From Aureicoccus marinus (GTDB taxonomy: Bacteria; Bacteroidota; Bacteroidia; Flavobacteriales; Flavobacteriaceae): DNA of 64,000 bases. This document shows positions 1 through 64,000 of this stretch, one piece after another. The stretch is taken from contig NZ_MQVX01000001.1 of the NCBI RefSeq assembly GCF_002954325.1, positions 1,191,107 to 1,255,106 on the forward strand, written 5' to 3'. The number at the start of each line of letters is the position of its first letter. Positions within the stretch are counted from its first letter, which is position 1. The notes below the pieces were generated by a model, which saw only the letters and a list, made by a program, of their open reading frames with translations, did not search any database and was not told the DNA's origin. Made by a program: the position numbers and the translations under genes.

Positions 1-2058
1 AAGAAGATCATTGCGGGATTCAGTAATATGTATCTGGTGCAGGTTCCTACCCCAATTGCTTTACCTTTCGCTTATTTCCCATTGACTAATAACCGAACCG
101 GTGGACTCATCTTCCCCACCTTCACTTCGGATCCTCAGCGAGGGTATGCCATTCAAAATGGGGGGTATTATTTCCCGATTAGTGATTACCTGGATTTCAC
201 CATCGTTGGGGACTTCTTTACCAACGGTAGTTATGGATTTCGAACGCGGTCGGTTTACAAAAAGAGATACAAATACCAAGGAAGTATCGATTTCAGATTC
301 GAGAACCTGATCACGAGTCAGCGAGGCTTTGAGGACTACAGTAGACAGACGATTTACAACTTGCAGATTCAGCACAGTCAGGATTCCAAAGCCAACCCAA
401 ACTCGCGTTTTTCAGCCTCGGTGAACCTCGGTAGTAGTTCGTACTTCCGGAATTCAGCAAACCAGGTGAACTTGGCGCTAACCCAAAACAACAACCTCTC
501 CTCTTCCATCTCCTATTCCAAGACCTTTCCGGCTTATCCGCGAGTAGACTTGAGTTTGACGGCTACCCACAACCAGAATACCAATACGGAGGTTATCAAT
601 ATGACCCTGCCAACCCTGCAAATGAATATGGAAAGAATCTTTCCGTTTGCAAAAAGAGACGGGGTTAAAAAAGGAGCCCTCCAAAACATCAACTTCCAGT
701 ATTCCGCACGAGCAGAAAATCGTATTCAAACCGTAGACTCTCTCTTTCTCACTGGTCGTATGTTCGAAGATTCTCGTGTAGGTGCCAGACACACCATTCC
801 GATCAACACCAACTTTAAGCTAGCCCAGTACCTCAGTGTTACTGTGGGTGGTACCTACGAAGATGTCTGGACTTTCGAGACCTTTACCAGAGGGCAAAAT
901 CCAGACAACACCACAAGCAACCAAGAGGTGGTTCTGGATACCGTACGTGGATTCGATCGCTGGAATCGCTACGGCCTTCAAGCGAGTATCGGTACGACCG
1001 TCTATGGAGACTACCGCTTTAAAGAGGGCAAGCGCTTGCAGGCCATTCGGCACGTCATGCGCCCTTCTTTGGGTTGGAATTACACCCCTTCTTTTGAGCA
1101 GTTCTACGACACCTACACAAACTTGGATGGTGAGTTGGAACAATACAGTCGATTTGAAGGAACACTTAATGGAGCTCCTTCCCTTAACCGCTCCAATTCC
1201 GTGTCGTTTAGTTTGAGTAATACCATTGAGGCGAAGATCATGCCCAAGGACAGTTCAGAGACCGAACCCAAAAAGATCTCGCTCCTGAGTAACCTGAACC
1301 TAGCCACCTCCTATAACTTTGAGGCGGACTCCCTCAAATTGGCTCCCCTGAGTTTCAATGGAGGAACAACCCTCTTAAACAATAAACTGTCGATCAACTT
1401 CCAAGGAAGCCTGGACCCCTACGCTATCGATAATAACGGGACTCGGATCAACACCCTCAACATTAAAAACGGAGGAAGTCTATTCCGCCTCACTCGGGCC
1501 AGTGTGAACCTGGGTTACTCCCTAAATAACGAAACATTCAAGAAGAAAAAGAAGGGCGAAAAAGAAGAGGAAGATCCTGATGCCGACCTCAATGACTACC
1601 GAGCAGCCAGTGGAGGACGTAAAGATGATCTCTTTGGATTCGGACTCAACGATAGAGATGCCAATTTCGCTTTTGACAACGAGGGAGAAGATGGAGAGGT
1701 AGACAACCCCATTTACGGGACCACCATCCCCTGGGATTTACGCCTGGCTTTTACCAGTACGTATAGCAATACCAATAGACAAAACGAATTCACGAACAAT
1801 TCATTAATGTTCTCCGGAAACGTGCAACTCTCGCCCCGGTGGAAAGTGCGCGTATCATCAGGTTATGATTTTAAGAATAAAGGCTTTAACTTAACTCAGC
1901 TCGGCTTTACGCGAAACCTGAAAAGTTTTGATTTACGATTTAACTGGGTACCTTTTGGGCGAAACGAGCGCTGGGATTTCTTTATTGGAATAAGCAGCTC
2001 TATTTTACGCGACCTGAAATGGGACCAGCGCAGTCAGCGTAATATTGGCCGCCGCTAA
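1..2058 (+). CDS. lptD: LPS-assembly protein LptD-like outer-membrane protein, 5' end outside window
   Basis: This is the C-terminal about 685 residues of a Bacteroidetes-type LptD, the outer-membrane beta-barrel that inserts lipopolysaccharide into the outer leaflet. The reading frame is open from base 1, so the Met at 28 is internal and the N-terminal jellyroll lies to the left of the window. The visible part is rich in alternating aromatic/polar strands (for example GYAIQNGGYYFPISDYLDF and repeated RVDLSLTATHNQ-type strands), as expected of a barrel. An acidic, lysine-rich loop lies at about residues 515-575 (KKKKKGEKEEEDPDADL). The protein ends in Arg-Arg rather than Phe. It is followed 12 bases later by ridA and is probably co-transcribed with it. 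The family assignment is by overall character; the diagnostic N-terminus is not visible. Confidence 0.8.
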   Translation, partial: KKIIAGFSNMYLVQVPTPIALPFAYFPLTNNRTGGLIFPTFTSDPQRGYAIQNGGYYFPISDYLDFTIVGDFFTNGSYGFRTRSVYKKRYKYQGSIDFRFENLITSQRGFEDYSRQTIYNLQIQHSQDSKANPNSRFSASVNLGSSSYFRNSANQVNLALTQNNNLSSSISYSKTFPAYPRVDLSLTATHNQNTNTEVINMTLPTLQMNMERIFPFAKRDGVKKGALQNINFQYSARAENRIQTVDSLFLTGRMFEDSRVGARHTIPINTNFKLAQYLSVTVGGTYEDVWTFETFTRGQNPDNTTSNQEVVLDTVRGFDRWNRYGLQASIGTTVYGDYRFKEGKRLQAIRHVMRPSLGWNYTPSFEQFYDTYTNLDGELEQYSRFEGTLNGAPSLNRSNSVSFSLSNTIEAKIMPKDSSETEPKKISLLSNLNLATSYNFEADSLKLAPLSFNGGTTLLNNKLSINFQGSLDPYAIDNNGTRINTLNIKNGGSLFRLTRASVNLGYSLNNETFKKKKKGEKEEEDPDADLNDYRAASGGRKDDLFGFGLNDRDANFAFDNEGEDGEVDNPIYGTTIPWDLRLAFTSTYSNTNRQNEFTNNSLMFSGNVQLSPRWKVRVSSGYDFKNKGFNLTQLGFTRNLKSFDLRFNWVPFGRNERWDFFIGISSSILRDLKWDQRSQRNIGRR

Positions 2059-2070
2059 ATATATTACCAC

Positions 2071-2451
2071 ATGAAAACAGTCATCAATACCCCCAATGCC
2101 CCGGCTCCCATCGGACCGTACAACCAAGCCATTCTTAAAAACGACACCCTTTTTATTTCGGGACAAATTGCTTTAGATCCTGCTACCATGGAATTGGTTC
2201 AAGACGATATTGCCACCGAAACCCGTCGATGTATGGAAAACCTACGGGCTATTTTGAGTGAAGCCAATATGAATTTTGGTCATGTAGTCAAAACCAGCAT
2301 CTTCCTAAAAGATATGCACCAATTTGCTGCGGTTAATGAAATCTATGGCGCGTATTTCCAAGGCGAGATTCCTCCTGCCCGCGAAACCGTTGAAGTGGGG
2401 AATCTTCCCAAATTCGTCAATGTGGAAATTTCGATGATTGCCATGCGCTGA
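2071..2451 (+). CDS. ridA: RidA family reactive imine/enamine deaminase
   Basis: The 126-residue protein has the full length of the YjgF/YER057c/UK114 family. It begins MKTVINTPNAPAPIGPYNQA, with the conserved PIGPYNQA substrate-pocket segment, and has FISGQIALDP, HVVKTSIFLKDM and the near-C-terminal PPARETVEV stretch with the Arg that binds the imine carboxylate. RidA hydrolyses the 2-aminoacrylate and other imines released by PLP enzymes, in the cytoplasm. It sits 12 bases behind the LptD gene, which is likely chance operon company. It converges with the BadF-type kinase gene 29 bases downstream. Nothing unusual is seen. Confidence 0.95.
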   Translation: MKTVINTPNAPAPIGPYNQAILKNDTLFISGQIALDPATMELVQDDIATETRRCMENLRAILSEANMNFGHVVKTSIFLKDMHQFAAVNEIYGAYFQGEIPPARETVEVGNLPKFVNVEISMIAMR

Positions 2452-2480
2452 ACGCGCTTGAAGAAGGACAAGTTCTACTC

Positions 2481-3338
2481 TTAGATGGTACTGCGATGAA
2501 AGTCCACCAAACCATCGATTGGGCGTCTTCTGACTACACCCAAGATCAAATCGTTGCGCTCTAAAACAGTGGCCAGCTCGTCTTGTAAAAAGTGTGCAAT
2601 ACTGCCAACAAAACTAATCGGGACTTTTGTCGCGAGTTCAAACTGCATGATGTAGTTGTTGACGAACTGTTGTAAGCCCTTATCAATCACCCCCTTGCAG
2701 TACGGGTGGTTCTTATTTTCGATGATGAAACGGGCAAAAGTGGCCAGATAGGTATTGGGGTTGGGCTGCTTGTACAAGTGGTCTTTAATCACATCTGCAT
2801 CCAATTCGTACTCTTTGGCAAATTTGATCCCTAAATCCTGAGGCATTTTGTGGAAATAGTAATCCCTGAGAAGCTTTCGACCAAAGAAGTTTCCGCTTCC
2901 ATCGTCCATCAGAATATAGCCCAGAGATGTCACCTTTTGGAAGAGTTGATGCCCATCGTAATAACTGCAGTTGGACCCTGTTCCCAGAATACAAACAATA
3001 CCTTGATGACCGATTTTTGTTGTCGCGTAGATGGCCGCGTAGGTGTCTTCACGAACCTCAATCTTGGCCTTGGGGAAGAAATCTTTGAAGATTCCCTTGA
3101 GAAAGTTCTTCATCCTCTCGGTACCACAGCCCGCTCCATAAAAGAAAAGTTGAGTCACTTCTTCTCTGCGTTGAGAAATATCGAAGTTGTTCGCCAAGCG
3201 GTCTTCTATTACCTCTCGGGTCAGCACTTCTGGGCTTAAGCCCAAGGTTTGTGTGACAAAAAGTTCTTCTCCTTTTTCGTCCAGCGCAATCCAGTCAGAT
3301 TTGGTAGCGCCACTGTCGACAACTAAAATCATAGGCAA
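2481..3338 (-). CDS. BadF/BadG/BcrA/BcrD-family ATPase, probable N-acetylglucosamine kinase-like
   Basis: The 285-residue protein has the actin-fold ATPase phosphate-1 motif at its start (LVVDSGATKSDWIALDEKG) and a second glycine-rich loop, VCILGTGSNCSYY, followed by DDGSGNFFGRKLLRDYY. This is the pattern of BadF-type kinases, many of which phosphorylate amino sugars such as N-acetylglucosamine in the cytoplasm. The substrate cannot be fixed from sequence. It lies downstream of gap and pfkA on the same strand, so a sugar-kinase role fits the neighbourhood. A hairpin of 10 paired bases (3345-3383) separates it from gap and may reduce read-through into it. Confidence 0.85.
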   Translation of the reverse strand: MPMILVVDSGATKSDWIALDEKGEELFVTQTLGLSPEVLTREVIEDRLANNFDISQRREEVTQLFFYGAGCGTERMKNFLKGIFKDFFPKAKIEVREDTYAAIYATTKIGHQGIVCILGTGSNCSYYDGHQLFQKVTSLGYILMDDGSGNFFGRKLLRDYYFHKMPQDLGIKFAKEYELDADVIKDHLYKQPNPNTYLATFARFIIENKNHPYCKGVIDKGLQQFVNNYIMQFELATKVPISFVGSIAHFLQDELATVLERNDLILGVVRRRPIDGLVDFHRSTI

Positions 3339-3344
3339 AATTTT

Positions 3345-3383
3345 GAGGGCTTCGAAAGATATTATATCAGTTCCGAAGCCCTC
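3345..3383 (-). terminator. Hairpin between gap and the BadF-type kinase gene
   Basis: A perfect 10-bp inverted repeat (GAGGGCTTCG at 3345-3354 and CGAAGCCCTC at 3374-3383) has a 19-base loop. Read on the minus strand it follows the gap stop codon by 7 bases and is followed by AAAATTTT. It could be a terminator or partial attenuator for gap transcripts. The lack of a clean U-run keeps confidence moderate. Confidence 0.5.
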
Positions 3384-3390
3384 TTATAAC

Positions 3391-4398
<1,008 letters not shown>

Positions 4399-4418
4399 CT
4401 ATTTAGGTTCTCTAGTTT

Positions 4419-5405
4419 TTAAGTCGTCATTATATCCGATACCCTAATCAACTCTTCGTCGACTGGGGTATGTCCTTTTATCGCTTCGCTTATGGGAGTT
4501 AAAATCAAATCATTGTCTCGAATCCCAACCATATAATTGGTTTTTCCCTCTAAAAGAGCTTCCACCGCTTTCACTCCCATTCTGGAGGCCAAAACACGGT
4601 CAAAACACGTTGGGTTTCCTCCTCTTTGCATGTGGCCTAATACCGATACCCGTACATCGTAAATGGGCAGGTGTTCCTCGACATAGTCCTTGAGTTCAAA
4701 GACGTTCTTACCAATCTTATCGCCTTCAGCAACAATAACTATACTGGAAGATTTACCAGATTTTTTACTGCGTTTGAGGGAATCCAAAAGACGTTCAAGT
4801 CCCAGGTTTTGCTCCGGGATCAGGATTTCTTCAGCTCCTGCGCCTACTCCGGCATTTAGTGCAATATGTCCGACATCACGCCCCATCACTTCAATAAAGA
4901 AAAGTCGGTTGTGCGAGCTGGCTGTATCGCGAATCTTATCAATTACCTCAACGACCGTATTAATCGCTGTATCAAAACCTATGGTATAAGAAGTCCCAAT
5001 GATATCGTTGTCAATGGTACCCGGGATACCCATCACGGGGAAGTCGAATTCATTATTGAAAATCATGGCGCCGGTAAAGCTTCCATTCCCTCCAATCACG
5101 ACAAAGGCATCAACTCCTGCCTTGACCAATTGATCGTGGGCTTTCTTTCTTCCTTCCGGTGTTCTGAATTCCAAACAACGGGCAGACTTCAAGATCGTGC
5201 CTCCCTTATTGATAATGTTATTTACACTTCGGGCATTCATGGGTTTGAAGTCTCCTTCAATCATGCCCTGATACCCTCTGTAGATCGCTACACATTCGAT
5301 TTCCAGGTACGCACAAGTACGCACAACGGAACGGATGGCAGCGTTCATTCCTGGGCTGTCTCCACCTGAGGTAAGGACTGCGATTTTCTTAATCTCCTTC
5401 GCCAT
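4419..5405 (-). CDS. pfkA: ATP-dependent 6-phosphofructokinase
   Basis: The 328-residue protein makes fructose 1,6-bisphosphate, the committed step of glycolysis. Family motifs are LTSGGDSPGMNAAIRS (residues 11-26), VVIGGNGSFTGAM (102-114), the catalytic PGTIDNDIIGT (128-138) and the C-terminal LGHMQRGGNPTCFDR. The Gly after the N/D position in GGNGS indicates ATP rather than pyrophosphate as donor. This loop has Asn where E. coli PfkA has the Mg-coordinating Asp, a variant I believe also occurs in other PFKs but cannot check. It heads a pfkA-gap unit with a -7 box 20 bases upstream of the start. Confidence 0.96.
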   Translation of the reverse strand: MAKEIKKIAVLTSGGDSPGMNAAIRSVVRTCAYLEIECVAIYRGYQGMIEGDFKPMNARSVNNIINKGGTILKSARCLEFRTPEGRKKAHDQLVKAGVDAFVVIGGNGSFTGAMIFNNEFDFPVMGIPGTIDNDIIGTSYTIGFDTAINTVVEVIDKIRDTASSHNRLFFIEVMGRDVGHIALNAGVGAGAEEILIPEQNLGLERLLDSLKRSKKSGKSSSIVIVAEGDKIGKNVFELKDYVEEHLPIYDVRVSVLGHMQRGGNPTCFDRVLASRMGVKAVEALLEGKTNYMVGIRDNDLILTPISEAIKGHTPVDEELIRVSDIMTT

Positions 5406-5424
5406 TTACTGCAATAAAAGTGAG

Positions 5425-5432
5425 CAAACTTA
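5425..5432 (-). promoter_or_regulatory. Bacteroidetes -7 box upstream of pfkA
   Basis: Read on the minus strand the box is TAAGTTTG, a full match to the Bacteroidetes TAnnTTTG element, 20 bases before the pfkA ATG. No TTG is found at the expected distance of about 19 bases. The nearest (TTTTTTG) is only 12 bases away and lies in the U-run of the tamB terminator, so the promoter call rests on the -7 box alone. Confidence 0.45.
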
Positions 5433-5445
5433 GAAAACATCTTGC

Positions 5446-5469
5446 AAAAAATTGAGGATGCAACCTCAA
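5446..5469 (-). terminator. Rho-independent terminator of tamB
   Basis: On the minus strand TTGAGG (from 5469) pairs with CCTCAA (to 5452) around a 6-base loop, and is followed directly by six T residues (5451-5446). It lies about 70 bases after the tamB stop codon and just before the pfkA promoter box, so it separates the two genes. Confidence 0.7.
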
Positions 5470-5537
5470 ATTTGCCGTTTCCAAATTTCTCAAACGTTTT
5501 CGTAGAGGAGAAATATTCCTACAAGAATAGAAAGCCC

Positions 5538-8500
5538 TTAATTCTGGTCTTTAGAACCATCATCGGAGGCCGTTTTGGACTTGAATTCGATAAGGCTGTC
5601 GTTGTCCAGGAAGAAGGGTGTCTGCTCGGATTCTTCCCTTGGTTTGGTTCCCGCATTCTTCTTCTTAAAGACTTTTCGGAGAAGATCCTGGAAGGTGTTG
5701 AAATCCACCTGATAAGAAAGTCCTATTCCCTGGGTGTAGCCCTGTCGTTCGGCTAAAAATTCCTGAATCTCGTTTTCTCGGTTAAAGATTCGTGCTCGAA
5801 GTGTACCCTCTTCGTTAAGAAGCACCTGAACTTCAACATCGCCGGCCACAACCGATTCGGAAACTCCACCACCACCGACCGGCAATCCAACCCGTCCATT
5901 GACCAGAATCCGATCCGATATCTGTGTAGAAACAGTCACCCCAATTCGGTTTTCCGTATTTCCAGCACCTCCAGCCCCTACATCCAGGCCTTGTTCATAT
6001 AAAAAACCGATATCGAGTTTTTCGTCTCCAACACTGAGTACTTGATTGATTAACCCCGAAGCGGTTTGGATGAGGTTTCCGGTTAAAGCTTGCTGTGTCA
6101 ATCCAATTTGGTCATTCACAAAGGTTCCTTGGGCCAAGAGAAAGAAGGCATTTCGCTCTTCTACATTCGGGTCTTGAAGTCTATATTCCAGCTCCGATTG
6201 GACCACTGAACTGGTATTCGGAAACTGAATGTCAAAACCAATATTGGTGCTCTCGAGTTCTCCATCCAAGCGTACCACAACCTCTGTGGGAATTCGCCCG
6301 GTATAGCCCTGACCATTATCCAGTAGAGGCGCTGGGTTGGCATTGAGCGCATAGACCGCCTCCATATTTAAAGTGGCTTGTAGCGGATCCCCATCCCAGG
6401 TGATATAGCCCCCAGGACGTACAATAAACTTCTTATCGATAATTCCGCCGTACTTGAAATTGTACTCCCCTGTTACGGTGGCAAAATCCCCGTACATATT
6501 GAATTTTCCGTTGGTGTTGATGTCCATCAACAAAAGACCTTCCCCCGTACCCTTGAGAGAACTACCGGTCTGTTGATCCATCACAATCTCAACTTCTGCA
6601 TCAGGAGTGACGAGCAAATCAAATGTTAGCTCTACCCCTTCGTAATCGTCCAAGACCCGTTTTTCTCCATCACCTAGGGCGACGTCCTTTTCAATAAAAT
6701 TGATGAAGGAATAATCTCCTACGCTGGTTAAATCGCTTAAAGGGATCTTGAGCGATGTACCCAGAGCCGTGGAACCATCAAAAGTAATATTTAATGCATT
6801 GGTCGGCCCGGTAATACTGCCGGTTCCATTGACAAAGCCGGTACCGTAGTAAAGAGCTTCCTCATCGAATTCCGTATCCAATATCAAAAAGCGATCTCCT
6901 CGGGTAGCCAGGTTCAGATCCAAGGTCCAATCTTCAAAATTCAGGTGGGTGATATTCCCGTTTAAGAGCGCGGTCGTCCCTTCTTTGTTGTCGTTGATAT
7001 CGAGATTTCTAAACCAGAACGACTGCCCTTCGAGGTCTACCTTGGAAAAGGGTGAAAAGTCGTAATTCACATTCAAGTAGGGAATATCAAAACCCGCCTG
7101 GGTAAGGGTCAGGGAACCCTGCATATCGGGGTTTTCGGCCAAGCCCTGAAGATTTACTGTACCATTCACCTTCCCCCGGATATTGGTCAATACATCTTCT
7201 CCTAAAGGAGCGAAGGGTTTCAGCGGAAAATCACTGAATCCAGCAATGAGGTCTAATCGAGGAGCACTATTGCGGTTATAAATCTTCCCCAGAACACTGA
7301 AGCGTTCCTTCAACCCTTTAGAGAGTTCACAATTCACGGTATACTCAGTCAAATCGGTATTACCAGATACATTGATCAGGAGATTTCCCATCACCGAATC
7401 GTTAACGGTAAAATTTTCTATATCCAGACCGGCCGTGGGCAAATAATTCCCTTCTCTTTGCCTGATATTCAAGTACCCATTGATTCGACCATCCAAAGCC
7501 AGGCTATCGATACTGGGTGTAATCTTGGCCAGAGAAACAATTTTGAAATCCAAATCCAAATCCTTGTACGTAGAATCGGCAAGACGACCACTGAGTCGGA
7601 TCTGCTCCTGGTTCCCATTATCCATGACGATATCATTGATATAGATAGAATCCAGAGAATTGTTGATGATGATCTTGTTCTTGGGGTTGGAGTCTTTGTT
7701 GATCAACCAGGTATTTCCTTTAAAGCTCAAGTCGGATCGCTTGAGTCCAATGACTGATTTTTGATCCTCGTTAAAGGTGTGGTAAAAATTCAGGTTATAC
7801 GTATCGTCATACCCTTTTCCTCCTTTAAATTCTGTTCGGAAGAAAAGCGTATCGCTCAAAGTGGTATTGATGAGTTCAAAATCCTTTACATCGTAGTAGA
7901 CCGTCGACATTTCCTTCACGGCTACATAGGTATTGTAAACGGGATTCTTATTGTCAATTCGAACTTCGATATCTTCAAAACTGTTCTGAAAAAGTTCTAT
8001 TCCGGGGGAGCGAAAAGTCATTTTAAAATCTCCTTCATCAGCCACAATTTGACCACGTAAATACGTATTCGGGTCAAAATTGATTTCAGGGAAAAAGACT
8101 TCAACAATCTTTTTTCGGAGTTTAAAATTGAAGTTCATAAACTGCCCTTCTGACACTTCATAAGGGCGGTAGTTTGTGTAGATGCTACCAATGGAATTCT
8201 GGAAAAGAGCCTGGAGCTCATCCAGCTTATAGCGACCACGCATATAGCCGTTCATGATGTCCGGTGAAGCGATCTGAATATTGCGCAAAGAATCCGCCGA
8301 AAACTCCGACACGACCGCGAAGTCCTCAAAGACATACTGGTCATTCTGATTCTCGTAAATCGTGTTGGTGAACTGGACGGAACCCTGAATGTTATTCGAC
8401 GTATTGCCGGTAGCATCCAAGGTAATATCCCCTTTAAACAAAGCGATGCTGTCTTTGAGGAAGTTCAACTTGCGCAAATCGGCATTTTTTACGCTCGCCG

Positions 8501-9997
8501 TAAAGTTGAACCGGTTCATATCTGCCTTCATATCGGCCAACCCCTTAAAGTCAAACGAAATATTGGGATCGTCACTTTTCAACATCCCATCAAAGAGCTC
8601 TTCTTTGAAGACCCCTGAAACCTGAATATTGTTGTAGTTATAGCCATTGAAATCAATATAATACACCTCCCCTATAGCCTCCGTTTCAAGAAACTCCGCC
8701 GTGAATCCCTTTCCTTCTACATTTACATCCAAACTGGCCTTTCCCAGCTTGGGATTGCCTATAAAACTGCCCAAGTCAAAATCCATAAGAGAAACCAAGC
8801 CCAAATAAGAAGCCTGGTCAATGGCATTGATATTGGTCATTTGCAAATTTGCATAGCTGCGTCCAATAGCCGTTTCCAGATTGGCCTCTATGTCAATACT
8901 GCTATCGGTAATATCGGCATCACCCCTCAGGATAAAGGGTCCAAATTTCTCAAAAGAAGAAGGCAAGTGTCTTCCAACCAGGGTAGGCATCAAAGCCCGA
9001 AGCTCAAAATAACTCGTCGAGATCTGATCGATATCGGCCAACAGTTTGAAGGGCTCCTCTTTTTTGAAGACATTCTGAAAACGGTATTCTCCTCGAATGC
9101 GTGTACTGGTGGTCTGCAGGGCCAAATTAGAAACCAGAAAGTCATTTAGTGTCCCCTTTACCTGACACTCCAAGCGAGCCATTTTATTCTCACCAAAGGC
9201 CTTGTAAAAACGATTGACTTCGTTCAAGGAGAGATAGGAATCCGCAAACTCAGCTTCCAACTGTACCTTGTCCAGAAAATCCTTGAGCTCTTCTCGTTTG
9301 TAGTTGAACTGCAATCGCCCCTTGAGTTCTGACTCTGGCGTTCTAATATAAAGGCCGTTGTACACCATTTGTGATTTGGTGTAGCAGAATTGGGTACTCA
9401 TCTTTTCGACCGAGATTCCACGCCCACTTTCAAAGGCCATATCTTCAATAAAGATATCGACTTCCGGTCCTAGTATTTGAAAGTCACTTGCCTTCACATT
9501 GAGTTCGGTAAAGTCGAGAATTCCCGGTTCTTCGTCGTTGTAATCAACTAGAGTGTAGCGGCTATTCCCTATGAATATCTCCGAACTGGTGAGTAAAAAG
9601 GGGGCGGTTCCTTCGGCGCGAGGTTGGCCATCATCCACTAAATCGATAAAGACATCCAGGTTGGTGTCCGTTTCACCCTCATAGGTCACCATGTTCAGGA
9701 AGAGTTCATCCACCTCGATATCACCAAACTTCATATCTCCATCGATCAATTGCTTCATATTGATAATGGAAGTCGAAAGCTTCTTCATGTAGACCAGCGT
9801 GTCCCCCTGGTGGTCTTCGATATAAATTCCTTTGAGGTGGGTCTTAAGGGTCAGGGGTACGATTTTCAGGCGATCTATACGGATGTCCGTACCCAACTCG
9901 GCATTCAAGCGTGTCGTGATCTCTTGAGCTAATCGGGTCTGTACAGCGGGCAGAGATAAAAAACAGACAGCAGCAAGCCAATGATGATCGAAATCAC
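5538..9997 (-). CDS. tamB: TamB-like translocation/assembly module protein (DUF490), apparent frameshift at the N-terminus
   Basis: This very long protein (1456 residues from Leu codon 9908, plus the N-terminus) spans the periplasm as a beta-groove that moves lipids or outer-membrane proteins, anchored by one N-terminal helix. It has long repeating beta strands, and the C-terminal DUF490 region (about residues 1070-1400) includes DINTNGKFNMYGDFATVTG and LEYRLQDPNVEERNAFFLL. The typical N-terminal segment SLPAVQTRLAQEITTRL is in this frame just before 9908. The expected anchor helix (RFLVISIIIGLLLSVF) is in the neighbouring frame, and the two join at a run of six T (9963-9958). One more T would fuse them. 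No ATG is available; GTG at 9997 is the first ordinary start in the anchor frame, though basic codons extend further up. Confidence 0.85.
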
Positions 9998-10044
9998 CAG
10001 AAATCGCTTTACTATAGATTTCAGCTTTTTGATATGCCCTTGTT

Positions 10045-10052
10045 TATCTTTG
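10045..10052 (+). promoter_or_regulatory. Bacteroidetes -7 box upstream of tsaD
   Basis: TATCTTTG matches TAnnTTTG and lies 33 bases before the tsaD ATG at 10086. A TTTTTG at 10026-10031 could serve as the -33 element but is only 13 bases away, shorter than the usual spacing of about 19. The box lies in the divergent region shared with tamB. Confidence 0.4.
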
Positions 10053-10085
10053 TATACTCAATCCCTATACCATATACGGGTGAAA

Positions 10086-11123
10086 ATGGAAAAAAGTTAT
10101 CTACTCGCCATAGAATCTTCGTGTGATGACACTTCTGCAGCGGTTTTAATGCATGATCGCGTGCGGAGTAACGTGACTGCTTCCCAAAAAATTCACCAAC
10201 AATACGGAGGTGTTGTCCCTGAATTGGCTTCCCGTGCACATCAACAAAATATTGTTCCCGTTGTACACCAGGCCCTCGCTCAGGCAAATATCGATAAAAA
10301 ACAGCTTTCAGCCATCGCTTTTACTAGGGGTCCTGGACTTTTAGGATCCTTATTGGTCGGGACTTCCTTTGCCAAGTCCTTGGCCCTGGGTCTCGATATT
10401 CCTCTTATCGAAGTGAATCACATGCAAGCCCATATTTTGGCGCATTTTATTGAAGACCAAAAGCAAGAAAAACCCAACTTTCCCTTCTTGGCTTTAACCA
10501 TCAGTGGAGGGCACACCCAAATTGTTCTCGTGAAGGACTATTTTGAGATGGAGGTACTGGGGGAAACACTGGACGATGCGGTCGGTGAAGCCTTTGATAA
10601 AAGTGCAAAGCTCTTGGGATTGCCTTATCCAGGAGGTCCCTTAATTGATCAGCTAGCACAACAAGGAAATCCCGATGCCTTTCCCTTTCCTAAACCCAAG
10701 GTAGAAGGCCTGAATTTCAGCTTTAGCGGACTAAAAACCAGTATTCTGTACTTCTTGCAGAAACAATCCGATGCTTTTGTTGAAGAGCACAAGGCCGATA
10801 TCTGTGCTTCGATTCAAAAAACCATCATCGGCATTTTGATGGATAAGCTTCATCTTGCGGTTAAAAAAACAGGAGTCAAGGAAGTAGCCATTGGTGGAGG
10901 TGTTGCGGCTAACTCCGGTATCCGGTCTGCCTTAGAACTCGCCAAACAAAAACACCATTGGAAAGTCCATATACCTCCTTTCTCTTATTGTACCGATAAC
11001 GCGGCTATGATTGGCATTGTGGGGTATCTAAAGCAAAAAAAGGCCTTTTCACCACCTCAGATTCCAAAGCCCAAGCCCGGTATAAAATCAGTGAAGCCTA
11101 ATGCAACTCTTCTACAAGCCTGA
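10086..11123 (+). CDS. tsaD: tRNA N6-adenosine threonylcarbamoyltransferase
   Basis: The 345-residue protein transfers threonylcarbamoyl from threonylcarbamoyl-AMP to A37 of ANN-decoding tRNAs, with TsaB and TsaE. It starts MEKSYLLAIESSCDDTSAAV, the universal N-terminus, so I chose the ATG at 10086 over the upstream in-frame ATG at 9981. The metal-binding histidines are in EVNHMQAHILAHF. The ATPase-fold glycine motifs TISGGHTQIVLV, GGPLIDQLAQQG and AIGGGVAANSGIR are all present. The gene overlaps rsmE by 23 bases, so the two are translationally linked. Nothing unusual is seen. Confidence 0.97.
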   Translation: MEKSYLLAIESSCDDTSAAVLMHDRVRSNVTASQKIHQQYGGVVPELASRAHQQNIVPVVHQALAQANIDKKQLSAIAFTRGPGLLGSLLVGTSFAKSLALGLDIPLIEVNHMQAHILAHFIEDQKQEKPNFPFLALTISGGHTQIVLVKDYFEMEVLGETLDDAVGEAFDKSAKLLGLPYPGGPLIDQLAQQGNPDAFPFPKPKVEGLNFSFSGLKTSILYFLQKQSDAFVEEHKADICASIQKTIIGILMDKLHLAVKKTGVKEVAIGGGVAANSGIRSALELAKQKHHWKVHIPPFSYCTDNAAMIGIVGYLKQKKAFSPPQIPKPKPGIKSVKPNATLLQA

Positions 11124-11805
11124 TCTCGACAACAGTTATATGCAACTCTTTCTTTCGGAGGAAGAAAGCAAGCACGTGGTGCGGGTATTGCGGAAAAAAG
11201 CAGGGGATTTACTTGAAATCACCAACGGGAAAGGCCGCCGCTTTACCGCAGAAATTTTAGAAGTCCATCCCAAAAAGTGCTTACTGGAGGTTAGAGAAAG
11301 CTATCTCAAACCCGAACCGCATTACGCCTTGCACATGGCCGTGGCTCCGACAAAATCGAATGACCGCTTCGAGTGGTTTCTCGAAAAAGCCACCGAAATC
11401 GGACTAAGCAGTATCACTCCTATTCTCTGTGAGCGATCAGAACGCAAAATCATCAAAGCGGAGCGACTCGAAAAAATTATCGTTTCGGCGATGAAACAGT
11501 CCCTAAGGGATTACAAACCTCAGCTGAACCCCCTCACTCCCCTTCAGGACTTCTTGAATCAAGAACATCCCGGAGCCACCTTTATCGCTCATTGCGAAGA
11601 AGGCGAAAAACTAGAATTCAAAAGGGCCGTACAACCCGATCGCCCGATCACTTTACTCATTGGGCCGGAAGGCGACTTCAGCCCCCAAGAAATCGAATGG
11701 GCAACAGAAAAGGGGTTTTCGGCGGTTAGCTTTGGCGACACCAGGCTTAGAACAGAGACTGCAGCTCTTGTGGGCTGCACCATTGTCGCTATGCGCAACA
11801 GCTAG
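11101..11805 (+). CDS. rsmE: 16S rRNA (uracil-1498-N3)-methyltransferase
   Basis: The 234-residue protein is a SPOUT methyltransferase that methylates U1498 of 16S rRNA in the decoding region. It has the N-terminal PUA-like part (HVVRVLRKKAGDLLEITNGK) and the trefoil-knot S-adenosylmethionine site LLIGPEGDFSPQEIEWA and FGDTRLRTETAALVG. Length is normal for the family. The start lies inside the end of tsaD, and the DUF4159 gene follows on the same strand after 36 bases. Confidence 0.96.
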   Translation: MQLFYKPDLDNSYMQLFLSEEESKHVVRVLRKKAGDLLEITNGKGRRFTAEILEVHPKKCLLEVRESYLKPEPHYALHMAVAPTKSNDRFEWFLEKATEIGLSSITPILCERSERKIIKAERLEKIIVSAMKQSLRDYKPQLNPLTPLQDFLNQEHPGATFIAHCEEGEKLEFKRAVQPDRPITLLIGPEGDFSPQEIEWATEKGFSAVSFGDTRLRTETAALVGCTIVAMRNS

Positions 11806-11841
11806 CCCCCCTTTAAGCCGAAAGCAGTACATTTGAGAGTA

Positions 11842-12504
11842 ATGAAGAAAAGAGCTTTACTTTTTGTTTGCACGCTCCTGGGAGGAGGTCTGTTTTCGGG
11901 TCTGCTTTTTGGACAGAATATTGGCTTGCTCAAATACGGAGGTGGTGGCGATTGGTACAGTAACCCAACGGCTTTGCCCAACCTCATCGAGTTCTGCAAC
12001 CGCGAAATTAACACCCGACTGGCATCCAATCCAACCACTGTAGAAGTGGGAAGTCCGCTTCTCTTTCAATACCCCTTTGTCCATATGACCGGACACGGCA
12101 ATGTCTTTTTTACAGATGAAGAGGCTCTGAATCTTAGGACCTACCTTCTGGCGGGTGGTTTTTTGCACGTTGATGACAACTACGGTTTAGCACCTTATTT
12201 AAAAAGGGAATTGCAGAAAGTATTCCCAGATAAGGAGCTGGTTGAGCTCGGAAGAAATCATCCCCTATTCAATCAGCGCTTTCGCTTCCCGAATGGTTTA
12301 CCAAAAATTCACGAACATGACGGAAAGGCTCCCCAAGCCTTGGGTCTGTTCCACGAAGACCGTCTAATATTGCTCTTTACGACCGAATCGGATCTGGGTG
12401 ATGGCTGGGAAGACCCCCGCGTTCACAACGATCCTGAAGAGGTACGCTTACAGGCTCTTCGAATGGGAGCCAACCTGATCCAATATGTATTTAAACAAGA
12501 ATAA
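11842..12504 (+). CDS. DUF4159 domain secreted protein
   Basis: The roughly 220-residue protein belongs to DUF4159, whose function is not established to my knowledge. The ATG at 11842 gives a clean signal peptide (KKRALLFVCTLLGGGLFSGL); the upstream TTG at 11833 is less likely. The mature part opens GLLKYGGGGDWYSNPTALPN and contains FVHMTGHGNVFFTDEEAL, LLAGGFLHVDDNYGL and LGDGWEDPRVHND, all typical of the family and resembling a glutamine-amidotransferase-like fold. It stops exactly one base before the AI-2E-type transporter start, so the two are translationally coupled. Confidence 0.85.
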   Translation: MKKRALLFVCTLLGGGLFSGLLFGQNIGLLKYGGGGDWYSNPTALPNLIEFCNREINTRLASNPTTVEVGSPLLFQYPFVHMTGHGNVFFTDEEALNLRTYLLAGGFLHVDDNYGLAPYLKRELQKVFPDKELVELGRNHPLFNQRFRFPNGLPKIHEHDGKAPQALGLFHEDRLILLFTTESDLGDGWEDPRVHNDPEEVRLQALRMGANLIQYVFKQE

Positions 12505-13602
12505 ATGACACCTCAAAACCTAGCCAACGGCATTGTGCGTGCAGTACTCATACTCGCTGGAATAGTCCTCTTTTTCTGGTTTCTGTATGCCATACGATCT
12601 GTTATTGCGTATTTGACCATCGCAGCGGTGATTGCTCTTTTGGGCAAACCCATTGTGCGATTGCTGCAACGAATTCGCATTCCAAATACCCTAGCCGTTC
12701 TCGTCGCCATGAGCCTCTTATTCGGCCTTTTTGCCGGCATTCTGGCCCTCTTTATTCCGGTGGTTAATGAACAGAGTAAAAACCTGTCACTACTGGATAT
12801 CGATGCCCTGAAAAACAACATCAACCTGCTCTACCTCCAGATCGTGGAATACTTTGATGCCAATCTGCCTCTTTTTGAAAGTATTTTAGAAAACTCAAAC
12901 ATCGAAAAAAGTGTGATCGAAGGGCTCGATTTGCGATTTATTCCAAACTTCCTGAATTCCTTTATCAATGCGCTGAGCTCCTTTAGCGTTGGGCTTTTTT
13001 CAGTTCTCTTTATTTCATTTTTCTTTTTGAAAGACAGCAATCTTCTGCAAAATGGAATCCTGACCTTCGTCCCGGACAAAAAGGAAGGAAATATGGTCGA
13101 ATCCATTCGAAAAATCAACAGCCTGCTATCCCGCTATTTCGGAGGAATCCTTTTGCAGTTGTTTATTCTCTTTGTCATCTATACCGGAGCCCTTCTGATT
13201 GTCGGAGTCGAAAACGCCTTGGTAATCGCCTTTTTGTGTTCCTTATTCAACATCATCCCTTATGTTGGACCACTAATTGGAGGAACGATCATGATCACCT
13301 TAACCATGACCAGTTTCCTCGGTGCAGATTTCAGCACGGTAATTCTTCCCAAAGCGACCTATGTTTTGATTGGTTTGATGGTGGGACAATTGGTCGATAA
13401 TTTCTTTTCGCAACCCTTTATATTTTCAAACAGCGTAAAGTCTCACCCCTTAGAGATCTTTTTGGTAATCATCATTGCCGGACTTCTCTTTGGAGTCATC
13501 GGAATGATCGTTGCCGTTCCTGGCTACACGGCTATCAAAGTCATTCTGAAAGAATTTTTAGCTGAAAATGAAGTGGTGAAGAAGTTCACAAAAAATGTCT
13601 GA
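12505..13602 (+). CDS. AI-2E family (PerM/YhhT-type) inner-membrane transporter
   Basis: The 365-residue integral membrane protein has seven to eight hydrophobic segments, including VRAVLILAGIVLFFWFLYAI, a long amphipathic middle (residues 90-150) and the family signature NIIPYVGPLIGG (about residues 250-261). Family members have been proposed to export autoinducer-2 or to act as Na/H antiporters, so the substrate is uncertain. It abuts the DUF4159 gene and overlaps the following methyltransferase by 8 bases, placing it in the tsaD operon. Confidence 0.9.
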   Translation: MTPQNLANGIVRAVLILAGIVLFFWFLYAIRSVIAYLTIAAVIALLGKPIVRLLQRIRIPNTLAVLVAMSLLFGLFAGILALFIPVVNEQSKNLSLLDIDALKNNINLLYLQIVEYFDANLPLFESILENSNIEKSVIEGLDLRFIPNFLNSFINALSSFSVGLFSVLFISFFFLKDSNLLQNGILTFVPDKKEGNMVESIRKINSLLSRYFGGILLQLFILFVIYTGALLIVGVENALVIAFLCSLFNIIPYVGPLIGGTIMITLTMTSFLGADFSTVILPKATYVLIGLMVGQLVDNFFSQPFIFSNSVKSHPLEIFLVIIIAGLLFGVIGMIVAVPGYTAIKVILKEFLAENEVVKKFTKNV

Positions 13603-14824
13603 TCCGCTTTTCCGATGGAACCCGCACTTGGTCAAACCCGAGGTGCTGGACTATTTGGCGAAACACCAGAACAGCGATCCCAAACAAAGGGCCTTTCGCT
13701 CATCTCCTTTTGACGAAGTCACCCGAATCGAACTCCAGCAGCAATGGGAGGGGCGAGAACGTATTCGCAAAAAGCTCCCCTCTTGGTATAAAAATGAGCA
13801 GGTACTCTTTCCTGCACGCTTGAATCTTGAGCAGTGTAGTTCAGAAAAAACAGCGGGCTACAAAGCAGCACTTATTCAATCCAAGCTCAAAAAACAAAAG
13901 ACTACCCTCGCCGATATTACCGGGGGTTTTGGGGTAGATTCCTTTGCTTTTGCCAAACAAGGCTTTCAGGTCCACTATTGTGAGCGGCAATCGGATTTAG
14001 CACAATTGGTTGCTTACAATTCCATGGCCTTTGGCTTAGATGACTTCCATACCTACGCCCAAGAGGCGGAGGCTTTCTTCTTGCAGAGTAAAATCAGTTT
14101 TGACCTGGTCTATGCCGACCCCGCTCGCCGGGATGAAGAACAGAATCGGGTATTTGCCCTGGAGCAGACCGAACCCAACCTTAAAAGTCTTCTCTCTTTC
14201 TTACCCTCAAGAACACCTTACCTTCTGCTGAAGACTTCCCCTTTTTTAGACATTCAACAAGGCCTCAATGCGCTTCCTAATGCCACTGAAGTCCATGTTG
14301 TTGCCATCGGTAAAGAAGTAAAAGAGCTCCTCTGGTGGGTTCCCCTGAATGAAGAAAAGTCTCCACCCCAGATAATCTGTGCCCATTATACAAATGATCA
14401 ATGGAAAGAAACCCGATTTAGCTATGGCGATATTGCCGTGGCAGAATCGATATTCGGAGAACCCGAAGGCTATTTGTATCTACCCAATCCTTCTCTGATG
14501 AAATCTGGGGCTTTTGATTGGATAAGTCAGGAATACGGGGTGAAGAAAATCCAAAAGAACAGCCACCTGTATTCCAGTCACTCACGCTTGGATTTTCCGG
14601 GTAAACGCTTCACCATTTTGAATACCCACTCTCCTACTTCCAAGCAGCTTAAAAAGTACAAGAATCAAAAGTGGGAAGTGGTCTGTCGAAATTACCCTTC
14701 ACGGGTAGAGGAAATTCGACAACAGTTCCGAATCAAAGCCGGAGGAAAATCGGATTACTTGTTTTTTACCCGTGATCAACAGGATCAGGCCCTACTCCTA
14801 GAAGCCCGTTTGGATCAGGACTAA
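13595..14824 (+). CDS. Class I SAM-dependent methyltransferase with THUMP-like domain
   Basis: The 409-residue protein has the S-adenosylmethionine loop ADITGGFGVDSFAFAKQGF (about residues 107-125), an acidic strand end HYCERQ and a catalytic-type YADPARRDEEQNR. The C-terminus carries the THUMP-like/PG_1098 ferredoxin-like region conserved in Bacteroidetes. The pattern suggests an RNA or base methyltransferase, but the substrate is unknown. It overlaps the AI-2E-type gene by 8 bases and converges with the dipeptidase gene, overlapping it by 4 bases. Confidence 0.85.
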   Translation: MSDPLFRWNPHLVKPEVLDYLAKHQNSDPKQRAFRSSPFDEVTRIELQQQWEGRERIRKKLPSWYKNEQVLFPARLNLEQCSSEKTAGYKAALIQSKLKKQKTTLADITGGFGVDSFAFAKQGFQVHYCERQSDLAQLVAYNSMAFGLDDFHTYAQEAEAFFLQSKISFDLVYADPARRDEEQNRVFALEQTEPNLKSLLSFLPSRTPYLLLKTSPFLDIQQGLNALPNATEVHVVAIGKEVKELLWWVPLNEEKSPPQIICAHYTNDQWKETRFSYGDIAVAESIFGEPEGYLYLPNPSLMKSGAFDWISQEYGVKKIQKNSHLYSSHSRLDFPGKRFTILNTHSPTSKQLKKYKNQKWEVVCRNYPSRVEEIRQQFRIKAGGKSDYLFFTRDQQDQALLLEARLDQD

Positions 14825-15549
14825 TTGCATTCCCAAGTAAAATCGGCCACCTTATCATTGGAACCCGCACTCAGGTTGTAGTGCCACCATTCGGTTCGGA
14901 TAGACCAAAATCCATGGGCTTCCATACCGGTTTTCAGTAGCAATCTGTTCTGAAGTACGGTGGCGGGTAAATCGGTATGATCGTGGTGCGCCTTATGACC
15001 AAAAAAGTCAAAATCTGTCCCCATATCCAAGGGGTTTCCTTGCAGGTCAGCCAGCGTTATATCAACAGCTCCACCCTTGTTGTGGATTGAACCCTTCACG
15101 GGGTTGGCCACATACTGTGGATTGGGCATGATTTTCCACATCTTGTACTGAACGCTATTGGGTCGATAACAATCGAAAAAGAGGATCTTATAACCCTGCT
15201 TCAAAAAGTCGGCATTCGCCTTGATCAGGGCCTTGGCTGTTTTAACCCGGGTATAGCATTCACCACAATCATAAACCTGCTCTTTCAAAAAGTTATTTGT
15301 TGTGGCATAACGCATATCGTAGAAGAAGTCATCGCTGTAATCAGCCAAACGAACAAAGGTGGTATCGGCAAGTTGATTTAAAGCGATAGGCGCAGGTTCT
15401 GGATCAATAGCGACAAGGGTATCAGCCTTTTGCAGGTCTTCTTGCGCCACGGGGTCTACCGCTATCCTTTCCTCTTTCTTCTCTAAGAATTCGCACGAAA
15501 GCAGCATCACTGCTACCACTAAGATCCCTAATCCTTTTTTATTGACCAT
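14821..15549 (-). CDS. M15 family D-Ala-D-Ala dipeptidase (VanX/DdpX-like), lipoprotein
   Basis: The protein hydrolyses D-alanyl-D-alanine or related peptidoglycan peptides in the periplasm. Zinc-site motifs are SIHNKGGAVDITLAD (His and Asp ligands) and the C-terminal EWWHYNL (catalytic Glu and His ligand). FFDCYRPNSVQYKMW carries the substrate-binding Arg. I start it at the ATG at 15549, which gives a lipoprotein signal VAVMLLSC. The longer frame to 15573 adds residues without a signal. A YDCGECYTR cysteine pair may form a disulfide. It lies one base behind the upstream esterase gene on the same strand. Confidence 0.9.
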   Translation of the reverse strand: MVNKKGLGILVVAVMLLSCEFLEKKEERIAVDPVAQEDLQKADTLVAIDPEPAPIALNQLADTTFVRLADYSDDFFYDMRYATTNNFLKEQVYDCGECYTRVKTAKALIKANADFLKQGYKILFFDCYRPNSVQYKMWKIMPNPQYVANPVKGSIHNKGGAVDITLADLQGNPLDMGTDFDFFGHKAHHDHTDLPATVLQNRLLLKTGMEAHGFWSIRTEWWHYNLSAGSNDKVADFTWECN

Positions 15550-15550
15550 T

Positions 15551-16270
15551 CTATTCTGATTTTCGCTGCGCATTCAACCAATCAAATAATCCAGGACTGG
15601 AGTAGGCCTTATCCCAGGAATTATGCCCCGTATTCTCATAGCGTTGGTACTCGACCTGCAGTCCTCTTTTTAAGAGGGCTTGGTACATCTGATCTGATTC
15701 ACTCACCGGGATGATCGGGTCATCCACTCCATGAAACATTTTAATCGCTAAGTTTTTATCCAGCCAATGGGCATAAGGAACCGGAGTTCGACCGCACACA
15801 ACAGCCAGGGCAGCAAATCGATCCGGAAACTGCACCGCTAATTCCCAGGCAGCACTTCCTCCTCGACTAAGACCGGTTAAATAGATTCGATTGGGATCAA
15901 CTCCATAGTCCACTACGATTTGATCCAGTAGCGCTTTAACCGACCAGATGTCCCAAAATTTTTTTTTGTAAGGATTCTGAGGGGCCAGTACCAGAAACGG
16001 AAAAGGATAACCGTCAGCCATCATTTTAGGTGGGCCGTGCTTGGTTACATCAGCCAGTTCTCTACCCGACTCCCCTCCCCCGTGTAAAAAGAGTAATAGA
16101 CCAAAATCTTCTGCAGTATCCTCACTGAAGTTCTGAGGCAGAAAAAGATAATAACTCAACTCCTTAGATTGATTCACTCTTTTCGTGTCTTCAATCAAGC
16201 TTGATTTTTGAGCACTGCATCCTTGACACAAAAACATCAATAAGACGAGGAGTTGGAACAATTTTCTCAT
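15551..16270 (-). CDS. Secreted alpha/beta-hydrolase, phospholipase/carboxylesterase or poly(ester) depolymerase type
   Basis: The 239-residue protein has an N-terminal signal (LFQLLVLLMFLCQGCSAQ) that could be cleaved conventionally or lipidated at Cys18. The fold is alpha/beta hydrolase: the oxyanion segment LLFLHGGGESGRE, the nucleophile elbow TGLSRGGSAAWELA (catalytic Ser), the acid in FHGVDDPIIPVSESD and the catalytic His in ENTGHNSWDKAY. It resembles feruloyl-esterase or prolyl-oligopeptidase-like small esterases, so an ester substrate is likely but unspecified. It stops one base before the dipeptidase start codon. Confidence 0.85.
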   Translation of the reverse strand: MRKLFQLLVLLMFLCQGCSAQKSSLIEDTKRVNQSKELSYYLFLPQNFSEDTAEDFGLLLFLHGGGESGRELADVTKHGPPKMMADGYPFPFLVLAPQNPYKKKFWDIWSVKALLDQIVVDYGVDPNRIYLTGLSRGGSAAWELAVQFPDRFAALAVVCGRTPVPYAHWLDKNLAIKMFHGVDDPIIPVSESDQMYQALLKRGLQVEYQRYENTGHNSWDKAYSSPGLFDWLNAQRKSE

Positions 16271-16383
16271 GCTTAATATTAAGCAAATTCTAGAAGCTGT
16301 TAAAAAAAGACAAAGCCGAATACAAGAGGCTGTTCCCTTCGAAAAAGCACGTATATTGAAGATCTTTCAAAAATCAACACCTC

Positions 16384-16800
16384 ATGAGCGAATACCACTT
16401 CCGAAAAGAACCGAATGACGACGAATTGAAACGCCGTTTTCAGAACTCCTTCAGTTTAGAACAAAAAATTGCCATTCTCGGCAGTTTGATTTCGATGGCA
16501 TTCGCCGATGGGGATGGCAGTGATGACGAGGCCGAAATTGCCGCAATCGCAGCGGAGTTATTAGGCCTTGATCTTAAAGAGAAAGATGTTCACCGCTATA
16601 TGGCGGATCCCTTGTACTACCTGGAGCAACTGAAGGTTTTAAATGAAGAACAAAAGAAATGGTATGTGAGGCTATTACACCTGATGATCGTGGCCGATGG
16701 AAAGATCGAAATCCGAGAACTGGATAAGCTTTTGGAATTCTTAGAAGTCATCGGTATCGATGAGGCGACCTACAAGCGTTACATGGAAGAAGATCAATAA
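16384..16800 (+). CDS. TerB-like family protein
   Basis: The 138-residue all-helical protein resembles the TerB tellurite-resistance/DjlA N-terminal domain, with two acidic repeats of the FADGDGSDDEAEIAAI and VADGKIEIRELDKLLEFL type, about 90 residues apart. Such domains bind divalent metal and often sit at the inner membrane. No signal peptide or membrane segment is seen. It stands alone between a divergent esterase gene and a convergent OmpA-domain remnant. The physiological role is unknown. Confidence 0.8.
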   Translation: MSEYHFRKEPNDDELKRRFQNSFSLEQKIAILGSLISMAFADGDGSDDEAEIAAIAAELLGLDLKEKDVHRYMADPLYYLEQLKVLNEEQKKWYVRLLHLMIVADGKIEIRELDKLLEFLEVIGIDEATYKRYMEEDQ

Positions 16801-16842
16801 AAAAACCGCCTAGAAAGTGTCCCCACGAAACTCTCCAGGCGG
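16799..16842 (-). terminator. Strong rho-independent terminator downstream of the OmpA-domain remnant
   Basis: On the minus strand CCGCCTGGAGAGT pairs with ACTTTCTAGGCGG over 13 positions (two G-U pairs) with an 11-base loop, followed by seven T residues. It ends minus-strand transcripts coming from the OmpA remnant. The hairpin may also stop the TerB-like transcript from the other side, although no T-run follows on the plus strand. Confidence 0.8.
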
Positions 16843-16868
16843 CCTAGCAACTGTGCTTTTAGGCTCTA

Positions 16869-17393
16869 TTAAGCCACAGCACTCCTCTTTCCCCGAATCT
16901 GTTCTACAGGGAATTCTTTACGTCGGTTCAATCCGAGATCTTCTGCACTGCAATCGTACTTGCTCGTACATTCATTCACGGGCTTGCGCTCTCCGTATCC
17001 TCTGTAGGACAAAATATGTTCTTTTGGCACCCCATTATTAACCAGGTACTCATAGGTTGATTTAGCACGACGAGCCGATAAGCGGTCGTTGTATTCTGCA
17101 CTTCCTGCCGGGTCGGTATGAGACTCCAAGCGAATCACCATTTCCGGATAAGTTTCGGTCATCAGTTTAACTACCTTATCGAGCTCTACCGCTGCATCAA
17201 GTCGAATAGTATTGTTGATCGGAGTACCCAAGTTAATGACATCGGAAAAGTCTCCTCTATCGGCATGCTGTTTGGGGAAACAGAACACCTTTATGACTAT
17301 TTGCCTACAACTTTCGACGGGTCTTCCAACAGTATACCCAAGAGTGACAACAAATGCTTGGTATACTTCGCTTCCTTGTTTTTTTTTGTTCAA
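16869..17393 (-). pseudogene. C-terminal OmpA domain remnant
   Basis: From about 17235 to 16869 the minus strand encodes a good C-terminal OmpA-like peptidoglycan-binding domain: IRLDAAVELDKVV, RLESHTDPAGSAEYNDRLS and ARRAKSTYEYLVNNGV, then GYGERKPVNECTSKYDCS and NRRKEF. What should precede it in a Bacteroidetes OmpA protein is missing: no YFDFDKS strand, no signal peptide, no TPR or WD40-like part. The only upstream start is TTG, and the frame runs straight into the start of the divergent surface-protein gene at 17409. The intact terminator supports a once complete gene whose 5' part was lost. A short functional protein cannot be excluded. Confidence 0.55.
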
Positions 17394-17408
17394 TATGTTC
17401 GAGTGCGC

Positions 17409-20400
17409 ATGATGAAGTCTCTATCGAAGTTGTTGATATTTGCCTTTCTGATTCTGGGAAGCTCGGGTAGTCTAAACGCACAATTGAGTGATTTGCACTA
17501 TCTCCCTCCCATGAAGCAGGGACGCAACAATAAAGCAATCACAGAACAGGCAATTTATCTTTCGACACCTGAAACAACTGCCTTTTCCGTTGAGATTTAC
17601 CGAGGAACCTCAGCAACACCTCTCACCACCATCACCCTCTCTAATGCTGCGCCTGTAGAGTACACCTTAGGGAATGGTGACAATGAAATTACCCTGGTTT
17701 CTAACAACAATACTGGAGTTGTTTTAACCAACAGTGGTTTACGTCTCGTAGCCCCTGGTGGAGAGCGATTTTATGTCAATTACCGCGGACGCAATAATTC
17801 TCAAGCAGCCTCCCTTACCTCTAAGGGGCGCAAGGCCATAGGAACAGAGTTCCGTTGGGGAGGAAGGCCGAACTGGACTTCCCACAATTCGGCCAGTAAT
17901 ACCCTCGGGATCATGGCTACGGTAGATAACACCACCTTTACCCTATCGGGCTACAATCCGGCCTGTGAATTCCGTCTACAGGGCAACGCTGGTGGATTAA
18001 CGGCTGATTCGTACACTTTTACGCTGGATGCCAACGAGACTTTTGTTTTTGAGGCGTATAACACCCAGGTTTCCGCCAACAACGACGGTTGGCTTGGCGC
18101 GAGACTCGTTTCAGATCAACCCATTGTAATCAGCAATGGAGGCTTAAATATGGGGGTCAGTGCGAGCAGTAATAGTCGTGATGCTGGAATGGACCAACCA
18201 GTTCCGATCGATAACCTCGGAAAAGAATATGTCTTTGTCCGTGGGAACGGTAACAGTCAAACGGAAACCCCGGTAATTATTGCGACCCAGAACAACACGC
18301 AGATCTTCGTCAATGGTTCAGGTACGGCGATAGCTACGATCAATGACGGAGAGTACTTTGTCATTCCAGAGAGCAACTACAGTGTCTCCTCAGCGGGTGG
18401 AAATATGTATGTCACTACTTCAAAAGACGCCTATGCTTATCAATCCTTGGCTGGTAGCAGCTCCATCGTTTCGGTAGGGCTCAACTTTGTTGCTCCCATG
18501 AATTGTTTGATTCCGGATAATGTGAATAATATTCCAGACATCCAGAATGCTGCAGGGATTACACTAACCGGGGGAATCACCATCATAGCCTCCACCTCAA
18601 CACCCGATGCAAATATTGTGGTAACCGACGGAAATGGAACGGTAACAAAGCCCGCTGCTGCTGCCATTACAGGAACAACGGACTGGAAAACTTTTTACAT
18701 ACCCAACCTGACAGGTAATGTCAGTGTGCAGTCCACAGGACCAGTAGCCGTAGGTTTTTTTGGAGTAAACGGAGCAAGAGGAATTGCCGGATACTTTTCT
18801 GGCTTTGACGTAGCGCCAAATACCAACCTGCAGATCACCGGAAACACCTGTCTCCCCGGTACACAATTGGAAGTGATTGGAGAAGTCTTTGACTCCTATC
18901 AATGGTATGGAGACGGAAATCTAATTCCAGGCGCGACAAATACTACCTATACCGCCACAGTCGCGGGGGATTATTTTGTGCGTGTAGCCAAAGGCCCCTG
19001 TTTCTATAACTCCAATAACCTCCAAGTTTATTACTGCGATCCGGATGTAGAACTCAACAAAACGGCTGACGCCAGTGAATACGATGAAGGCGATACCATT
19101 ACCTACACCCTTTCAGTAACCAATTGGGCTGAAGATCCAGCTACAAATCTCGTCGTTACCGATAATTTGCCTCCTGGCATTACGCTGCAAAGTGGTACCC
19201 CAACCGCTGGAACCTACACTTCTCCAACCTGGACTATTGGGACCTTAATTAGTGGACAAATGGAATCCTTGACTCTAGTGGCCACCATTGACGACATAAC
19301 ATCGGTCAATGCTATCGGTACCCTGGTCAATATTGCTTCCAATAGCCAGGACCAAAGCGATACCAATATTACCAGAGATAGTCCCAGTGTCTATGTTGTT
19401 GTTCATAACGACTCCGATAACGATGGTGTTCGGGATCAGACGGATGTAGACGATGACAATGACGGAATCTACGATACGGTTGAATGTACTATTGGCGAAA
19501 CCAACTTAGCCCTTACCGGCTCGGCAACTTCCAGCAGCACCTATCCTGGAGGAGACGCCAGCAAAGTAATCGACGGCGACACCAATGGCGCATGGGCCGG
19601 GGGGTCTGTGGCTGCTACCCAGAATACGACTGCCAACGAGTGGATCACTGTTGATTTGGGCAGTGTACAATACGTAGATGAAATCCGAATTTGGAACCGG
19701 ACAGATTGCTGCAGCGATCGGCTTTCCAATGCTTATGTTTTTGCCTCTTCTACAGCATTCCCTTCAGGGACTGTATTGCAAGACTCTTTTGACAACGCCA
19801 GTTTCGCTTATCAATTAGGGAATACCAGTGGGGTAACCGAAAACAACTTCCAAGTTTCTCAATCGATACGCTACATTCGACTACAATTGTCCGGTGATAA
19901 TGTTGGTGCTAATTATCTCAATATCGGGGAAATTCAAGCGATCCGTTATGACTATTGTGATACGGATACAGACAACATACCGGATCATCTCGACACAGAT
20001 ACCGATGCGGACGGTTGCCCTGATGCTATTGAAGCCTATGCAGATCTCAACGCTGATGGTGGGGACGGTCCGGAATACGGGACTGGATCACCCCCAGCCA
20101 TCAACGGAGACGGATCTGTCAGTGGAGCTGCCTACACTACCCCTGCCGATGGAGGCACCAACGGAACCCCGGACTTTCAAGAAAATGGACCTGTGCCCAA
20201 TATCAGTACACAACCTGCCGATGAAATGACCCTTATACCAAACAATGGCAGCATCGATATTGTGAGTACAAACACCAGTACCTATCAGTGGCAGGTCAGT
20301 ACTGATGGTGGCAGCAACTACACTGATATTGCAGAGGGGACGGATTATTCCGGAACGCAAACCGCCAACTTAACCTTACTGAATCCAAGCCTAGAAATGG

Positions 20401-20540
20401 ATGGGTATCTCTACAGAGCTATCTTGCAAAATGACAATTGGATCTGCGGATCAGTCACCTCATCTCCTGCAGAACTCGATGTACGACTCGGTACTATTAT
20501 CACCAATCGACGCGTTACAATTCGAGTAAATCCAAATTAA
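17409..20540 (+). CDS. Large secreted multidomain surface protein (IgGFc-binding-like, DUF11, TSP3, discoidin-like)
   Basis: This protein of about 1043 residues begins at the ATG pair 17409/17412, giving a signal peptide ending NAQ; the in-frame extension to 17118 is antisense to the OmpA remnant and rejected. In order there are an IgGFc-binding-protein-like N-terminal region (about 20-450), an Ig/PKD-like domain (NTCLPGTQLEVIG onward), a DUF11 domain (VELNKTADASEYDEGDTITY), calcium-binding thrombospondin-3 type repeats (DSDNDGVRDQTDVDDDNDGI), a discoidin/F5-8C-like domain (NEWITVDLGSVQYVDEIRIW), another DTDTDNIPDHLDTDTDADG repeat and an Ig-like end. The tail IITNRRVTIRVNPN is shared with the next gene. 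It is probably exported to the cell surface; the ligand is unknown. Confidence 0.8.
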   Translation: MMKSLSKLLIFAFLILGSSGSLNAQLSDLHYLPPMKQGRNNKAITEQAIYLSTPETTAFSVEIYRGTSATPLTTITLSNAAPVEYTLGNGDNEITLVSNNNTGVVLTNSGLRLVAPGGERFYVNYRGRNNSQAASLTSKGRKAIGTEFRWGGRPNWTSHNSASNTLGIMATVDNTTFTLSGYNPACEFRLQGNAGGLTADSYTFTLDANETFVFEAYNTQVSANNDGWLGARLVSDQPIVISNGGLNMGVSASSNSRDAGMDQPVPIDNLGKEYVFVRGNGNSQTETPVIIATQNNTQIFVNGSGTAIATINDGEYFVIPESNYSVSSAGGNMYVTTSKDAYAYQSLAGSSSIVSVGLNFVAPMNCLIPDNVNNIPDIQNAAGITLTGGITIIASTSTPDANIVVTDGNGTVTKPAAAAITGTTDWKTFYIPNLTGNVSVQSTGPVAVGFFGVNGARGIAGYFSGFDVAPNTNLQITGNTCLPGTQLEVIGEVFDSYQWYGDGNLIPGATNTTYTATVAGDYFVRVAKGPCFYNSNNLQVYYCDPDVELNKTADASEYDEGDTITYTLSVTNWAEDPATNLVVTDNLPPGITLQSGTPTAGTYTSPTWTIGTLISGQMESLTLVATIDDITSVNAIGTLVNIASNSQDQSDTNITRDSPSVYVVVHNDSDNDGVRDQTDVDDDNDGIYDTVECTIGETNLALTGSATSSSTYPGGDASKVIDGDTNGAWAGGSVAATQNTTANEWITVDLGSVQYVDEIRIWNRTDCCSDRLSNAYVFASSTAFPSGTVLQDSFDNASFAYQLGNTSGVTENNFQVSQSIRYIRLQLSGDNVGANYLNIGEIQAIRYDYCDTDTDNIPDHLDTDTDADGCPDAIEAYADLNADGGDGPEYGTGSPPAINGDGSVSGAAYTTPADGGTNGTPDFQENGPVPNISTQPADEMTLIPNNGSIDIVSTNTSTYQWQVSTDGGSNYTDIAEGTDYSGTQTANLTLLNPSLEMDGYLYRAILQNDNWICGSVTSSPAELDVRLGTIITNRRVTIRVNPN

Positions 20541-20544
20541 AGAA

Positions 20545-21537
20545 GTGAAAAGGACCACAGTATTATTATTCTTCCTACTTCTCGGGATAATCCGAGCCAC
20601 TCCTCTTATCGCTCAAAGCCAACCTCCTGTTGCACAGAATGATATCTATGCAATCTTAGTTAGTCAGACGTTGAATACAGTAGCCGGGCAGAGTCTTCTC
20701 AATAACGATTCTGACCCTGAAGGCACCTCACTTCTGGTTAGACCCAGACCCTTTACCGCCGCTAGTTCAGGAACTCTAAACCTAAACACCGATGGAACAT
20801 TTAGCTTCACCCCTGTTTTTGGAAGCCTCGCCAATGTCAGTTTCGCCTATCTCGCCTGTGAAGATACGGACAGTCCCGAACTCGTTTCTCAATTTGACTT
20901 TGACACCAACCCTTTGACCCAAGCTACTGTTGGTCCAGACGCAAGCAGTATTAACCCCAACACAGAACAGGCTGGATGCGGGATTCGGACAACAACCTCT
21001 GGTGGAAGTGTTGGTCTCGATATCGAGGTACCGAATACCGGTAATATTTTCAATTTTACTGGTTTTAGAACGGAGTTCACCTACCGGGACCAAGAGGGTC
21101 AGGCTGACATTGTAAGTGGAGGAAATTTTAGGATTTATCACATAACCGCTAATGCAGTTGGAATACAACTGAACTTAATTAATGGAGATACGGGAGCTGC
21201 CCTGACCATAACACAGAACCTGGGTAATTTTGCAGCCGGGGATTCCGATTATACCATTGAATATGACGAAATAAATGGTGACCTTATCTACACCGTAAAT
21301 GGAAGCACTCAAACTTTCAGTGATGTAGCTCCTGATTTTTCTTTTATTGATTCCTCCCTCGCCAGTGGCATAACCATAGGAGAACGTATGGATGGTGCTC
21401 GAAAGGCCAACCCGTCTCTTTGCGCAATCGCTATTTACGATACCAGTAACCAATGCGATTCAGCCACTGTGGCCTTAAATATCATGTCTTCCGTGATTAC
21501 CAACAAGCGTATTACTTTCCGGGTTAATCCACTATAG
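20545..21537 (+). CDS. Secreted surface protein with cadherin/VCBS-like and LamG-like domains
   Basis: The 330-residue protein starts at a GTG 4 bases after the upstream surface-protein stop, so the pair forms an operon. A signal peptide (VLLFFLLLGIIRATPLIAQ) is followed by one Ig-like VCBS/cadherin repeat (PPVAQNDIYAILVSQTLNTV ... LLNNDSDPEG ... GTLNLNTDGTFSFTP). A beta-sandwich resembling concanavalin/LamG domains follows (about 110-310). The C-terminus VITNKRITFRVNPL matches that of the preceding gene, suggesting a shared sorting or attachment signal. Function is not known. Confidence 0.75.
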   Translation: MKRTTVLLFFLLLGIIRATPLIAQSQPPVAQNDIYAILVSQTLNTVAGQSLLNNDSDPEGTSLLVRPRPFTAASSGTLNLNTDGTFSFTPVFGSLANVSFAYLACEDTDSPELVSQFDFDTNPLTQATVGPDASSINPNTEQAGCGIRTTTSGGSVGLDIEVPNTGNIFNFTGFRTEFTYRDQEGQADIVSGGNFRIYHITANAVGIQLNLINGDTGAALTITQNLGNFAAGDSDYTIEYDEINGDLIYTVNGSTQTFSDVAPDFSFIDSSLASGITIGERMDGARKANPSLCAIAIYDTSNQCDSATVALNIMSSVITNKRITFRVNPL

Positions 21538-21603
21538 GAAGAATTTTTGCACGCTCCAATAGCAGGGACTACTTTTGCCATCGCCAAACCAAATGCACAC
21601 AAG

Positions 21604-22263
21604 ATGATCAAGGCTTTTATTTTTGATTTAGACGGGGTGATTACCGATACCGCAGAACACCACTACCTGGCCTGGAACCGCTTGGCCGGTGAGCTCGGCT
21701 GGAACTTCGATCGAGAAGTAAATGAAAAACTAAGGGGGGTATCAAGAATGGATTCTATACGCATCATTCAGGCCCACAACAACGTGAGTCTGCCAGAAGA
21801 AGAACTGACCGAACTGGCTACTCGCAAAAACGAGTACTACTTACAAGGCCTTGAGCATATCAGCCCGGAAGATTTTTTACCTGGTGCAAAGGAATTATTA
21901 ACCCAGTTAAAATCAGCTGGCTACAAGATCGCCCTAGGCAGCGCAAGTAAAAACTCCCACAAAGTATTAGAGCAATTACAGGGCAAAGCGTTCTTCGATG
22001 TTATTGGAGATGGCAACAGCGTTGACAAAAGCAAACCAGCACCGGATATCTTCCTATTCGGAGCAGAACAATTGGGCTATAAACCCGCGGAATGCATTGT
22101 TTTTGAGGATGCAGAAAGCGGAGTAGATGCAGCCAAAGCAGGTGGATTTTACAGTGTAGGAATTGGTCCTGAGGAGCGCGTAGGTCATGCCGATCTGCGA
22201 TTCGACAGCATGAAAGAGGCTACCCTTTTCAGTGTCAAATCCCACTTTCAGGATCTTTTTTAG
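21604..22263 (+). CDS. pgmB: Beta-phosphoglucomutase-like HAD phosphatase/mutase
   Basis: The 219-residue protein has the length of beta-phosphoglucomutases when started at the ATG at 21604 (the frame open from 21547 adds residues with no family match). The nucleophile and acid/base Asp pair are in IFDLDGVITDTAEHHYLAW, the cap has the KLRGVSRMDSIR substrate loop, and motif II GSASKNS and motif IV ECIVFEDAESGVDAAKAGG are present. It would interconvert beta-glucose 1- and 6-phosphate. No maltose or kojibiose phosphorylase is next to it in the window, so the source of substrate is unclear. It converges with xylA. Confidence 0.88.
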   Translation: MIKAFIFDLDGVITDTAEHHYLAWNRLAGELGWNFDREVNEKLRGVSRMDSIRIIQAHNNVSLPEEELTELATRKNEYYLQGLEHISPEDFLPGAKELLTQLKSAGYKIALGSASKNSHKVLEQLQGKAFFDVIGDGNSVDKSKPAPDIFLFGAEQLGYKPAECIVFEDAESGVDAAKAGGFYSVGIGPEERVGHADLRFDSMKEATLFSVKSHFQDLF

Positions 22264-22266
22264 TTT

Positions 22267-22423
22267 TTAAACTTCGTCTAGAGGAAAACGCTTGCGCTGT
22301 TGTCTTCGACGGATGCGATCCAAGGCAAAAAAACAAGAAGGGAAGTGTAGCATAGATCCATCCGGAATAGGCCGCTCCGTACCCTCCCCAGATCAAGACG
22401 ATCAGGACAGACTTGCTCGTCTC
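22267..22423 (-). pseudogene. Possible remnant of a small membrane protein between pgmB and xylA
   Basis: Downstream of xylA on the minus strand one frame gives a single transmembrane-like stretch (SVLIVLIWGGYGAAYSGWIY) and the next frame gives a basic cytosolic tail (ALDRIRRRQQRKRFPLDEV) ending at 22267. The two meet at a run of seven T (plus A at 22327-22333) and would join if the run were six. No start codon is visible and a stop lies just upstream, so this may be the tail of a lost membrane protein, or chance. I do not recognise the family. Confidence 0.3.
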
Positions 22424-22433
22424 CTAAAATAAA

Positions 22434-23759
22434 CTAAATGTATTGGTTGAGAATGGACTCATAAAGCTCTTGTTTTCCGCTAGTTTGCTCAGGCTCCTTT
22501 CCTTCACTTGCCAAGGTATACAAGTCTTCTAGGTCTAATTTACCGGCTTCAAACTCCGCCCCTTTACCCGAATCAAATGAAGCATATCGATTTTTCCTAA
22601 GGCCCGTGTAAGCTGATTTTTCGAGTATGGCCTCCGCCGCTAATAATGAGCGTGCAAAGGTGTCAGCACCAGAAATATGGGCGATGAACAAATCTTCTAA
22701 ATCGGTTGAATTCCGTCTGGTTTTGGCATCAAAATTTATACCGCCTCCTTGGAGGCCTCCACTCTGCAGAATGACCATCATCGCCTCGGTACATTCGTAG
22801 AGGTCGATTGGGAATTGATCGGTATCCCAACCGTTTTGATAGTCTCCCCGATTGGCATCTATACTTCCCAGCATTCCTGCATCAGCGGCGACCTGGAGTT
22901 CATGCTGAAAAGTATGTTGTGCCAAGGTCGCATGGTTGACTTCGATATTGAGTTTGAAGTCGTTCTCTAAACCGTATTGTCGGATGGTGTTTATAGAAGT
23001 GGCGGCATCAAAATCATACTGGTGTTTTGAGGGTTCACAGGGTTTTGGCTCGATAAAGAAAGTTCCGGTAAAGCCTTGCTTTCTTGCATAGTCTTTGGCC
23101 ATATTTAAAAAAGCCCCCAAATGATCTTGTTCCCGTTTCATATCGGTATTGAGCAACGACATATATCCCTCTCGTCCTCCCCAAAACACATAATTTTCAC
23201 CCCCAAGCGCAATGGTTATATCCAGTGCCAATTTTACTTGAGCCGCGGCATGTGCCACAATTTTAAAATCGGGATTGGTTGCGGCACCATTCATATAGCG
23301 TGGATGTGAAAAGCAGTTGGCAGTACCCCAGAGTAACTTCACTCCAGATGCCTTCTGCTTAGCGCTGAGATAATCCACCATGCTTTGAAGACGCTTTTCC
23401 GACTCCAGTAATGTATGGCCTTCATCAATAAGATCATAATCGTGAAAACAGTAATAGCCAAATCCCATTTTAGTCAAAAACTCAAAACCAGCATCAGCTT
23501 TATCCCGTGCCATTCGAACTGGATCAGAGGACTGGGACCATGGGAAATTTTTGGTGCCCGGACCAAATGGGTCTCCACCTGTTCCGCAGAGGGTATGCCA
23601 ATAGGCCATGGCGAACTTAAAATGCTCTCTCATGGTCTTACCTGCAACCAGGTGATCTGGATTGTAATATTTAAAGGCCAATGGATTGTCCGATTGTTTT
23701 CCTTCGTATTGAATGATGCCTATACCTTTAAAGTATTCTCGATCTCCTAGTAGTATCAT
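22434..23759 (-). CDS. xylA: Xylose isomerase
   Basis: The 441-residue protein converts D-xylose to D-xylulose in the cytoplasm. Group-II type motifs are present: the catalytic His106 and Asp109 in [13 protein letters not shown], the first metal ligands in [26 protein letters not shown], and [17 protein letters not shown] with the second metal site. Length matches the longer class II enzymes common in Bacteroidetes. Its start overlaps the end of xylB by 4 bases, so xylB-xylA are translationally coupled on the minus strand. Confidence 0.98.
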
Positions 23760-25237
23760 GCTTCTTGTATGCGTTTAAGTAACTCTGTTTTCCAGACCTC
23801 ATAGGCCTCTAAATAGTGTTTATTCTGTTTCTCAGGGTAATAGGATTTGAGGTAATCCTGCAGTATCATCTGCTTGAATTCTATCTTTCGGTCTTCTGCC
23901 AAAGCACAGGCTCGAGCCGCCCCTTCAGCCCCAGTGGTTTCAAAGACTTCAATTTCTACTTGCAATAGATTGGCTACTGTTTGAGCCATCACCTTTGATT
24001 GAAAGAGGTTGTCATTGCCCGTCCGTATGCTTTGGGTATTAACCCCTTCCTTGGCTAATAGCTCGAAGCCATAATAAAAAGAAAAAGCTATTCCCTCTAA
24101 GCCTGCCCGGCAGAGGTGTGCTCTGTTATGGCGGTTGAAATTCAGACCACTTATATGTCCTCCTAAATTGCGATTTTCTAAGATCCGCTCTGCTCCATTC
24201 CCAAATGGGAGAATGCTCAATCCTTCAGATCCGATAGGTACTTGTTCAGCCAATTTATTCATCTCAGTATACGATAACCCATCAAAAAGTTGCGATAGCC
24301 AACGGTAGAGAATACCACATCCATTAATACAGAGTAAGGTTCCTAACCGTCTACGAGAAGCGTTGTGATTGACGTGTAAAAAATGATTGAGGCGATTCAA
24401 TTCTTTAAAGGAAGTTGAATCGTTTACGGCATAGACCACTCCTGAGGTTCCCCCGGTAGCAGCAACTTGACCCGGGTCCATTACGTGCAAGGAAAGGGCA
24501 TTATTCGGCTGATCACCAGCCCGATAGAGCAATGGTGTACCCGCAGAAATCCCAAGCGCCTTCGCAGCCGATGAAGAGACTTGTCCCTGCTCACCGAGTA
24601 TAGGTACCAACTGTGGAAGTAGTTCTGTAGCACCAGGAATCGCTCGTAGCATTTCCATCGCAGGTCCGTTCTTATAAAAATCCCACATTATGCCTTCAGA
24701 AAGGCCTGTGGAGGTTGTGCTTGGCACTCCAGTTAATCTGAAAGCCAAGTAGTCCCCAGGCAACATAAAGTATTTGGCTTTCGCGAATAACTCTGGCTCA
24801 AAGGATCGAACCCAATCTAACTTAGAGGCGGTAAAATTACCCGGATTATTAAGTAAATGATCTACACAATATTGCTGCCCGAGAGATTTCCCTAAGGCTA
24901 AGCCTGAATCAATCGCTCGACTATCGCACCAGATGATAGCATCTCGTAAAGGGTCACCGCTTTGATCTAATAAAACAAGACCATGCATTTGATATCCGAT
25001 TCCAATACCGATGACTTTTGAGGGGGGTACACCTGCCTTTTCAAATAAACGAAGAACTCCGCTGACCAGGTATTCCCACCACTGAGCAGGGGACTGTTCA
25101 GCCCAATCCTGTTGTGCAGATGAAATGGACATTTCCTGCTCTGGGTAACTGATCATCTCTTTTCGAAGGCCGGTATCCGATGCTACCAATGCCAGCTTAA
25201 GAGATGAACTTCCAAGATCAATTCCTAAATAATACAC
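23756..25237 (-). CDS. xylB: Xylulokinase (FGGY family)
   Basis: The 493-residue FGGY sugar kinase phosphorylates D-xylulose, feeding the pentose phosphate pathway. The N-terminal ATPase motif [16 protein letters not shown], the [19 protein letters not shown] segment, [19 protein letters not shown] and the C-terminal [20 protein letters not shown] are all xylulokinase-like. It overlaps xylA by 4 bases and is preceded after 3 bases by a short unidentified reading frame. No xylose transporter or XylR-type regulator is seen in the window. Confidence 0.96.
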
Positions 25238-25240
25238 CTT

Positions 25241-25576
25241 TTAACCTTTGTTCTGAATAAACTCTTTGTATAAAGCGATCGGCATCCAACCGGTCCAACC
25301 ACAAAAGTCCCGTATCGACGGCATAGCGTAGGAGATCAAATCGGTCAAAACGAGGTCGAGAAGAGCCTGTATAAAAAAAGTTTCGTCATCCCCAGCGATT
25401 ACTTTAAATCGATTAATTTCCAGGGCCTTTGCATCCATTTTACGTTGAAGTTCTTCACTAGTTTCAAGCTTAGCCAGATTAACCATTACCTCTTCTTTTT
25501 TGGGTGAACAAGTCGCCAAAGTTGTTGCCACAAGAGCACCTAAGCCCGAGGATTGATTAAGGCCTCTTCGTTTCAT
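25241..25576 (-). CDS. Small protein of unknown function upstream of xylB, possibly truncated
   Basis: From the ATG at 25576 this encodes 111 residues. The N-terminus KRRGLNQSSGLGALVATTLA looks like a twin-arginine or lipoprotein export signal of the kind found on sugar-processing proteins, and a Cys follows (LATCSPKKEE). The rest has no recognisable motif. The gene stops 3 bases before xylB, consistent with the xyl operon. The short length after a typical Tat signal suggests the remnant of a larger exported enzyme, but I see no frame that restores one. The upstream start at 25642 is not favoured. Confidence 0.45.
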   Translation of the reverse strand: MKRRGLNQSSGLGALVATTLATCSPKKEEVMVNLAKLETSEELQRKMDAKALEINRFKVIAGDDETFFIQALLDLVLTDLISYAMPSIRDFCGWTGWMPIALYKEFIQNKG

Positions 25577-25771
25577 TGTTGGATCAATTTTGCTTGAAAA
25601 TACAGCTCTATCCCCTTTAGAGCAAGTTTGATCATCTGGCATATCTCGATAAAAATTGTTAAAACATTCTTAAAAAAATTCCCGTTTTACACCTCATATC
25701 TATCAAAACCTCAGTATCTTTCCTTCATACTACCCATTAGCGCTCTTTTAGTTTGATCACAAAAGTCACCT

Positions 25772-27790
25772 ATGAGACGGTTCTCCTTTGTTCCCCTGCT
25801 AGCAGCCTTCGTGCTGATTCTCACAAGCCTTCCTGTTGATGCCCATCCGAAAAAAGAAGAGAGGAGAGAAAAAGGCCTTAGCCAATTAGAACAGCTCGAA
25901 GAACACCAATCCGGTCAAAAGGAGCTCCCGCACGAAGAATATATTGATCTTCTCAATGAGCTAGCAATCAGTTACCGGTACAAAAACACCGATTGCATTC
26001 GGTTTTATTCCGAAATGGCTCTCAAGCATAACTCGGAAGAAGAGTACCTTAACGGGTATATCAATTCAGAGATTTACTTGGCTTACTATTACGCCGAAGC
26101 TTCCAAATATGACGAGTCACTGTTTCGATTTGAAAAACTGAGAACAAAAACAGATGAAATCGGTGATCCGGAATTAAGCGTGAACTTAATGCGCTTCCGA
26201 GTGATGTACGATCTTTTTTCTGGGAGTCAAAAAGACCTGATCAAACACACCTACGAAAGCATAGATCTTTGCCAGAAATATGGTTATAAGAAGCAAGAAG
26301 CCATTTTGCATCACAACCTTGGCTTTACTTATTACCGTTATGGCTTACATGATAAGGCAAAAGAAGAATACACCAAATCGGAGGCTTTGTGGAATGAACT
26401 CGACCAACCTGAGAATGCGGCGTATGCCTGCAGTAATATGGCATTAAATGCCGTAGATGCTGAGGATTACGAAACTTTCCATATCTACAGAAAGAAAAGT
26501 ATAGACATCCTAAACTCCGAGACAGACCCGCTGTGGTCTAGTCGAGCGTATCGGGTATATGCCCACTACTACATCAAGAGAAATAACCTGGATTCTGCCC
26601 TTTACTGGACCGATAAAGCCCAAAAACTGATTAATCAGCTCAAAAATAAGCGAGACCAACTTGAACTAAACACCTTATACACAGACCTCTACATCCGTCG
26701 AATGGAATTAGACAAGGCAGAAGAACAAGCCATTGCCGCGATCCAACTCTCCAAATTCCTCAAGGACTCTATTGATTTGGTTGGGGCTTATGAAAACTAC
26801 AAGAAGATCGCCATGCTTCAGGGAGACCAGGAAAAAGCCTATTCCCTTCTTCTTGAATACACCGATTTAAAAACAAAATTTGATCGAGTTGCAGCCAATC
26901 AAACGTTAGACTTTTTAAGGGCACAATCTCAGTACGACGCGGATATAGCGGCTAAAGAATCTGCCCTTGCAGAAAAGAACTGGATTATTCTGGGTATTCT
27001 CTTTCTCTTGTTCTGCGTATTAGCTATTCTCTACCTGGCGAGTCAGAATTACGCCAATCAAAAAGAGGCCAATAAAAAATTAAGTCAACTCAATGACTCC
27101 AAAGACAAACTTTTCTCTATTATCAGTCACGATCTGATTTCACCCGTCAATACACTTAAAGAAATGTTGACCCTGTACCGAGACAATGTTTTAAGTGAAA
27201 GTGAAGTACTAGAGTCCATTCCACGACTCAAATCAAGGGTCGATATGAGCTCCTTTGCCCTCAATAACTTACTCTATTGGGCCCAGACCCAGATGAGTGG
27301 ATTTCATGCCAATCCTGTGGAAGTGGACTTAAAGAAGAGAGCTCAGATGACCTGTTCTTTTTTTAATGAGGATATAGAAAACAAGAATATTAGCCTGAAT
27401 TGCGAAATTCCAGTAGGGTATAAAGCCCGCTTTGATGTGAACCATTTGGATGTGATCCTTCGAAACTTAGTTTCTAATGCCATTAAGTTCACACCGGAAG
27501 GTGGAGAAATCCAATTCAGAATAACCGAACTAGATAATCGCATCGCCTTTGAAGTGATCAATGAAGGGGTCAGCATTCCTACTGAAGTTATCCAGGCCCT
27601 CGAAGACGATCAGACGTATTCTTCGTCCCCTGGGACTCGTCAAGAAAAGGGTACTGGCGTTGGATTAAAAATAGCGAAAGAATTGACTGAACTCAATGGA
27701 GGAGAATTTGAATTGGTCACACCTGGGGTAGACGGAACAACCGTTCGAATCTATTTACCCAAAGTCTCACCTCTTAAAGCTGTGGTCTAA
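25772..27790 (+). CDS. Membrane histidine kinase with periplasmic TPR sensor region
   Basis: The 672-residue sensor kinase has a signal peptide (LLAAFVLILTSLPVDAH), about 370 residues of helical TPR-like repeats (HNLGFTYYRYGLHDKAKEEY, YACSNMALNAVDAEDYETF) and one membrane helix at about 404-424. The HisKA dimer follows, with the phospho-accepting His453 in FSIISHDLISPVNTLKEML. The HATPase domain has the N box NLVSNAIKFTPEGG and the G box GTGVGLKIAKELTELNGG. It has no receiver domain, and no response regulator is adjacent. It is followed after 7 bases by a paralogue of the same design, a recent tandem duplication. Confidence 0.9.
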   Translation: MRRFSFVPLLAAFVLILTSLPVDAHPKKEERREKGLSQLEQLEEHQSGQKELPHEEYIDLLNELAISYRYKNTDCIRFYSEMALKHNSEEEYLNGYINSEIYLAYYYAEASKYDESLFRFEKLRTKTDEIGDPELSVNLMRFRVMYDLFSGSQKDLIKHTYESIDLCQKYGYKKQEAILHHNLGFTYYRYGLHDKAKEEYTKSEALWNELDQPENAAYACSNMALNAVDAEDYETFHIYRKKSIDILNSETDPLWSSRAYRVYAHYYIKRNNLDSALYWTDKAQKLINQLKNKRDQLELNTLYTDLYIRRMELDKAEEQAIAAIQLSKFLKDSIDLVGAYENYKKIAMLQGDQEKAYSLLLEYTDLKTKFDRVAANQTLDFLRAQSQYDADIAAKESALAEKNWIILGILFLLFCVLAILYLASQNYANQKEANKKLSQLNDSKDKLFSIISHDLISPVNTLKEMLTLYRDNVLSESEVLESIPRLKSRVDMSSFALNNLLYWAQTQMSGFHANPVEVDLKKRAQMTCSFFNEDIENKNISLNCEIPVGYKARFDVNHLDVILRNLVSNAIKFTPEGGEIQFRITELDNRIAFEVINEGVSIPTEVIQALEDDQTYSSSPGTRQEKGTGVGLKIAKELTELNGGEFELVTPGVDGTTVRIYLPKVSPLKAVV

Positions 27791-27797
27791 GCCTGAT

Positions 27798-29812
27798 ATG
27801 AAAACGCCTAAGTATTTATTGCTTCTTGGATTTTTTTATTCTTTTCTGCTCCCTTCTCCCCTGCATGGACAGGTTATGAGTAAAAAGGACAGCTTGGTTC
27901 AACGCTTTAATCAAGTCAATCAAGGGCGAATCACCCTAAGTACTTTGGAAGAAATCAACTTGCTGAATGATCTAGCCCAGACTTATAAATTCAGGGTGCC
28001 CGATAGTTTAAACTACTTTGCCCAAAAAGCACTTTATCTCAATTCTCCTGTTGTTTCCAAAAAGGCTAAAGTTCTTTCAAACATCTATTTAGGAGGCTAT
28101 TATTCCGATAGAGCAGAGAAAGAAAAAGCATCGCTCTATTTCAGCTTTGCCTCAGAAGAAATCAAAACTTTGAATGCCCCTAAAATTGAAATCCTTCTCT
28201 TGCAAGAAATGCTCTCAATTACTTCTTCAATTACCGTTCTTATAAATGGCATAAATGCCTAGTAGACGCTATCAAGATCAGTATGGATCATGGTATGGAG
28301 TTGGAACATGGGATTCTGCATCACATTAAAGGGTATTTGTTTTACACCTACAATCTCTACGAAGAAGCTGAAAAGGAACAGAATAAAGCGGAGGATCTTT
28401 TTCGAAGAAATAATCATACTCGTCTTCTTACTAATGTCAAATCTAACCTGACTTTAAATGCCTTAGATTGGGGAAAGATTGAAGACTTTGAAATATACAG
28501 CAAAGAAACCCTTGATCTTCTGGAACAATACCCGAATCCACTCTGGTCGAGAAGAACCTATTACACGATTGCCAAATACCACTTAGGTATGGAGAATTTT
28601 AAAGAGGCTTACCGATGGAATTCAAAGGCGGTGGCTCCCTTAAAAAAAGTATCTCTTCTTAGAGACCAGTTAGAACACAATAACTTGCAGGCAGGAATCT
28701 ACTTAGGACTTAAGCGTATAGATAGTGCTGCACATTACGCCTCTTTGGCTTACTCAATGGCTTCTCAATTGAACGATACCCTACAACTTATACAATCGCA
28801 GGAATACCTCAGTGAAATAGAAAAATTAAAGGGAAAAAATGAAGAAGCTTTTAGTCTGCTAATCAGTGCCCACGAAACAAGAGCCATCTACAACCAGACA
28901 GCTAAAACCAATCGCGTACGTTTTCTGAATGCAGATTTACAACTTAACAATCTGAAAAGGGAAAGAAGAGAGGCATTAGCGGAAAAATCCAAACAGCAGA
29001 ACCGAGTAATGCTCTTTGGTTTTTTAAGCCTCGTTGGCTTATCCGTATTAGGACTTCAGGCGCTCCATAACAGAAGAACCGAACAGCGGCTGAATAAAGA
29101 GCTGGAAGCCAAAAACCTATCCAAGAACAAGCTCTTTTCTGTCGTTAGCCACGACTTAGTGAAACCGATAAACATTCTCAAAGAGAACCTGGCCCTTTAT
29201 AAAAATAATCTGATAAGTAAAAAGGAAGTTCTTGGCAGTATTCCACAATTACAGAGCGAAGTAGAGCAAAGTTCTTTTACCCTAAACAACCTCCTCTACT
29301 GGGCGCAATCCCAAATGTCCGGAATCAAATCAAATCCAAAGCAGACCAAATTAAAGGAGCGCGTTAGCATCTCCCGTGAACTCTTTTCCCCCGAGATGCA
29401 AAGAAAAAGCTTGGATGTGGCCTGCGAAATTCCACAAGAATTAGACGTTTGGTTTGATGTAAACCACTTGGATGTCGTCATTCGAAATATGGTATCTAAT
29501 GCTGTCAAATACACCCCCAAAGAGGGTAAAATTCGATTTAGGGCTTATGACGAAGGCGAGCATATATGCTTTGTCTTAACAAATGAAGGTGATAAAATCT
29601 CTCCTATTATCATCAATTTTTTCAATGATAAAAGCCCAAAAACGGATTCTGAGAAAGAACTTGAAGACACTCGCCTTGGAGTGGGTCTAAAAGTGATCAA
29701 GGAATTGGTGCTTTTAAATGATGGACGCCTTAAATTGAAGCATTGCAAAAAAGATGGAAATGTTTTGGTGATTCACATTCCAAAGGCAGAAACCCTAAAA
29801 GCTATTCTCTAG
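27798..29812 (+). CDS. Second TPR membrane histidine kinase, interrupted by one frameshift
   Basis: This paralogue of the kinase just upstream has the same order: signal peptide, TPR-like repeats, one membrane helix (VMLFGFLSLVGLSVLGL), HisKA with FSVVSHDLVKPINILKENL (His codon 29150) and HATPase with NMVSNAVKYTPKEGK and RLGVGLKVIKELVLLNDG. The reading frame breaks near 28206: the first frame ends at 28262, while the neighbouring frame is coding from about 28206 (NYRSYKWHKCLVDAIKIS). One extra A in the AAA run at 28206-28208 would restore it. The two parts are therefore one gene, broken either in the organism or in the assembly. Its 3' end overlaps the lipoprotein gene by 11 bases. Confidence 0.8.
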
Positions 29813-30260
29813 CGTACAACCCAAGTCCATCTAAAGGCAACTGAACCACTTCATCGCAATCCCCTTGACCATTGCAAAGAAAATTTCCTTCTCGCGACAA
29901 CGAGCTAAGGCGGATGACCGGACCACAACAATCCACCTGAACCGTCCTCACCCCCATATCCAATTGAAAGTTAACACCATCCACGGTAAAGAGAATGGGG
30001 CTGTTTTGATAGAGTACAAGGATTATGCGGTTATTATCTGCATCGACCTGCCCCACCGACGTAAATCCTTGCTGGGTTACTTGAATTAAGGCGTTGGGAT
30101 TTTCTTCAAGGTAATTGTTCCCATTTATGGTTAATTCAACCTCAACAAGATCCCCACAAAAAACACTGACAACGGAGCAATCCACTGAGGATTGTGGTTC
30201 ACAAGAAACAAAGAGAAATAAAGGAAGGACTAAAGTGAAAATAGATTTGCGCATATTCAT
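29802..30260 (-). CDS. Small lipoprotein of unknown function
   Basis: The 152-residue protein has a clear lipoprotein signal (LVLPLFLFVSC, lipidated Cys about residue 20). The mature part is beta-rich (VEVELTINGNNYLEE, PNALIQVTQQGFTSVGQVDA) and contains several cysteines, including a VDCCGPVIRL pair and FLCNGQGDCDE, suggesting disulfides. It sits in the periplasm or outer membrane. It is convergent with the second histidine kinase and overlaps its last 11 bases. No family is recognised. Confidence 0.7.
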   Translation of the reverse strand: MNMRKSIFTLVLPLFLFVSCEPQSSVDCSVVSVFCGDLVEVELTINGNNYLEENPNALIQVTQQGFTSVGQVDADNNRIILVLYQNSPILFTVDGVNFQLDMGVRTVQVDCCGPVIRLSSLSREGNFLCNGQGDCDEVVQLPLDGLGLYARE

Positions 30261-30316
30261 TTTCTTTATTGGTTATTAAGGAGATACGAGAAGGCACAAA
30301 CGTTGCTTCAATCCAC

Positions 30317-30610
30317 TTAACTTCCCGCAAGAGGGCTTCCAAATAGCCCAACAGCCATCTCGGCCCAGAGCAAGAGAAAAAGCAATACAATCCCTGTAAT
30401 TAAACCCCAGCGGTATTTTCTGGTAAGGGGTTGGCTAAGAAGAAAGGAGATTAATAATCCAAAGCCAGCTAAAAGGAGCGCAGCAACCCCAAAATCCACC
30501 ATATCCCAGTTGACTTCAGGGCTAAACTGCATAGCCACTAAAGGGATACACAACAAAACAGCGACCGTAACCAGTACAGTCAAGACTTGTTTTTTTGAAA
30601 TAGAGACCAT
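30317..30610 (-). CDS. Small three-helix membrane protein of unknown function
   Basis: The 97-residue protein is mostly hydrophobic, with three predicted membrane helices: VLTVLVTVAVLLCIPLVAM, VDFGVAALLLAGFGLLISFL and GLITGIVLLFLLLWAEMAVG. Polar links are short (QFSPEVNWDM, SQPLTRKYRW). It looks like the small uncharacterised membrane proteins common in Bacteroidetes. It lies 57 bases behind the lipoprotein gene start, on the same strand. Confidence 0.65.
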   Translation of the reverse strand: MVSISKKQVLTVLVTVAVLLCIPLVAMQFSPEVNWDMVDFGVAALLLAGFGLLISFLLSQPLTRKYRWGLITGIVLLFLLLWAEMAVGLFGSPLAGS

Positions 30611-30700
30611 TTCAACACATTTTAACTAAACATGTATGCTGCTGACTTCAAGTTAGTCTAAAGAGTTCAAAATGAATATAAACAACTGTAAATAGGACAC

Positions 30701-31963
30701 TTAGACCCGACCTGCCAATTTTTTCATCGCACTCACAAATTGATCCAACTCTGCTGTTGTTGTATAAACATTGGGGGTAATTCTGCATCCCTGAACATTG
30801 GCGTAATCGATGGCTACCGTCCAAACCCCAAACTCATTCAGAAGCGTTTTCGCAAGGACTGCAGGTTTCATCCCTTCTATACCGACATTGGCAATACCAC
30901 AGCTTCGAACAGGATCCTTAGGCGTGTTCACTACAATGTTCTTTTCTTCCCGAAGCTGATCGCTCCAATACCGCTGAATAAACCGAAGACGGTTCTCTTT
31001 GCGTTCCAGACCCATCATTTCTAAGTAATCCATAGCGTCCTCAATCGTCAGATCCGTATGAACCGGATGGGTCCCGGTATGATTGAGTCTTTTGATATTC
31101 TCGCGATCGGTAACATGATCAGCAAGCAAAGGCCAAACCCTTCCCAATTGTTTTTTAGCCACAAAAAGTAAGCCCGCCCCTAAGGGAACACTCAACCATT
31201 TATGTAAACTAGAGCCGTAATAATCACAACCCAGGGCTTTTACATCTACCGGGATATGTCCGACGCAATGCGCTCCGTCGACCAAAACTTCGACCCCGTA
31301 TGAATGGGCCATATCACAGATTTTACGAACCGGTAAAATATGCCCGGTGATATTGATCATGTGACAGATCATCAGCATCTTGGTCTTGGAGGTGATTTGC
31401 TTTTCGTACAGCTCCACGATTTCTTCATCTGATTGAGGATGATTGGGCACCGAAACTTCTTTGCACCGGATACCATATCGCGCCTCCATTTGTTTGAAAT
31501 GGTTTTTCATGGCGCCATAATCCTGAATAGCGTATATCGCTTCATCTCCTTTCTTCCAAGGGTAGCCACCAATAACCAAATCCAGAGATTCCGTCGTATT
31601 ACGCGTGATGACCACTTCTTCTTTTGAACAATTAATCAACCCTCCCAAGCGGTTGGCTACCCGGTCTTTATTTTCCCACTGTTCTGTACGCATATAATAA
31701 GAGCCCTCGTAATTCACCCGTCGAATGTGCTCCATATATTTATTCAGGATGGGGGTAGGCACAAAATTGTAGTAGCCATTTTCTAAATTGATATAATCGG
31801 GTTTAAGCGCATAATCCATCCGAATACGTTTCCAAAAAGCTTCTTCCTCGGAGGGATAGGGTGCATTTAAGGAAGTGAAATGCTGCTCTGATGCCTGCAG
31901 CGGCATGACAGCGCCGGCAAGAGCTGCTTGTCCGACCCGTTTGAGAAATTGGCGTTTTTTCAT
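30701..31963 (-). CDS. Aminotransferase class V-fold PLP enzyme with export signal
   Basis: The 420-residue fold-type I PLP enzyme resembles isopenicillin-N epimerase/cysteine-desulfurase relatives. It has an N-terminal twin-arginine-like signal (MKKRQFLKRVGQAALAGAV), the PLP-phosphate region VVITRNTTESLDLVIGG, the cofactor Asp/His in VLVDGAHCVGHIPVD and the Schiff-base lysine in YYGSSLHKWLSVPLGAG. An exported PLP enzyme would act on amino compounds in the periplasm; the reaction is unknown. It is divergent from the M14 peptidase gene, with 80 bases between. Confidence 0.85.
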   Translation of the reverse strand: MKKRQFLKRVGQAALAGAVMPLQASEQHFTSLNAPYPSEEEAFWKRIRMDYALKPDYINLENGYYNFVPTPILNKYMEHIRRVNYEGSYYMRTEQWENKDRVANRLGGLINCSKEEVVITRNTTESLDLVIGGYPWKKGDEAIYAIQDYGAMKNHFKQMEARYGIRCKEVSVPNHPQSDEEIVELYEKQITSKTKMLMICHMINITGHILPVRKICDMAHSYGVEVLVDGAHCVGHIPVDVKALGCDYYGSSLHKWLSVPLGAGLLFVAKKQLGRVWPLLADHVTDRENIKRLNHTGTHPVHTDLTIEDAMDYLEMMGLERKENRLRFIQRYWSDQLREEKNIVVNTPKDPVRSCGIANVGIEGMKPAVLAKTLLNEFGVWTVAIDYANVQGCRITPNVYTTTAELDQFVSAMKKLAGRV

Positions 31964-32043
31964 GGCTTATCGATTGTCGTCTTGGATTACAAGTTAATCA
32001 AGACATTTTGAAATTAGCTACCTTCCCTACCTAGTTCCGTATT

Positions 32044-33318
32044 ATGAAGCGCATCTTTACTATCGCCTTTGCCCTATCTGTAATTCTTTACGCCTGTAAA
32101 TCAACCGAGAAAACGGGCTATCAGGGCCAGGGACCTACGCCTTTAGTCTCTACCAAAACCAAACCGGTACAAAAGCAGTGGAAAGGTCAATGGGCCTTTC
32201 AAGACAGCACGGTATACTTCAGCAATGAATTTGACGGGGCTCGATTAAACGGTGTTGCCTACGACAGTTTGAATCACTACACGGCCTGGATTACAGCGGA
32301 GAATACCCCGATTAATGTTAGTCCCTGGTACGGATTTCAAGTCTGGAGCAAGACCCCTCAAGAGATTTTAATCCGACTTTCTTACCAAAACAGCCGCAGT
32401 CGTTATTATCCTAAAATAAGCCGAGACGGCTTAAGTTTTACTACCATCGACAGCACCCAATTTACTCTTGTCAATCCTGGTGAAGGTCTTTTTGGGATCA
32501 AGGCTGCGCCTGAGTTCGCAGAAATACGCTTGAACATCGATGATCAACCCACCTGGATCACCGCTCAAGAGCTCTACACTTCTTCGCGCGTCAAACAATG
32601 GATAGATACCTTGTCTTTAAATGAGTATGTGCGGACCGAAGTAATGGGAGAAAGCCGCGAAGGACGACCCATGCATCTGCTCGAAGTAAATGGGAACTCT
32701 TCCAAGAAAGCCCTGTTGATTATTTCGCGGCAACACCCTCCTGAAGTGACTGGTTTTCTGGCCATGAAGTCTTTTATGGAAACCCTGGCCGGAGACAGCG
32801 AACAAGCCAAAAACTTCCGAAATCACTTCACCATCTATAACTTTCCACTCATGAATCCCGATGGAGTTGACAATGGACACTGGAGGCACAATATGGGAGG
32901 AATTGACCTGAACCGGGACTGGTCAGCCTTCAACCAACCCGAAACCCGAGTCGTTCGGGATTTTTTGAAAAGCAAAAGTGAAGCCGGCACTCAATTCGTA
33001 TTCGGAGCTGATTTTCACTCTACCTGGGATGATATCTACTACCCCTTAGACACCACAATCACCGGGGAACGAGGACAAATCGTTTTTGACTGGATTGAAT
33101 CCATTTCTAAGCGTTTGCCTGCTAAGCAAACCAATGTGAGCGCCTCGACCAAATTGTTTCCGACCATGGTTTCCAGAAACCACTTCTTTGCCGAATACCA
33201 AATGCCCGCGATCGTCTTTGAGCTGGGAGACAATACGCCACGGGATTTCCTTAAGCAAAAAGGACAAGTCGCTGCCGAGGAACTGATGCGGCTCTTGATG
33301 GAAAATAAGGTGGAATAA
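32044..33318 (+). CDS. M14 family zinc carboxypeptidase, lipoprotein
   Basis: The 424-residue protein has a lipoprotein signal (FALSVILYACKS). An N-terminal beta domain (about 30-175) precedes the metallocarboxypeptidase domain. Zinc ligands are visible as the HxxE in IISRQHPPEVTGFLAMKS and the later His in FGADFHSTWDD. The substrate Arg/Asn region is MNPDGVDNGHWRHN and GGIDLNRDWS. The catalytic Glu is likely in MPAIVFELGDNTPRD. It would trim peptides or peptidoglycan stems in the periplasm. It converges with the VPS10-like gene. Confidence 0.9.
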   Translation: MKRIFTIAFALSVILYACKSTEKTGYQGQGPTPLVSTKTKPVQKQWKGQWAFQDSTVYFSNEFDGARLNGVAYDSLNHYTAWITAENTPINVSPWYGFQVWSKTPQEILIRLSYQNSRSRYYPKISRDGLSFTTIDSTQFTLVNPGEGLFGIKAAPEFAEIRLNIDDQPTWITAQELYTSSRVKQWIDTLSLNEYVRTEVMGESREGRPMHLLEVNGNSSKKALLIISRQHPPEVTGFLAMKSFMETLAGDSEQAKNFRNHFTIYNFPLMNPDGVDNGHWRHNMGGIDLNRDWSAFNQPETRVVRDFLKSKSEAGTQFVFGADFHSTWDDIYYPLDTTITGERGQIVFDWIESISKRLPAKQTNVSASTKLFPTMVSRNHFFAEYQMPAIVFELGDNTPRDFLKQKGQVAAEELMRLLMENKVE

Positions 33319-33338
33319 ATTAGTTACTCCTACCCTAC

Positions 33339-36300
33339 TTAGTCCGCAAGAATAATCCCCATTAATCCACTACTTTGGTAGAGGCGGTTATAGTCCGCCA
33401 ATTCCTTCTGCATGATAGCATTCATCTTGCTTTGCATGCTGGCACTCATTCCGAACAAGTCATTTCCTCTTTGGATGGCGCCTTGGGTCACTCGCGGATC
33501 TGCGCTGTTGACCGCCTCTTTGAGGTACAGAAGTTCAGAAACCAGTTGGTTGGGGAAGTTGATGACATCCTGAAAAGTCTTCTGCTTGGGTTGAATAAGT
33601 TCTTCTTCCCAGGCCGCTACGGCCTCGCTCAGCGCCTTTCCGGCATCCAGGAGTTCCTTGTATTCTTCTTTCCCTTTCAGGTGTTTTGCATGAGCATTCA
33701 CCTGGGTACGGGCTGATCTCAAAGTGTTGATGTCTTCGATCAAATCCAAAACAGTCTTGTCAAGTCGCTTGAGAAGATCTTGTTGGGTGGCATAGTCAGC
33801 GGCATACTGTTTGAAATAGGGATGAGCCGTCACCTCCGCCTGGGTATCGAACACTTGATCTCCGATACTCAGTCGAACTCCATACACTCCTGGCCCTACA
33901 CGGGAACCTTGATAACCGCCAAAGACAAAGACCTTATCTATAGAAGGCAAACTTTCTCTTCTAAAATCCCAGTAAAAACGGTGCATGCCTTTTTTGGAAG
34001 CCAGAACCGCGGGCTTAGAAGGTCCTCCAGGCCAGCTCTTAAATCCTTTGGACTTCTGGTTGCTGTATCGGCGAATCACCTCTTGCCCCTCTAAAATTTC
34101 CAGGCTTACCTCTACCGAGTCCATATCGGCCGGTAGATAGTAGTTGATCCCTACTCCCGACTGCGGGTTTTGTCCGAGTCCGGGAAGGGCCTCTTTGGTG
34201 TGCCCCCCGGTATACAGAGAAGTACTTATTGGCTTTAAGAGAGCAACCGAAGATCCGCTTGTACTTTGCAGTGGACTTAAGTCGTCCAGGATCCAAAACG
34301 AGCGACCGGCTGTAGCAGCGACCAAGTCGTTATTGCGGATGGTCAAATCATTAATAGGCACAATGGGCAAATTGCGTTGGAACTTTTGCCAATTCATTCC
34401 TCCGTTCAGCGAAATAGCTAAGCCTGTCTCTGTGCCCGCGTACAAAAGACCTTGACGGACGGGATCTTCGCGAACTACACGCGCGAACCCATGAGGGTCA
34501 TTAAGTCCTTGGGTCAATTCACTCCAGCTCGCCCCGTAATCAGTGGTCTTGTAGATATGGGATTTCAAATCCATCTCTTTGTAGCCCATAGCCACCACGT
34601 AAACGGTAGCAGGATCATGAGGAGAGACCTCAATACTGTTGATGATTTTTCGACCTGCACCCGGTGGGCTCACATTGGACCAATTCTGGCCTCCATCTCG
34701 GGTGACGTGCAATAAACCGTCATCGCTGCCGGCCCACAGCGTGTTTGGATCGTGAAGGGATTCTACAAGACTCATCAGGGTGTTGTAGTTTTCTCCACCC
34801 GCCGCTTCGTTGGTGAAAGGAGCACCACCGGGTCCATGCTTGTCTTTTTCGTTTCGGGTCAAATCAGGACTGACTTCCATCCATCTCTGTCCTCCATCGG
34901 TGGTCTTTAAAACGACATTTCCGGCGTGGTACATGACCTCTCGGTTAAAAGCGGAAGTGATGATGGGGGCATTCCAGTTGAAGCGGTACTTCATCTTGCT
35001 CGGCTGCTTACTCAATCTCAATTCCGGGTAGACCATGATGTTCTTTGACTCTCCAGAGGCCATTTCCCAACGGTCAATAATCCCTTGGTAACATCCTCCA
35101 TACACCACCTCAGGGTTGTTGGGATCAAAAGCCAAGAAAGCGCTCTCACAACCGGCAACGGAATACCAGTCTTTCCAATCAATTCCCATATCATTGGTTC
35201 GGCTGGCAATTGCGATAGCCGAGTTGTCTTGTTGTCCTCCGTAGACATAGTACGGAAAACGGTTATCCGTGATCACGCGGTAAAACTGTGCCGTGGGTTG
35301 GTTTTGCTGGGTACTCCAGCTTTTTCCTCCGTCCAGGGATACATTGGCTCCCCCGTCGTTGGAGTTGATCATCACCTGGTTGTTATCGGGATGAATCCAC
35401 AAGTGGTGGTTGTCGCCGTGCGGCGTAGGCAGCGGAGTAAAACTTCTTCCCCCATCGATGGACTTGAGTACAGGGGCGTTCAAAACGTAGACGATATTCT
35501 CGTTCTGCGGATCTGCGAAGATTTCCATATAATACCAGGAACGGGCGATATTAACCCGGTTCTTATTGACTTGCATCCAGGTTTTTCCGGCATTATCTGA
35601 TCGGTAAACCCCTCCCTTTTCGCCTTCTGCTTCGATCACGGCAAAAAGACGTTGATTGTTGGCTCGAGAAACGCTAATACCCGATTTACCAAAGACCTCG
35701 GGCAAACCCTTGGAAAGTTTCTTCCAGCTCGTCCCTCCGTCAAGTGATTTATACATACCAGAGCCCTCTCCTCCAGATTCAATCTGCCATGGGAAGCGTT
35801 TGTGATCCCACATGGCTGCGTAAAGCACCCGGGGATTGGTCATGTCCATCACCAGCGAAGAAGCACCCGTTCGGTCGTTGACGTAGTGTACTTTTTCCCA
35901 GCTCTGTCCCCCGTTTATACTGCGGTACACCCCGCGTTCTGTGGAAGGACCATATTGGGCACCTTGAACGGCCACATAAAAGACATCCGGGTTGGTGGGG
36001 TGAATAATTACGTCCGAAATATGCCGGCTTTCTTCCAATCCAATATGGGTCCAACTTTGCCCGGCGTCACGAGAGAGGTAAACTCCATCTCCCATAGAGG
36101 TCATTACACCACGAGCAGCGTGCTCCCCCATTCCAACAAGGACTGTATTAGGATCACTTTCTGACACCGCAATGGCTCCAACAGTACCTGTTTTCAAAAA
36201 GCCGTCCGAGATGTTCTTCCAGGAATTACCGTTGTTCACGGTCTTCCAGATTCCTCCCCCCGTACTTCCCATATAGTAGGTACCCGGCTGGCTTACGACC

Positions 36301-36482
36301 CCTGTCGAAGCCACGGAACGGCCACCGCGAAAGGGGCCGATGTTCCGCCACTTAAGGGCAGAATAAAGGCTGTCGTTCAGTTCCAAAGGCACTGGTGCAT
36401 TCTTGCGTTTACGCCTGCTTTGGGCGTCCATCGTCGGTGCAAAAAACAGAATGGATAAAAGAGCGAGGAAAAGTGATCTCAT
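33339..36482 (-). CDS. Secreted VPS10/sortilin-type beta-propeller protein
   Basis: The 1047-residue protein has a signal peptide (SLFLALLSILFFAPTMDAQ). Its body is a long run of BNR/Asp-box-type repeats such as GGGIWKTVNNGNSWKNIS, GVYRSINGGQSWEKVH and HIYKTTDYGASWSELTQ, which build one or two ten-blade-like propellers. A C-terminal region of about 300 residues is helical (DLLKRLDKTVLDLIEDINTL). Annotations of this type are often 'glycosyl hydrolase' or 'sialidase', but no sialidase Arg triad or RIP motif is evident and I would not call an activity. It probably binds or scaffolds ligands outside the cell. Confidence 0.8.
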   Translation of the reverse strand: MRSLFLALLSILFFAPTMDAQSRRKRKNAPVPLELNDSLYSALKWRNIGPFRGGRSVASTGVVSQPGTYYMGSTGGGIWKTVNNGNSWKNISDGFLKTGTVGAIAVSESDPNTVLVGMGEHAARGVMTSMGDGVYLSRDAGQSWTHIGLEESRHISDVIIHPTNPDVFYVAVQGAQYGPSTERGVYRSINGGQSWEKVHYVNDRTGASSLVMDMTNPRVLYAAMWDHKRFPWQIESGGEGSGMYKSLDGGTSWKKLSKGLPEVFGKSGISVSRANNQRLFAVIEAEGEKGGVYRSDNAGKTWMQVNKNRVNIARSWYYMEIFADPQNENIVYVLNAPVLKSIDGGRSFTPLPTPHGDNHHLWIHPDNNQVMINSNDGGANVSLDGGKSWSTQQNQPTAQFYRVITDNRFPYYVYGGQQDNSAIAIASRTNDMGIDWKDWYSVAGCESAFLAFDPNNPEVVYGGCYQGIIDRWEMASGESKNIMVYPELRLSKQPSKMKYRFNWNAPIITSAFNREVMYHAGNVVLKTTDGGQRWMEVSPDLTRNEKDKHGPGGAPFTNEAAGGENYNTLMSLVESLHDPNTLWAGSDDGLLHVTRDGGQNWSNVSPPGAGRKIINSIEVSPHDPATVYVVAMGYKEMDLKSHIYKTTDYGASWSELTQGLNDPHGFARVVREDPVRQGLLYAGTETGLAISLNGGMNWQKFQRNLPIVPINDLTIRNNDLVAATAGRSFWILDDLSPLQSTSGSSVALLKPISTSLYTGGHTKEALPGLGQNPQSGVGINYYLPADMDSVEVSLEILEGQEVIRRYSNQKSKGFKSWPGGPSKPAVLASKKGMHRFYWDFRRESLPSIDKVFVFGGYQGSRVGPGVYGVRLSIGDQVFDTQAEVTAHPYFKQYAADYATQQDLLKRLDKTVLDLIEDINTLRSARTQVNAHAKHLKGKEEYKELLDAGKALSEAVAAWEEELIQPKQKTFQDVINFPNQLVSELLYLKEAVNSADPRVTQGAIQRGNDLFGMSASMQSKMNAIMQKELADYNRLYQSSGLMGIILAD

Positions 36483-36562
36483 TTTAGGTCGGTCTTGATT
36501 AGGAGCTTAAGATACGGGATTTCTGTTTTTTATCTTTCTGAATAAGCACCTCCTATAAATGA

Positions 36563-36589
36563 CAAACGGCCCGTTAAACGGGCCGTTTG
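36563..36589 (-). terminator. Perfect 13-bp inverted repeat downstream of the TonB-receptor gene
   Basis: CAAACGGCCCGTT (36563-36575) and AACGGGCCGTTTG (36577-36589) are exact inverse complements around one central base. It lies 20 bases after the TonB-receptor stop and is GC-rich with a T-rich 3' arm, so it most likely ends the minus-strand NRPS/receptor operon. No U-run follows. Confidence 0.65.
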
Positions 36590-36609
36590 CAAAACATTGG
36601 TACGCTGAT

Positions 36610-38844
36610 CTAGAAGCGCAGACTCACCTGCCCTCTCAAGAAGAAAGGGGCTCCGGGAGTAAAGTGAATTTCTTCCACGGATTGAGTTTCGAAGCTCAGC
36701 AAACTCTCGGTAGCAAACTGGGTTTCGTTCCAGTCTACATCAAATAAGTTTTCTACAATCAATCCAAATGTCCAAGGCCCGTGGTTGTAGTTGACATTCA
36801 AATCGGTTACAAAATACCCTTCAGCCACGATGGAGTTGTCTTCATTTGCAGGACGATCGTCCACCCAGCGGTAACGCAATCCTCCAGAGAAGTTCCCCAG
36901 GTTGCGGAAAGAAAGAGCACCCGTAGATACCCAGTCCGGAGCAAGCGGAATAAAATCCTGACCAGAAGGATCGTCTTTACTGCGTGCGCGTGCATAGTTC
37001 AGGTTGGAATTGAAGTACAACCAATCGGTGATCTGGTAACGAAGTCCCAAATCAAATCCATAACGACGGGTACGGCCCGATGGCTCTACAATAGCTTCAT
37101 CTCCAACGTAAACGAACTCCTGCTCCAAATCAAGACCCCATAGAGCGGCATCCACGATCAGGTCATTTCCGATACGCAAAAGTGTTCCTACGTCAACTCC
37201 AAAAGCTCCAGGCAAGGTTTCCAAACCATTTTGTGCAACAACCACTCGGGCGTCGTTGGAGTGGAATCCAAAACCGGACTTCACATAAAACTGGGTGGCC
37301 TCATTAGGAGCATAGACGACGTTCAGCTTTGGTGCAACAAACACATCACTTTCGCTGCGAGCGTCATAAACCGGGCTCAAGAAATTGGTGTGATCAAATC
37401 GGAAGTAATCAAAACGTAATCCGGGGTTGATGGTCCAATTATCGGTCTTGTAAGTCGCTCCTACAAATCCGTATCCGTTGAGTTCATCGGTATCTCCAAA
37501 AGAAAGGCGGCTCAACAGCTCACGACGGTTACGCGTACGCGATAACTCCACATCGTTCACATCGTCATAACGGAATCCCAATCCGGCATCCCAGACCAAT
37601 TCGTTATCACTGTCTTCGAAGTGCTGCGCGAATTCGTACTTAGTCTCTGCCCCCATGATGGTTCGGTTTTCTTTCTGCTTGATTTGGTCTCCGTTAATAG
37701 GATCATTCAAGAAGAAGGTGAAGTTCGAAAACAGCTCAAATCCGTATCGGCTGATGTAGGCTTTGGAAGTCACACGCTGGTGAGGCCCCAGGTCGCGTTT
37801 GTGCTGTAAGAGCACATTGGAACGGCTGGTCTGCCCTCCTTCTGTGTCATCAATCGCACCAAAACGCGAGATCAAGCCTTGCTCAACTGCACGTACCGGA
37901 ATCTGCCCGGAGGCATCCCACTTGCTTTGGAAGTGCGAAACGGTTAAAGTCAGTTCCTGATCGTCCAGGTTATTGAAGTTGTAACGCCCCATCACATTGA
38001 AGCGATTGAAATTCTGAGGAGACTCAAAGAATCCGTCAGAAAGCATCATTTCGGTAGCGATATAAGCATGTTGCTTATCCCCGTCCAAAAGACGCAGCAT
38101 GTTTACGTTTCGGATGGTATTAAAATCCCCAACCTCCAATAAAACACGGTTGTTCTTAAGACGCTTCTTCGTTTGAAGATCTAAGTAACCCGCGGTGTTG
38201 AAGTTTCCTTTGTTGGTGTAGTAGGGACCTTTTCCGAAGTCGATGTTCTCAATGGTTTCCGGAATAATAAAGTGGGAATCCGAATACCCTTGACCGTGCG
38301 CGTGCGATGGCAAGTTGATCGGCAGTCCGTCTACCGATAAAGTAATATCGGTTCCGTGGTCGATGTCAAATCCTCTCAAAAAGATCTGTTCCGCCTTACC
38401 TCCACCTGCATGCTGACCGATAATCAAACCCGGTACCCGCTGAAACAATTCCTGAGCTGATCGCACAGGGTTGTTTTGAATATCGACGTTGATGATATCA
38501 GAAAGTACATTGACCTTGGACAAGAGAACCACCTGATCCAAATTCACGGCAGAGGTGGTCATCACGATCTCAAGATTCGTGTCCAGGTCACTGGGTTCAA
38601 TTTTTCGTTCCAAACGTTCGAACCCCAAGCTTTGGAAAAAAAGAACATCTCCTTCGTCGACATTTTCTAACTCAAAGTATCCAGAAAGGTTGGTGTAGGT
38701 ATAGCGTCCGTTAGAGGTATTGTATACCCCTACATCGGCAAGGGCCTCGCCGCTGTCACTGACAACACGCCCTTTTATTTCATGAGCTTGCAGCCCAAAT
38801 ACGACGCAAAGCGTCATGCAAACAAATGCGTAAAAAGTTTTCAT
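36610..38844 (-). CDS. TonB-dependent outer-membrane receptor
   Basis: The 744-residue receptor has a signal peptide (AFVCMTLCVVFGLQAHE), a carboxypeptidase-regulatory-like domain (residues about 22-105, IKGRVVSDSGEALADVGVYN), a plug with RSAQELFQRVPGLIIGQHAG and FLRGFDIDHGTDITLSVDG, and a 22-strand barrel ending RGQVSLRF with the C-terminal Phe. A His-rich plug stretch, INLPSHAHGQGYSDSHFIIP, could contact metal. It is the last gene of the minus-strand block that begins at the cyclodeaminase-like gene, separated by 91 bases from the His-rich small protein. This points to uptake of a metal or metallophore, but the ligand is inferred from context only. Confidence 0.9.
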   Translation of the reverse strand: MKTFYAFVCMTLCVVFGLQAHEIKGRVVSDSGEALADVGVYNTSNGRYTYTNLSGYFELENVDEGDVLFFQSLGFERLERKIEPSDLDTNLEIVMTTSAVNLDQVVLLSKVNVLSDIINVDIQNNPVRSAQELFQRVPGLIIGQHAGGGKAEQIFLRGFDIDHGTDITLSVDGLPINLPSHAHGQGYSDSHFIIPETIENIDFGKGPYYTNKGNFNTAGYLDLQTKKRLKNNRVLLEVGDFNTIRNVNMLRLLDGDKQHAYIATEMMLSDGFFESPQNFNRFNVMGRYNFNNLDDQELTLTVSHFQSKWDASGQIPVRAVEQGLISRFGAIDDTEGGQTSRSNVLLQHKRDLGPHQRVTSKAYISRYGFELFSNFTFFLNDPINGDQIKQKENRTIMGAETKYEFAQHFEDSDNELVWDAGLGFRYDDVNDVELSRTRNRRELLSRLSFGDTDELNGYGFVGATYKTDNWTINPGLRFDYFRFDHTNFLSPVYDARSESDVFVAPKLNVVYAPNEATQFYVKSGFGFHSNDARVVVAQNGLETLPGAFGVDVGTLLRIGNDLIVDAALWGLDLEQEFVYVGDEAIVEPSGRTRRYGFDLGLRYQITDWLYFNSNLNYARARSKDDPSGQDFIPLAPDWVSTGALSFRNLGNFSGGLRYRWVDDRPANEDNSIVAEGYFVTDLNVNYNHGPWTFGLIVENLFDVDWNETQFATESLLSFETQSVEEIHFTPGAPFFLRGQVSLRF

Positions 38845-38935
38845 TACTTGAATTTTATTAGCAATAATTATCCTGTTCCCCAGCGATAGGACTGGAAGCG
38901 CAAGAGATTTAAGAAGTGGGAAAAGGGGTCGTAAA

Positions 38936-39397
38936 TCAGGAGTATTGCTTGGGTGGGCGCAACAAAGGAACCCGGAAAGGATCCCGGAGGGAGGAAATTT
39001 GTTGATGGTCTTTTGACACTTCTCCCAATCGGAAAAGATCGAGTGGAAAAGCCTGATGGGTTTGCAGGTGTTGATCGAGAATGATCAGGTTGATTTGATA
39101 GGCAATTTGTTGGTCTTCCGGTTTCTCCTCGTATTGATCAAAAAAGTCCTGTGCGAGATGAACCACCCGATGGGCTTTGGAAGCGGTTTGTCTTGAGTGC
39201 TGTTCCCACTCATAGTTTTGGTGATCCCCGTTATGGCTCAAAATAAGTTGCGGTGGTTGAAACTCATGGGCCAAAAAGTGACTCCAGTGCAGGAGACTCG
39301 TGCCACTTAGCGCCAAGCCATAAAGTAGGGCCAGAACCACAAGAGTTCTCTGCGAATTGGCCTTTGCCTTTTGGTATGTGGTCTTTCTTGTCTTCAC
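38936..39397 (-). CDS. Small His-rich single-helix membrane or secreted protein of unknown function
   Basis: The 153-residue protein has one N-terminal hydrophobic helix (RTLVVLALLYGLALSGTSLL) and an outside region rich in His (HWSHFLAHEF, LSHNGDHQNYEWEQHSRQ, KAHRVVHLAQ), ending RVPLLRPPKQYS. It starts 3 bases after the NRPS 1 stop codon and precedes the TonB receptor, so all three are in one transcription unit. Position and composition suggest metal binding in the periplasm, which is inference. No named family is recognised. Confidence 0.7.
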   Translation of the reverse strand: MKTRKTTYQKAKANSQRTLVVLALLYGLALSGTSLLHWSHFLAHEFQPPQLILSHNGDHQNYEWEQHSRQTASKAHRVVHLAQDFFDQYEEKPEDQQIAYQINLIILDQHLQTHQAFPLDLFRLGEVSKDHQQISSLRDPFRVPLLRPPKQYS

Positions 39398-39400
39398 CCG

Positions 39401-42400
39401 TTACGAGTTCTCTTCTTCTAATAGGGTTCGCATATGGGTTTCGAGGGCTTCCGCATAAGACTCGATGGTCGGAAACTCAAAGACCCAAGCCAAGGGGAGT
39501 TCAGTCCCTAGGTCTTCATTGAGTTGAGCAGTGACCCGAATGGCGGCCAAAGAATGCCCTCCCAGTTGAATAAAGTTGGACTCAATTCCAGGGCTTTCGA
39601 CCCGCAATACCTTTTGCCAGATCTCTTGAATCAAGGCTTGAATATCATTTTCGGGCTGTTTAGCATGGGCCTGTTCTTCTCCTTCTGTATGGTAAGCCGA
39701 AAGGAGCTCTTTACGGTCTACCTTACCACGGCTGGTCAGCGGAATTTCTTCAACCTGAATGACATCATTGGGAACCATATAGTCCGGCAGAACCTCTCTG
39801 AGTTGAGCCCAAACTTTTTCCTTATTCAGATTGGTTTTTCCGGTGTAAAAGGCAAGCAGTTTGGCATTGGATTCCTGTGCTTCGTGATCGACATACCCAA
39901 TTTCGTCCAGCATCCGCTCGACTTCGGTCACATCGATGGCTTCGTTGATTTCGTCCAGACTTTCGTCCCGATTCTTATGGCCCAGGCGGACGTCCCAGCT
40001 GTAGGGGAAAGCATAATTGCTGTAGCCTTTTTTCTTTTTGTGCACGTGTATTCCCGCCTGGTTGATCAAACAGTTAGTTGATCGACCGGTATCGGTGGGT
40101 CTTTCCCAACCGATCTCCGTTCTAAGGAACTGGAGCATTTGGGTTAAGGAGACGTGGCTGTAGCGATAAAAGTCGACGTACTCTACTTTTTCAAAAGTAC
40201 TGGCCTCACGGAACATGCTTACATCCAAACAACTCTTAACCGCATCCTCTTCCTGATGGTAGAGTTTGCGCGCTTCTAAAATGATTTTATCAATAGAGTC
40301 TGTGCTGTTTTCGGTATGCCAGAATAACTCTTCAGTCAATCGGGTTTCAAAAAATTGCCCACGAGAAAGGCCGGTAACGATAAAAGGAATGTCCTTTTCG
40401 AGCGCTATTTGGGTACTGAGGGTGTAGATAGTTTTGAAACAACCGTTGCACACATTTTGATGGCGGTGTAGGCTGTCAACAAAAATGGTGTTCATGTGCG
40501 GCGTGCTGCCGTAGACATGATCCACCCCAAGCTGCTTGACAATCTTTTGAATATTAGCTTTGGCCTGATCAGAAATGTAGCCGTTGTCTAAGGTAAAGGC
40601 CAAGACCCGAAGTCCCATCCGAACGAGTCGTGCCAAGACATAGGTACTGTCTTTTCCTCCACTGAGCAGGGCCAAACAATCGTAATGTGAAGAGCGACCT
40701 TGCTTGCTGGTTAATAAACGCACCAGGTCATCCTCTGTTTTGAAGTACTGGTCCACTTTAATTTCGTAACCTTCAAAGGCACGGCAGAGGTGACATACCC
40801 CCTCTTCATCAAAATCCGCTTCCGGATAATTGGAGGGCAAACCACAATTGCTGCAGTGTGTATCGGCTTCTTTTGCTACAACCTCCTCATTACTTTCTCC
40901 CTGATCATAAACGATCGCAACCTCATCAAGTCCTTCCTGCTTGCGAAGAGCGGATTTGATTTCGCCCAACTCTATTCTAAAGCCATTGCGTTTGATCTGC
41001 TCGTCTCTGCGGCCGAGGTAGATCAAATCTCCATCGGAGTTGACACGCGCAAAGTCTCCTGTTTTATAAAGACGCAAGCCCGGGTAATGAGCGATTTCTA
41101 CAAAGCTTTCTGCCGTGCGATCCGCTCGCTTCCAATAACCCTGAGCCAGATTAGCCCCATAGAGGTACAACTGACCTACCAATCCATGGACTACCTCCAC
41201 ACCGGCTTCATCCAATAAGAGGTAACCACCATAAGGGACCGATTCACCAATCGGAGTAGATCCTTCCCGGTGCTTTTCAGGAGAAAATTCCCCGACAATA
41301 CAGCCAACAGTCGCTTCTGTTGGGCCGTACTCATTGTAAATACGGTGCACACCGGCTTGAAACAGGCGTACGGATAATTCATTCTTGAGATCTTCTCCTC
41401 CCAGAATACAGCTTTCGATTTCTGGATTTACCCCACCTTGAGAAAGCCACAATTGAAGGTGAGCCGGGGTTAATTTTACGGTGTTGATCTCTTGGTAATT
41501 CTTTAATTCCAGCACAGCCAAATCGGGTCCGCTCCCTTTCTGTCCGATGACAACAACCTTCCCTCCTGTCGCCAAAGGAGTCAATAGACTGGTTAAGGTT
41601 AAATCAAAACCGATGGAGGTAAAAAATGGCATGCACAGGCTCTCATTTCCGGGACGGTATTTTTCGGCAGCCCATTGCACATAGTGGGACAAGGCTCCTT
41701 GATTCACGACGACCCCTTTGGGTTCACCGGTCGAACCGGAGGTGTATAAGATATAAGCCGCCTGATCTGGATTCGGGAAGGATGGGTTTCCTAAGCAAGC
41801 AGACGAGCTAAAAATTTGGTTAGAAAGAGAGAGCAAGCGGTGCGGCGTAGACCTCCAAAGGCCTGCTTCCTCTTGTTCAGCAGAACACAAAATGGCAGAC
41901 ACTTCTGCATTCTCGCCAATAAACTGCAAACGCTGTGCTCCCTGAGCCGGATCAAGCGGCACAAAGACATAGCCTTCTCGAAGACAGGTCCATACCGCAG
42001 CGACATAAGCGCTTGATCTTTCGGAACACAAGCCTACCCGATCTCCTGGCTGCAATCCTGCTCTTTTCAATTGGGAACTCAATTCTGCAAGAGCGGCATT
42101 GAACTGGGCGTAAGTGAACTGCTGATCCCCTTCAACCAAGGCGATCTGATCTGCCTGTCTCAGGAAGTGATTTACTTTTTCACCCAATACGGCAGGGACC
42201 TCCTGAACTTGTGGCATATCGCCGGCTGGCAGCGAGGAATCCTCAAGCAGAACCTCACTAAAGGCTTGCTCTACATTGTCCAAAAAGGCGTCTAAAAGTT
42301 TTAAATAATGGCGACCCACCCGGTTTCGTTGGTCTTCCTTAAAAAGGGCTTCATTCAGATCGAACCAAAGTTCTGGCTCGCCAGACTCCCCCATTTTTGT

Positions 42401-43516
42401 GTAGTGGCAGCGAATACCATGTGCGGGATCACTTTGACCAGAATGCAACCAGTTCGTTCTGACCTTCCAGTCGGTGGGGTTGTCAAAACCGGCTCCGATA
42501 AAATTGAAAATGGCCTGGTTGGAGCGGTTGGCTTCTGCTGAAGAAGAACCCGGAAGAGCGTGCTTAAAAAACTCGGCTCCTTCCGACTTGATCTGAGCAT
42601 AGAGTTCCTTAAAGCTTAGACCGCTGGCTACTTCCGTGACAAAAGGGAAAAATTCAATCCACAACCCTGGACTTTTCCTGGCTTTAAGACCGCTTCGGTG
42701 GTGCACCGGAATCCCCAGCTGTACCTTTTCTGACTGGGTAATGCGACTTAAAAAAGCAACATACACGGTCAAAAGAATAGTAAAGACACCCAAATCCTCA
42801 CTAAAGGAAGAAAAAGTGGGCTCTTTTAAAAGGGTTTTGAGTTTAATCAGACGCTCTTTTCCGATCGCATACCTCAATTGTTGGGATTCCAGGGTATTCT
42901 TGGATAATTCCCCATAAAAACGCTGTGGAATATGCGCTGCACTTTGCTGAACCCAATATTGGGTGTCGAGGGAAGCAAGGGATTCATGCCCGTATTCCGT
43001 CAAGCTTTGTTCAAAAGGAATCAAATCCAAAGAAGGGAATACACCAGACTCTTGAAATCCGAAATAAAGCGTCCAAAGAGCCTTCCAGATAAAGGTCGAC
43101 GAAGTCGCATCCTCCACCGAATGGTGCATATTGAGGTAAAAAACATAGTGTTCTTCCCCCAAAACATAGACACAGGCATCAAAAACAGTCTCTTCGATTG
43201 GCAAAGGCTGGGTCTTTCTATGATCGACCAAGGCTTTCCACTCGTTTGGTGCACATTCAACCCAGTCCAGACCCCGGGTTGGCTCTGGTCGTACCTCCTG
43301 ATACGGATGATTCTCTTGAATTCCGAAAACCAAACGAAAAACACTAAGCTGTCGCTGCAATTCCGCGAAACTCCGGTCAAAGAGTTCCCGATCCAGGCTG
43401 TTCTCCAACTCAAAGGTGTTGACCACATTGAGCACACAGGCTTCTGGGTACAACTGATGAGCCAGCCACATCTGGGTCTGGGTTGCCGTTAGTTGATATC
43501 GTTTGTTTTCGTTCAA
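39401..43516 (-). CDS. Nonribosomal peptide synthetase C-A-T with a PP-loop ATP pyrophosphatase inserted in the A domain
   Basis: The 1371-residue single module has a condensation domain (1-430; HHSVEDA at 131-137) and an adenylation core (450-870; YTSGSTGEPKG 591-601). The A domain's C-terminal part resumes at 1216 with TSRGKVDRKEL (catalytic Lys1265), and a carrier domain follows with LGGHSL (Ser1322). Between motif A8 (RNGFRIELGEIKSA) and the resumption lie about 335 extra residues (40879-39872): a zinc ribbon CSNC(888-891)/CHLC(908-911), the PP-loop LLSGGKDSTYV (SGGKDS 952-957) and CNGC(1023-1026). It resembles N-acetyl-sugar amidotransferases (WbpG type). The pocket residues read D-L-T-K-I-G-E-V-G-K, close to the established Asn code DLTKLGEVGK. 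It lies 6 bases after the carrier-protein gene. Confidence 0.95.
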   Translation of the reverse strand: MNENKRYQLTATQTQMWLAHQLYPEACVLNVVNTFELENSLDRELFDRSFAELQRQLSVFRLVFGIQENHPYQEVRPEPTRGLDWVECAPNEWKALVDHRKTQPLPIEETVFDACVYVLGEEHYVFYLNMHHSVEDATSSTFIWKALWTLYFGFQESGVFPSLDLIPFEQSLTEYGHESLASLDTQYWVQQSAAHIPQRFYGELSKNTLESQQLRYAIGKERLIKLKTLLKEPTFSSFSEDLGVFTILLTVYVAFLSRITQSEKVQLGIPVHHRSGLKARKSPGLWIEFFPFVTEVASGLSFKELYAQIKSEGAEFFKHALPGSSSAEANRSNQAIFNFIGAGFDNPTDWKVRTNWLHSGQSDPAHGIRCHYTKMGESGEPELWFDLNEALFKEDQRNRVGRHYLKLLDAFLDNVEQAFSEVLLEDSSLPAGDMPQVQEVPAVLGEKVNHFLRQADQIALVEGDQQFTYAQFNAALAELSSQLKRAGLQPGDRVGLCSERSSAYVAAVWTCLREGYVFVPLDPAQGAQRLQFIGENAEVSAILCSAEQEEAGLWRSTPHRLLSLSNQIFSSSACLGNPSFPNPDQAAYILYTSGSTGEPKGVVVNQGALSHYVQWAAEKYRPGNESLCMPFFTSIGFDLTLTSLLTPLATGGKVVVIGQKGSGPDLAVLELKNYQEINTVKLTPAHLQLWLSQGGVNPEIESCILGGEDLKNELSVRLFQAGVHRIYNEYGPTEATVGCIVGEFSPEKHREGSTPIGESVPYGGYLLLDEAGVEVVHGLVGQLYLYGANLAQGYWKRADRTAESFVEIAHYPGLRLYKTGDFARVNSDGDLIYLGRRDEQIKRNGFRIELGEIKSALRKQEGLDEVAIVYDQGESNEEVVAKEADTHCSNCGLPSNYPEADFDEEGVCHLCRAFEGYEIKVDQYFKTEDDLVRLLTSKQGRSSHYDCLALLSGGKDSTYVLARLVRMGLRVLAFTLDNGYISDQAKANIQKIVKQLGVDHVYGSTPHMNTIFVDSLHRHQNVCNGCFKTIYTLSTQIALEKDIPFIVTGLSRGQFFETRLTEELFWHTENSTDSIDKIILEARKLYHQEEDAVKSCLDVSMFREASTFEKVEYVDFYRYSHVSLTQMLQFLRTEIGWERPTDTGRSTNCLINQAGIHVHKKKKGYSNYAFPYSWDVRLGHKNRDESLDEINEAIDVTEVERMLDEIGYVDHEAQESNAKLLAFYTGKTNLNKEKVWAQLREVLPDYMVPNDVIQVEEIPLTSRGKVDRKELLSAYHTEGEEQAHAKQPENDIQALIQEIWQKVLRVESPGIESNFIQLGGHSLAAIRVTAQLNEDLGTELPLAWVFEFPTIESYAEALETHMRTLLEEENS

Positions 43517-43522
43517 GCTCTT

Positions 43523-43759
43523 CTATTTCTTGCTGTTGACGTACTTCTCTATGGTCTCTACACTCATAAAGTTCTCCATGGTCAGGTCCTCAGTGGGCAC
43601 CTTGATGCCATAGTTGTTTTCAATAAAACCGACCAGGCGCATCATGCCCAGGGAATCGAGTAATCCACTTCCCAGTAGATCTTCGTCCGTTTCTAAGGTG
43701 CCGAAATCCGGATCGTTAATCAGATCCTCGGTGATATAGCGGCTGAGTTCTTCAATCAT
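43523..43759 (-). CDS. Stand-alone acyl/peptidyl carrier protein
   Basis: The 78-residue carrier protein starts at the ATG at 43759; the frame continues upstream but only as antisense of the adenylation gene. The phosphopantetheine serine is in LLGSGLLDSLGMMRLVGFIE. Length and acidic helices are typical of discrete carriers that hold an aminoacyl group for oxidation. Its start overlaps the stop of the stand-alone adenylation gene (ATGA) and its stop lies 6 bases before NRPS 1, so it should be made in step with both. It is the likely substrate carrier for the acyl-CoA dehydrogenase. Confidence 0.93.
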   Translation of the reverse strand: MIEELSRYITEDLINDPDFGTLETDEDLLGSGLLDSLGMMRLVGFIENNYGIKVPTEDLTMENFMSVETIEKYVNSKK

Positions 43760-45363
43760 GACTCTTGTTTGTGTACGTTTAGTTGTTCTATCCAATCTTT
43801 GAGTTGTCCTCGTATAATTTTTCCGGAACTGGTTCTCGGAAAGCTCTCCAATTCGACTAGGCGATCCGGAAAGGCGTAAGACGGCAATCGTCTTCTGCAC
43901 TGCTCAATGAGCTCTTCTTCTTTAAATTCTTCTTCCCGCCGACGTTGGTAGGTCAGGACAATGATTCTATTTTCTCCTTCCAGGGTACTGAAACAAGCGG
44001 CGTCCTGCACTCCATCTAACTCCAAAGCCGCACTTTCAATTTCGGCCAAATCAATTCGGTAGCCCCGCTTTTTTATCTGGGCATCAATTCGGCCCTTAAA
44101 AACCAATTGACCATGGGCATTGAAGTACACCAAGTCTCCGGTTTTGTAGTATTGTTTGCGAATCCCTGAAGGGCTGTTGGCTTCAAAAAAGGGAGAAAGA
44201 TTTCGGCTTTCTTGTCTCCAATAGCCTTGCATGGCTGTTTCGGCATGTATACAGAGCTCCCCTTCCTGCACTCCCTCGGTCTTCCCCGTATCCGGATCCA
44301 GAAGCAAGAAATCAGCATCGGCCCAAACCTGGCCTAAAGGAATGGGCTCCTCCCCTTGAGGCGGTTCTGAGAAATTAAAATAGGTGCATTGGTTGACCTC
44401 TGCAGGCCCGTAAACGTTCGAGAAGGTCGAGTTGGGCCAGAGCTCCATCAATCGACGCACATATTTGGGCGCGAAGGGCTCACCCCCGTAGAGCACCCAT
44501 TTCATAGGCACTTGACTCAGGCTTTCTTCAATGCCAGGCTGTAAGAGTTGAATCAAGGCCAAGGGAACCGCATACCAAAAGGTAATCTGATCCCTCACCA
44601 GGACTTGGGCTAAACTCGCCGGCATCTTGGTTTCGCCTTCCGAGAGCACCACCGTGTGTACCCCACAAAAAGGAGCGGTGAAATAGGCGAAGGTGCAAAT
44701 ATCAAAATGCAAAGGGGCATGACTGGCATACCGATCTTCAGGCCCCGGACGGTAGAGTCGGGCCGATCGTTCGGCATAGGCCAAACCACTTCGGTGGGTA
44801 TGCATAATCCCTTTGGGTTGGCCAGTAGAGCCAGAGGTATACATGATATAAGCCAGCTGGCTGGCGCTGAATTTTAATACCGGCGCGTCGGTCTCGGTGG
44901 CCATCAGTTCATCCCAGGACAGGCAGGAAGTGTGGTTCTTTTGTTCACTCAGTTTTTCGGGTCCTATCCCTATTAATTTGATCGCAAATGGCAAGACTCT
45001 ATCGAGAGACCTCAACTTGCGAAATTGGGCAGGTGTTGTCAATACGATACGGATATTGGCATCTTCAATAATCTGGGCCATTCGCTCCACCGAACTGGTT
45101 GGATCAAGAGGCACAAAAGCACCACCGGCTCGAAGTATTCCGTAAACCGAAACAAAGCTTTCGAGAGAACGCTCTGCTAGAATACCGATGCGATTTTCTT
45201 TTTGGACTCCCTCGGCGAGCAGAGTGGCTGCCAACTGTCCGGATTGCTTCTCAAGTTCGGTATAGGTCAATCGCTTCTCCCCCATGGAATAGGCGGTATG
45301 GTCAGGAAAGCGCTTGGCTCCCTGCTCCACAATTTCACCCAAATGGAGAAGCGTCGAATTCAT
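43756..45363 (-). CDS. Stand-alone amino-acid adenylation enzyme, probably proline-activating (PltF/CloN4-like context)
   Basis: The 535-residue enzyme activates an amino acid as its adenylate and loads the discrete carrier protein. Motifs are YIMYTSGSTGQPKGIMHTH, HAPLHFDICTFAYF, FSNVYGPAEVNQCTYF, YKTGDLVYFNAHGQL and, at the end, FPRTSSGKIIRGQL with the catalytic Lys. The pocket reads roughly D-I-F-Y-V-Y-V-Q-C-K, which does not match a code I know with certainty. Proline is inferred from the neighbours: a carrier, an acyl-CoA dehydrogenase and a cyclodeaminase-like enzyme that could make proline. The start overlaps the dehydrogenase stop (TAATG). Confidence 0.85.
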   Translation of the reverse strand: MNSTLLHLGEIVEQGAKRFPDHTAYSMGEKRLTYTELEKQSGQLAATLLAEGVQKENRIGILAERSLESFVSVYGILRAGGAFVPLDPTSSVERMAQIIEDANIRIVLTTPAQFRKLRSLDRVLPFAIKLIGIGPEKLSEQKNHTSCLSWDELMATETDAPVLKFSASQLAYIMYTSGSTGQPKGIMHTHRSGLAYAERSARLYRPGPEDRYASHAPLHFDICTFAYFTAPFCGVHTVVLSEGETKMPASLAQVLVRDQITFWYAVPLALIQLLQPGIEESLSQVPMKWVLYGGEPFAPKYVRRLMELWPNSTFSNVYGPAEVNQCTYFNFSEPPQGEEPIPLGQVWADADFLLLDPDTGKTEGVQEGELCIHAETAMQGYWRQESRNLSPFFEANSPSGIRKQYYKTGDLVYFNAHGQLVFKGRIDAQIKKRGYRIDLAEIESAALELDGVQDAACFSTLEGENRIIVLTYQRRREEEFKEEELIEQCRRRLPSYAFPDRLVELESFPRTSSGKIIRGQLKDWIEQLNVHKQES

Positions 45364-46514
45364 TACAGGCCGAGAAGTTTAGAAATAATATTGCGCTGGA
45401 TATCGGAAGTACCGGCATAAATAACTCCACCTACAGCATCACGCAGATTGCGCTCCACTTCAAATTCACTGATGTATCCGGGAGCACCGTGGTTACGAAT
45501 GGCGTCCAGACTGGATTCGATAAAGCTTTCACTCATGTAGAGCTTGAGTAAGGCTGACTCCATCATGGAGGTTTCGCCCTTGTTTTTCATCCAGGCCACT
45601 TTGTAAAGCAAGAGTTTTGAAAGCTCCAGCCTTAGCTTCATATCGGCAACGCGATTAGAAACCGACTGAAATTTTCCGATGGCTTGTCCATACTGCTTTC
45701 GCTTGCGCACATAAGCCACCGTCTCTTCTAACTGATACTGCATGGTACCCAGCTGTCCGGCTAAAATGGTACAGCGGTCGTGCTCCAAAGAGCTGTTGGT
45801 AATGGACCATCCGGCTCCTTCCGGACCTAGGCGGTTTTCTTCAGGCACAAAACAGTCTTCAAAAAACAAATCGCCAAAGGGTACCGTACGTAGGCCCATC
45901 TTCGGACGGTTCTCGCCCTGGGTAAATCCCTTCATTCCCTTTTCAACCATAAAGGCGGTAATCCCCCAGGCGCCTTTGTTTGGATCGGTAGTGGCAAAAA
46001 CCAAAATGACATCGCCCACCGGGCCAAAAGTAATGTAGTGTTTATGTCCATTGAGAAGGTAACCCCCGTCGACCTTGGTCGCGGTGGTCTTCATGCTGTA
46101 GACGTCGGATCCGGCATCGGGCTCCGACAAGGCGTGACAGCCCATCCATTCCCCCGCCGCCATACGAGGCAGGTATTTTTTCTTCTGCTCCTCCGTACCA
46201 AATAAAACGATGGGGTATTCCACCGTCCAGAGTTGGGCATTGATTCCAAAGGCCAAACCGTTATCGCGACAGGCGTATCCCAGACCTTCCATGGCCAGAC
46301 AAGCCGTGATCAGGTCAATTTCGTCTCCTGTTCCCCCGTATTCTTTGGGGATGGCTAGGCCTTGCAAACCGAATTCGGCGCATTTCATCCAAGCCTCTTT
46401 CGAAAAAACGCTATTCAAATCGGCTTCCAGATAAGACTCGGGGAAGGCCTCCTTGGCGAAAGCGATAACCTTTTCTTTATAGGCCAGCTGTTCTTGACTA
46501 AAACTGTAATCCAT
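45363..46514 (-). CDS. Acyl-CoA dehydrogenase-like flavoenzyme, probably acting on a carrier-bound aminoacyl group
   Basis: The 383-residue protein has the full acyl-CoA dehydrogenase fold (LAIPKEYGGTGDEIDL, MGCHALSEPDAGSDV with the FAD site, KHYITFGPVGDVILVFA, RKRKQYGQAIGKFQSV, VIYAGTSDIQRNIISKLL). In pyrrole pathways PltE/RedW-type members oxidise carrier-bound proline. At the two usual positions of the catalytic Glu I see Ala in YAGTSDIQ and, in the isovaleryl-CoA dehydrogenase position, SLEHDR, where Asp aligns to the base and Glu is two residues earlier. So either a shifted base is used or the substrate differs. It lies between the cyclodeaminase-like and adenylation genes and overlaps the latter. 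Confidence 0.9.
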   Translation of the reverse strand: MDYSFSQEQLAYKEKVIAFAKEAFPESYLEADLNSVFSKEAWMKCAEFGLQGLAIPKEYGGTGDEIDLITACLAMEGLGYACRDNGLAFGINAQLWTVEYPIVLFGTEEQKKKYLPRMAAGEWMGCHALSEPDAGSDVYSMKTTATKVDGGYLLNGHKHYITFGPVGDVILVFATTDPNKGAWGITAFMVEKGMKGFTQGENRPKMGLRTVPFGDLFFEDCFVPEENRLGPEGAGWSITNSSLEHDRCTILAGQLGTMQYQLEETVAYVRKRKQYGQAIGKFQSVSNRVADMKLRLELSKLLLYKVAWMKNKGETSMMESALLKLYMSESFIESSLDAIRNHGAPGYISEFEVERNLRDAVGGVIYAGTSDIQRNIISKLLGL

Positions 46515-46532
46515 TGTATCGTGTTTCAGGGG

Positions 46533-47603
46533 TTAGACCTGAACGGGTTTGCTTATAAAATGATAGGGATTCTTGACATCGGAAGACACATTCTCCAGGT
46601 GAATGCCCTGTCCTACGCCTAAAGCGCGTCCGAGTTCTTCCATGAGGTTGGCCACAATTTGATCTTCATAGGCCCATCCCGTTGAGTCGAAAACACTCAT
46701 CCCTTTTTGGATGGTTTTCCAGGTGATGGGTTGCGAGATCAACTGCTTTAAATCAGGACCAATTTCAGTATCCTGAAGCTGCTGACACTCCCCTTCTATT
46801 TTTGCTTGTTCTCTAAAGTCCGGTACGACCGTGGACTCCAGGAGTAAGTTTCGAGGCAATTCCAACTTCCCCGGAAAATCAGACCCTACGGCATTGATAT
46901 GCAAATGAGGCTGGCAATTGTAGTGTTCAAATAGCGGGCCTTCATTGACACCGATGGAGGTGGCGGTACAGAGAATATCGACCGTATCGACAATGGTTTC
47001 TATATCACTGCGAATGAGATTCACATCCAATTCCAGACCCTCTATTCGGTCCTGGAAGTTATCCATCGCCTTGGGGTCGATATCGTAGATCCAAATACTT
47101 TTAAGTGGAAAGAGACGGCTCAGGGCGTGCAATTGAACCACGGCTTGAGCCCCACATCCGATCAACCCAAGCTTTTCACTACCGGGTTTAGCCATCGCAC
47201 GGGAAGCCACAGCAGAGGCCGCAGCGGTGCGCAAAGCAGTGGGCAGAACCCCATCCATGATGGTTTTAAGGTGTCCTGTCTTGGTATCGTAAGTCGTGAT
47301 ATTCGATAAGATCGTCGGAAGATCAAAGAGGTCCGGATTATGGGGATGGTAGCCCACGACCTTGAGGACGACTTCCTTTCCTTTTTCGTGAACTGGCATA
47401 AACTCCACAAGCCCCTCGGGAGCAGCCTGGTAATTAAAACCGGTACGGATTGGAATTTCCAGAGAACTCGAATCAAAGTTCTCTAGCCCCCTAGTCAAGC
47501 GTTCTATGAGCAGATCTATAAACCGATTGGGACCCGTTTGAATGAGTATTTCTTCCAGATCTGATGCGGTAAGCAACCAGGTCTTGGTGGAGTATTTCTT
47601 CAT
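46533..47603 (-). CDS. Ornithine cyclodeaminase/mu-crystallin family protein
   Basis: The 356-residue NAD(P)-dependent enzyme belongs to the family including ornithine cyclodeaminase (ornithine to proline), SbnB and related dehydrogenases. Visible parts are the N-terminal IRTGFNYQAAPEGLVEFMP with substrate Arg, GYHPHNPDLFDLPT, ALRTAAASAVASRAMA and the Rossmann loop KLGLIGCGAQAVVQLHALS. Ornithine cyclodeaminase is the preferred role because the next three genes form a proline-oxidation-type cassette. SbnB-type synthesis of diaminopropionate would need SbnA, which is absent here. It is the first gene of the minus-strand operon, 18 bases before the dehydrogenase. Confidence 0.88.
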   Translation of the reverse strand: MKKYSTKTWLLTASDLEEILIQTGPNRFIDLLIERLTRGLENFDSSSLEIPIRTGFNYQAAPEGLVEFMPVHEKGKEVVLKVVGYHPHNPDLFDLPTILSNITTYDTKTGHLKTIMDGVLPTALRTAAASAVASRAMAKPGSEKLGLIGCGAQAVVQLHALSRLFPLKSIWIYDIDPKAMDNFQDRIEGLELDVNLIRSDIETIVDTVDILCTATSIGVNEGPLFEHYNCQPHLHINAVGSDFPGKLELPRNLLLESTVVPDFREQAKIEGECQQLQDTEIGPDLKQLISQPITWKTIQKGMSVFDSTGWAYEDQIVANLMEELGRALGVGQGIHLENVSSDVKNPYHFISKPVQV

Positions 47604-47714
47604 CTGATAAGCGGCAATTTTGTCTTAAGATACATTTTCTCTTTCAAGAGTTGCGTTTAACGAGAAAAATCTCGACGAAGGAAGAGAAAGATGGGGTATA
47701 ATTCCAAAATGCCT

Positions 47715-47744
47715 GTAATCACTGGGATTACGCTTAATCGTAAT
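47715..47744. promoter_or_regulatory. Overlapping inverted repeats in the divergent NRPS promoter region
   Basis: GTAATC-ACTGG-GATTAC (47715-47731) and ATTACG-CTTAAT-CGTAAT (47727-47744) are exact inverted repeats that share bases, roughly in the middle of the 229-base gap between the divergent cyclodeaminase-like gene and the hupE-like gene. Such paired palindromes suggest a dimeric regulator site that could co-ordinate both operons. No full TAnnTTTG box was found in this gap. Confidence 0.45.
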
Positions 47745-47832
47745 TTTCTGCACTAGAGTCGATTAATCCCGTTTAGTTAAACAGCTTTCTGTAATTTACC
47801 CCCTGTTTGACCGATCAGACTAAAAAATTGCT

Positions 47833-49092
47833 ATGAAAACACAGATAAAAAGAGCGCTTTTTGTGCTGGCTTTTTTGGCCGTACAAATCATCAACGCCCA
47901 CATTCCCAACCAGAGTTATGTCTACCTCCGCATTTACGAAAAGGATGGTATTGAAGGTCGTTACGAGATCAATATTCGCGAGATCAACAAGCTGCTCGAC
48001 TTAGACTTAGATACCCGTTCATCTTTGGACGAGCTGAGACCTTATATTCCACAGCTTCAAGCTTATATGTTGCAAAACACTTCCTTTAGTTCAGCAGTTG
48101 GAGATCACCAGATCAAGTTTAAGGAGTCCGATATGTTTTACCTGGGAACAGGGAACTACCTGCTGATGAAGTTTGATTTGACCAACACCAAAGAACTGCC
48201 AGATGATATGGATATGAGTTATTCCGCCCTCTTTGACAAGGACCCCACGCACAAAGGATTTTTGATTATCGAATACAACTGGAAAGCCGGTATTATAAAC
48301 AACGAAGCCAATATCCTTCTTGATTTTGGACCCGGGGATCTCAGCGGGGAGTTCAGCCTGACCGAAGTATCGCTTTGGAAAGGTTTTTGGGCGATGGTCA
48401 AACAAGGGGTTTGGCACATCTGGATTGGTCTGGACCACATCCTCTTTTTATTGGCTCTGATTTTACCAGCGGTCGTGAGACGCTCTCGAGAAGAAACCGA
48501 AACCGCCGTTCCTCTTCCCACATGGATGAAAGGGAACGCCGTTATCGATTGGATTGGTGTTCCTCAATTCGGGAATGCCTTTTGGTACATCCTGAAAGTG
48601 GTAACCTTTTTTACCATTGCACACACCATTACCCTTACCCTAGCCACCTTAGAATGGGTCAATTTAAATGCTCAGATTGTTGAATCCATCATCGCCTTTT
48701 CCATTGGGTTGGCGGCCTTTCATAACATCCGTCCCATCTTTAAAGGGCGCGACTGGGTGATTGCCTTTGTTTTTGGACTTTTCCACGGCTTTGGTTTTGC
48801 CAGTGTACTCAGTGACCTGGGGCTTACCGGAGAATTTCTGAGTCTTTCGTTACTCGGTTTCAACATTGGGGTGGAATTAGGACAGATCGTAATCATCGCC
48901 TTGTTCTTCCCCGTACTCTTTTTACTCCGACAGAAAAAATACTACTCCAAGATTTTGGTGTATGGGTCGATAACGCTCATGGTCATCTCACTCTATTGGG
49001 TGATTGAAAGGGTTTTTGATGTGAATTTAGGAGTGGAAGACTTCCTCAAATCCATTATTATCTCGATCTTGAAAGGGATTGGACTGAGATAA
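47833..49092 (+). CDS. HupE/UreJ-type membrane transporter with periplasmic N-terminal domain
   Basis: The 419-residue protein has a signal peptide (ALFVLAFLAVQIINAH), a beta-rich extracytoplasmic domain of about 170 residues and then six membrane helices of the HupE/UreJ-2 family. The helices carry HIWIGLDHILFLLALILPAV, FTIAHTITLTLATL, FSIGLAAFHNIRP and FGLFHGFGFASVL, whose His/Asp residues are the family's likely metal site. Members are predicted Ni/Co or related metal permeases, but no hydrogenase or urease is in the window. It is 22 bases upstream of NRPS 2 on the same strand, so it is part of the peptide locus. Confidence 0.9.
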   Translation: MKTQIKRALFVLAFLAVQIINAHIPNQSYVYLRIYEKDGIEGRYEINIREINKLLDLDLDTRSSLDELRPYIPQLQAYMLQNTSFSSAVGDHQIKFKESDMFYLGTGNYLLMKFDLTNTKELPDDMDMSYSALFDKDPTHKGFLIIEYNWKAGIINNEANILLDFGPGDLSGEFSLTEVSLWKGFWAMVKQGVWHIWIGLDHILFLLALILPAVVRRSREETETAVPLPTWMKGNAVIDWIGVPQFGNAFWYILKVVTFFTIAHTITLTLATLEWVNLNAQIVESIIAFSIGLAAFHNIRPIFKGRDWVIAFVFGLFHGFGFASVLSDLGLTGEFLSLSLLGFNIGVELGQIVIIALFFPVLFLLRQKKYYSKILVYGSITLMVISLYWVIERVFDVNLGVEDFLKSIIISILKGIGLR

Positions 49093-49114
49093 CCCCCAAT
49101 CCGCCTCAAAAAGT

Positions 49115-52100
49115 ATGTCTCGCGACTCCAATGATTTGTTGGGCCGGTTTAAGAACCGGTCCATAAATACGGGTGCCAACCTGAGCAAGGCCCCTGAAGG
49201 GATGCCTGTACCTCTGACCGCCGGCCAAAAAAGGCTGTGGTTCTACCAACAGGCGCATCCCAAATCCGCTGCATACAACTACGGCATTCGCTATTTTGGA
49301 GAAGGTAAATTCAATCTGGAACGCTTTCGACAGGCCTGGGAAGCCCTCGCTGTAGAATACACTATCCTGCGAAGCTATTACCCCCTGGTCAACAACAAGC
49401 CTGAGATCAAAATAACAGACGAGATTCCTCCTCTGGTCTATAAAGATCTAACGCAGGAGGCAACCCCAGAGGAAGTAGCGAAAAAAGAGGAATACGCTCT
49501 TTTACACCATAATTACGAGCTCGGTCAAGCGCATCTATGCTCTTTCCTCGTCCTAAAGACAGGACCTGAAAAATACCGCTTCACTTTTGCGACCCACCAC
49601 ATCTTGGTAGACGAATGGTCTGTAGGGGGCATCATTCAAAACTTGGCAGACTACTACGCTAATGGTTTTAAGGCAGAGCGAGAAATCATTGATTTTAGAG
49701 ATGTCGCCTGGAGTTTTCATCAAAAAGACGAAAGTCGACACCTGCCCTATTGGACAGACTATATCCGAGGTGCTCAAGCCGGGAGTGGTTTGGTACCGGA
49801 TTTTCAGAGGGGGTCGAGTCCAACCGGAACGGGTGCTCGATGGGCTTTCTCCCTACCAACCAGCCTTTCTAAACAAAGTAAAAAGCAAGCCCAAGAACTG
49901 GGTCTGACCCTTTTTGAATGGTGTTTTGGTCTTTTTGGGTTACACCTGCACCAACTGGGCGGGAACAGCGATTTCATCGTTGCCAGTCCAGCGACCTTAC
50001 GCCAGGACCTGGCCTTACAAAAACACTGGGGTTATTTAATCGAGACGGTCCTTTACCGCTTCCGATTCGATCAAAACAAGACCCTGAAAGAGTTGCTCTC
50101 TGAGCTCAGTGCAGACCACCGAAAGGCACAAGGCAAGCTGCCCTTGCCCCTTGAAAACCTCGTCAGCGAACAGCAGGCATCACGGGACCTCAGTCGGAAT
50201 CCCCTCTTTGAGACCATGTTCGTTTTTAACGAATCCCAGGAAACTCCTTCCTCGGGGAAGATTTTGTCTGGTCTGCGGAAGAGTCATCTGCCTTGGAAAC
50301 GGCAAAATTTGATCTGACTCTTTTTAGCCGTTGGGAAAACGAGCAACTGCATTTTAGTTGGGAGTATAACCCTGCGCTCTTTTCAGTGGACAGTATACAG
50401 CTCATGGCACAAGGTTTTCTGCAACTTTTTAAATCGGTTGCCGAGAAAGGGGTTGAACAATGGGCTCACAGCTACGGAAAGGAACAAGTTGAAAACGCTG
50501 AAACGCCATGGAAAAATCTCTGGAGCGGTATCAACAGTATCCCGGAACGCTTTAAGCAGATGGTGGAGCAGTACCCGGAAAAAACCGCTTTGAGTTTTGG
50601 CGCCGAACAGTGGACCTATAAAACCCTGGATCAAAAGAGTACCGCGTGGGCTCTGGCCTTGCTAAAGCTGAATCCGCAACAAAAACCTATTGCCCTGCAC
50701 CTGGACCGTTCCCTTGAACAAATAGCCGCCCTTATGGCTGTGCTCAAAAGTGGTGTTCCGTACCTTGCATTGGACCCGGAATATCCTGGGGGTCGTTTGA
50801 GCTATATGCTCGAAAACAGCGAATGCGCTTTGGTTATCAGTTCCGACAAAAGCAACTTCACAGATACCGGAGCTAGGGTCATTGAGCTGAAAGAGCTGGA
50901 TGTGGTTTCAACAGAAGAGATGCCCAAGAGCTTACCGCCGATCACGGGCGAACAAGCCGCTTATATCATATACACTTCAGGGAGTAGTGGTAAACCAAAA
51001 GGGGTGGTGATCAGTCACTCCAACCTACTCTACTCTACAGCAGCCCGACTCGCGTTCTACCCGGACCAGCCTGGTGTTTTTTATTGGACCTCTTCGCTTT
51101 CTTTTGACAGTTCCAAAGCCGGTTTGTACTGGACCCTTTTACAAGGAGGTCATTTGCGCATCGCTCCAACACGAAGCGAGCAAGACATGGAGCAGATGGC
51201 AAAAGAAATTGAATCCCATCAGGTCACCCATTTATTGACCTTACCAAGCTTGTACAAAAAGCTTCTGCAATTGGCACCCAAAAACACCTTGTCTTCGCTC
51301 ACAACGACGATGGTCGCCGGAGAAAGCTGCGAGCTGGAGGTTATCGAAATCCATCACGACCGACTCAAGAACTGCAAGCTCTACAACGAATACGGCCCCA
51401 GTGAAGGAACCGTTTGGGCCACGGCAAAAGAATTGCATCCTAAACAAGACGGAGGACGTGTTTCGATCGGAAAAGCCATTCCCGGAACCCAGGTTTATGT
51501 ACTGGATCGCTACGGTCAATTGGCTTCTCCACTTCAAATTGGCGAGCTTTGTATTTCGGGACCCGGGCTGGCGGAAGGCTACCTGCATGCTCCTGAATTA
51601 ACGGCCGAAAAATTCATTCCGAATCCCTGGGGAAAAGACGACTTTAAAAAGCTCTACAAGACCGGAGACCAAGCGCGATGGAACACCAAAGGAGAGCTTG
51701 AATTTTTTGGTCGAAAAGACCAACAACTAAAAATCCGTGGGCAACGCGTGGAGCTTGAAGAAATCCAATCCATACTGTCCAACCTCAAAGGAATCAGTGA
51801 AGCCTGCGTAGTCATTCATCAATCGAGCAATACCCCCTTGCTGGTCGCCTATTTTACCAGCGACTCGAAAGACTTAGAAGTAAACATCAGAGAAAAGCTG
51901 CAGAATCAGTTGCCAGCGCATATGGTGCCGAAACACCTGCTTCAGCTCGAGAAGTTTCCTCTACTGCCCAATGGGAAGGTGGACCGTCAAAGCCTGCGTG
52001 GCCGACCCCTGCAGATCCAAACAACAGAAGGCACTCTTCCCGAGACCGAAATACAAAAACAATTGGCTGTACTTTTTGAAGAAGTAAGTACGAAAAGACC

Positions 52101-53055
52101 GGTTTATGTGGAAGACGACTACTTTGATCTCGGTGGTGATTCCATAAAAAGTATAGAATTGATTGCCAAGGCGCGCAGCTTAGGAATGAACATCACCCCC
52201 AATATCCTCTTTAAATACCCGACCATCCAAGGTCTGAGTCATTACCTGGAAGCTGAACAAGAAGAGGCCTGGGACTATCTAGTCAAATTCCACGACCAAG
52301 GCACCAAGCGCCCCCTTTTTTGTATTCACGCTGGTGGAGGCCATGTATTCTTCTACAAAGAACTTCACAAATTCATCAAAAACAGACCGGTTTACGCTCT
52401 ACAGCCGTCAGGAGCTTATGAGGATCAAGAGCTGCAACCCACGATCAATGCCATGGCCCTTGACTATATAAAGAGTATGAAAAAGGTTCAGGCTCAGGGA
52501 CCTTATACCATTTTGGTGTATTGCTTTAGTGCCGTAGTCGGGAATGAAATATGCCGTCTTCTTCGAGAAGAAAGTCAGCAGATCGATGTCATTGTGGTCG
52601 ATACCATGACCTCACCTGCGAATTTGAATAGTCCCAAAAGACTAAAAATGAGGATGCAGGCCTTTGGCTCTCGTCTTCTCCGCTCTCCAAAGCGAACATT
52701 GTATTACTGGACCATTGCACGTTATTCCTTACTCCGAATGCGCTATCAGGAAAAAGCAGCCAAGGATGAGGAAGCTCGAAAACTGGAACGTCTTCGAAGA
52801 CACCTCATGCAACTCAGTCAGGGGCACCCCTTTTCCGAAATGGAAGAAGATATCTACCTCCTCTTGACCAAGAAGGATCACCGTGCCGTCAACCGAGAAA
52901 CGGTGGCTTCCTGGCAAAGAACGACCTCCGGAAAGGTCCGGGTGTTGCGCGTGCCTGGAGAACACATGACCCTTTTTGATGATGGTTTTTTGGAGACCAC
53001 CTCGGAAGCCATTCAGGAAAGTTTGAACCAGATAGAAAACGCCACCGAGGCCTAA
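49115..53055 (+). CDS. Nonribosomal peptide synthetase C-A-T-TE, interrupted by one frameshift
   Basis: Rejoining the two frames gives about 1313 residues. The condensation domain carries ATHHILVDEWSVGG (49115 to about 50400). The adenylation domain follows to about 51990, with YIIYTSGSSGKPKGVV, FDSSKAGLYW, NEYGPSEGTVW, YKTGDQARW and LLPNGKVDRQSL. A carrier is next with FDLGGDSIKS (Ser codon 52141), then a type I thioesterase (FCIHAGGGHVFFYKEL, Ser codon 52528 in YCFSAVVG, His in PGEHMTLFDDG). The pocket reads D-S-A-T-M-A-E-V-W-K, not a code I can assign. The frame breaks at GGGG 50254-50257; one more G joins SSG to EDFVWSAEESSALETAKFD. This is the releasing module. Confidence 0.92.
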
Positions 53056-53059
53056 GGCG

Positions 53060-53788
53060 ATGGAAACAGGTCTTCATAAACAAGCGGTACAGCTTTGCAT
53101 CTTTGAATACGCCCATCTGCTTAAACAATTAGAGGATTTGGGCCATCTTTTGACTCCCGACGAGGAGGAACGCGCTCTGCGCTTTAAAACGGAAAGGCTT
53201 CAGAATGAATTTCGAGCTGGCCGGGGCCAACTGAGGCGATTGCTCGGAGAGGTCCTTGATCGAGATCCCAAGAGCTTCACCTTTGAATACGGGGAACTGC
53301 GCAAGCCCTTTTTGCGTGATCACAACCTTCATTTTAATGTCAGTCATTCCAAAGAATTCTGGGGGGTGGCTTGGTCGAAAAAAGCTCCCTTGGGTTTAGA
53401 TATTGAATTCAAGAATCCTGATCTGAATTACCCCAAATTGGCAGAAACTTTTTGTTGTGCAACGGAGTTGACCTACCTAAAAAAGGCCGAAGGTTCCGAA
53501 CAAAAAGAACGCTTTTTTCAGCTGTGGTCAGCCAAGGAATCCCTGATCAAAAAAGATGGCCGAGGCCTGAGTATGCCGGTAAAACTCGTGGAATTATCAC
53601 CATTGAGTAATGCACAAACCGGAAATCTTCGAGTGAATACTTTGGGAGAGACGGGTCTAGATCACCCTGAAGAACTCCAGATTAAGGCCTTTGACTTTCA
53701 TCCGGAATACAGCCTTGCCCTCTGTACAGAAGGGACCTTTCATACCGAAATTTACTTCAATAAATCGCCCAACATCCGCCCTCTATAA
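53060..53788 (+). CDS. Sfp-type 4'-phosphopantetheinyl transferase
   Basis: The 242-residue protein attaches phosphopantetheine to carrier-protein serines. Core motifs are present: HFNVSHSKEFWGVAWS, LGLDIEFKNPDLNYP (Mg Asp and Glu) and FFQLWSAKESLIKKDGRGL (catalytic W-x-x-K-E). It is 4 bases after the NRPS 2 stop, so it is co-expressed with its probable substrates: the carrier domains of both synthetases and the discrete carrier protein. Its 3' end overlaps the convergent glycosyltransferase gene by 37 bases. Confidence 0.95.
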   Translation: METGLHKQAVQLCIFEYAHLLKQLEDLGHLLTPDEEERALRFKTERLQNEFRAGRGQLRRLLGEVLDRDPKSFTFEYGELRKPFLRDHNLHFNVSHSKEFWGVAWSKKAPLGLDIEFKNPDLNYPKLAETFCCATELTYLKKAEGSEQKERFFQLWSAKESLIKKDGRGLSMPVKLVELSPLSNAQTGNLRVNTLGETGLDHPEELQIKAFDFHPEYSLALCTEGTFHTEIYFNKSPNIRPL

Positions 53789-55071
53789 GACTGATAATAT
53801 GATCGATAAACTTCCACCTGTTGTTTGTAGGAAGGGGTCTTTAGAACGCGATCAATATCGGTTCGAATATCGGCCGGAGAGCTCAAATCCTTGTCGGCCC
53901 GAAAAGCACAACCAGAAGCCTGCAAGCGTGCTGCGGTTCCGTCCTGATCGTACTTCTTCCCAGAATAAATTAGCATGGGTACGCCGAAGTGTATACATTC
54001 ATTCACGCTGTGAATTCCGGCGTGGTTAATACTCAGGTCAGCAAAGGACAACACTTTCAATTGAGGCACCCAATCAAAAGGGTGCACATTGGGCGGTAGG
54101 TCTTTAAAGGTCTCCGCTTTTATTTTTCCTCCCAGACCAATGATCAATTCCCATTCGGGTCGCTTGCCAACAGCATCAATCAAGTTATCCAGAAAGCTTT
54201 CATCCCCCGCAATCAAAGAACTGACCGAGCAGTAAATTACCTGTACTCCCTCTACTGATTTTTTGACCTTGATCTCTTGTAAGCGTGCCTCTCTTTCCGA
54301 GTCGCTTTTCCCGTCTTTACGAGATTCAAAAACCAAGGGACCTATGGCCAAGTGAGGCGCTGGAGACGGTTCAAATTCAAGTTCAGCCAAAGTGGAACTC
54401 AGCGTCAGCTTGTCTTTGTAAATAAAAGCCGAAGGGAAGGTGCGCTTAATCAAGGAAGATCTTTTAATACCGTACTTGGGGGCTAGACGAAACAACATCC
54501 GGCGGCGGGCATCGAGCAGGAGGACATCATACACCCTTCTTCTGGCCCAGACTTTGGCCAATTCCATTTTCCAAGACCATCCTACTTTTAGGCGAGATTT
54601 CCAGCCGGGTTCAGGAATAAGCTCACTTCGCAGGGAAGGATTAGTAGAAGACTGATGTAGGCTGAACCACTGGCTAAAAAGCACATGAGGAATACCTAAT
54701 TTCTGGCAAGCGAAGATGGGCTCGTGCATCTGCATATCAATAATGAAATAATCGATATCAGATGCTTCCAGTGCATTTTCCATCGCGTCCATCCCCAAAA
54801 AGGCTCGGGCCTTTTTCTTGCTTCTCGGAAAGAAATACTGCCAGCGGCTTTTCCATCCACCCAAAGTATCTGAAGAGAACGCCTCGTGATTAGAAAACAG
54901 ATTGACTGGAGGCAACTGAACAAAAGAGAATCCATTCTCCTCTACCCGTTCCCCCACATCCCAGGGACAAAAGTGACTTACCTGGTGGCCTTCAGCAAGC
55001 AAACGACGAGATAGCTCAAAGCTCTCCAATAGAATTCCCGTTAAGCCGTTGGTGATTATGCCAACCTTCAT
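53752..55071 (-). CDS. UGT/MGT-type glycosyltransferase
   Basis: The 439-residue GT-B glycosyltransferase resembles macrolide/zeaxanthin glycosyltransferases (GT1). It starts MKVGIITNGLTGILLESFEL and the acceptor-side domain has HQVSHFCPWDVGERVEENG. The donor site has SINHAGIHSVNECIHFGVPM, the family-1 signature, with VIYCSVSSLIAGDE at the start of the second domain. It could glycosylate the peptide, but it is in the opposite orientation, in its own unit, and could serve another lipid or pigment. An inverted repeat lies just upstream of its start codon. Confidence 0.88.
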   Translation of the reverse strand: MKVGIITNGLTGILLESFELSRRLLAEGHQVSHFCPWDVGERVEENGFSFVQLPPVNLFSNHEAFSSDTLGGWKSRWQYFFPRSKKKARAFLGMDAMENALEASDIDYFIIDMQMHEPIFACQKLGIPHVLFSQWFSLHQSSTNPSLRSELIPEPGWKSRLKVGWSWKMELAKVWARRRVYDVLLLDARRRMLFRLAPKYGIKRSSLIKRTFPSAFIYKDKLTLSSTLAELEFEPSPAPHLAIGPLVFESRKDGKSDSEREARLQEIKVKKSVEGVQVIYCSVSSLIAGDESFLDNLIDAVGKRPEWELIIGLGGKIKAETFKDLPPNVHPFDWVPQLKVLSFADLSINHAGIHSVNECIHFGVPMLIYSGKKYDQDGTAARLQASGCAFRADKDLSSPADIRTDIDRVLKTPSYKQQVEVYRSYYQSYRGRMLGDLLK

Positions 55072-55073
55072 CC

Positions 55074-55117
55074 TGCAGATTTTTCGTGAAGATCGGAAAA
55101 CTCGCTAAAAATCTGCA
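55074..55117. promoter_or_regulatory. Inverted repeat immediately upstream of the glycosyltransferase start
   Basis: TGCAGATTTTT (55074-55084) and AAAAATCTGCA (55107-55117) are exact inverse complements with a 22-base spacer, directly before the glycosyltransferase start at 55071 in the 149-base gap before the molybdenum-hydroxylase genes. It could be an operator or a hairpin in the glycosyltransferase leader that masks its ribosome site. Confidence 0.4.
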
Positions 55118-55220
55118 CCCTTAATCCCATTCTCGGGTCATACATCTGACCAAAAGTGCTGATCCGCTGAGGATTGCTTAACTTAAAAGCAAAAACACTG
55201 CTTTTTGCAAGCAGGCGTCT

Positions 55221-55726
55221 ATGGAAAATAACTACCCTAAAAAGCAACTTCAAGTCAACGGAAAAGGCTATACCGTACAAGTCGATGGCCGCATGCCCCT
55301 CTTATGGGTACTGCGTGACGAGCTAGGACTTTCCGGCACCAAGTACGGCTGTGGGATCGGGCAATGTGGAGCTTGTACCGTACTTGAAGATGGTCAAGCC
55401 ATTCGGGCATGCCTCACCCCGGTATCTCAGGTCAAGGGAGAAATCACCACCATCGAAGGCTTGGGGTGCCTGATGCTCTTCATTTGGTACAAGAAGCCTG
55501 GATCGAAACCCAGGTCGCCCAATGTGGATACTGCCAATCGGGCCAAATCCTTTCGGCCCACACCCTATTACAAACTAATCCGGAACCCACCGATGAAGAT
55601 ATTGATTCGTCCATGGTGGGCAACCTATGCCGCTGCGGCACCTACCCGAGAATTCGCGAAGCCATTCACTTGGCTGCCCAAAAAATAAAAAACCAGGCGA
55701 CTCCATGGAAAGAAGAAAATTCCTGA
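55221..55726 (+). CDS. 2Fe-2S subunit of a molybdenum hydroxylase (IorA/XdhS type), interrupted by one frameshift
   Basis: The small iron-sulfur subunit should be about 168 residues. The first frame carries the plant-type ferredoxin cluster [14 protein letters not shown]. The second frame carries the other cluster, [17 protein letters not shown] and [16 protein letters not shown]. They join at GGGG 55463-55466, where one more G gives [16 protein letters not shown]. The two clusters pass electrons from the molybdenum centre. There is no FAD subunit, so a cytochrome probably accepts the electrons, as in isoquinoline 1-oxidoreductase relatives. Its last 22 bases overlap the large-subunit gene. 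Confidence 0.85.
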
Positions 55727-57936
55727 TTACTTCGGCTTCTGTGGCCGGCGGTCTGGCTATTGGAGGGTATACACTATTGCGCGCAGAAGACCTGCCCAAT
55801 CCATTGGAAGCTCTTTTGGCTGATGGGCAAATCGCCTTAACCCCCTATGTGATTATTCGCAGCGATGGCATTAGCATCATTGCGCCTCGAGCCGAAATGG
55901 GACAAGGTATTCAAAGTACACTGGCTGCCCTGGTTGCAGAGGAGCTCGATGTGGCCCTAGAAAGTGTGGAAGTCATGCACGGGCCACCTTCTGATGTCTA
56001 CCGCAACAACAAACTTTACGGGCAAGAAGTCCTGCCAAAGCGCTTACTGAGAAGAGCGGGTAAGCGTTTAGGAATCGAATTTCTACCGCCTCAGTTTTCT
56101 CAATTAACCGGAGCCCAATCATCGCTTCGTGATGGCTATGTGAAGATGAGAAAAACCGGTGCAGCAGCCCGCCAAATGCTACTTCAAGCAGCAGCCAAGC
56201 AGTATGGCGTTTCTGTAGACCAGCTAAAAACCGACCTAGGTCAGGTTTTCTTACCCAATGGAAGGAAGGTGGCCTATACGGACCTGATCGAGTCAGCCCG
56301 AGACATCAAAGCTCCAGAAAAAGTTAAACTCAAACCAAGAGAGCAATGGAAGAAACTGGGCAGCTCCCAGCCCAGAGCGGATATGGCTGAAAAGTGCACC
56401 GGTACAGCCGAGTACGGAATTGATGTTCGTCTGCCGGATATGCTTTATGCTTCCGTCCTCTTTAGCCCCTTTATCGGGTCGGGCCTAGAAAGCTTTGATG
56501 CGAGTCGAGCGGAAGAGGTTCAAGGATATGTAAAAACGGTTCCCTTTCCGGATGGTTTGGTAGTGATAGCAACGAACACCTGGTACGCTCAACAGGCGGC
56601 TAAACGCATTGAGGTCAAGTGGAAACCTTCTCGCTACCCGATGAGTATGGCAGAGCACCGTGCCGCCGTTGAGGAACCACTTGGTAAAGGACAAGGCCAG
56701 ATCGCCCGTTTGGATGGCGATGTGGATCAAGTGCTCGAAAAAGAGGAGGTTATCGAAAGGAGTTATTCGGTGCCTTACCTCAGCCACGCAACCATGGAAC
56801 CCATGAATGCGGTGGCCTGGTTACAAGAGGAACAATTGGACATCTGGGCCGGGAACCAGAATCCACTCCGAGCCCGATACTATGGGGCTAAAATTGCCGA
56901 ACTCTCCGAAGACCAGGTCAAGGTTCACACCACCTTTATGGGGGGTGCCTTTGGCCGCCGATTGGAATCGGACTTTGTCGAGATTGCCGTTTTTGCCGCC
57001 TGTGCCGTTAAGGGCAAGCCGGTTAAAGTAAGCTGGACCCGCGAAGGGGATTTGCAACACGGTATCTACCGACCCATTGCCTCCGCCAAGCTTCGTGCAG
57101 CGGTCAAAGACAAAGAGGTTCTCGCCTTTGATTTACAACTCAGTGCACCCAGCCTTTTTAGTTCAGCAGAAAGGCGCTTTTTAGAAAACATCAATACCGA
57201 ATTCCCAGAACAGGTCGATAAGTCCGTTCTCTTGGGGATGTCTCACCAGACCTACCAGCTGCCCAATTACCGCATACAGGGATTTCCGGCGAAAGAGCGT
57301 TTACTGCCTGTCGGCTGGTCCCGAGGGGTAGGCGAAACCCAAAATGTTTTCTTCCACGAAACGGCCCTGGATGAACTGGCCCATTCCGCAGGCCGAGATC
57401 CCCTGGAACTTCGTCTTTCGCTTATTGAGCACGAAGCTTCGCGAGCAGTCCTGGAAGCGGTAAAAAAGATGTCGAACTGGGATAATCCTTTACCTGAAGG
57501 ACATGCCAGAGGGATGGCTTTTGCCATTTCTTCAGATGCTCCAACCGCCCAGGTGGTTGAAATTCGTCAATCCGAAAAAGGCATTCACTTAGAGAAAATC
57601 TATATCGCGGTCGATGTGGGAATTGCCTTGGACCCCAGGAATATTGAAGCCCAGGTCAAGGGAGGCGTTATTTATGGGTTGGACTCCGGAATCAACAGTG
57701 AAATCAGCGTAAAAGACGGAGCGGTTGTGGAATCCAATTACCACCAATACCCCCTGCTCCGAATCCATCAAATCCCGGAGATCGAAGTGCATATTCACCA
57801 AAGCGAAGAACAGATTTTTGGAGTGGGAGAAGCGGGTGTTCCGACCAATCCACCTGCACTGGGTAATGCCCTGTTTGCTTTAACCGGTAAACGGGTACGG
57901 GACTTACCTTTCCGGAAGTCCTTTGATTTTGCCTAG
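55705..57936 (+). CDS. Molybdopterin large subunit of a Tat-exported hydroxylase (IorB/aldehyde oxidase type)
   Basis: The protein of about 743 residues starts at the ATG at 55705 with a twin-arginine signal ([18 protein letters not shown]), so it acts in the periplasm; the upstream frame from 55627 is antisense-like and rejected. Family motifs are [35 protein letters not shown]-like Mo-pterin loops, [15 protein letters not shown] and the catalytic Glu in [17 protein letters not shown]. IorAB-type enzymes hydroxylate N-heterocycles or oxidise aldehydes. A link to the peptide product is only by proximity. It ends with a 26-base gap before the convergent DUF6624 gene. Confidence 0.9.
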
Positions 57937-57962
57937 TAGAAAAAAGAGAGCACTCTGTTGCT

Positions 57963-58946
57963 TTATTCCTTTTCCCACTCTGCTTCGATTTGCTGGGTAC
58001 GCTCAATATGCTTGGCCTTGTCCCAGGTCATACCCCAAATCTTAACGTATTCCGCTAAAGGAGGTAACCCCACAGAAGCCCTGTATTCATCCACTTTATC
58101 CGGGTCCATCAAGGGATAAACATAGTACTCGCCCGTCTTTTGATCTACTCCGATCTGGCTCCCAAAGACTTGCTTTTTGCCTTGACGCATATTGATGCGG
58201 TCCTCTAAAAGGGCGAGTTGTGAACCTTCCGCCTCATTTCGGGCCACTGCTTCTCGCATCATCGGTAAATACTTGATTTGCGTCTCCAAGTCGGCATGCT
58301 GAATGACCAAGAAGAGGGTCCGCGCCCCTTCAATCCCAATGACTTTTGGGCCCAACCATCCTCTTTCTTCCAGAATTTTCTCGACGACTACCAGATTCTT
58401 GGCGTCCTGTTCAGCCATAAGACCAGCGTACTTCATAGCTTCTTGAGAGGTAGGACCAAATTCCTCTGCAGCCTTTTCTACTTCCTTGCGGTATTTCTGA
58501 TCCAGTTCCTGAATTTTGGCTAGCTTATCGGCTAGGGGCTTGTCCAGGAACTTCTCGTATTCAGCCTTATTGGCCTGCACCAATTCGAGGACTTCCTCCC
58601 AATCCTTTGAAGATTTCAGGGAGTTGAAAGCCGCTGACTCCTGTAGCTCCTCCAACTCTTTAAACTTCATTTTGGGGTGTTCCGCCATATAGCGCAAATG
58701 AAAAAGGGCCTTCTCCTCCTGCCCGGCCATGGCGAAAGCCTTGGTAGCGGCATAGCGGTCGTCGGGAACAGATTTACCTCCCAATACATCGTGAGCCGCC
58801 TGGTATTCCGCCGCTGATTCTTGGTATTGCTCATTTTTGTAAAACTGTTCCGCTTTTACGATATGGCCCGTATAGCTGTCCATATCTTGAGCCTGGGTAA
58901 AAAGTGTGACCGCAAAGGCCAGAGCGAGTGTAAATAATTGTTTCAT
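57963..58946 (-). CDS. Secreted DUF6624-type protein
   Basis: Started at the ATG at 58946 the protein has 327 residues and a signal peptide (LFTLALAFAVTLFTQAQ). A TPR-like pair of helices (YKNEQYQESAAEYQAAHD, LFHLRYMAEHP) is followed by a region with GWLGPKVIGIEGARTLFLVIQHAD and LALLEDRINMRQGKKQVFG, the conserved core of DUF6624. The biochemical role is unknown. The longer frame to 59051 runs through its promoter and is rejected. It is convergent with the molybdenum-hydroxylase genes. Confidence 0.85.
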   Translation of the reverse strand: MKQLFTLALAFAVTLFTQAQDMDSYTGHIVKAEQFYKNEQYQESAAEYQAAHDVLGGKSVPDDRYAATKAFAMAGQEEKALFHLRYMAEHPKMKFKELEELQESAAFNSLKSSKDWEEVLELVQANKAEYEKFLDKPLADKLAKIQELDQKYRKEVEKAAEEFGPTSQEAMKYAGLMAEQDAKNLVVVEKILEERGWLGPKVIGIEGARTLFLVIQHADLETQIKYLPMMREAVARNEAEGSQLALLEDRINMRQGKKQVFGSQIGVDQKTGEYYVYPLMDPDKVDEYRASVGLPPLAEYVKIWGMTWDKAKHIERTQQIEAEWEKE

Positions 58947-58969
58947 GTACTTCGTTTTTTGATTGAGTT

Positions 58970-58999
58970 CAAATATAACTACACTATTAGGAGTTACAA
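58970..58999 (-). promoter_or_regulatory. Consensus Bacteroidetes promoter of the DUF6624 gene
   Basis: On the minus strand TTG (58999-58997) is followed by exactly 19 bases and then TATATTTG (58977-58970), a full match to the Bacteroidetes TTG-N19-TAnnTTTG promoter. The start codon at 58946 is 23 bases further on. It also separates this gene from the response regulator upstream. Confidence 0.75.
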
Positions 59000-59060
59000 C
59001 TATAAAACCCGTTAATTTGCCATGTGAATAACCAGCAAAAAAAATTAACAAGATAAATTC

Positions 59061-59748
59061 CTAGGAGATCAACCCCTTCTTTCGGGCCATGGCCACCAGC
59101 TTTAATACGCTTTTGGACTCGATATTGAGTTCTTCTCTGAGTTTCTTTTTCCGTTTTTCAATCTTAGATACGGACCAGGGTAAGTATTCTGGGATGTCTT
59201 TGGTTGGCACCCCGCTACTGAGTAATTCGAGGAGTTTGTAATCTTCTTGAGTAAAGGTATTATCGTCATTGAGAACGGCCTTGATGATCTCGCTGAAGGT
59301 GCTGCTCCAAAAGTTTTCGCCTTCCAGAGCCATAGAAGCGGCCTTTTCTAAGGTCTCTAGATTCATTTCGGCCTTGATAATAATACTGAATGGGCTGAGT
59401 TCCTTATACGCTCTGAGGAGAAGAGAATGACTGGTTTCGTTGGTGATAATAATGGTTTTAAGGTCATGCTTAATATCCATCAGGGCCCGTCCAAAATCGA
59501 TGCCGTCGCGGATATCCAATTCCTTATTCAAGGGGATTTGAAGATCCAAAAAGGCCAAATCATAGTGCTGAATGCGATCAGGATCAGACAAAATCTTTTC
59601 CATATCATCAGGAGTGGAAACACAATCAATTTGATCGAATTTCAACTGAGACTTTCGCGAAAAAGTAGAGGTAGGATTCACAAATAAAGGGGTGATCCTC
59701 TAGGATAAGCAGATTCAAATTTGGTAAGTCAATGGTTTGTGTTTCCAA
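59061..59748 (-). CDS. Response regulator with receiver and LuxR-like HTH domain, interrupted by one frameshift
   Basis: Joining two frames gives a two-domain regulator of about 229 residues. The N-terminal frame has LNLLILEDHPFICESYLYF, and the second frame continues KSQLKFDQIDCV, YDLAFLDLQIPLNKELD (phospho-acceptor Asp region) and a divergent LuxR-type DNA-binding end, LLELLSSGVPTKDIPEYL. They meet at five T on the minus strand (A at 59660-59664); a run of four restores the frame. The start is unclear: TTG at 59748 gives the cleanest receiver. It is last in the secretion operon, 80 bases behind the PilO-like gene. Confidence 0.78.
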
Positions 59749-59827
59749 TTTTACAAAATAACTGCCGTATTTAACAGTTTGATGGCGGTAGGAATCTCCA
59801 TTTATATTACAGTTTTCTGTATTTACC

Positions 59828-60343
59828 CTATTCAAATTGAGAGAGTAGAACCGTAGCAAAGAGGTCCGTTCTTCCCGAGCGGTAATTCCTTTTTTTCTGG
59901 TAATCGATATGCGTTACCGCGCCAAAGCCTTTTGAATTTTCGATGGTATTAATCACTTTTAATATGCCCACAAAATCCCCCTTGAGGGTAAAGCGATACG
60001 TATTCATGACCTCCTCGCCCACCTTACTCCTGTGAGGTGAGAGAAACTCCTTGATACGAACTCCCGTACCCTCAATCTCCTGATTGAGTAACTTTAGTAA
60101 CTCGCTTTGCTGTGAGCCGCCATTCAAATTCATGGAGCCTAAAATCTCATCAAGCTCACGCTCCTTTGCCTTTAAAGCATTTAGTCTAAAAGGCAATTGA
60201 TTTACAGTAGCCTGTTCTTTCCGAGCCTTACTGTACTCGAAATACTGGTCTTTGGTTTTTTTAATAGCCAACTGATAACTGAGTAGTCCGAAAAAGACCA
60301 CCCCGGCTAAGAGCAGTTGATTCTTTCTATTCAGTCTTTCCAT
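59828..60343 (-). CDS. PilO/GspM-like inner-membrane assembly protein
   Basis: The 171-residue protein has one N-terminal membrane helix (LLLAGVVFFGLLSYQLAI), a coiled-coil stretch (LNALKAKERELDEILGSM) and a small ferredoxin-like domain at the end (YRFTLKGDFVGILKVINTIE, THIDYQKKRNYR), as in PilO and GspM. It would form the inner-membrane platform of a type II secretion or type IV pilus-like machine. It overlaps the upstream PilM/N-like gene by 17 bases, indicating coupled translation. Confidence 0.8.
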   Translation of the reverse strand: MERLNRKNQLLLAGVVFFGLLSYQLAIKKTKDQYFEYSKARKEQATVNQLPFRLNALKAKERELDEILGSMNLNGGSQQSELLKLLNQEIEGTGVRIKEFLSPHRSKVGEEVMNTYRFTLKGDFVGILKVINTIENSKGFGAVTHIDYQKKRNYRSGRTDLFATVLLSQFE

Positions 60344-61529
60344 GGGGTAAAATCAAATTAATCTTGAACTCAGAGGTCGTTCTGGACCGAAAAGAGTAGT
60401 CTTCGATAACCACCTGCTCAACCCAGTCGTATTGTTCCACTTGTTCGGTCCAAGTTGTAAATTGTTCTTGGTTCTTACTGCTTCCTTGAATGGCCAGAAC
60501 CCCTTTCATTAAAACAATCGATTTTGAGGGGTTAATCGGCTGACCAAGTGGTTGATATGTCATTTTCGTTAAGCTTATACTTGAGGGCAAGTCAGAAGCT
60601 ATTTCATCCAAAAGTAAAGTGCTCTGTGTACCGGATTGGGTTTGAACGGACTGGATCTTCTCTTCTTTTTGCTTAATCCTTGCCTCAAGGGAAAAGAGAT
60701 GTTCGGTGGCGGATTTATTGATTTGCAATTGGGTTTGCAGTTCGGCATTCTTATTTCCGTAATGCTGAAAAAGCCCAAAATTGAAAGCTAGTAGAACCAG
60801 AAAGAAAAATACAGCTACTTGGAAACCAGAAGAAAAGAATTTTCTATTGAATTGATTATTCCGTAGCTGTTCATTGAGCTGCCCTAGATTGCCGAATCCC
60901 AGTTCTTTTTGTAAATACAGCAGAGCCTTAGCAAAACCTAAAAAAGCAGAGTTATCAATCGGTGTTCGATCGACAAGAATTGAAGTCTGCTTATGCTCTT
61001 CTGACGATCGAAGGGCCTGAATAGAGCCTTCCTCCAGTATCAGAACAGATCCAGGCAAGGCAATTACTTGCTCTTCTGTATAAGCCAACAAGGCTCCGGC
61101 AGCTCCTAATCCTAAAGAAAGAGAAGCGACCAAAAGGCCTGTCTTTTCTATGCTCAAGAGTACTTGATCAACGTAGGATTTTTTGGCAATATTGACGATG
61201 TAAGAGGAACCGAAACTGCAAAGATCAATGTAAAAGTCATCTACATTCAGGTTTGGAAAAGCCTTCATAACAGCAACTCTTTCCTCGCTCGGCAACGCTT
61301 CCGGAATAAGCTTTCGAATAACTTGCTGACTATTCAACACCAGAACCAGCGGTACATTCTTCGGGACATTTTCTTGGACGGCTTGAATCTCGGTCAAATG
61401 GAGCACTTGACCCGAGTCGAGTTCTCTATTTTCATACCGAAACTGCGAGAGCACCAGATGTCCCTCCCCCCTCCATTCGAGAGCAGCTATATGCGTGTCA
61501 TTCATCCAGTTCCGCAGGTAATTCTTCAT
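60327..61529 (-). CDS. PilM/PilN-like (GspL-type) inner-membrane assembly protein
   Basis: The 400-residue protein combines a cytoplasmic actin-like region (residues about 1-225, IAALEWRGEGHLVLSQF, LLAYTEEQVIALPGSVLIL), one membrane helix (FQVAVFFFLVLLAFNFGLF), a coiled coil and a periplasmic PilN-like domain (ISLTKMTYQPLGQPINPSKS). This is the arrangement of GspL, or a PilM-PilN fusion. It lies 2 bases after the secretin stop. Sequence similarity is weak, so the role rests mainly on architecture and position. Confidence 0.78.
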   Translation of the reverse strand: MKNYLRNWMNDTHIAALEWRGEGHLVLSQFRYENRELDSGQVLHLTEIQAVQENVPKNVPLVLVLNSQQVIRKLIPEALPSEERVAVMKAFPNLNVDDFYIDLCSFGSSYIVNIAKKSYVDQVLLSIEKTGLLVASLSLGLGAAGALLAYTEEQVIALPGSVLILEEGSIQALRSSEEHKQTSILVDRTPIDNSAFLGFAKALLYLQKELGFGNLGQLNEQLRNNQFNRKFFSSGFQVAVFFFLVLLAFNFGLFQHYGNKNAELQTQLQINKSATEHLFSLEARIKQKEEKIQSVQTQSGTQSTLLLDEIASDLPSSISLTKMTYQPLGQPINPSKSIVLMKGVLAIQGSSKNQEQFTTWTEQVEQYDWVEQVVIEDYSFRSRTTSEFKINLILPHGKTE

Positions 61530-61531
61530 CC

Positions 61532-63676
61532 CTAATAAATCACCGTCGGTTTAATGAGAATACTCAGGCTTTGCTTGGTGTCTTCCCGTCTTCTTTTACT
61601 AAAGAGGTATTTAATCAGCGGAACACGGGCCAAAAAGGGAACACCACTACCGGCGTCATTCTTGAGTTTTTCTTCGAGTCCACCCAAAACAGCAAGGTCC
61701 TTGTTCTGCATTCTGATGATGGAATTAAACTCGCGGGACGTCAGTCCAGGAGGAGCATCGTCCTCAATGCGCTCACTGCTAAAATCGGACTGAATCACTT
61801 TTATATCGAGCGTCACCTGCCCATCTCCCGAAACAAGGGGTTTAATATTAATGGCCAACTGGGCATCAATGGGTCTGTAATTCCGTACTTCGGAGCTTGT
61901 CGGGATCTGAGAGCCAAAAAAGTTCTGGTTGGTCTCGACATAATAGGTGGTCTCCCCAATAGAAAGACTCGCCCGGTGACCATTTAGGGTGGTAAGGCTT
62001 GGTGTCATTTTGATACGCAAGTCTCCGTTGGTTTCTAGGGCCTTGATGGTGGCAAAAAACTCCGGTACGACCTTGCCTATGTTAAGGGAACCAAATCCAT
62101 TGAAGCCTCCGATCACGCGATTGACCGTATTGCCATTCAAGGTGAGGTTGGTTTCCGGAAAAATAGACCCCGTCGTGGTCGTGGCTTCTTGCCCCAACCC
62201 CCAGGAAATACCCGTCTCTACAACGGCCGATTTACGCACCTCAATAATCATGACCTCAATCAGGACTACAGGAACAGGCTTGTCAATCTGGCGAATAAAG
62301 GCCTTAAATTTTTCGATTTGCGCATCAGGACCTCCAACTAAAAAACTATTGAGTTCGTAGTCCACTTTGATGTCCAGATCGTTTTTGAGTTCATCCGGAA
62401 GAATATTGATCAAGGCCTCTGCGGCCACATTGTAATCTTGGAATTGATTGCCCTGGGTATTGATCGAGCGCTGTCCGGTTTGTTGCAGGGCTCCGCCACC
62501 AGGACCACTTGCAAAATAGGTGGTATTTCCTGTCGAAGTACGGCCAGAAGTGCGCTGGGGTAAGTAGCCTTGTGAATCCGAAAGCAATTCAACCGAGCGG
62601 TGCATAAGGCGGATGACTTCGAAGCTGCGCAGGCTCAGCTGATCCGAAGTACCGAAAAAATAGGTGTTGTTTTCGACCTTAAAGGTGAACTCAGGAATAG
62701 TCAGTTCGGGTTCCGGAGTACGGTTGTTCCGCAGATTTCGGTTATTCTGGATTGGCTCTTCTTCAGCCGTTTGCCGGTATTGACCGCTCTCGAACATATA
62801 GATCAAGAGGTCATCGAAGGTGATGGCCGATGATTTAAAGGTGACCTCACCTGCCTGTTCCAATGGAGTGGCTGTATACATGTTGAGTCCTAAGTCAGCA
62901 CCAATATTTTCAATGATCTGTGCAATGGATCCTCTTCTGAAATCAACGGACAAGAGCTTATTTACGGTATCCAGGACTTCATAATGGGAGCCATTACGTA
63001 TTCCCTTTAAATAGGTACGTTTGCTTTCGTCCTGCGATTCTAAATCAAAAAGGTAGAAGCCTTCACGGGTTTTGGTGTAGACCAAATCATTGAGGTCGGC
63101 CAGTTTTTCCATGGCCAAGTCAAAGGGTACTTCTTCCAGATAAATCGATAAGGGCCTCGACTTTAAACTGTTTTTAAAAAGGAGGTTTTTACCACTTACT
63201 TCTATGATTCTTCGGAAGACATCTTCCAGTTTGTGCTCATTCAAATCCAGATTCAACAAGTTGGCCCCGGCCTCAAACGACAGATAAAAATCTCCTTCAC
63301 CCGGCTGCATGGCCTTGGGTTTATATGACTTGATGGCCAAGATGGAACCCGTGATCTCAATATCCAGGTTGTACTCTTTACACAGAAAAAGCAAGAGGTC
63401 ATTCACGCGTACATTCGAAAAGTTATTGACCACATTGATATTCCTGATATCGTTAGAAACACTCAGGTTCAGCTTATGTACCTTAGAGAGAGCCAGTAAA
63501 AAATTCGCCAAGTTGACGTTGGTGACTTTGGTATCCAAAGCCAGGTCCTCTGCCAACTCCGGTCTTTCTATAGCCAAGGTTTCCAGCTTTGCCCGAAGTT
63601 TGGCTATTCTGCTTTGCTCTTGGGCAAATAGCACCCCCATATAGAGGCAGAAAACAAGGGTTATGATCTTTCTCAT
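61532..63676 (-). CDS. Secretin (GspD/PilQ-type outer-membrane channel)
   Basis: The 714-residue protein has a signal peptide (ITLVFCLYMGVLFAQ), N-terminal N0/STN-like domains (NLSVSNDIRNINVVNNFSNV, NLLFKNSLKSRPLSIYLEEV), a Gln/Thr-rich linker and the C-terminal secretin channel. The channel carries VVLIEVMIIEVRKSAVVETG, RIKMTPSLTTLNGHRASLSI, KDLAVLGGLEEKLKNDAGSG and VPFLARVPLIKYLFSKRRRE, the characteristic secretin signature. It forms the outer-membrane pore of the type II/type IV pilus-like system. It follows the ATPase gene after 3 bases. Confidence 0.93.
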   Translation of the reverse strand: MRKIITLVFCLYMGVLFAQEQSRIAKLRAKLETLAIERPELAEDLALDTKVTNVNLANFLLALSKVHKLNLSVSNDIRNINVVNNFSNVRVNDLLLFLCKEYNLDIEITGSILAIKSYKPKAMQPGEGDFYLSFEAGANLLNLDLNEHKLEDVFRRIIEVSGKNLLFKNSLKSRPLSIYLEEVPFDLAMEKLADLNDLVYTKTREGFYLFDLESQDESKRTYLKGIRNGSHYEVLDTVNKLLSVDFRRGSIAQIIENIGADLGLNMYTATPLEQAGEVTFKSSAITFDDLLIYMFESGQYRQTAEEEPIQNNRNLRNNRTPEPELTIPEFTFKVENNTYFFGTSDQLSLRSFEVIRLMHRSVELLSDSQGYLPQRTSGRTSTGNTTYFASGPGGGALQQTGQRSINTQGNQFQDYNVAAEALINILPDELKNDLDIKVDYELNSFLVGGPDAQIEKFKAFIRQIDKPVPVVLIEVMIIEVRKSAVVETGISWGLGQEATTTTGSIFPETNLTLNGNTVNRVIGGFNGFGSLNIGKVVPEFFATIKALETNGDLRIKMTPSLTTLNGHRASLSIGETTYYVETNQNFFGSQIPTSSEVRNYRPIDAQLAINIKPLVSGDGQVTLDIKVIQSDFSSERIEDDAPPGLTSREFNSIIRMQNKDLAVLGGLEEKLKNDAGSGVPFLARVPLIKYLFSKRRREDTKQSLSILIKPTVIY

Positions 63677-63679
63677 TAC

Positions 63680-64000
63680 TTATATTATCAGTGGCAAGAC
63701 TTCGGCAATAGAAGTTTCTTTATTCCTCACCCTTTCCAGGGCATTGTCTTTTAAGGTCAACAGCTTTTGGGACGTAAAGTAATCGCGTACCTCTGTTGCA
63801 TTTTGTTTAATATCTTCTACCAGGTCTTCGTTAATTGGCAATACTTCGTAAAGGCCTACTCTTCCTTTATATCCGGTATAGTGGCAATGCTCGCAGCCTT
63901 GCGCTACTCCGTGCTCTCTCAGATCTTTGGGGAGGTGAGTTTGCACATAAGGCTCTAGCTTGTCGACGGTTTCCGTAGTTGAACAGTGGGTGCACAACTT
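63680..64000 (-). CDS. GspE/PilB-type assembly ATPase, C-terminal end only
   Basis: Only the last about 106 residues are in the window; the frame stays open to base 64000 with Lys-Leu before the Cys, so the gene is cut by the right edge. The visible part is the GspE zinc-binding loop (LCTHC ... GCEHCHYTGYKGRVGLYEVL, four cysteines) and the helical end EDIKQNATEVRDYFTSQ. It powers the secretin-associated machine. The reading start at TTG 63997 is artificial. Confidence 0.88.
   Translation of the reverse strand, partial: KLCTHCSTTETVDKLEPYVQTHLPKDLREHGVAQGCEHCHYTGYKGRVGLYEVLPINEDLVEDIKQNATEVRDYFTSQKLLTLKDNALERVRNKETSIAEVLPLII

What the first reader, a model, noticed from the sequence alone, without database searches (positions are those of the whole stretch)
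38936..53788. Undescribed divergent NRPS locus: oxidised-proline starter, Asn module, terminal module with thioesterase
Gene order and tight overlaps (TAATG, ATGA, gaps of 3-22 bases) tie a cyclodeaminase-like enzyme, acyl-CoA dehydrogenase, stand-alone A and carrier protein to NRPS 1, and NRPS 2 to a phosphopantetheinyl transferase. This predicts a short product: pyrrole- or dehydroproline-carbonyl, then Asn (possibly modified), then one unknown residue. Pyrrole plus amidine recalls the netropsin/anthelvencin style of molecule, reached by a different route; that comparison is speculation.
Basis: partly seen in the sequence, partly recalled or inferred. Interest (0 to 1): 0.82.

Follow-up and report, generated by a model that had tools for sequence, protein, structure and literature searches.

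The report
Copper-carrier peptide gene cluster (predicted)
A marine flavobacterium carries genes that look set to build a tiny three-part peptide ending in histidine, made to grab a scarce metal (most likely copper), together with the gates that bring the metal back into the cell; relatives of this cluster turn up in many bacterial phyla, and their product is not known from the papers searched.

Summary
The gene block is real, but its key features were missed. The "Asn module" is an Asn-type adenylation domain interrupted by an ATP-pyrophosphatase domain of the AMDH kind, known from albicidin and cystobactamid synthetases, where it turns carrier-bound Asn into beta-cyanoalanine or isoasparagine. 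The last module's code is histidine-like. NRPS 2 is split by a frameshift in this assembly. A HupE/UreJ-2 membrane protein lies inside the block; a TonB receptor and a small His-rich protein lie beside it. In 15 of 15 relatives of the same family all these travel together; the oxidised-proline genes occur in only 5 of 15. In other phyla HupE accompanies the AMDH module in 36 of 41 full-flank loci, against 0 of 20 control adenylation loci. HupE's outer domain folds like a solved copper-bound domain and would begin with histidine in 36 of 36 sequences. Best reading: a metallophore system, probably for copper, making starter-Asn*-His, a chelator with histidine third, re-imported by TonB receptor and HupE. 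AMDH also carries an invariant CxxC...C triad like Fe-S sulfur insertases, which could explain the reported brown colour of CysH. Product, metal and chemistry are predictions.

The parts
46533..47603 (-). ornithine cyclodeaminase/mu-crystallin family enzyme (proline or pyrroline supply for the starter)
   Evidence: Pfam OCD_Mu_crystall 5.6e-57; NCBIfam best PRK07589 185.9 bits, below cut-off 350
45363..46514 (-). acyl-CoA dehydrogenase of the prolyl-carrier-protein type
   Evidence: PigA 384 of 500 bits, RedW-type prolyl-PCP dehydrogenase 350 of 650 bits: best families, below both cut-offs
43756..45363 (-). stand-alone starter adenylation enzyme, proline-type code
   Evidence: Pfam AMP-binding 1.4e-76; code DIFYLGV- by alignment, last two letters QC read by eye
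43523..43759 (-). starter carrier protein
   Evidence: Pfam PP-binding 9.5e-6; start chosen at the ATG overlapping the stop of the A gene
39401..43516 (-). NRPS 1: C - A(Asn) with inserted AMDH domain - PCP
39899..40858 (-). AMDH / adenine-nucleotide-alpha-hydrolase domain inserted in the A domain (residues 887-1206 of NRPS 1)
   Evidence: TIGR03573 125.7 bits, cut-off 203.2; 53.3% identical to the insert of a stand-alone NRPS of X. albilineans; AF2 model pLDDT 88.8, VIA Z 20.1 to 8wex
38936..39397 (-). small His-rich protein, between NRPS 1 and the TonB receptor in relatives too
   Evidence: 16-row alignment A4, 11-19% identity, H110 and PP invariant; HMM hit in 15 of 15 relatives
36610..38844 (-).
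   Evidence: Pfam plug and barrel; next to NRPS 1 at 60-64% identity in 15 of 15 relatives
47833..49092 (+). HupE/UreJ-2 membrane protein with an outer Ang-1-like domain whose mature N terminus would be His23
   Evidence: Pfam HupE_UreJ_2 4.5e-47; His23 in 36 of 36; VIA Z 11.5 to 9gce, Cu-bound Ang-1 domain
49115..50317 (+). NRPS 2, first ORF: most of the C domain
   Evidence: Pfam Condensation 4.5e-45
50293..53055 (+). NRPS 2, second ORF: end of C - A(His-like) - PCP - TE; frame change between about 50233 and 50293
53060..53788 (+). 4'-phosphopantetheinyl transferase
   Evidence: Pfam ACPS 1.8e-15
53752..55071 (-). UDP-glycosyltransferase-like protein, possible tailoring enzyme
   Evidence: Pfam EryCIII-like_C/UDPGT; a glycosyltransferase family with the same Pfam matches recurs in 12 of 40 diverse AMDH loci
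47604..47832 (.). divergent promoter region; holds a perfect inverted repeat GTAATC-N5-GATTAC
   Evidence: the repeat was in none of the 40 other HupE upstream regions scanned

Best explanation
A metallophore system: biosynthesis, receptor and inner-membrane transporter in one locus. A proline-type unit is loaded on the stand-alone carrier protein and oxidised by the dehydrogenase. NRPS 1 couples it to Asn while its inserted AMDH domain, an ATP-pyrophosphatase thought to adenylate the amide, converts Asn to beta-cyanoalanine (or isoasparagine). NRPS 2 adds histidine and the thioesterase releases starter-Asn*-His; a glycosyltransferase may add a sugar. With histidine at position 3, the ring nitrogen of the starter, two backbone amides and the imidazole can hold Cu(II) or Ni(II) as in the ATCUN motif (recalled). 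The loaded chelate re-enters through the TonB receptor; the metal is taken over by HupE, whose outer domain starts with histidine. Shown: genes, order, codes, conservation, fold matches. Inferred: product, metal (copper most likely), order of steps.
For: Conserved unit: HupE, TonB receptor, small protein, Asn code and His-like code in 15 of 15 relatives, same divergent layout. HupE in 36 of 41 genome contigs AMDH loci with at least 9.5 kb on both sides against 0 of 20 adenylation loci away from AMDH in the same family; rows with HupE carry 11 phylum labels. Codes: interrupted module Asn-type in 77 of 77 scored of 80 genome-contig loci; His-like code in 44 of 48 loci with a further scored module. 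Natural variants: three family genomes keep the cluster without the insert; the middle code is Asn (G132) or Ser (G044, and G162 by eye), and the next module is still His-like in 3 of 3, so His at position 3 is kept while the middle varies. Receptor kept after loss: G001 and G110 keep the receptor beside an NRPS 1 remnant. HupE outer domain: Z 11.5, rmsd 4.3, 142 aligned to Cu-bound 9gce, model residue 24 on chain residue 2. AMDH: identity to the known kind, its chemistry from PMC7966384.
Against: No metal or product was measured. HupE proteins are usually tied to nickel or cobalt (PMC4284471), and the zinc proteins ZrgA and PA4063 match the outer domain at Z 9.2 and 8.6. The sequence profile of HupE finds no PDB relative. 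HupE is missing in 5 of 41 full-flank loci and this TonB receptor in 19 of 41; no TonB receptor is annotated near the Roseovarius cluster. No shared operator was found. The starter's proline genes are in 5 of 15 relatives only, so the N-terminal ligand varies. Window NRPS 2 is frameshifted, so this copy may be broken or mis-assembled. Codes predict substrates, they do not prove them. A pyrrole nitrogen would be a poor ligand; the ATCUN idea needs a pyrroline, proline or other basic nitrogen.
Confidence: 0.6

Rival explanations
1. Thioamide metallophore: the insert is a CtaC-like Fe-S thioamide synthetase that puts sulfur on a carrier-bound amide, giving an N,S copper chelate like a nonribosomal methanobactin.
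For: Invariant CxxC...C (C154, C157, C280 of the fragment) in 54 of 54 inserts; absent as a set from most of 25 WbuX amidotransferases; CtaC depends on C154, C157, C284 (PMC6772006); profile match to [4Fe-4S] LarE 8cnz with CNGC on CYNC; structural matches to NcsA, LarE and TtuA.
Against: The same three cysteines are in the X. albilineans and Myxococcales inserts (L116 and L119 are rows of A3), whose published counterparts make a nitrile or isoasparagine, not a thioamide (PMC7966384). The code is Asn throughout, as in AMDH.
Confidence: 0.12
2. Secreted antibiotic or signalling tripeptide; TonB receptor and HupE are self-uptake, export or bystander genes.
For: AMDH is known from two antibiotic pathways (PMC7966384); a glycosyltransferase lies nearby.
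Against: Cystobactamids are built of p-aminobenzoates (PMC7966384; albicidin likewise, recalled); the window's codes are proline-, Asn- and His-like. HupE accompanies the module in 36 of 41 loci but in 0 of 20 controls.
Confidence: 0.13
3. Same kind of metallophore, but for nickel, cobalt or zinc rather than copper (a sub-case of the best explanation).
For: HupE/UreJ literature on nickel and cobalt (PMC4284471); zinc proteins ZrgA and PA4063 match the HupE outer domain; ATCUN sites also bind Ni(II) (recalled).
Against: Best fold match is the copper-bound HupE/UreJ-2 domain 9gce with the N-terminal residue in register; mature N-terminal His in 36 of 36; cydA, of a copper-free oxidase (recalled), beside the receptor in 3 loci (L069, L171, L172).
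Confidence: 0.3
4. Pyrrole-amidine minor-groove binder in the netropsin/anthelvencin style.
For: A pyrrole starter is possible; AANH enzymes such as NASAT are implicated in amidine formation (PMC10607449).
Against: One oxidised-proline starter at most, no repeated pyrrole units, and the conserved part is His plus transport genes.
Confidence: 0.02

Closest known systems
AMDH domain of CysH (cystobactamid) and AlbIV (albicidin), PMC7966384
   Same: domain of about 340 residues inserted in an Asn-specific A domain; SGGKD motif; 51.5-53.3% identity to the inserts of L119 and L116
   Different: CysH and AlbIV are stand-alone modules serving p-aminobenzoate synthetases; here the module is a C-A-PCP elongation module after a proline-type starter and before His, with HupE and TonB receptor
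CtaC thioamide synthetase of closthioamide, PMC6772006
   Same: AANH superfamily, carrier-bound substrate, CxxC...C triad with nearly the same spacing (157 to 284 there, 157 to 280 here)
   Different: CtaC is free-standing and inserts sulfur; there is no evidence of sulfur chemistry here
N-acetyl sugar amidotransferase LpNASAT (8wex), PMC10607449
   Same: near whole-length fold match (Z 20.1, 304 aligned) and the N-terminal tetracysteine, zinc-bound in LpNASAT
   Different: the CxxC...C triad is missing as a set from most family members examined; acts on sugars
Ang-1 domain of a HupE/UreJ-2 protein with Cu (PDB 9gce)
   Same: outer domain of HupE, Z 11.5, N-terminal register
   Different: 8% identity; no paper on it was read, so any tie to an NRPS is unknown to me
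Methanobactin chalkophore systems (PMC3621798, search listing and start of abstract only)
   Same: small copper chelator with a dedicated uptake receptor (partly recalled)
   Different: methanobactin is ribosomal; this is a predicted NRPS tripeptide with His
Bleomycin metal-binding part (recalled, no call)
   Same: Asn-derived unit followed by His, metal-bound, glycosylated
   Different: not tested here; far larger assembly

Membership tests
AMDH domain (PMC7966384) | inserted inside an A domain | tested here: met
   WbuX-type stretch 887-1206 lies between A core 453-870 and A tail 1220-1265; uninterrupted relatives align across the gap
AMDH domain (PMC7966384) | A domain specific for L-Asn by code | tested here: met
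   DLTKIGEVGK in the window; 77 of 77 scored genome-contig loci Asn-type; code positions recalled
AMDH domain (PMC7966384) | SGGKD ATP-binding motif | tested here: met
   SGGKDS invariant in 54 of 54
AMDH domain (PMC7966384) | sequence homology to the AlbIV/CysH insert | tested here: met
   53.3% to L116, an X. albilineans stand-alone A-insert-PCP frame; L116 and L119 are 67.3% alike, the paper gives 69% for AlbIV/CysH. That L116 is AlbIV is inferred from species and build
AMDH domain (PMC7966384) | converts Asn to beta-cyanoalanine or isoasparagine | not testable with these tools
   needs an enzyme assay
[4Fe-4S] AANH sulfur insertases (CtaC, TtuA, LarE) | CxxC...C triad plus PP-loop | tested here: met
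[4Fe-4S] AANH sulfur insertases (CtaC, TtuA, LarE) | binds a [4Fe-4S] cluster and inserts sulfur | not testable with these tools
   CysH protein was reported dark brown (PMC7966384)
WbuX / N-acetyl sugar amidotransferase TIGR03573 | curated score cut-off 203.2 bits | tested here: not met
   125.7 bits
Prolyl-PCP dehydrogenase (PigA, RedW) | curated cut-offs 500 and 650 bits | tested here: not met
   384 and 350 bits, the best two families
Chalkophore/metallophore system | biosynthesis genes with cognate outer- and inner-membrane uptake genes | tested here: met
   gene content in 15 of 15 relatives; control 0 of 20; that the genes take up this product is inferred
Chalkophore/metallophore system | product binds the metal and restores growth at low metal | not testable with these tools
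   no chemistry available
HupE/UreJ-2 (PF13795) | Pfam gathering score 24.5 bits | tested here: met
   160.1 bits
Netropsin/anthelvencin-type pathway | pyrrole-amide oligomerisation with amidine end groups | not tested
   no such sequences were compared

The most novel reading that the evidence does not exclude
A widespread, so far unnamed class of nonribosomal copper carriers of the form starter-Asn*-His, found in about a dozen phyla, in which an Fe-S type AMDH domain built into the Asn module makes the middle residue; albicidin and cystobactamid would have borrowed this domain from metal-scavenging clusters.
Probability: 0.35. Interest if true: 0.86.

Novelty: new variant of a known kind. 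Interest (0 to 1): 0.72.

Why it matters
How bacteria collect scarce copper across the outer membrane is poorly characterised (PMC12914433, abstract). A conserved receptor-transporter-synthetase unit would give a large, directly testable family of metal carriers, including in named strains of Zobellia, Maribacter, Robiginitalea, Neolewinella and cyanobacteria. It also offers a concrete proposal for the open mechanism and brown colour of AMDH domains: a three-cysteine Fe-S site.

Tried and rejected
Shared operator in the divergent promoter: 41 regions including the window were scanned for inverted repeats; the window's GTAATC-N5-GATTAC was in no other region, and no repeat was in more than 3. 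Rejected as evidence.

Thioamide as the leading chemistry: I held it until PMC12283262 and PMC7966384 showed that inserts of this kind are tied to beta-cyanoalanine or isoasparagine; kept as a rival.

Receptor identity by sequence: P0013 finds no PDB chain at E 1e-5 or 10. The HupE profile finds only weak PDB hits that look like chance. The small protein P0001 has no Pfam or NCBIfam match and was not folded. In fold listings cut at 50 rows, families that do not appear were not counted as absent.

The first genome-contig scan with the whole NRPS 1 found nothing; the alignment of inserts found 387 relatives, of which 80 were kept. No title or abstract start that they listed joins AMDH or an AANH-interrupted A domain with HupE, TonB or a metallophore; the library lacks most subscription papers, so this is no proof of absence. 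Two reviews (PMC11355689, PMC8949500, passages only) name methyltransferase, oxidase, monooxygenase and reductase inserts in A domains; the passages shown name no AANH insert.

Counts and choices: the 97 loci include the same strains twice, so I quote the 80 genome-contig loci or the 15 relatives. Three of 80 interrupted modules could not be scored for the code. A3 is 54 rows: the window and 53 of the 80 loci, chosen by me, close kin left out. In one search I compared 25 of the WbuX matches with 14 inserts. The 20 controls were chosen by me from the list; two are shorter than 20 kb (L203, L204). Of 13 receptor loci fetched, those of G158, G066 (8.8 kb only) and the six of lower identity show no HupE and no NRPS hit in the stretch.

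Domain tree: HupE presence needs 14 changes, shuffled mean 18.0; many rows without HupE are on short contigs. The nesting of L116/L119 inside HupE-rich branches has weak support (80/84).
Full report
What is there. The block at 38936-53788 is real and consists of two divergent operons (translations). Plus strand: HupE/UreJ-2 protein, NRPS 2, PPTase, with a convergent glycosyltransferase after it. NRPS 2 is split by a frame change between about 50233 and 50293.

The inserted domain. NRPS 1 is C-A-PCP, but residues 887-1206, between the core and the tail of the A domain, match the N-acetyl sugar amidotransferase model TIGR03573 at 125.7 bits, below its cut-off of 203.2. The A code is DLTKIGEVGK, an Asn code (positions of the code recalled). 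PMC12283262 (passages) states that this code is also used for beta-cyanoalanine in albicidin, whose A domain has a 342-residue insertion probably of the adenosine nucleotide alpha-hydrolase superfamily. PMC7966384 (abstract, passages and one part of the text) names the domain AMDH, shows that it dehydrates carrier-bound Asn to beta-cyanoalanine or makes isoasparagine, reports many homologues all in Asn A domains with no known product, reports a dark brown protein, and leaves the mechanism open. The X. albilineans locus L116 holds a stand-alone frame of this build, 53.3% identical to the window insert; L119 is 67.3% identical to L116. So the insert is an AMDH domain by homology; that L116 is AlbIV is inferred.

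A clue to AMDH's mechanism. In 54 inserts from many phyla C19, C22, C42, SGGKDS, C154, C157 and C280 are invariant, C39 nearly so (fragment numbering, residue 1 = P0002 residue 870). The first four cysteines are shared with 25 WbuX proteins (24 or 25 of 25 at each); the last three are not (C157 in 5 of 25, C280 in 6 of 25, C154 not among the two commonest letters). CtaC, a [4Fe-4S] thioamide synthetase of the same superfamily working on carrier-bound substrate, loses activity when C154, C157 or C284 is changed (PMC6772006, parts 1 and 2 of 3 read); LarE of T. maritima uses a CXXC-C motif for its cluster (PMC9283937, passages); the profile aligns CNGC with CYNC of LarE 8cnz. The AF2 model (pLDDT 88.8) matches NASAT 8wex best (Z 20.1), then nitrile synthetase ArtA (11.8), an NAD synthetase (11.7), NcsA (11.6), LarE and TtuA, tied within 1. 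The authors of PMC7966384 looked for CxxCxxxC and found none; CxxC...C is a different pattern. An Fe-S site is therefore a testable proposal; whether it serves nitrile formation is unknown.

The conserved unit. The insert occurs in 16 of 199 genomes of the window's family, own genome included, each from a different genus, each in a frame of 1373-1417 residues. In the 15 relatives, 15 have HupE, TonB receptor, small protein, Asn code and His-like code; 12 have a starter A, 5 have the dehydrogenase and cyclodeaminase (layout). By tree the window sits with Robiginitalea inside Flavobacteriaceae (99/90).

Beyond the family. A scan with the insert alignment gave 80 kept loci. Of 41 with at least 9.5 kb on both sides, 36 have HupE, 22 the TonB receptor, 40 a C domain; of the 39 shorter ones 18 have HupE. 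The interrupted code is Asn-type in 77 of 77 scored. Of 48 loci with a further scored module, 44 have DS(A/V)L(I/M/V)AEVWK; the four without are L100, L102, the X. albilineans locus L116 and the Myxococcales locus L119. DSALIAEVWK is listed among His codes and can accept beta-hydroxy-His (PMC12283262). A Roseovarius plasmid carries A, methyltransferase, dehydrogenase, PCP, HupE and one fused NRPS. As control, 20 loci around adenylation domains away from AMDH in the same family had HupE in 0, the insert in 0 and this TonB in 0. A glycosyltransferase family recurs in 12 of 40 diverse loci, and five family members have a guanidinoacetate-methyltransferase-like protein next to the His module's A core; the PDB match was made for one of the five, the others align to it at 62-67%.

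Natural variants. Three family genomes have the same cluster with an uninterrupted middle module of about 1040 residues: Asn code in G132, Ser code DVWHFSLVDK in G044 and, by eye, in G162; the next module is His-like in all three. G001 and G110 keep the receptor next to an NRPS 1 remnant, as expected of strains that use the carrier but stopped making it. The receptor family itself is in 79 of 199 genomes.

Transporter. HupE homologues from AMDH loci have His23 in 36 of 36, directly behind a signal-peptidase-like site with A at -1 in 26 and A at -3 in 23. The AF2 model (pLDDT 88.0) matches, in its outer domain, 9gce, the Ang-1 domain of a HupE/UreJ-2 protein with Cu bound, at Z 11.5, rmsd 4.3, 142 aligned, model 24-182 on chain 2-166; zinc proteins ZrgA and PA4063 follow at 9.2 and 8.6. 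Foldseek ranks ZrgA first (E 9.4e-4) and 9gce second (1.3e-3). Sequence identity to 9gce is 8%, and no sequence-level PDB match exists. cydA, of a copper-free oxidase (recalled), lies near the receptor in three loci. Literature on HupE speaks of nickel and cobalt (PMC4284471, passages).

Model. Starter-Asn*-His places His third, the ATCUN arrangement for Cu(II) and Ni(II) (recalled). What is kept when the insert, the middle residue and the starter change is His third plus HupE plus receptor. This is why I read the locus as a metallophore system, most likely for copper. If there is no CysJ-like hydroxylase, PMC7966384 would predict mainly the beta-cyanoalanine form; none is among the window proteins I scanned around the block, and I did not search the rest of the genome.

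What is not settled. Metal, product, oxidation state of the starter, the fate of the nitrile, the role of the small protein, and whether this copy of NRPS 2 works.

Noticed in passing
50233-50293: Frame change inside the condensation domain of NRPS 2; assembly error or real break cannot be told from one genome.
   Followed up: partly
L168 12349-15450, L169 11966-15100, L171 6293-9418: Clusters of the same layout whose middle A domain lacks the AMDH insert, with Asn or Ser codes: a natural comparison with and without the domain.
   Followed up: partly
L167 12326-12655 and L170 9651-9881: NRPS 1 C-terminal remnants beside an intact receptor: looks like loss of production with the receptor kept.
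   Followed up: partly
L171 12385-14710, L172 7219-9542, L069 15511-16803: Cytochrome bd oxidase-like genes near the TonB receptor in three genomes (named by eye and recall; cydA matched by tblastn).
   Followed up: partly
L020 17541-18323, L026 15551-16339, L024 1099-1887, L042 18456-19238, L032 4308-5096: A guanidinoacetate N-methyltransferase-like protein encoded between the A core and the downstream PCP gene of the His module, so that module's A domain seems split over two genes.
   Followed up: partly
L015 14953-17133 (Streptomyces sp. NBC_01216 plasmid): A divergent insert-like domain (41% identity) near an asparagine synthase gene, with all three triad cysteines kept in alignment A1.
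   Followed up: no
L090, L095, L096 (Microvirga), L099 (Gemmatimonadetes): AMDH modules with no HupE or C domain seen, next to a dehydrogenase (three of four upstream or downstream), thioesterase and PPTase hits: a second, different AMDH cluster type.
   Followed up: no
L155 10622-13897 (own genome): Another HupE-like gene near what looks like a CobW-type GTPase, possibly a separate metal system.
   Followed up: no
47715-47744: Two overlapping perfect inverted repeats in the divergent promoter, not shared with relatives.
   Followed up: partly

What the first reader, a model, noticed from the sequence alone, without database searches (positions are those of the whole stretch)
39872..40879. PP-loop ATP pyrophosphatase domain embedded inside an asparagine-type NRPS adenylation domain
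About 335 residues, with a CxxC/CxxC zinc ribbon, SGGKDS PP-loop and CNGC pair, sit between adenylation motif A8 and the C-terminal subdomain. This is where methyltransferase domains are known to interrupt A domains. The insert resembles WbpG-type amidotransferases, which activate an amide and turn it into an amidine. PP-loop enzymes also make nitriles (QueC) and thio groups (for example CtaC of closthioamide). The host A domain reads DLTKIGEVGK, close to the Asn code, so the natural target would be the Asn carboxamide or a neighbouring backbone amide. I know of no described interrupted A domain of this kind, though I cannot search.
Basis: partly seen in the sequence, partly recalled or inferred. 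Interest (0 to 1): 0.95.

Follow-up and report, generated by a model that had tools for sequence, protein, structure and literature searches.

The report
AMDH-type insert in asparagine NRPS domain
A peptide-making enzyme carries a second ATP-using enzyme inside its asparagine-loading part; this arrangement is already known from the antibiotics albicidin and cystobactamid, where it turns asparagine into a nitrile or rearranges it, but here it sits in a widely conserved operon that looks like metal uptake and carries a likely iron-sulfur site that could explain how it works.

Summary
The ~327-residue PP-loop insert lies between A8 and A9 of an adenylation domain with the Asn code DLTKIGEVGK. It is not a new kind of domain. 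AlbIV (albicidin) and CysH (cystobactamid) carry an ATP-binding domain of 342 aa / 38 kDa inside an Asn A domain. In CysH this 'AMDH' domain dehydrates carrier-bound Asn to beta-cyanoalanine or isomerises it to isoasparagine (PMC7966384, PMC12283262). The amidine reading is not favoured. New here: (1) all 34 homologues checked carry an invariant CxxC + C triad. Its CxxC aligns with the [4Fe-4S] cysteines of TtcA and LarE, and the triad spacing is close to CtaC. Most sugar amidotransferases lack it, but one subgroup has it. It could explain the unexplained brown colour of CysH. (2) The synthetase lies in a syntenic locus of 27 flavobacteria with a TonB receptor, a HupE/UreJ metal permease, a His-rich protein and a second NRPS with a His-type code; relatives occur in Rhodobacteraceae. 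I predict a pyrrolyl- (or other acyl-) cyanoalanyl/isoasparaginyl-histidine metallophore.

The parts
39401..43516 (-). NRPS1: C-A-[AMDH-type insert]-A_sub-T, 1371 aa, TTG start
42227..43504 (-). Condensation domain with HHxxxD (HHSVED), residues about 5-430; motif present in 28 of 28 homologues
40862..42160 (-). Adenylation core, residues 453-885, A3-A8 intact, code DLTKIGEVGK
   Evidence: code assignment PMC12283262
39881..40861 (-). PP-loop (adenine nucleotide alpha hydrolase) insert, residues about 886-1212, proposed AMDH-type domain
   Evidence: architecture as in AlbIV/CysH
40784..40855 (-). N-terminal CxxC..CxxC (C888, C891, C908, C911), zinc-ribbon-like as in LpNASAT
40646..40663 (-). 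SGGKDS PP-loop motif (residues 952-957), invariant
40439..40450 (-). C1023-N-G-C1026: first two cysteines of the predicted [4Fe-4S] triad
40070..40072 (-). C1149 (in RSTNCLIN): third cysteine of the predicted [4Fe-4S] triad
39692..39880 (-). Rest of the A C-terminal subdomain with A9 and A10 (catalytic Lys1265)
39443..39634 (-). Carrier (T) domain, LGGHSL
43523..43759 (-). Stand-alone carrier protein, conserved in 21 of 28 loci
43756..45363 (-). Starter adenylation protein, related to L-prolyl-carrier-protein ligases
45363..46514 (-). Acyl-CoA-dehydrogenase-like prolyl-carrier dehydrogenase (PigA/RedW type): pyrrole starter
46533..47603 (-). Ornithine cyclodeaminase family (proline supply)
38936..39397 (-). 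About 150-aa protein with N-terminal hydrophobic segment and conserved His/Asp residues, conserved in 26 of 28 loci
36610..38844 (-). TonB-dependent receptor, about 60% identical across loci, in 27 of 28 loci
47833..49092 (+). HupE/UreJ-family metal permease with H-x5-DH motif, in 25 of 28 loci including Ruegeria
49115..50317 (+). Second NRPS, condensation part
50293..53055 (+). Second NRPS, A-T-TE; His-type code family (DSALIAEVW in most homologues)
   Evidence: code assignment PMC12283262
53060..53788 (+). 4'-phosphopantetheinyl transferase

Best explanation
The insert is an AMDH-type domain (amide dehydratase/aminomutase), the kind found inside the Asn adenylation domains of AlbIV and CysH. 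The host A domain loads L-Asn onto the adjacent carrier domain. The insert binds ATP at SGGKDS and activates the side-chain carboxamide oxygen of carrier-bound Asn. Loss of the activated oxygen gives beta-cyano-L-alanine; under some conditions rearrangement to isoasparagine is possible. I infer that C1023, C1026 and C1149 hold a [4Fe-4S] cluster with one open iron, as in TtcA/TtuA/LarE/CtaC, which takes part in the reaction. The unit is placed between an acyl starter (pyrrole-2-carboxylate in this genome) and histidine by the second NRPS. The product is probably a secreted metal chelator re-imported by the TonB receptor and handled by the HupE/UreJ permease. Shown: architecture, motif conservation, synteny. 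Inferred: the chemistry here, the cluster, the product and the metal.
For: Same architecture, size, superfamily and host code as AlbIV/CysH: a 342-aa insertion of the adenosine nucleotide alpha-hydrolase superfamily in the A domain of albicidin, code DLTKIGEVGK; [quoted passage not shown] CysH alone dehydrates carrier-bound Asn (-18) and the reaction is lost without the domain. Here the code is DLT/S-KIGE-V/I-GK in 28 of 28. No hydroxylase is among the recurrent neighbour families (with annotations); with CysH, absence of CysJ allows the nitrile to form. CysH is dark brown with no assigned cluster motif. This family carries CxxC+C in 34 of 34, the CxxC aligning with TtcA CSLC (hhalign 95.3%, E 2e-8) and LarE CYFC, and with mmLarE in the PDB search. 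Spacing to the third Cys (123) is close to CtaC's 127. Metallophore: conserved TonB receptor, HupE/UreJ, His-rich protein, His code, ZnuA and MacB-like ABC genes in the Ruegeria locus.
Against: No CysH or AlbIV sequence could be reached, so identity to AMDH and presence of the triad in CysH/AlbIV were not tested. No iron-sulfur cluster is shown. The triad also occurs in a sugar-amidotransferase subgroup (L064 beside HisF/HisH, L114; L117 has CWHC but its ORF ends before the third position), so it does not by itself fix the chemistry. In a published precedent (CtaC) such a triad serves sulfur insertion, not dehydration. The sequences that share the triad here include one standalone protein beside sufE/sufS. 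A nitrile is not an obvious metal ligand.
Confidence: 0.62

Rival explanations
1. Thioamide synthetase: the insert is a CtaC-like [4Fe-4S] PP-loop enzyme that replaces the amide oxygen of carrier-bound Asn (or of the acyl-Asn backbone amide) with sulfur, giving a thioamide metal ligand.
For: CxxC+C triad invariant in 34 of 34; CxxC aligns with TtcA and LarE; spacing close to CtaC (D77/S78, C154, C157, C284); a standalone triad relative sits directly before sufE and sufS; fold hits include TtuA, LarE and YcfA; thioamides bind soft metals, which would fit a metal-uptake locus.
Against: AlbIV and CysH share architecture and Asn code and make nitrile/isoasparagine, not thioamide. No sulfur-mobilising gene is conserved in the loci.
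Confidence: 0.17
2. Aminomutase outcome: the insert mainly isomerises carrier-bound Asn to isoasparagine, so the peptide runs through isoasparagine and the nitrile is a side product.
For: Shown for the CysH AMDH domain; isoasparagine linkers vanish when the domain is deleted.
Against: In vitro CysH without the hydroxylase gives the dehydrated product, and no CysJ-like gene was identified among the recurrent neighbours. Albicidin shows no isoasparagine form.
Confidence: 0.14
3. Amidine synthetase: the insert acts like WbpG/NASAT and replaces the amide oxygen with ammonia.
For: Best family is WbuX; best PDB fold match is 8wex.
Against: Below the WbuX cut-off (130.6 versus 203.2 bits); separate group on a long branch; the triad is absent from most amidotransferases; no HisH/HisF beside the NRPS in 33 loci, the one pair found lying about 12 kb away in the Roseovarius locus; CysH/AlbIV chemistry differs.
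Confidence: 0.04
4. The insert is catalytically inactive or only structural.
For: Some interrupted A domains are not biochemically characterised (general knowledge).
Against: PP-loop, zinc-ribbon and triad residues are invariant at 49-76% overall identity in two phyla.
Confidence: 0.03

Closest known systems
AMDH domain of CysH (cystobactamid NRPS, PMC7966384)
   Same: About 38-kDa domain with SGGKD ATP motif inside an Asn A domain, acting on carrier-bound Asn; homologues are all in Asn A domains
   Different: CysH is a stand-alone A-T module feeding the line through CysB. Here it is a C-A-T elongation module (dimodular in Roseovarius) in a TonB/HupE locus with a His-type partner module. CysJ, CysQ and CysB equivalents were not identified. 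Sequence not compared directly.
AlbIV insert (albicidin, PMC12283262 and PMC7966384)
   Same: 342-aa adenosine nucleotide alpha-hydrolase insertion, A-domain code DLTKIGEVGK, Asn to beta-cyanoalanine
   Different: Different pathway and product class; sequence not compared directly
CtaC thioamide synthetase (PMC6772006) and TtcA/TtuA/[4Fe-4S]-LarE
   Same: PP-loop plus CxxC...C triad; CxxC columns align with TtcA and LarE; CtaC also acts on carrier-bound substrate
   Different: Free-standing, sulfur insertion; CtaC not in an A domain
N-acetyl sugar amidotransferase (WbuX/WbpG/LpNASAT, TIGR03573, 8wex)
   Same: Overall fold and N-terminal tetracysteine zinc site; only family with a full-length profile match
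   Different: Below cut-off; separate group; triad absent from most; no HisH/HisF partner beside it; free-standing
Methyltransferase-interrupted A domains (TioS, KtzH, McyA)
   Same: Insertion between a8 and a9 of an otherwise intact A domain, acting on the carrier-bound residue
   Different: Methyltransferase rather than PP-loop insert

Membership tests
AMDH (AlbIV/CysH) | Domain of about 340 aa inserted in an A domain | tested here: met
   Insert about 886-1212 between A8 and A9
AMDH (AlbIV/CysH) | Host A domain is Asn-specific by code | tested here: met
   DLTKIGEVGK 23 of 28, one-residue variants in the other 5; code listed for Asn/Cya-3
AMDH (AlbIV/CysH) | SGGKD ATP-binding motif, adenine nucleotide alpha-hydrolase superfamily | tested here: met
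   SGGKDS invariant; PP-loop fold matches
AMDH (AlbIV/CysH) | Sequence homology to CysH/AlbIV domain | not testable with these tools
   No CysH or AlbIV genome or solved structure was reachable; 339 and 398 sampled Pseudomonadota genomes (overlapping sets) gave no other close relative
AMDH (AlbIV/CysH) | Dehydration or isomerisation of carrier-bound Asn | not testable with these tools
   Needs enzyme assay
[4Fe-4S] PP-loop enzymes (TtcA/TtuA/LarE/CtaC) | CxxC plus distant Cys | tested here: met
   34 of 34; CxxC aligned to TtcA and LarE. The third Cys was matched by spacing and context only
[4Fe-4S] PP-loop enzymes (TtcA/TtuA/LarE/CtaC) | Bound iron-sulfur cluster and sulfur transfer | not testable with these tools
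   Needs purified protein
N-acetyl sugar amidotransferase (TIGR03573) | Score above the curated cut-off | tested here: not met
   130.6 and 113.2 versus 203.2 bits
N-acetyl sugar amidotransferase (TIGR03573) | HisH/HisF ammonia partner beside the gene | tested here: not met
   None beside the NRPS in 33 loci; the Roseovarius pair lies about 12 kb away next to its own sugar amidotransferase
Metallophore NRPS locus | Dedicated TonB receptor and metal transporter conserved with the NRPS | tested here: met
   TonB 27 of 28, HupE/UreJ 25 of 28 loci
Metallophore NRPS locus | Product binds a metal; metal-responsive expression | not testable with these tools
   Needs culture experiments

The most novel reading that the evidence does not exclude
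AMDH domains are a subclass of [4Fe-4S] PP-loop enzymes: the cluster's open iron (or a cluster-bound sulfide, through a transient thioamide) drives ATP-dependent conversion of carrier-bound Asn to a nitrile. In flavobacteria and roseobacters this builds an unknown family of acyl-(modified Asn)-His metallophores with a dedicated TonB/HupE uptake route.
Probability: 0.35. Interest if true: 0.75.

Novelty: new member of a known kind. Interest (0 to 1): 0.5.

Why it matters
The mechanism of the AMDH domain is an open question: its authors saw a dark brown protein, found no CxxCxxxC cluster motif, had no structural template and could not crystallise it. A conserved CxxC+C triad shared with TtcA/LarE-type iron-sulfur enzymes gives a direct, testable answer. 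The conserved TonB/HupE/His context in about 7% of sampled Flavobacteriaceae points to an uncharacterised family of small metal-binding peptides in this family of bacteria, which could be tested by knock-out and metabolomics.

Tried and rejected
Amidine/WbpG reading: rejected as best on the triad, score, tree and missing HisH/HisF. Before finding PMC12283262 and PMC7966384 my leading idea was a CtaC-like thioamide synthetase; the AlbIV/CysH precedent moved it to rival. The triad as exclusive mark of sulfur insertion: rejected, because L064 with CWHC+C lies beside HisF/HisH. The third Cys was not covered by the hhalign blocks, so its match to TtcA/LarE rests on spacing and context. The tree places L103, L104 and LarE on long branches, so their position is not used. 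The categorisation paper by Lundy et al. 2020 on interrupted A domains is not in the library. Metal identity could not be fixed: a shared TTTTCGAT element in the divergent promoter has no known regulator.

Full report
OBSERVATION. The coordinates given hold no open frame on the + strand. On the - strand they lie inside a 1371-aa ORF, 39401-43516. Domain order is C (5-319 matched), A core (453-795 matched), PP-loop insert (about 886-1212), A C-terminal subdomain, T (1295-1358). All core motifs of the host are intact: A3, A4, A5, A7, A8, A9, A10 with Lys1265, HHxxxD in C and LGGHSL in T. The insert lies between A8 and A9, the usual place for interruptions (review PMC8949500; PMC11355689).

CONSERVATION. 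Twenty-seven of 397 Flavobacteriaceae genomes, this one included, carry the insert at 69-76% identity, always in an open frame of about 1370-1430 aa. It also occurs in another Bacteroidota family (64%), in four of 198 genomes of the Ruegeria family (49-57%), and on plasmids of Roseovarius pelagicus and Pseudohalocynthiibacter. In a Streptomyces plasmid the domain is not inserted: it is fused N-terminally to a C-like domain behind a separate A-T protein. Across 28 NRPS proteins the code reads DLTKIGEVGK (23), DLSKIGEVGK (3) or DLTKIGEIGK (2). PMC12283262 lists DLTKIGEVGK for Asn and for the beta-cyanoalanine unit of albicidin.

WHAT THE INSERT IS. The only full-length profile match is WbuX, N-acetyl sugar amidotransferase, below its cut-off (130.6 versus 203.2 bits). 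The AlphaFold model of the insert (pLDDT 84.8) matches LpNASAT 8wex first, then TtuA, YcfA and [4Fe-4S] LarE. Beyond the N-terminal tetracysteine and SGGKDS it has C1023xxC1026 and C1149, present in 34 of 34 inserts. Profile alignment puts the CxxC on TtcA's CSLC (95.3%, E 2e-8), with TGLSRGQFFETRL on LGHHRDDILETFF, and on LarE's CYFC; the PDB search does the same with mmLarE. The three-cysteine [4Fe-4S] site of these enzymes is described in PMC9283937 and PMC6772006. CtaC spacing (S78 to C154, C157 to C284) resembles the insert (S957 to C1023, C1026 to C1149). In an alignment that includes two distant standalone proteins, only D63, SGGKDS, Y76, N105, C140, C143, C266 and a few other residues stay invariant (insert numbering). 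One of these standalone proteins lies just before sufE and sufS. Most sugar amidotransferases lack the triad, and many of them lie beside HisF/HisH; exceptions are L064 (beside HisF/HisH) and L114 with CWHC+C, and L117 with CWHC and a truncated C-terminus. The tree separates the inserts from all of these by a long supported branch.

THE KNOWN FAMILY. [quoted passage not shown] PMC7966384 names the equivalent 38-kDa domain of CysH 'AMDH' (69% identical to that of AlbIV). It shows that CysH dehydrates carrier-bound Asn (-18) and does not when the domain is removed, that isoasparagine and cyanoalanine linkers disappear in vivo when it is deleted, that a SGGKD motif is conserved, that all BLAST homologues sit in Asn A domains, that CysH is dark brown, and that the mechanism is unknown. 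The present insert meets every architectural feature.

CONTEXT. In 28 loci the recurrent genes are NRPS1, a TonB receptor (27), an about 150-aa protein with conserved His (26), HupE/UreJ (25), a starter A protein (21), a stand-alone carrier protein (21), NRPS2, and in 7 loci ornithine cyclodeaminase plus a prolyl-carrier dehydrogenase. The starter A protein resembles prolyl-carrier ligases. NRPS2 codes are DSALIAEVW and close variants, listed for His in PMC12283262. The Ruegeria locus adds a ZnuA-type binding protein, a MacB-like transporter with ATPase and a DUF4198 protein. This is the anatomy of a metallophore pathway. The metal is not determined: HupE suggests Ni/Co, ZnuA suggests Zn/Mn (family knowledge).

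MECHANISM PROPOSED. Asn is adenylated and loaded in cis (motifs shown, specificity inferred from the code). The insert binds ATP and activates the side-chain amide oxygen (inferred from the superfamily). By CysH precedent, and because no hydroxylase was identified among the recurrent neighbours, water is lost to give beta-cyanoalanine, with isoasparagine as alternative. A [4Fe-4S] cluster held by the triad is predicted; its role (open-iron Lewis acid, or bound sulfide through a thioamide intermediate) is speculation. The C domain joins the pyrrolyl or other acyl starter, NRPS2 adds His and its TE releases the product (inferred).

VERDICT. The new content is the predicted iron-sulfur site, which makes the open AMDH mechanism testable, and a conserved flavobacterial/roseobacterial metal-uptake-like locus around it.

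Noticed in passing
L077:16062-20112 (Streptomyces sp. NBC_01216 plasmid): A relative of the insert (40% identity) is not inside an A domain but N-terminal to a C-like domain, behind a separate A-T protein with a non-Asn-looking code and next to asnB; beta-tyrosine and enediyne-type genes lie nearby.
   Followed up: partly
L111:9445-12158: Standalone PP-loop protein with the same SGGKDS + CxxC...C triad directly upstream of sufE and sufS: likely a sulfur-insertion enzyme of unknown substrate.
   Followed up: partly
L064, L114, L117: Subgroup of sugar-amidotransferase-like proteins with CWHC (third Cys seen in L064 and L114), one beside HisH/HisF: an unrecognised possible metal site in that family.
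   Followed up: partly
window 47604-47832 and homologous divergent promoters: TTTTCGAT occurs in 13 of 24 homologous intergenic regions (0.5 expected from shuffles), TCGATTATCGA in 4 (0 expected): candidate operator of a metal regulator.
   Followed up: partly
L100, L101 (and other long WbuX frames L118, L119, L123, L128, L138): Open frames of 600-840 aa matching WbuX; L100 begins MCGIFG like a class II glutamine amidotransferase fused to the amidotransferase domain.
   Followed up: no
window 30701-31963 (-): Class V aminotransferase/SufS-like protein about 7.4 kb from NRPS1, not conserved in most of the other loci.
   Followed up: no
window 55627-57936: Molybdopterin-binding aldehyde oxidase/xanthine dehydrogenase-like protein near the cluster.
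   Followed up: no
window 53752-55071 (-) and L001:4214-5536: EryCIII-like glycosyltransferases (26% identical) flank both the flavobacterial and the Ruegeria locus; the product might be glycosylated.
   Followed up: no
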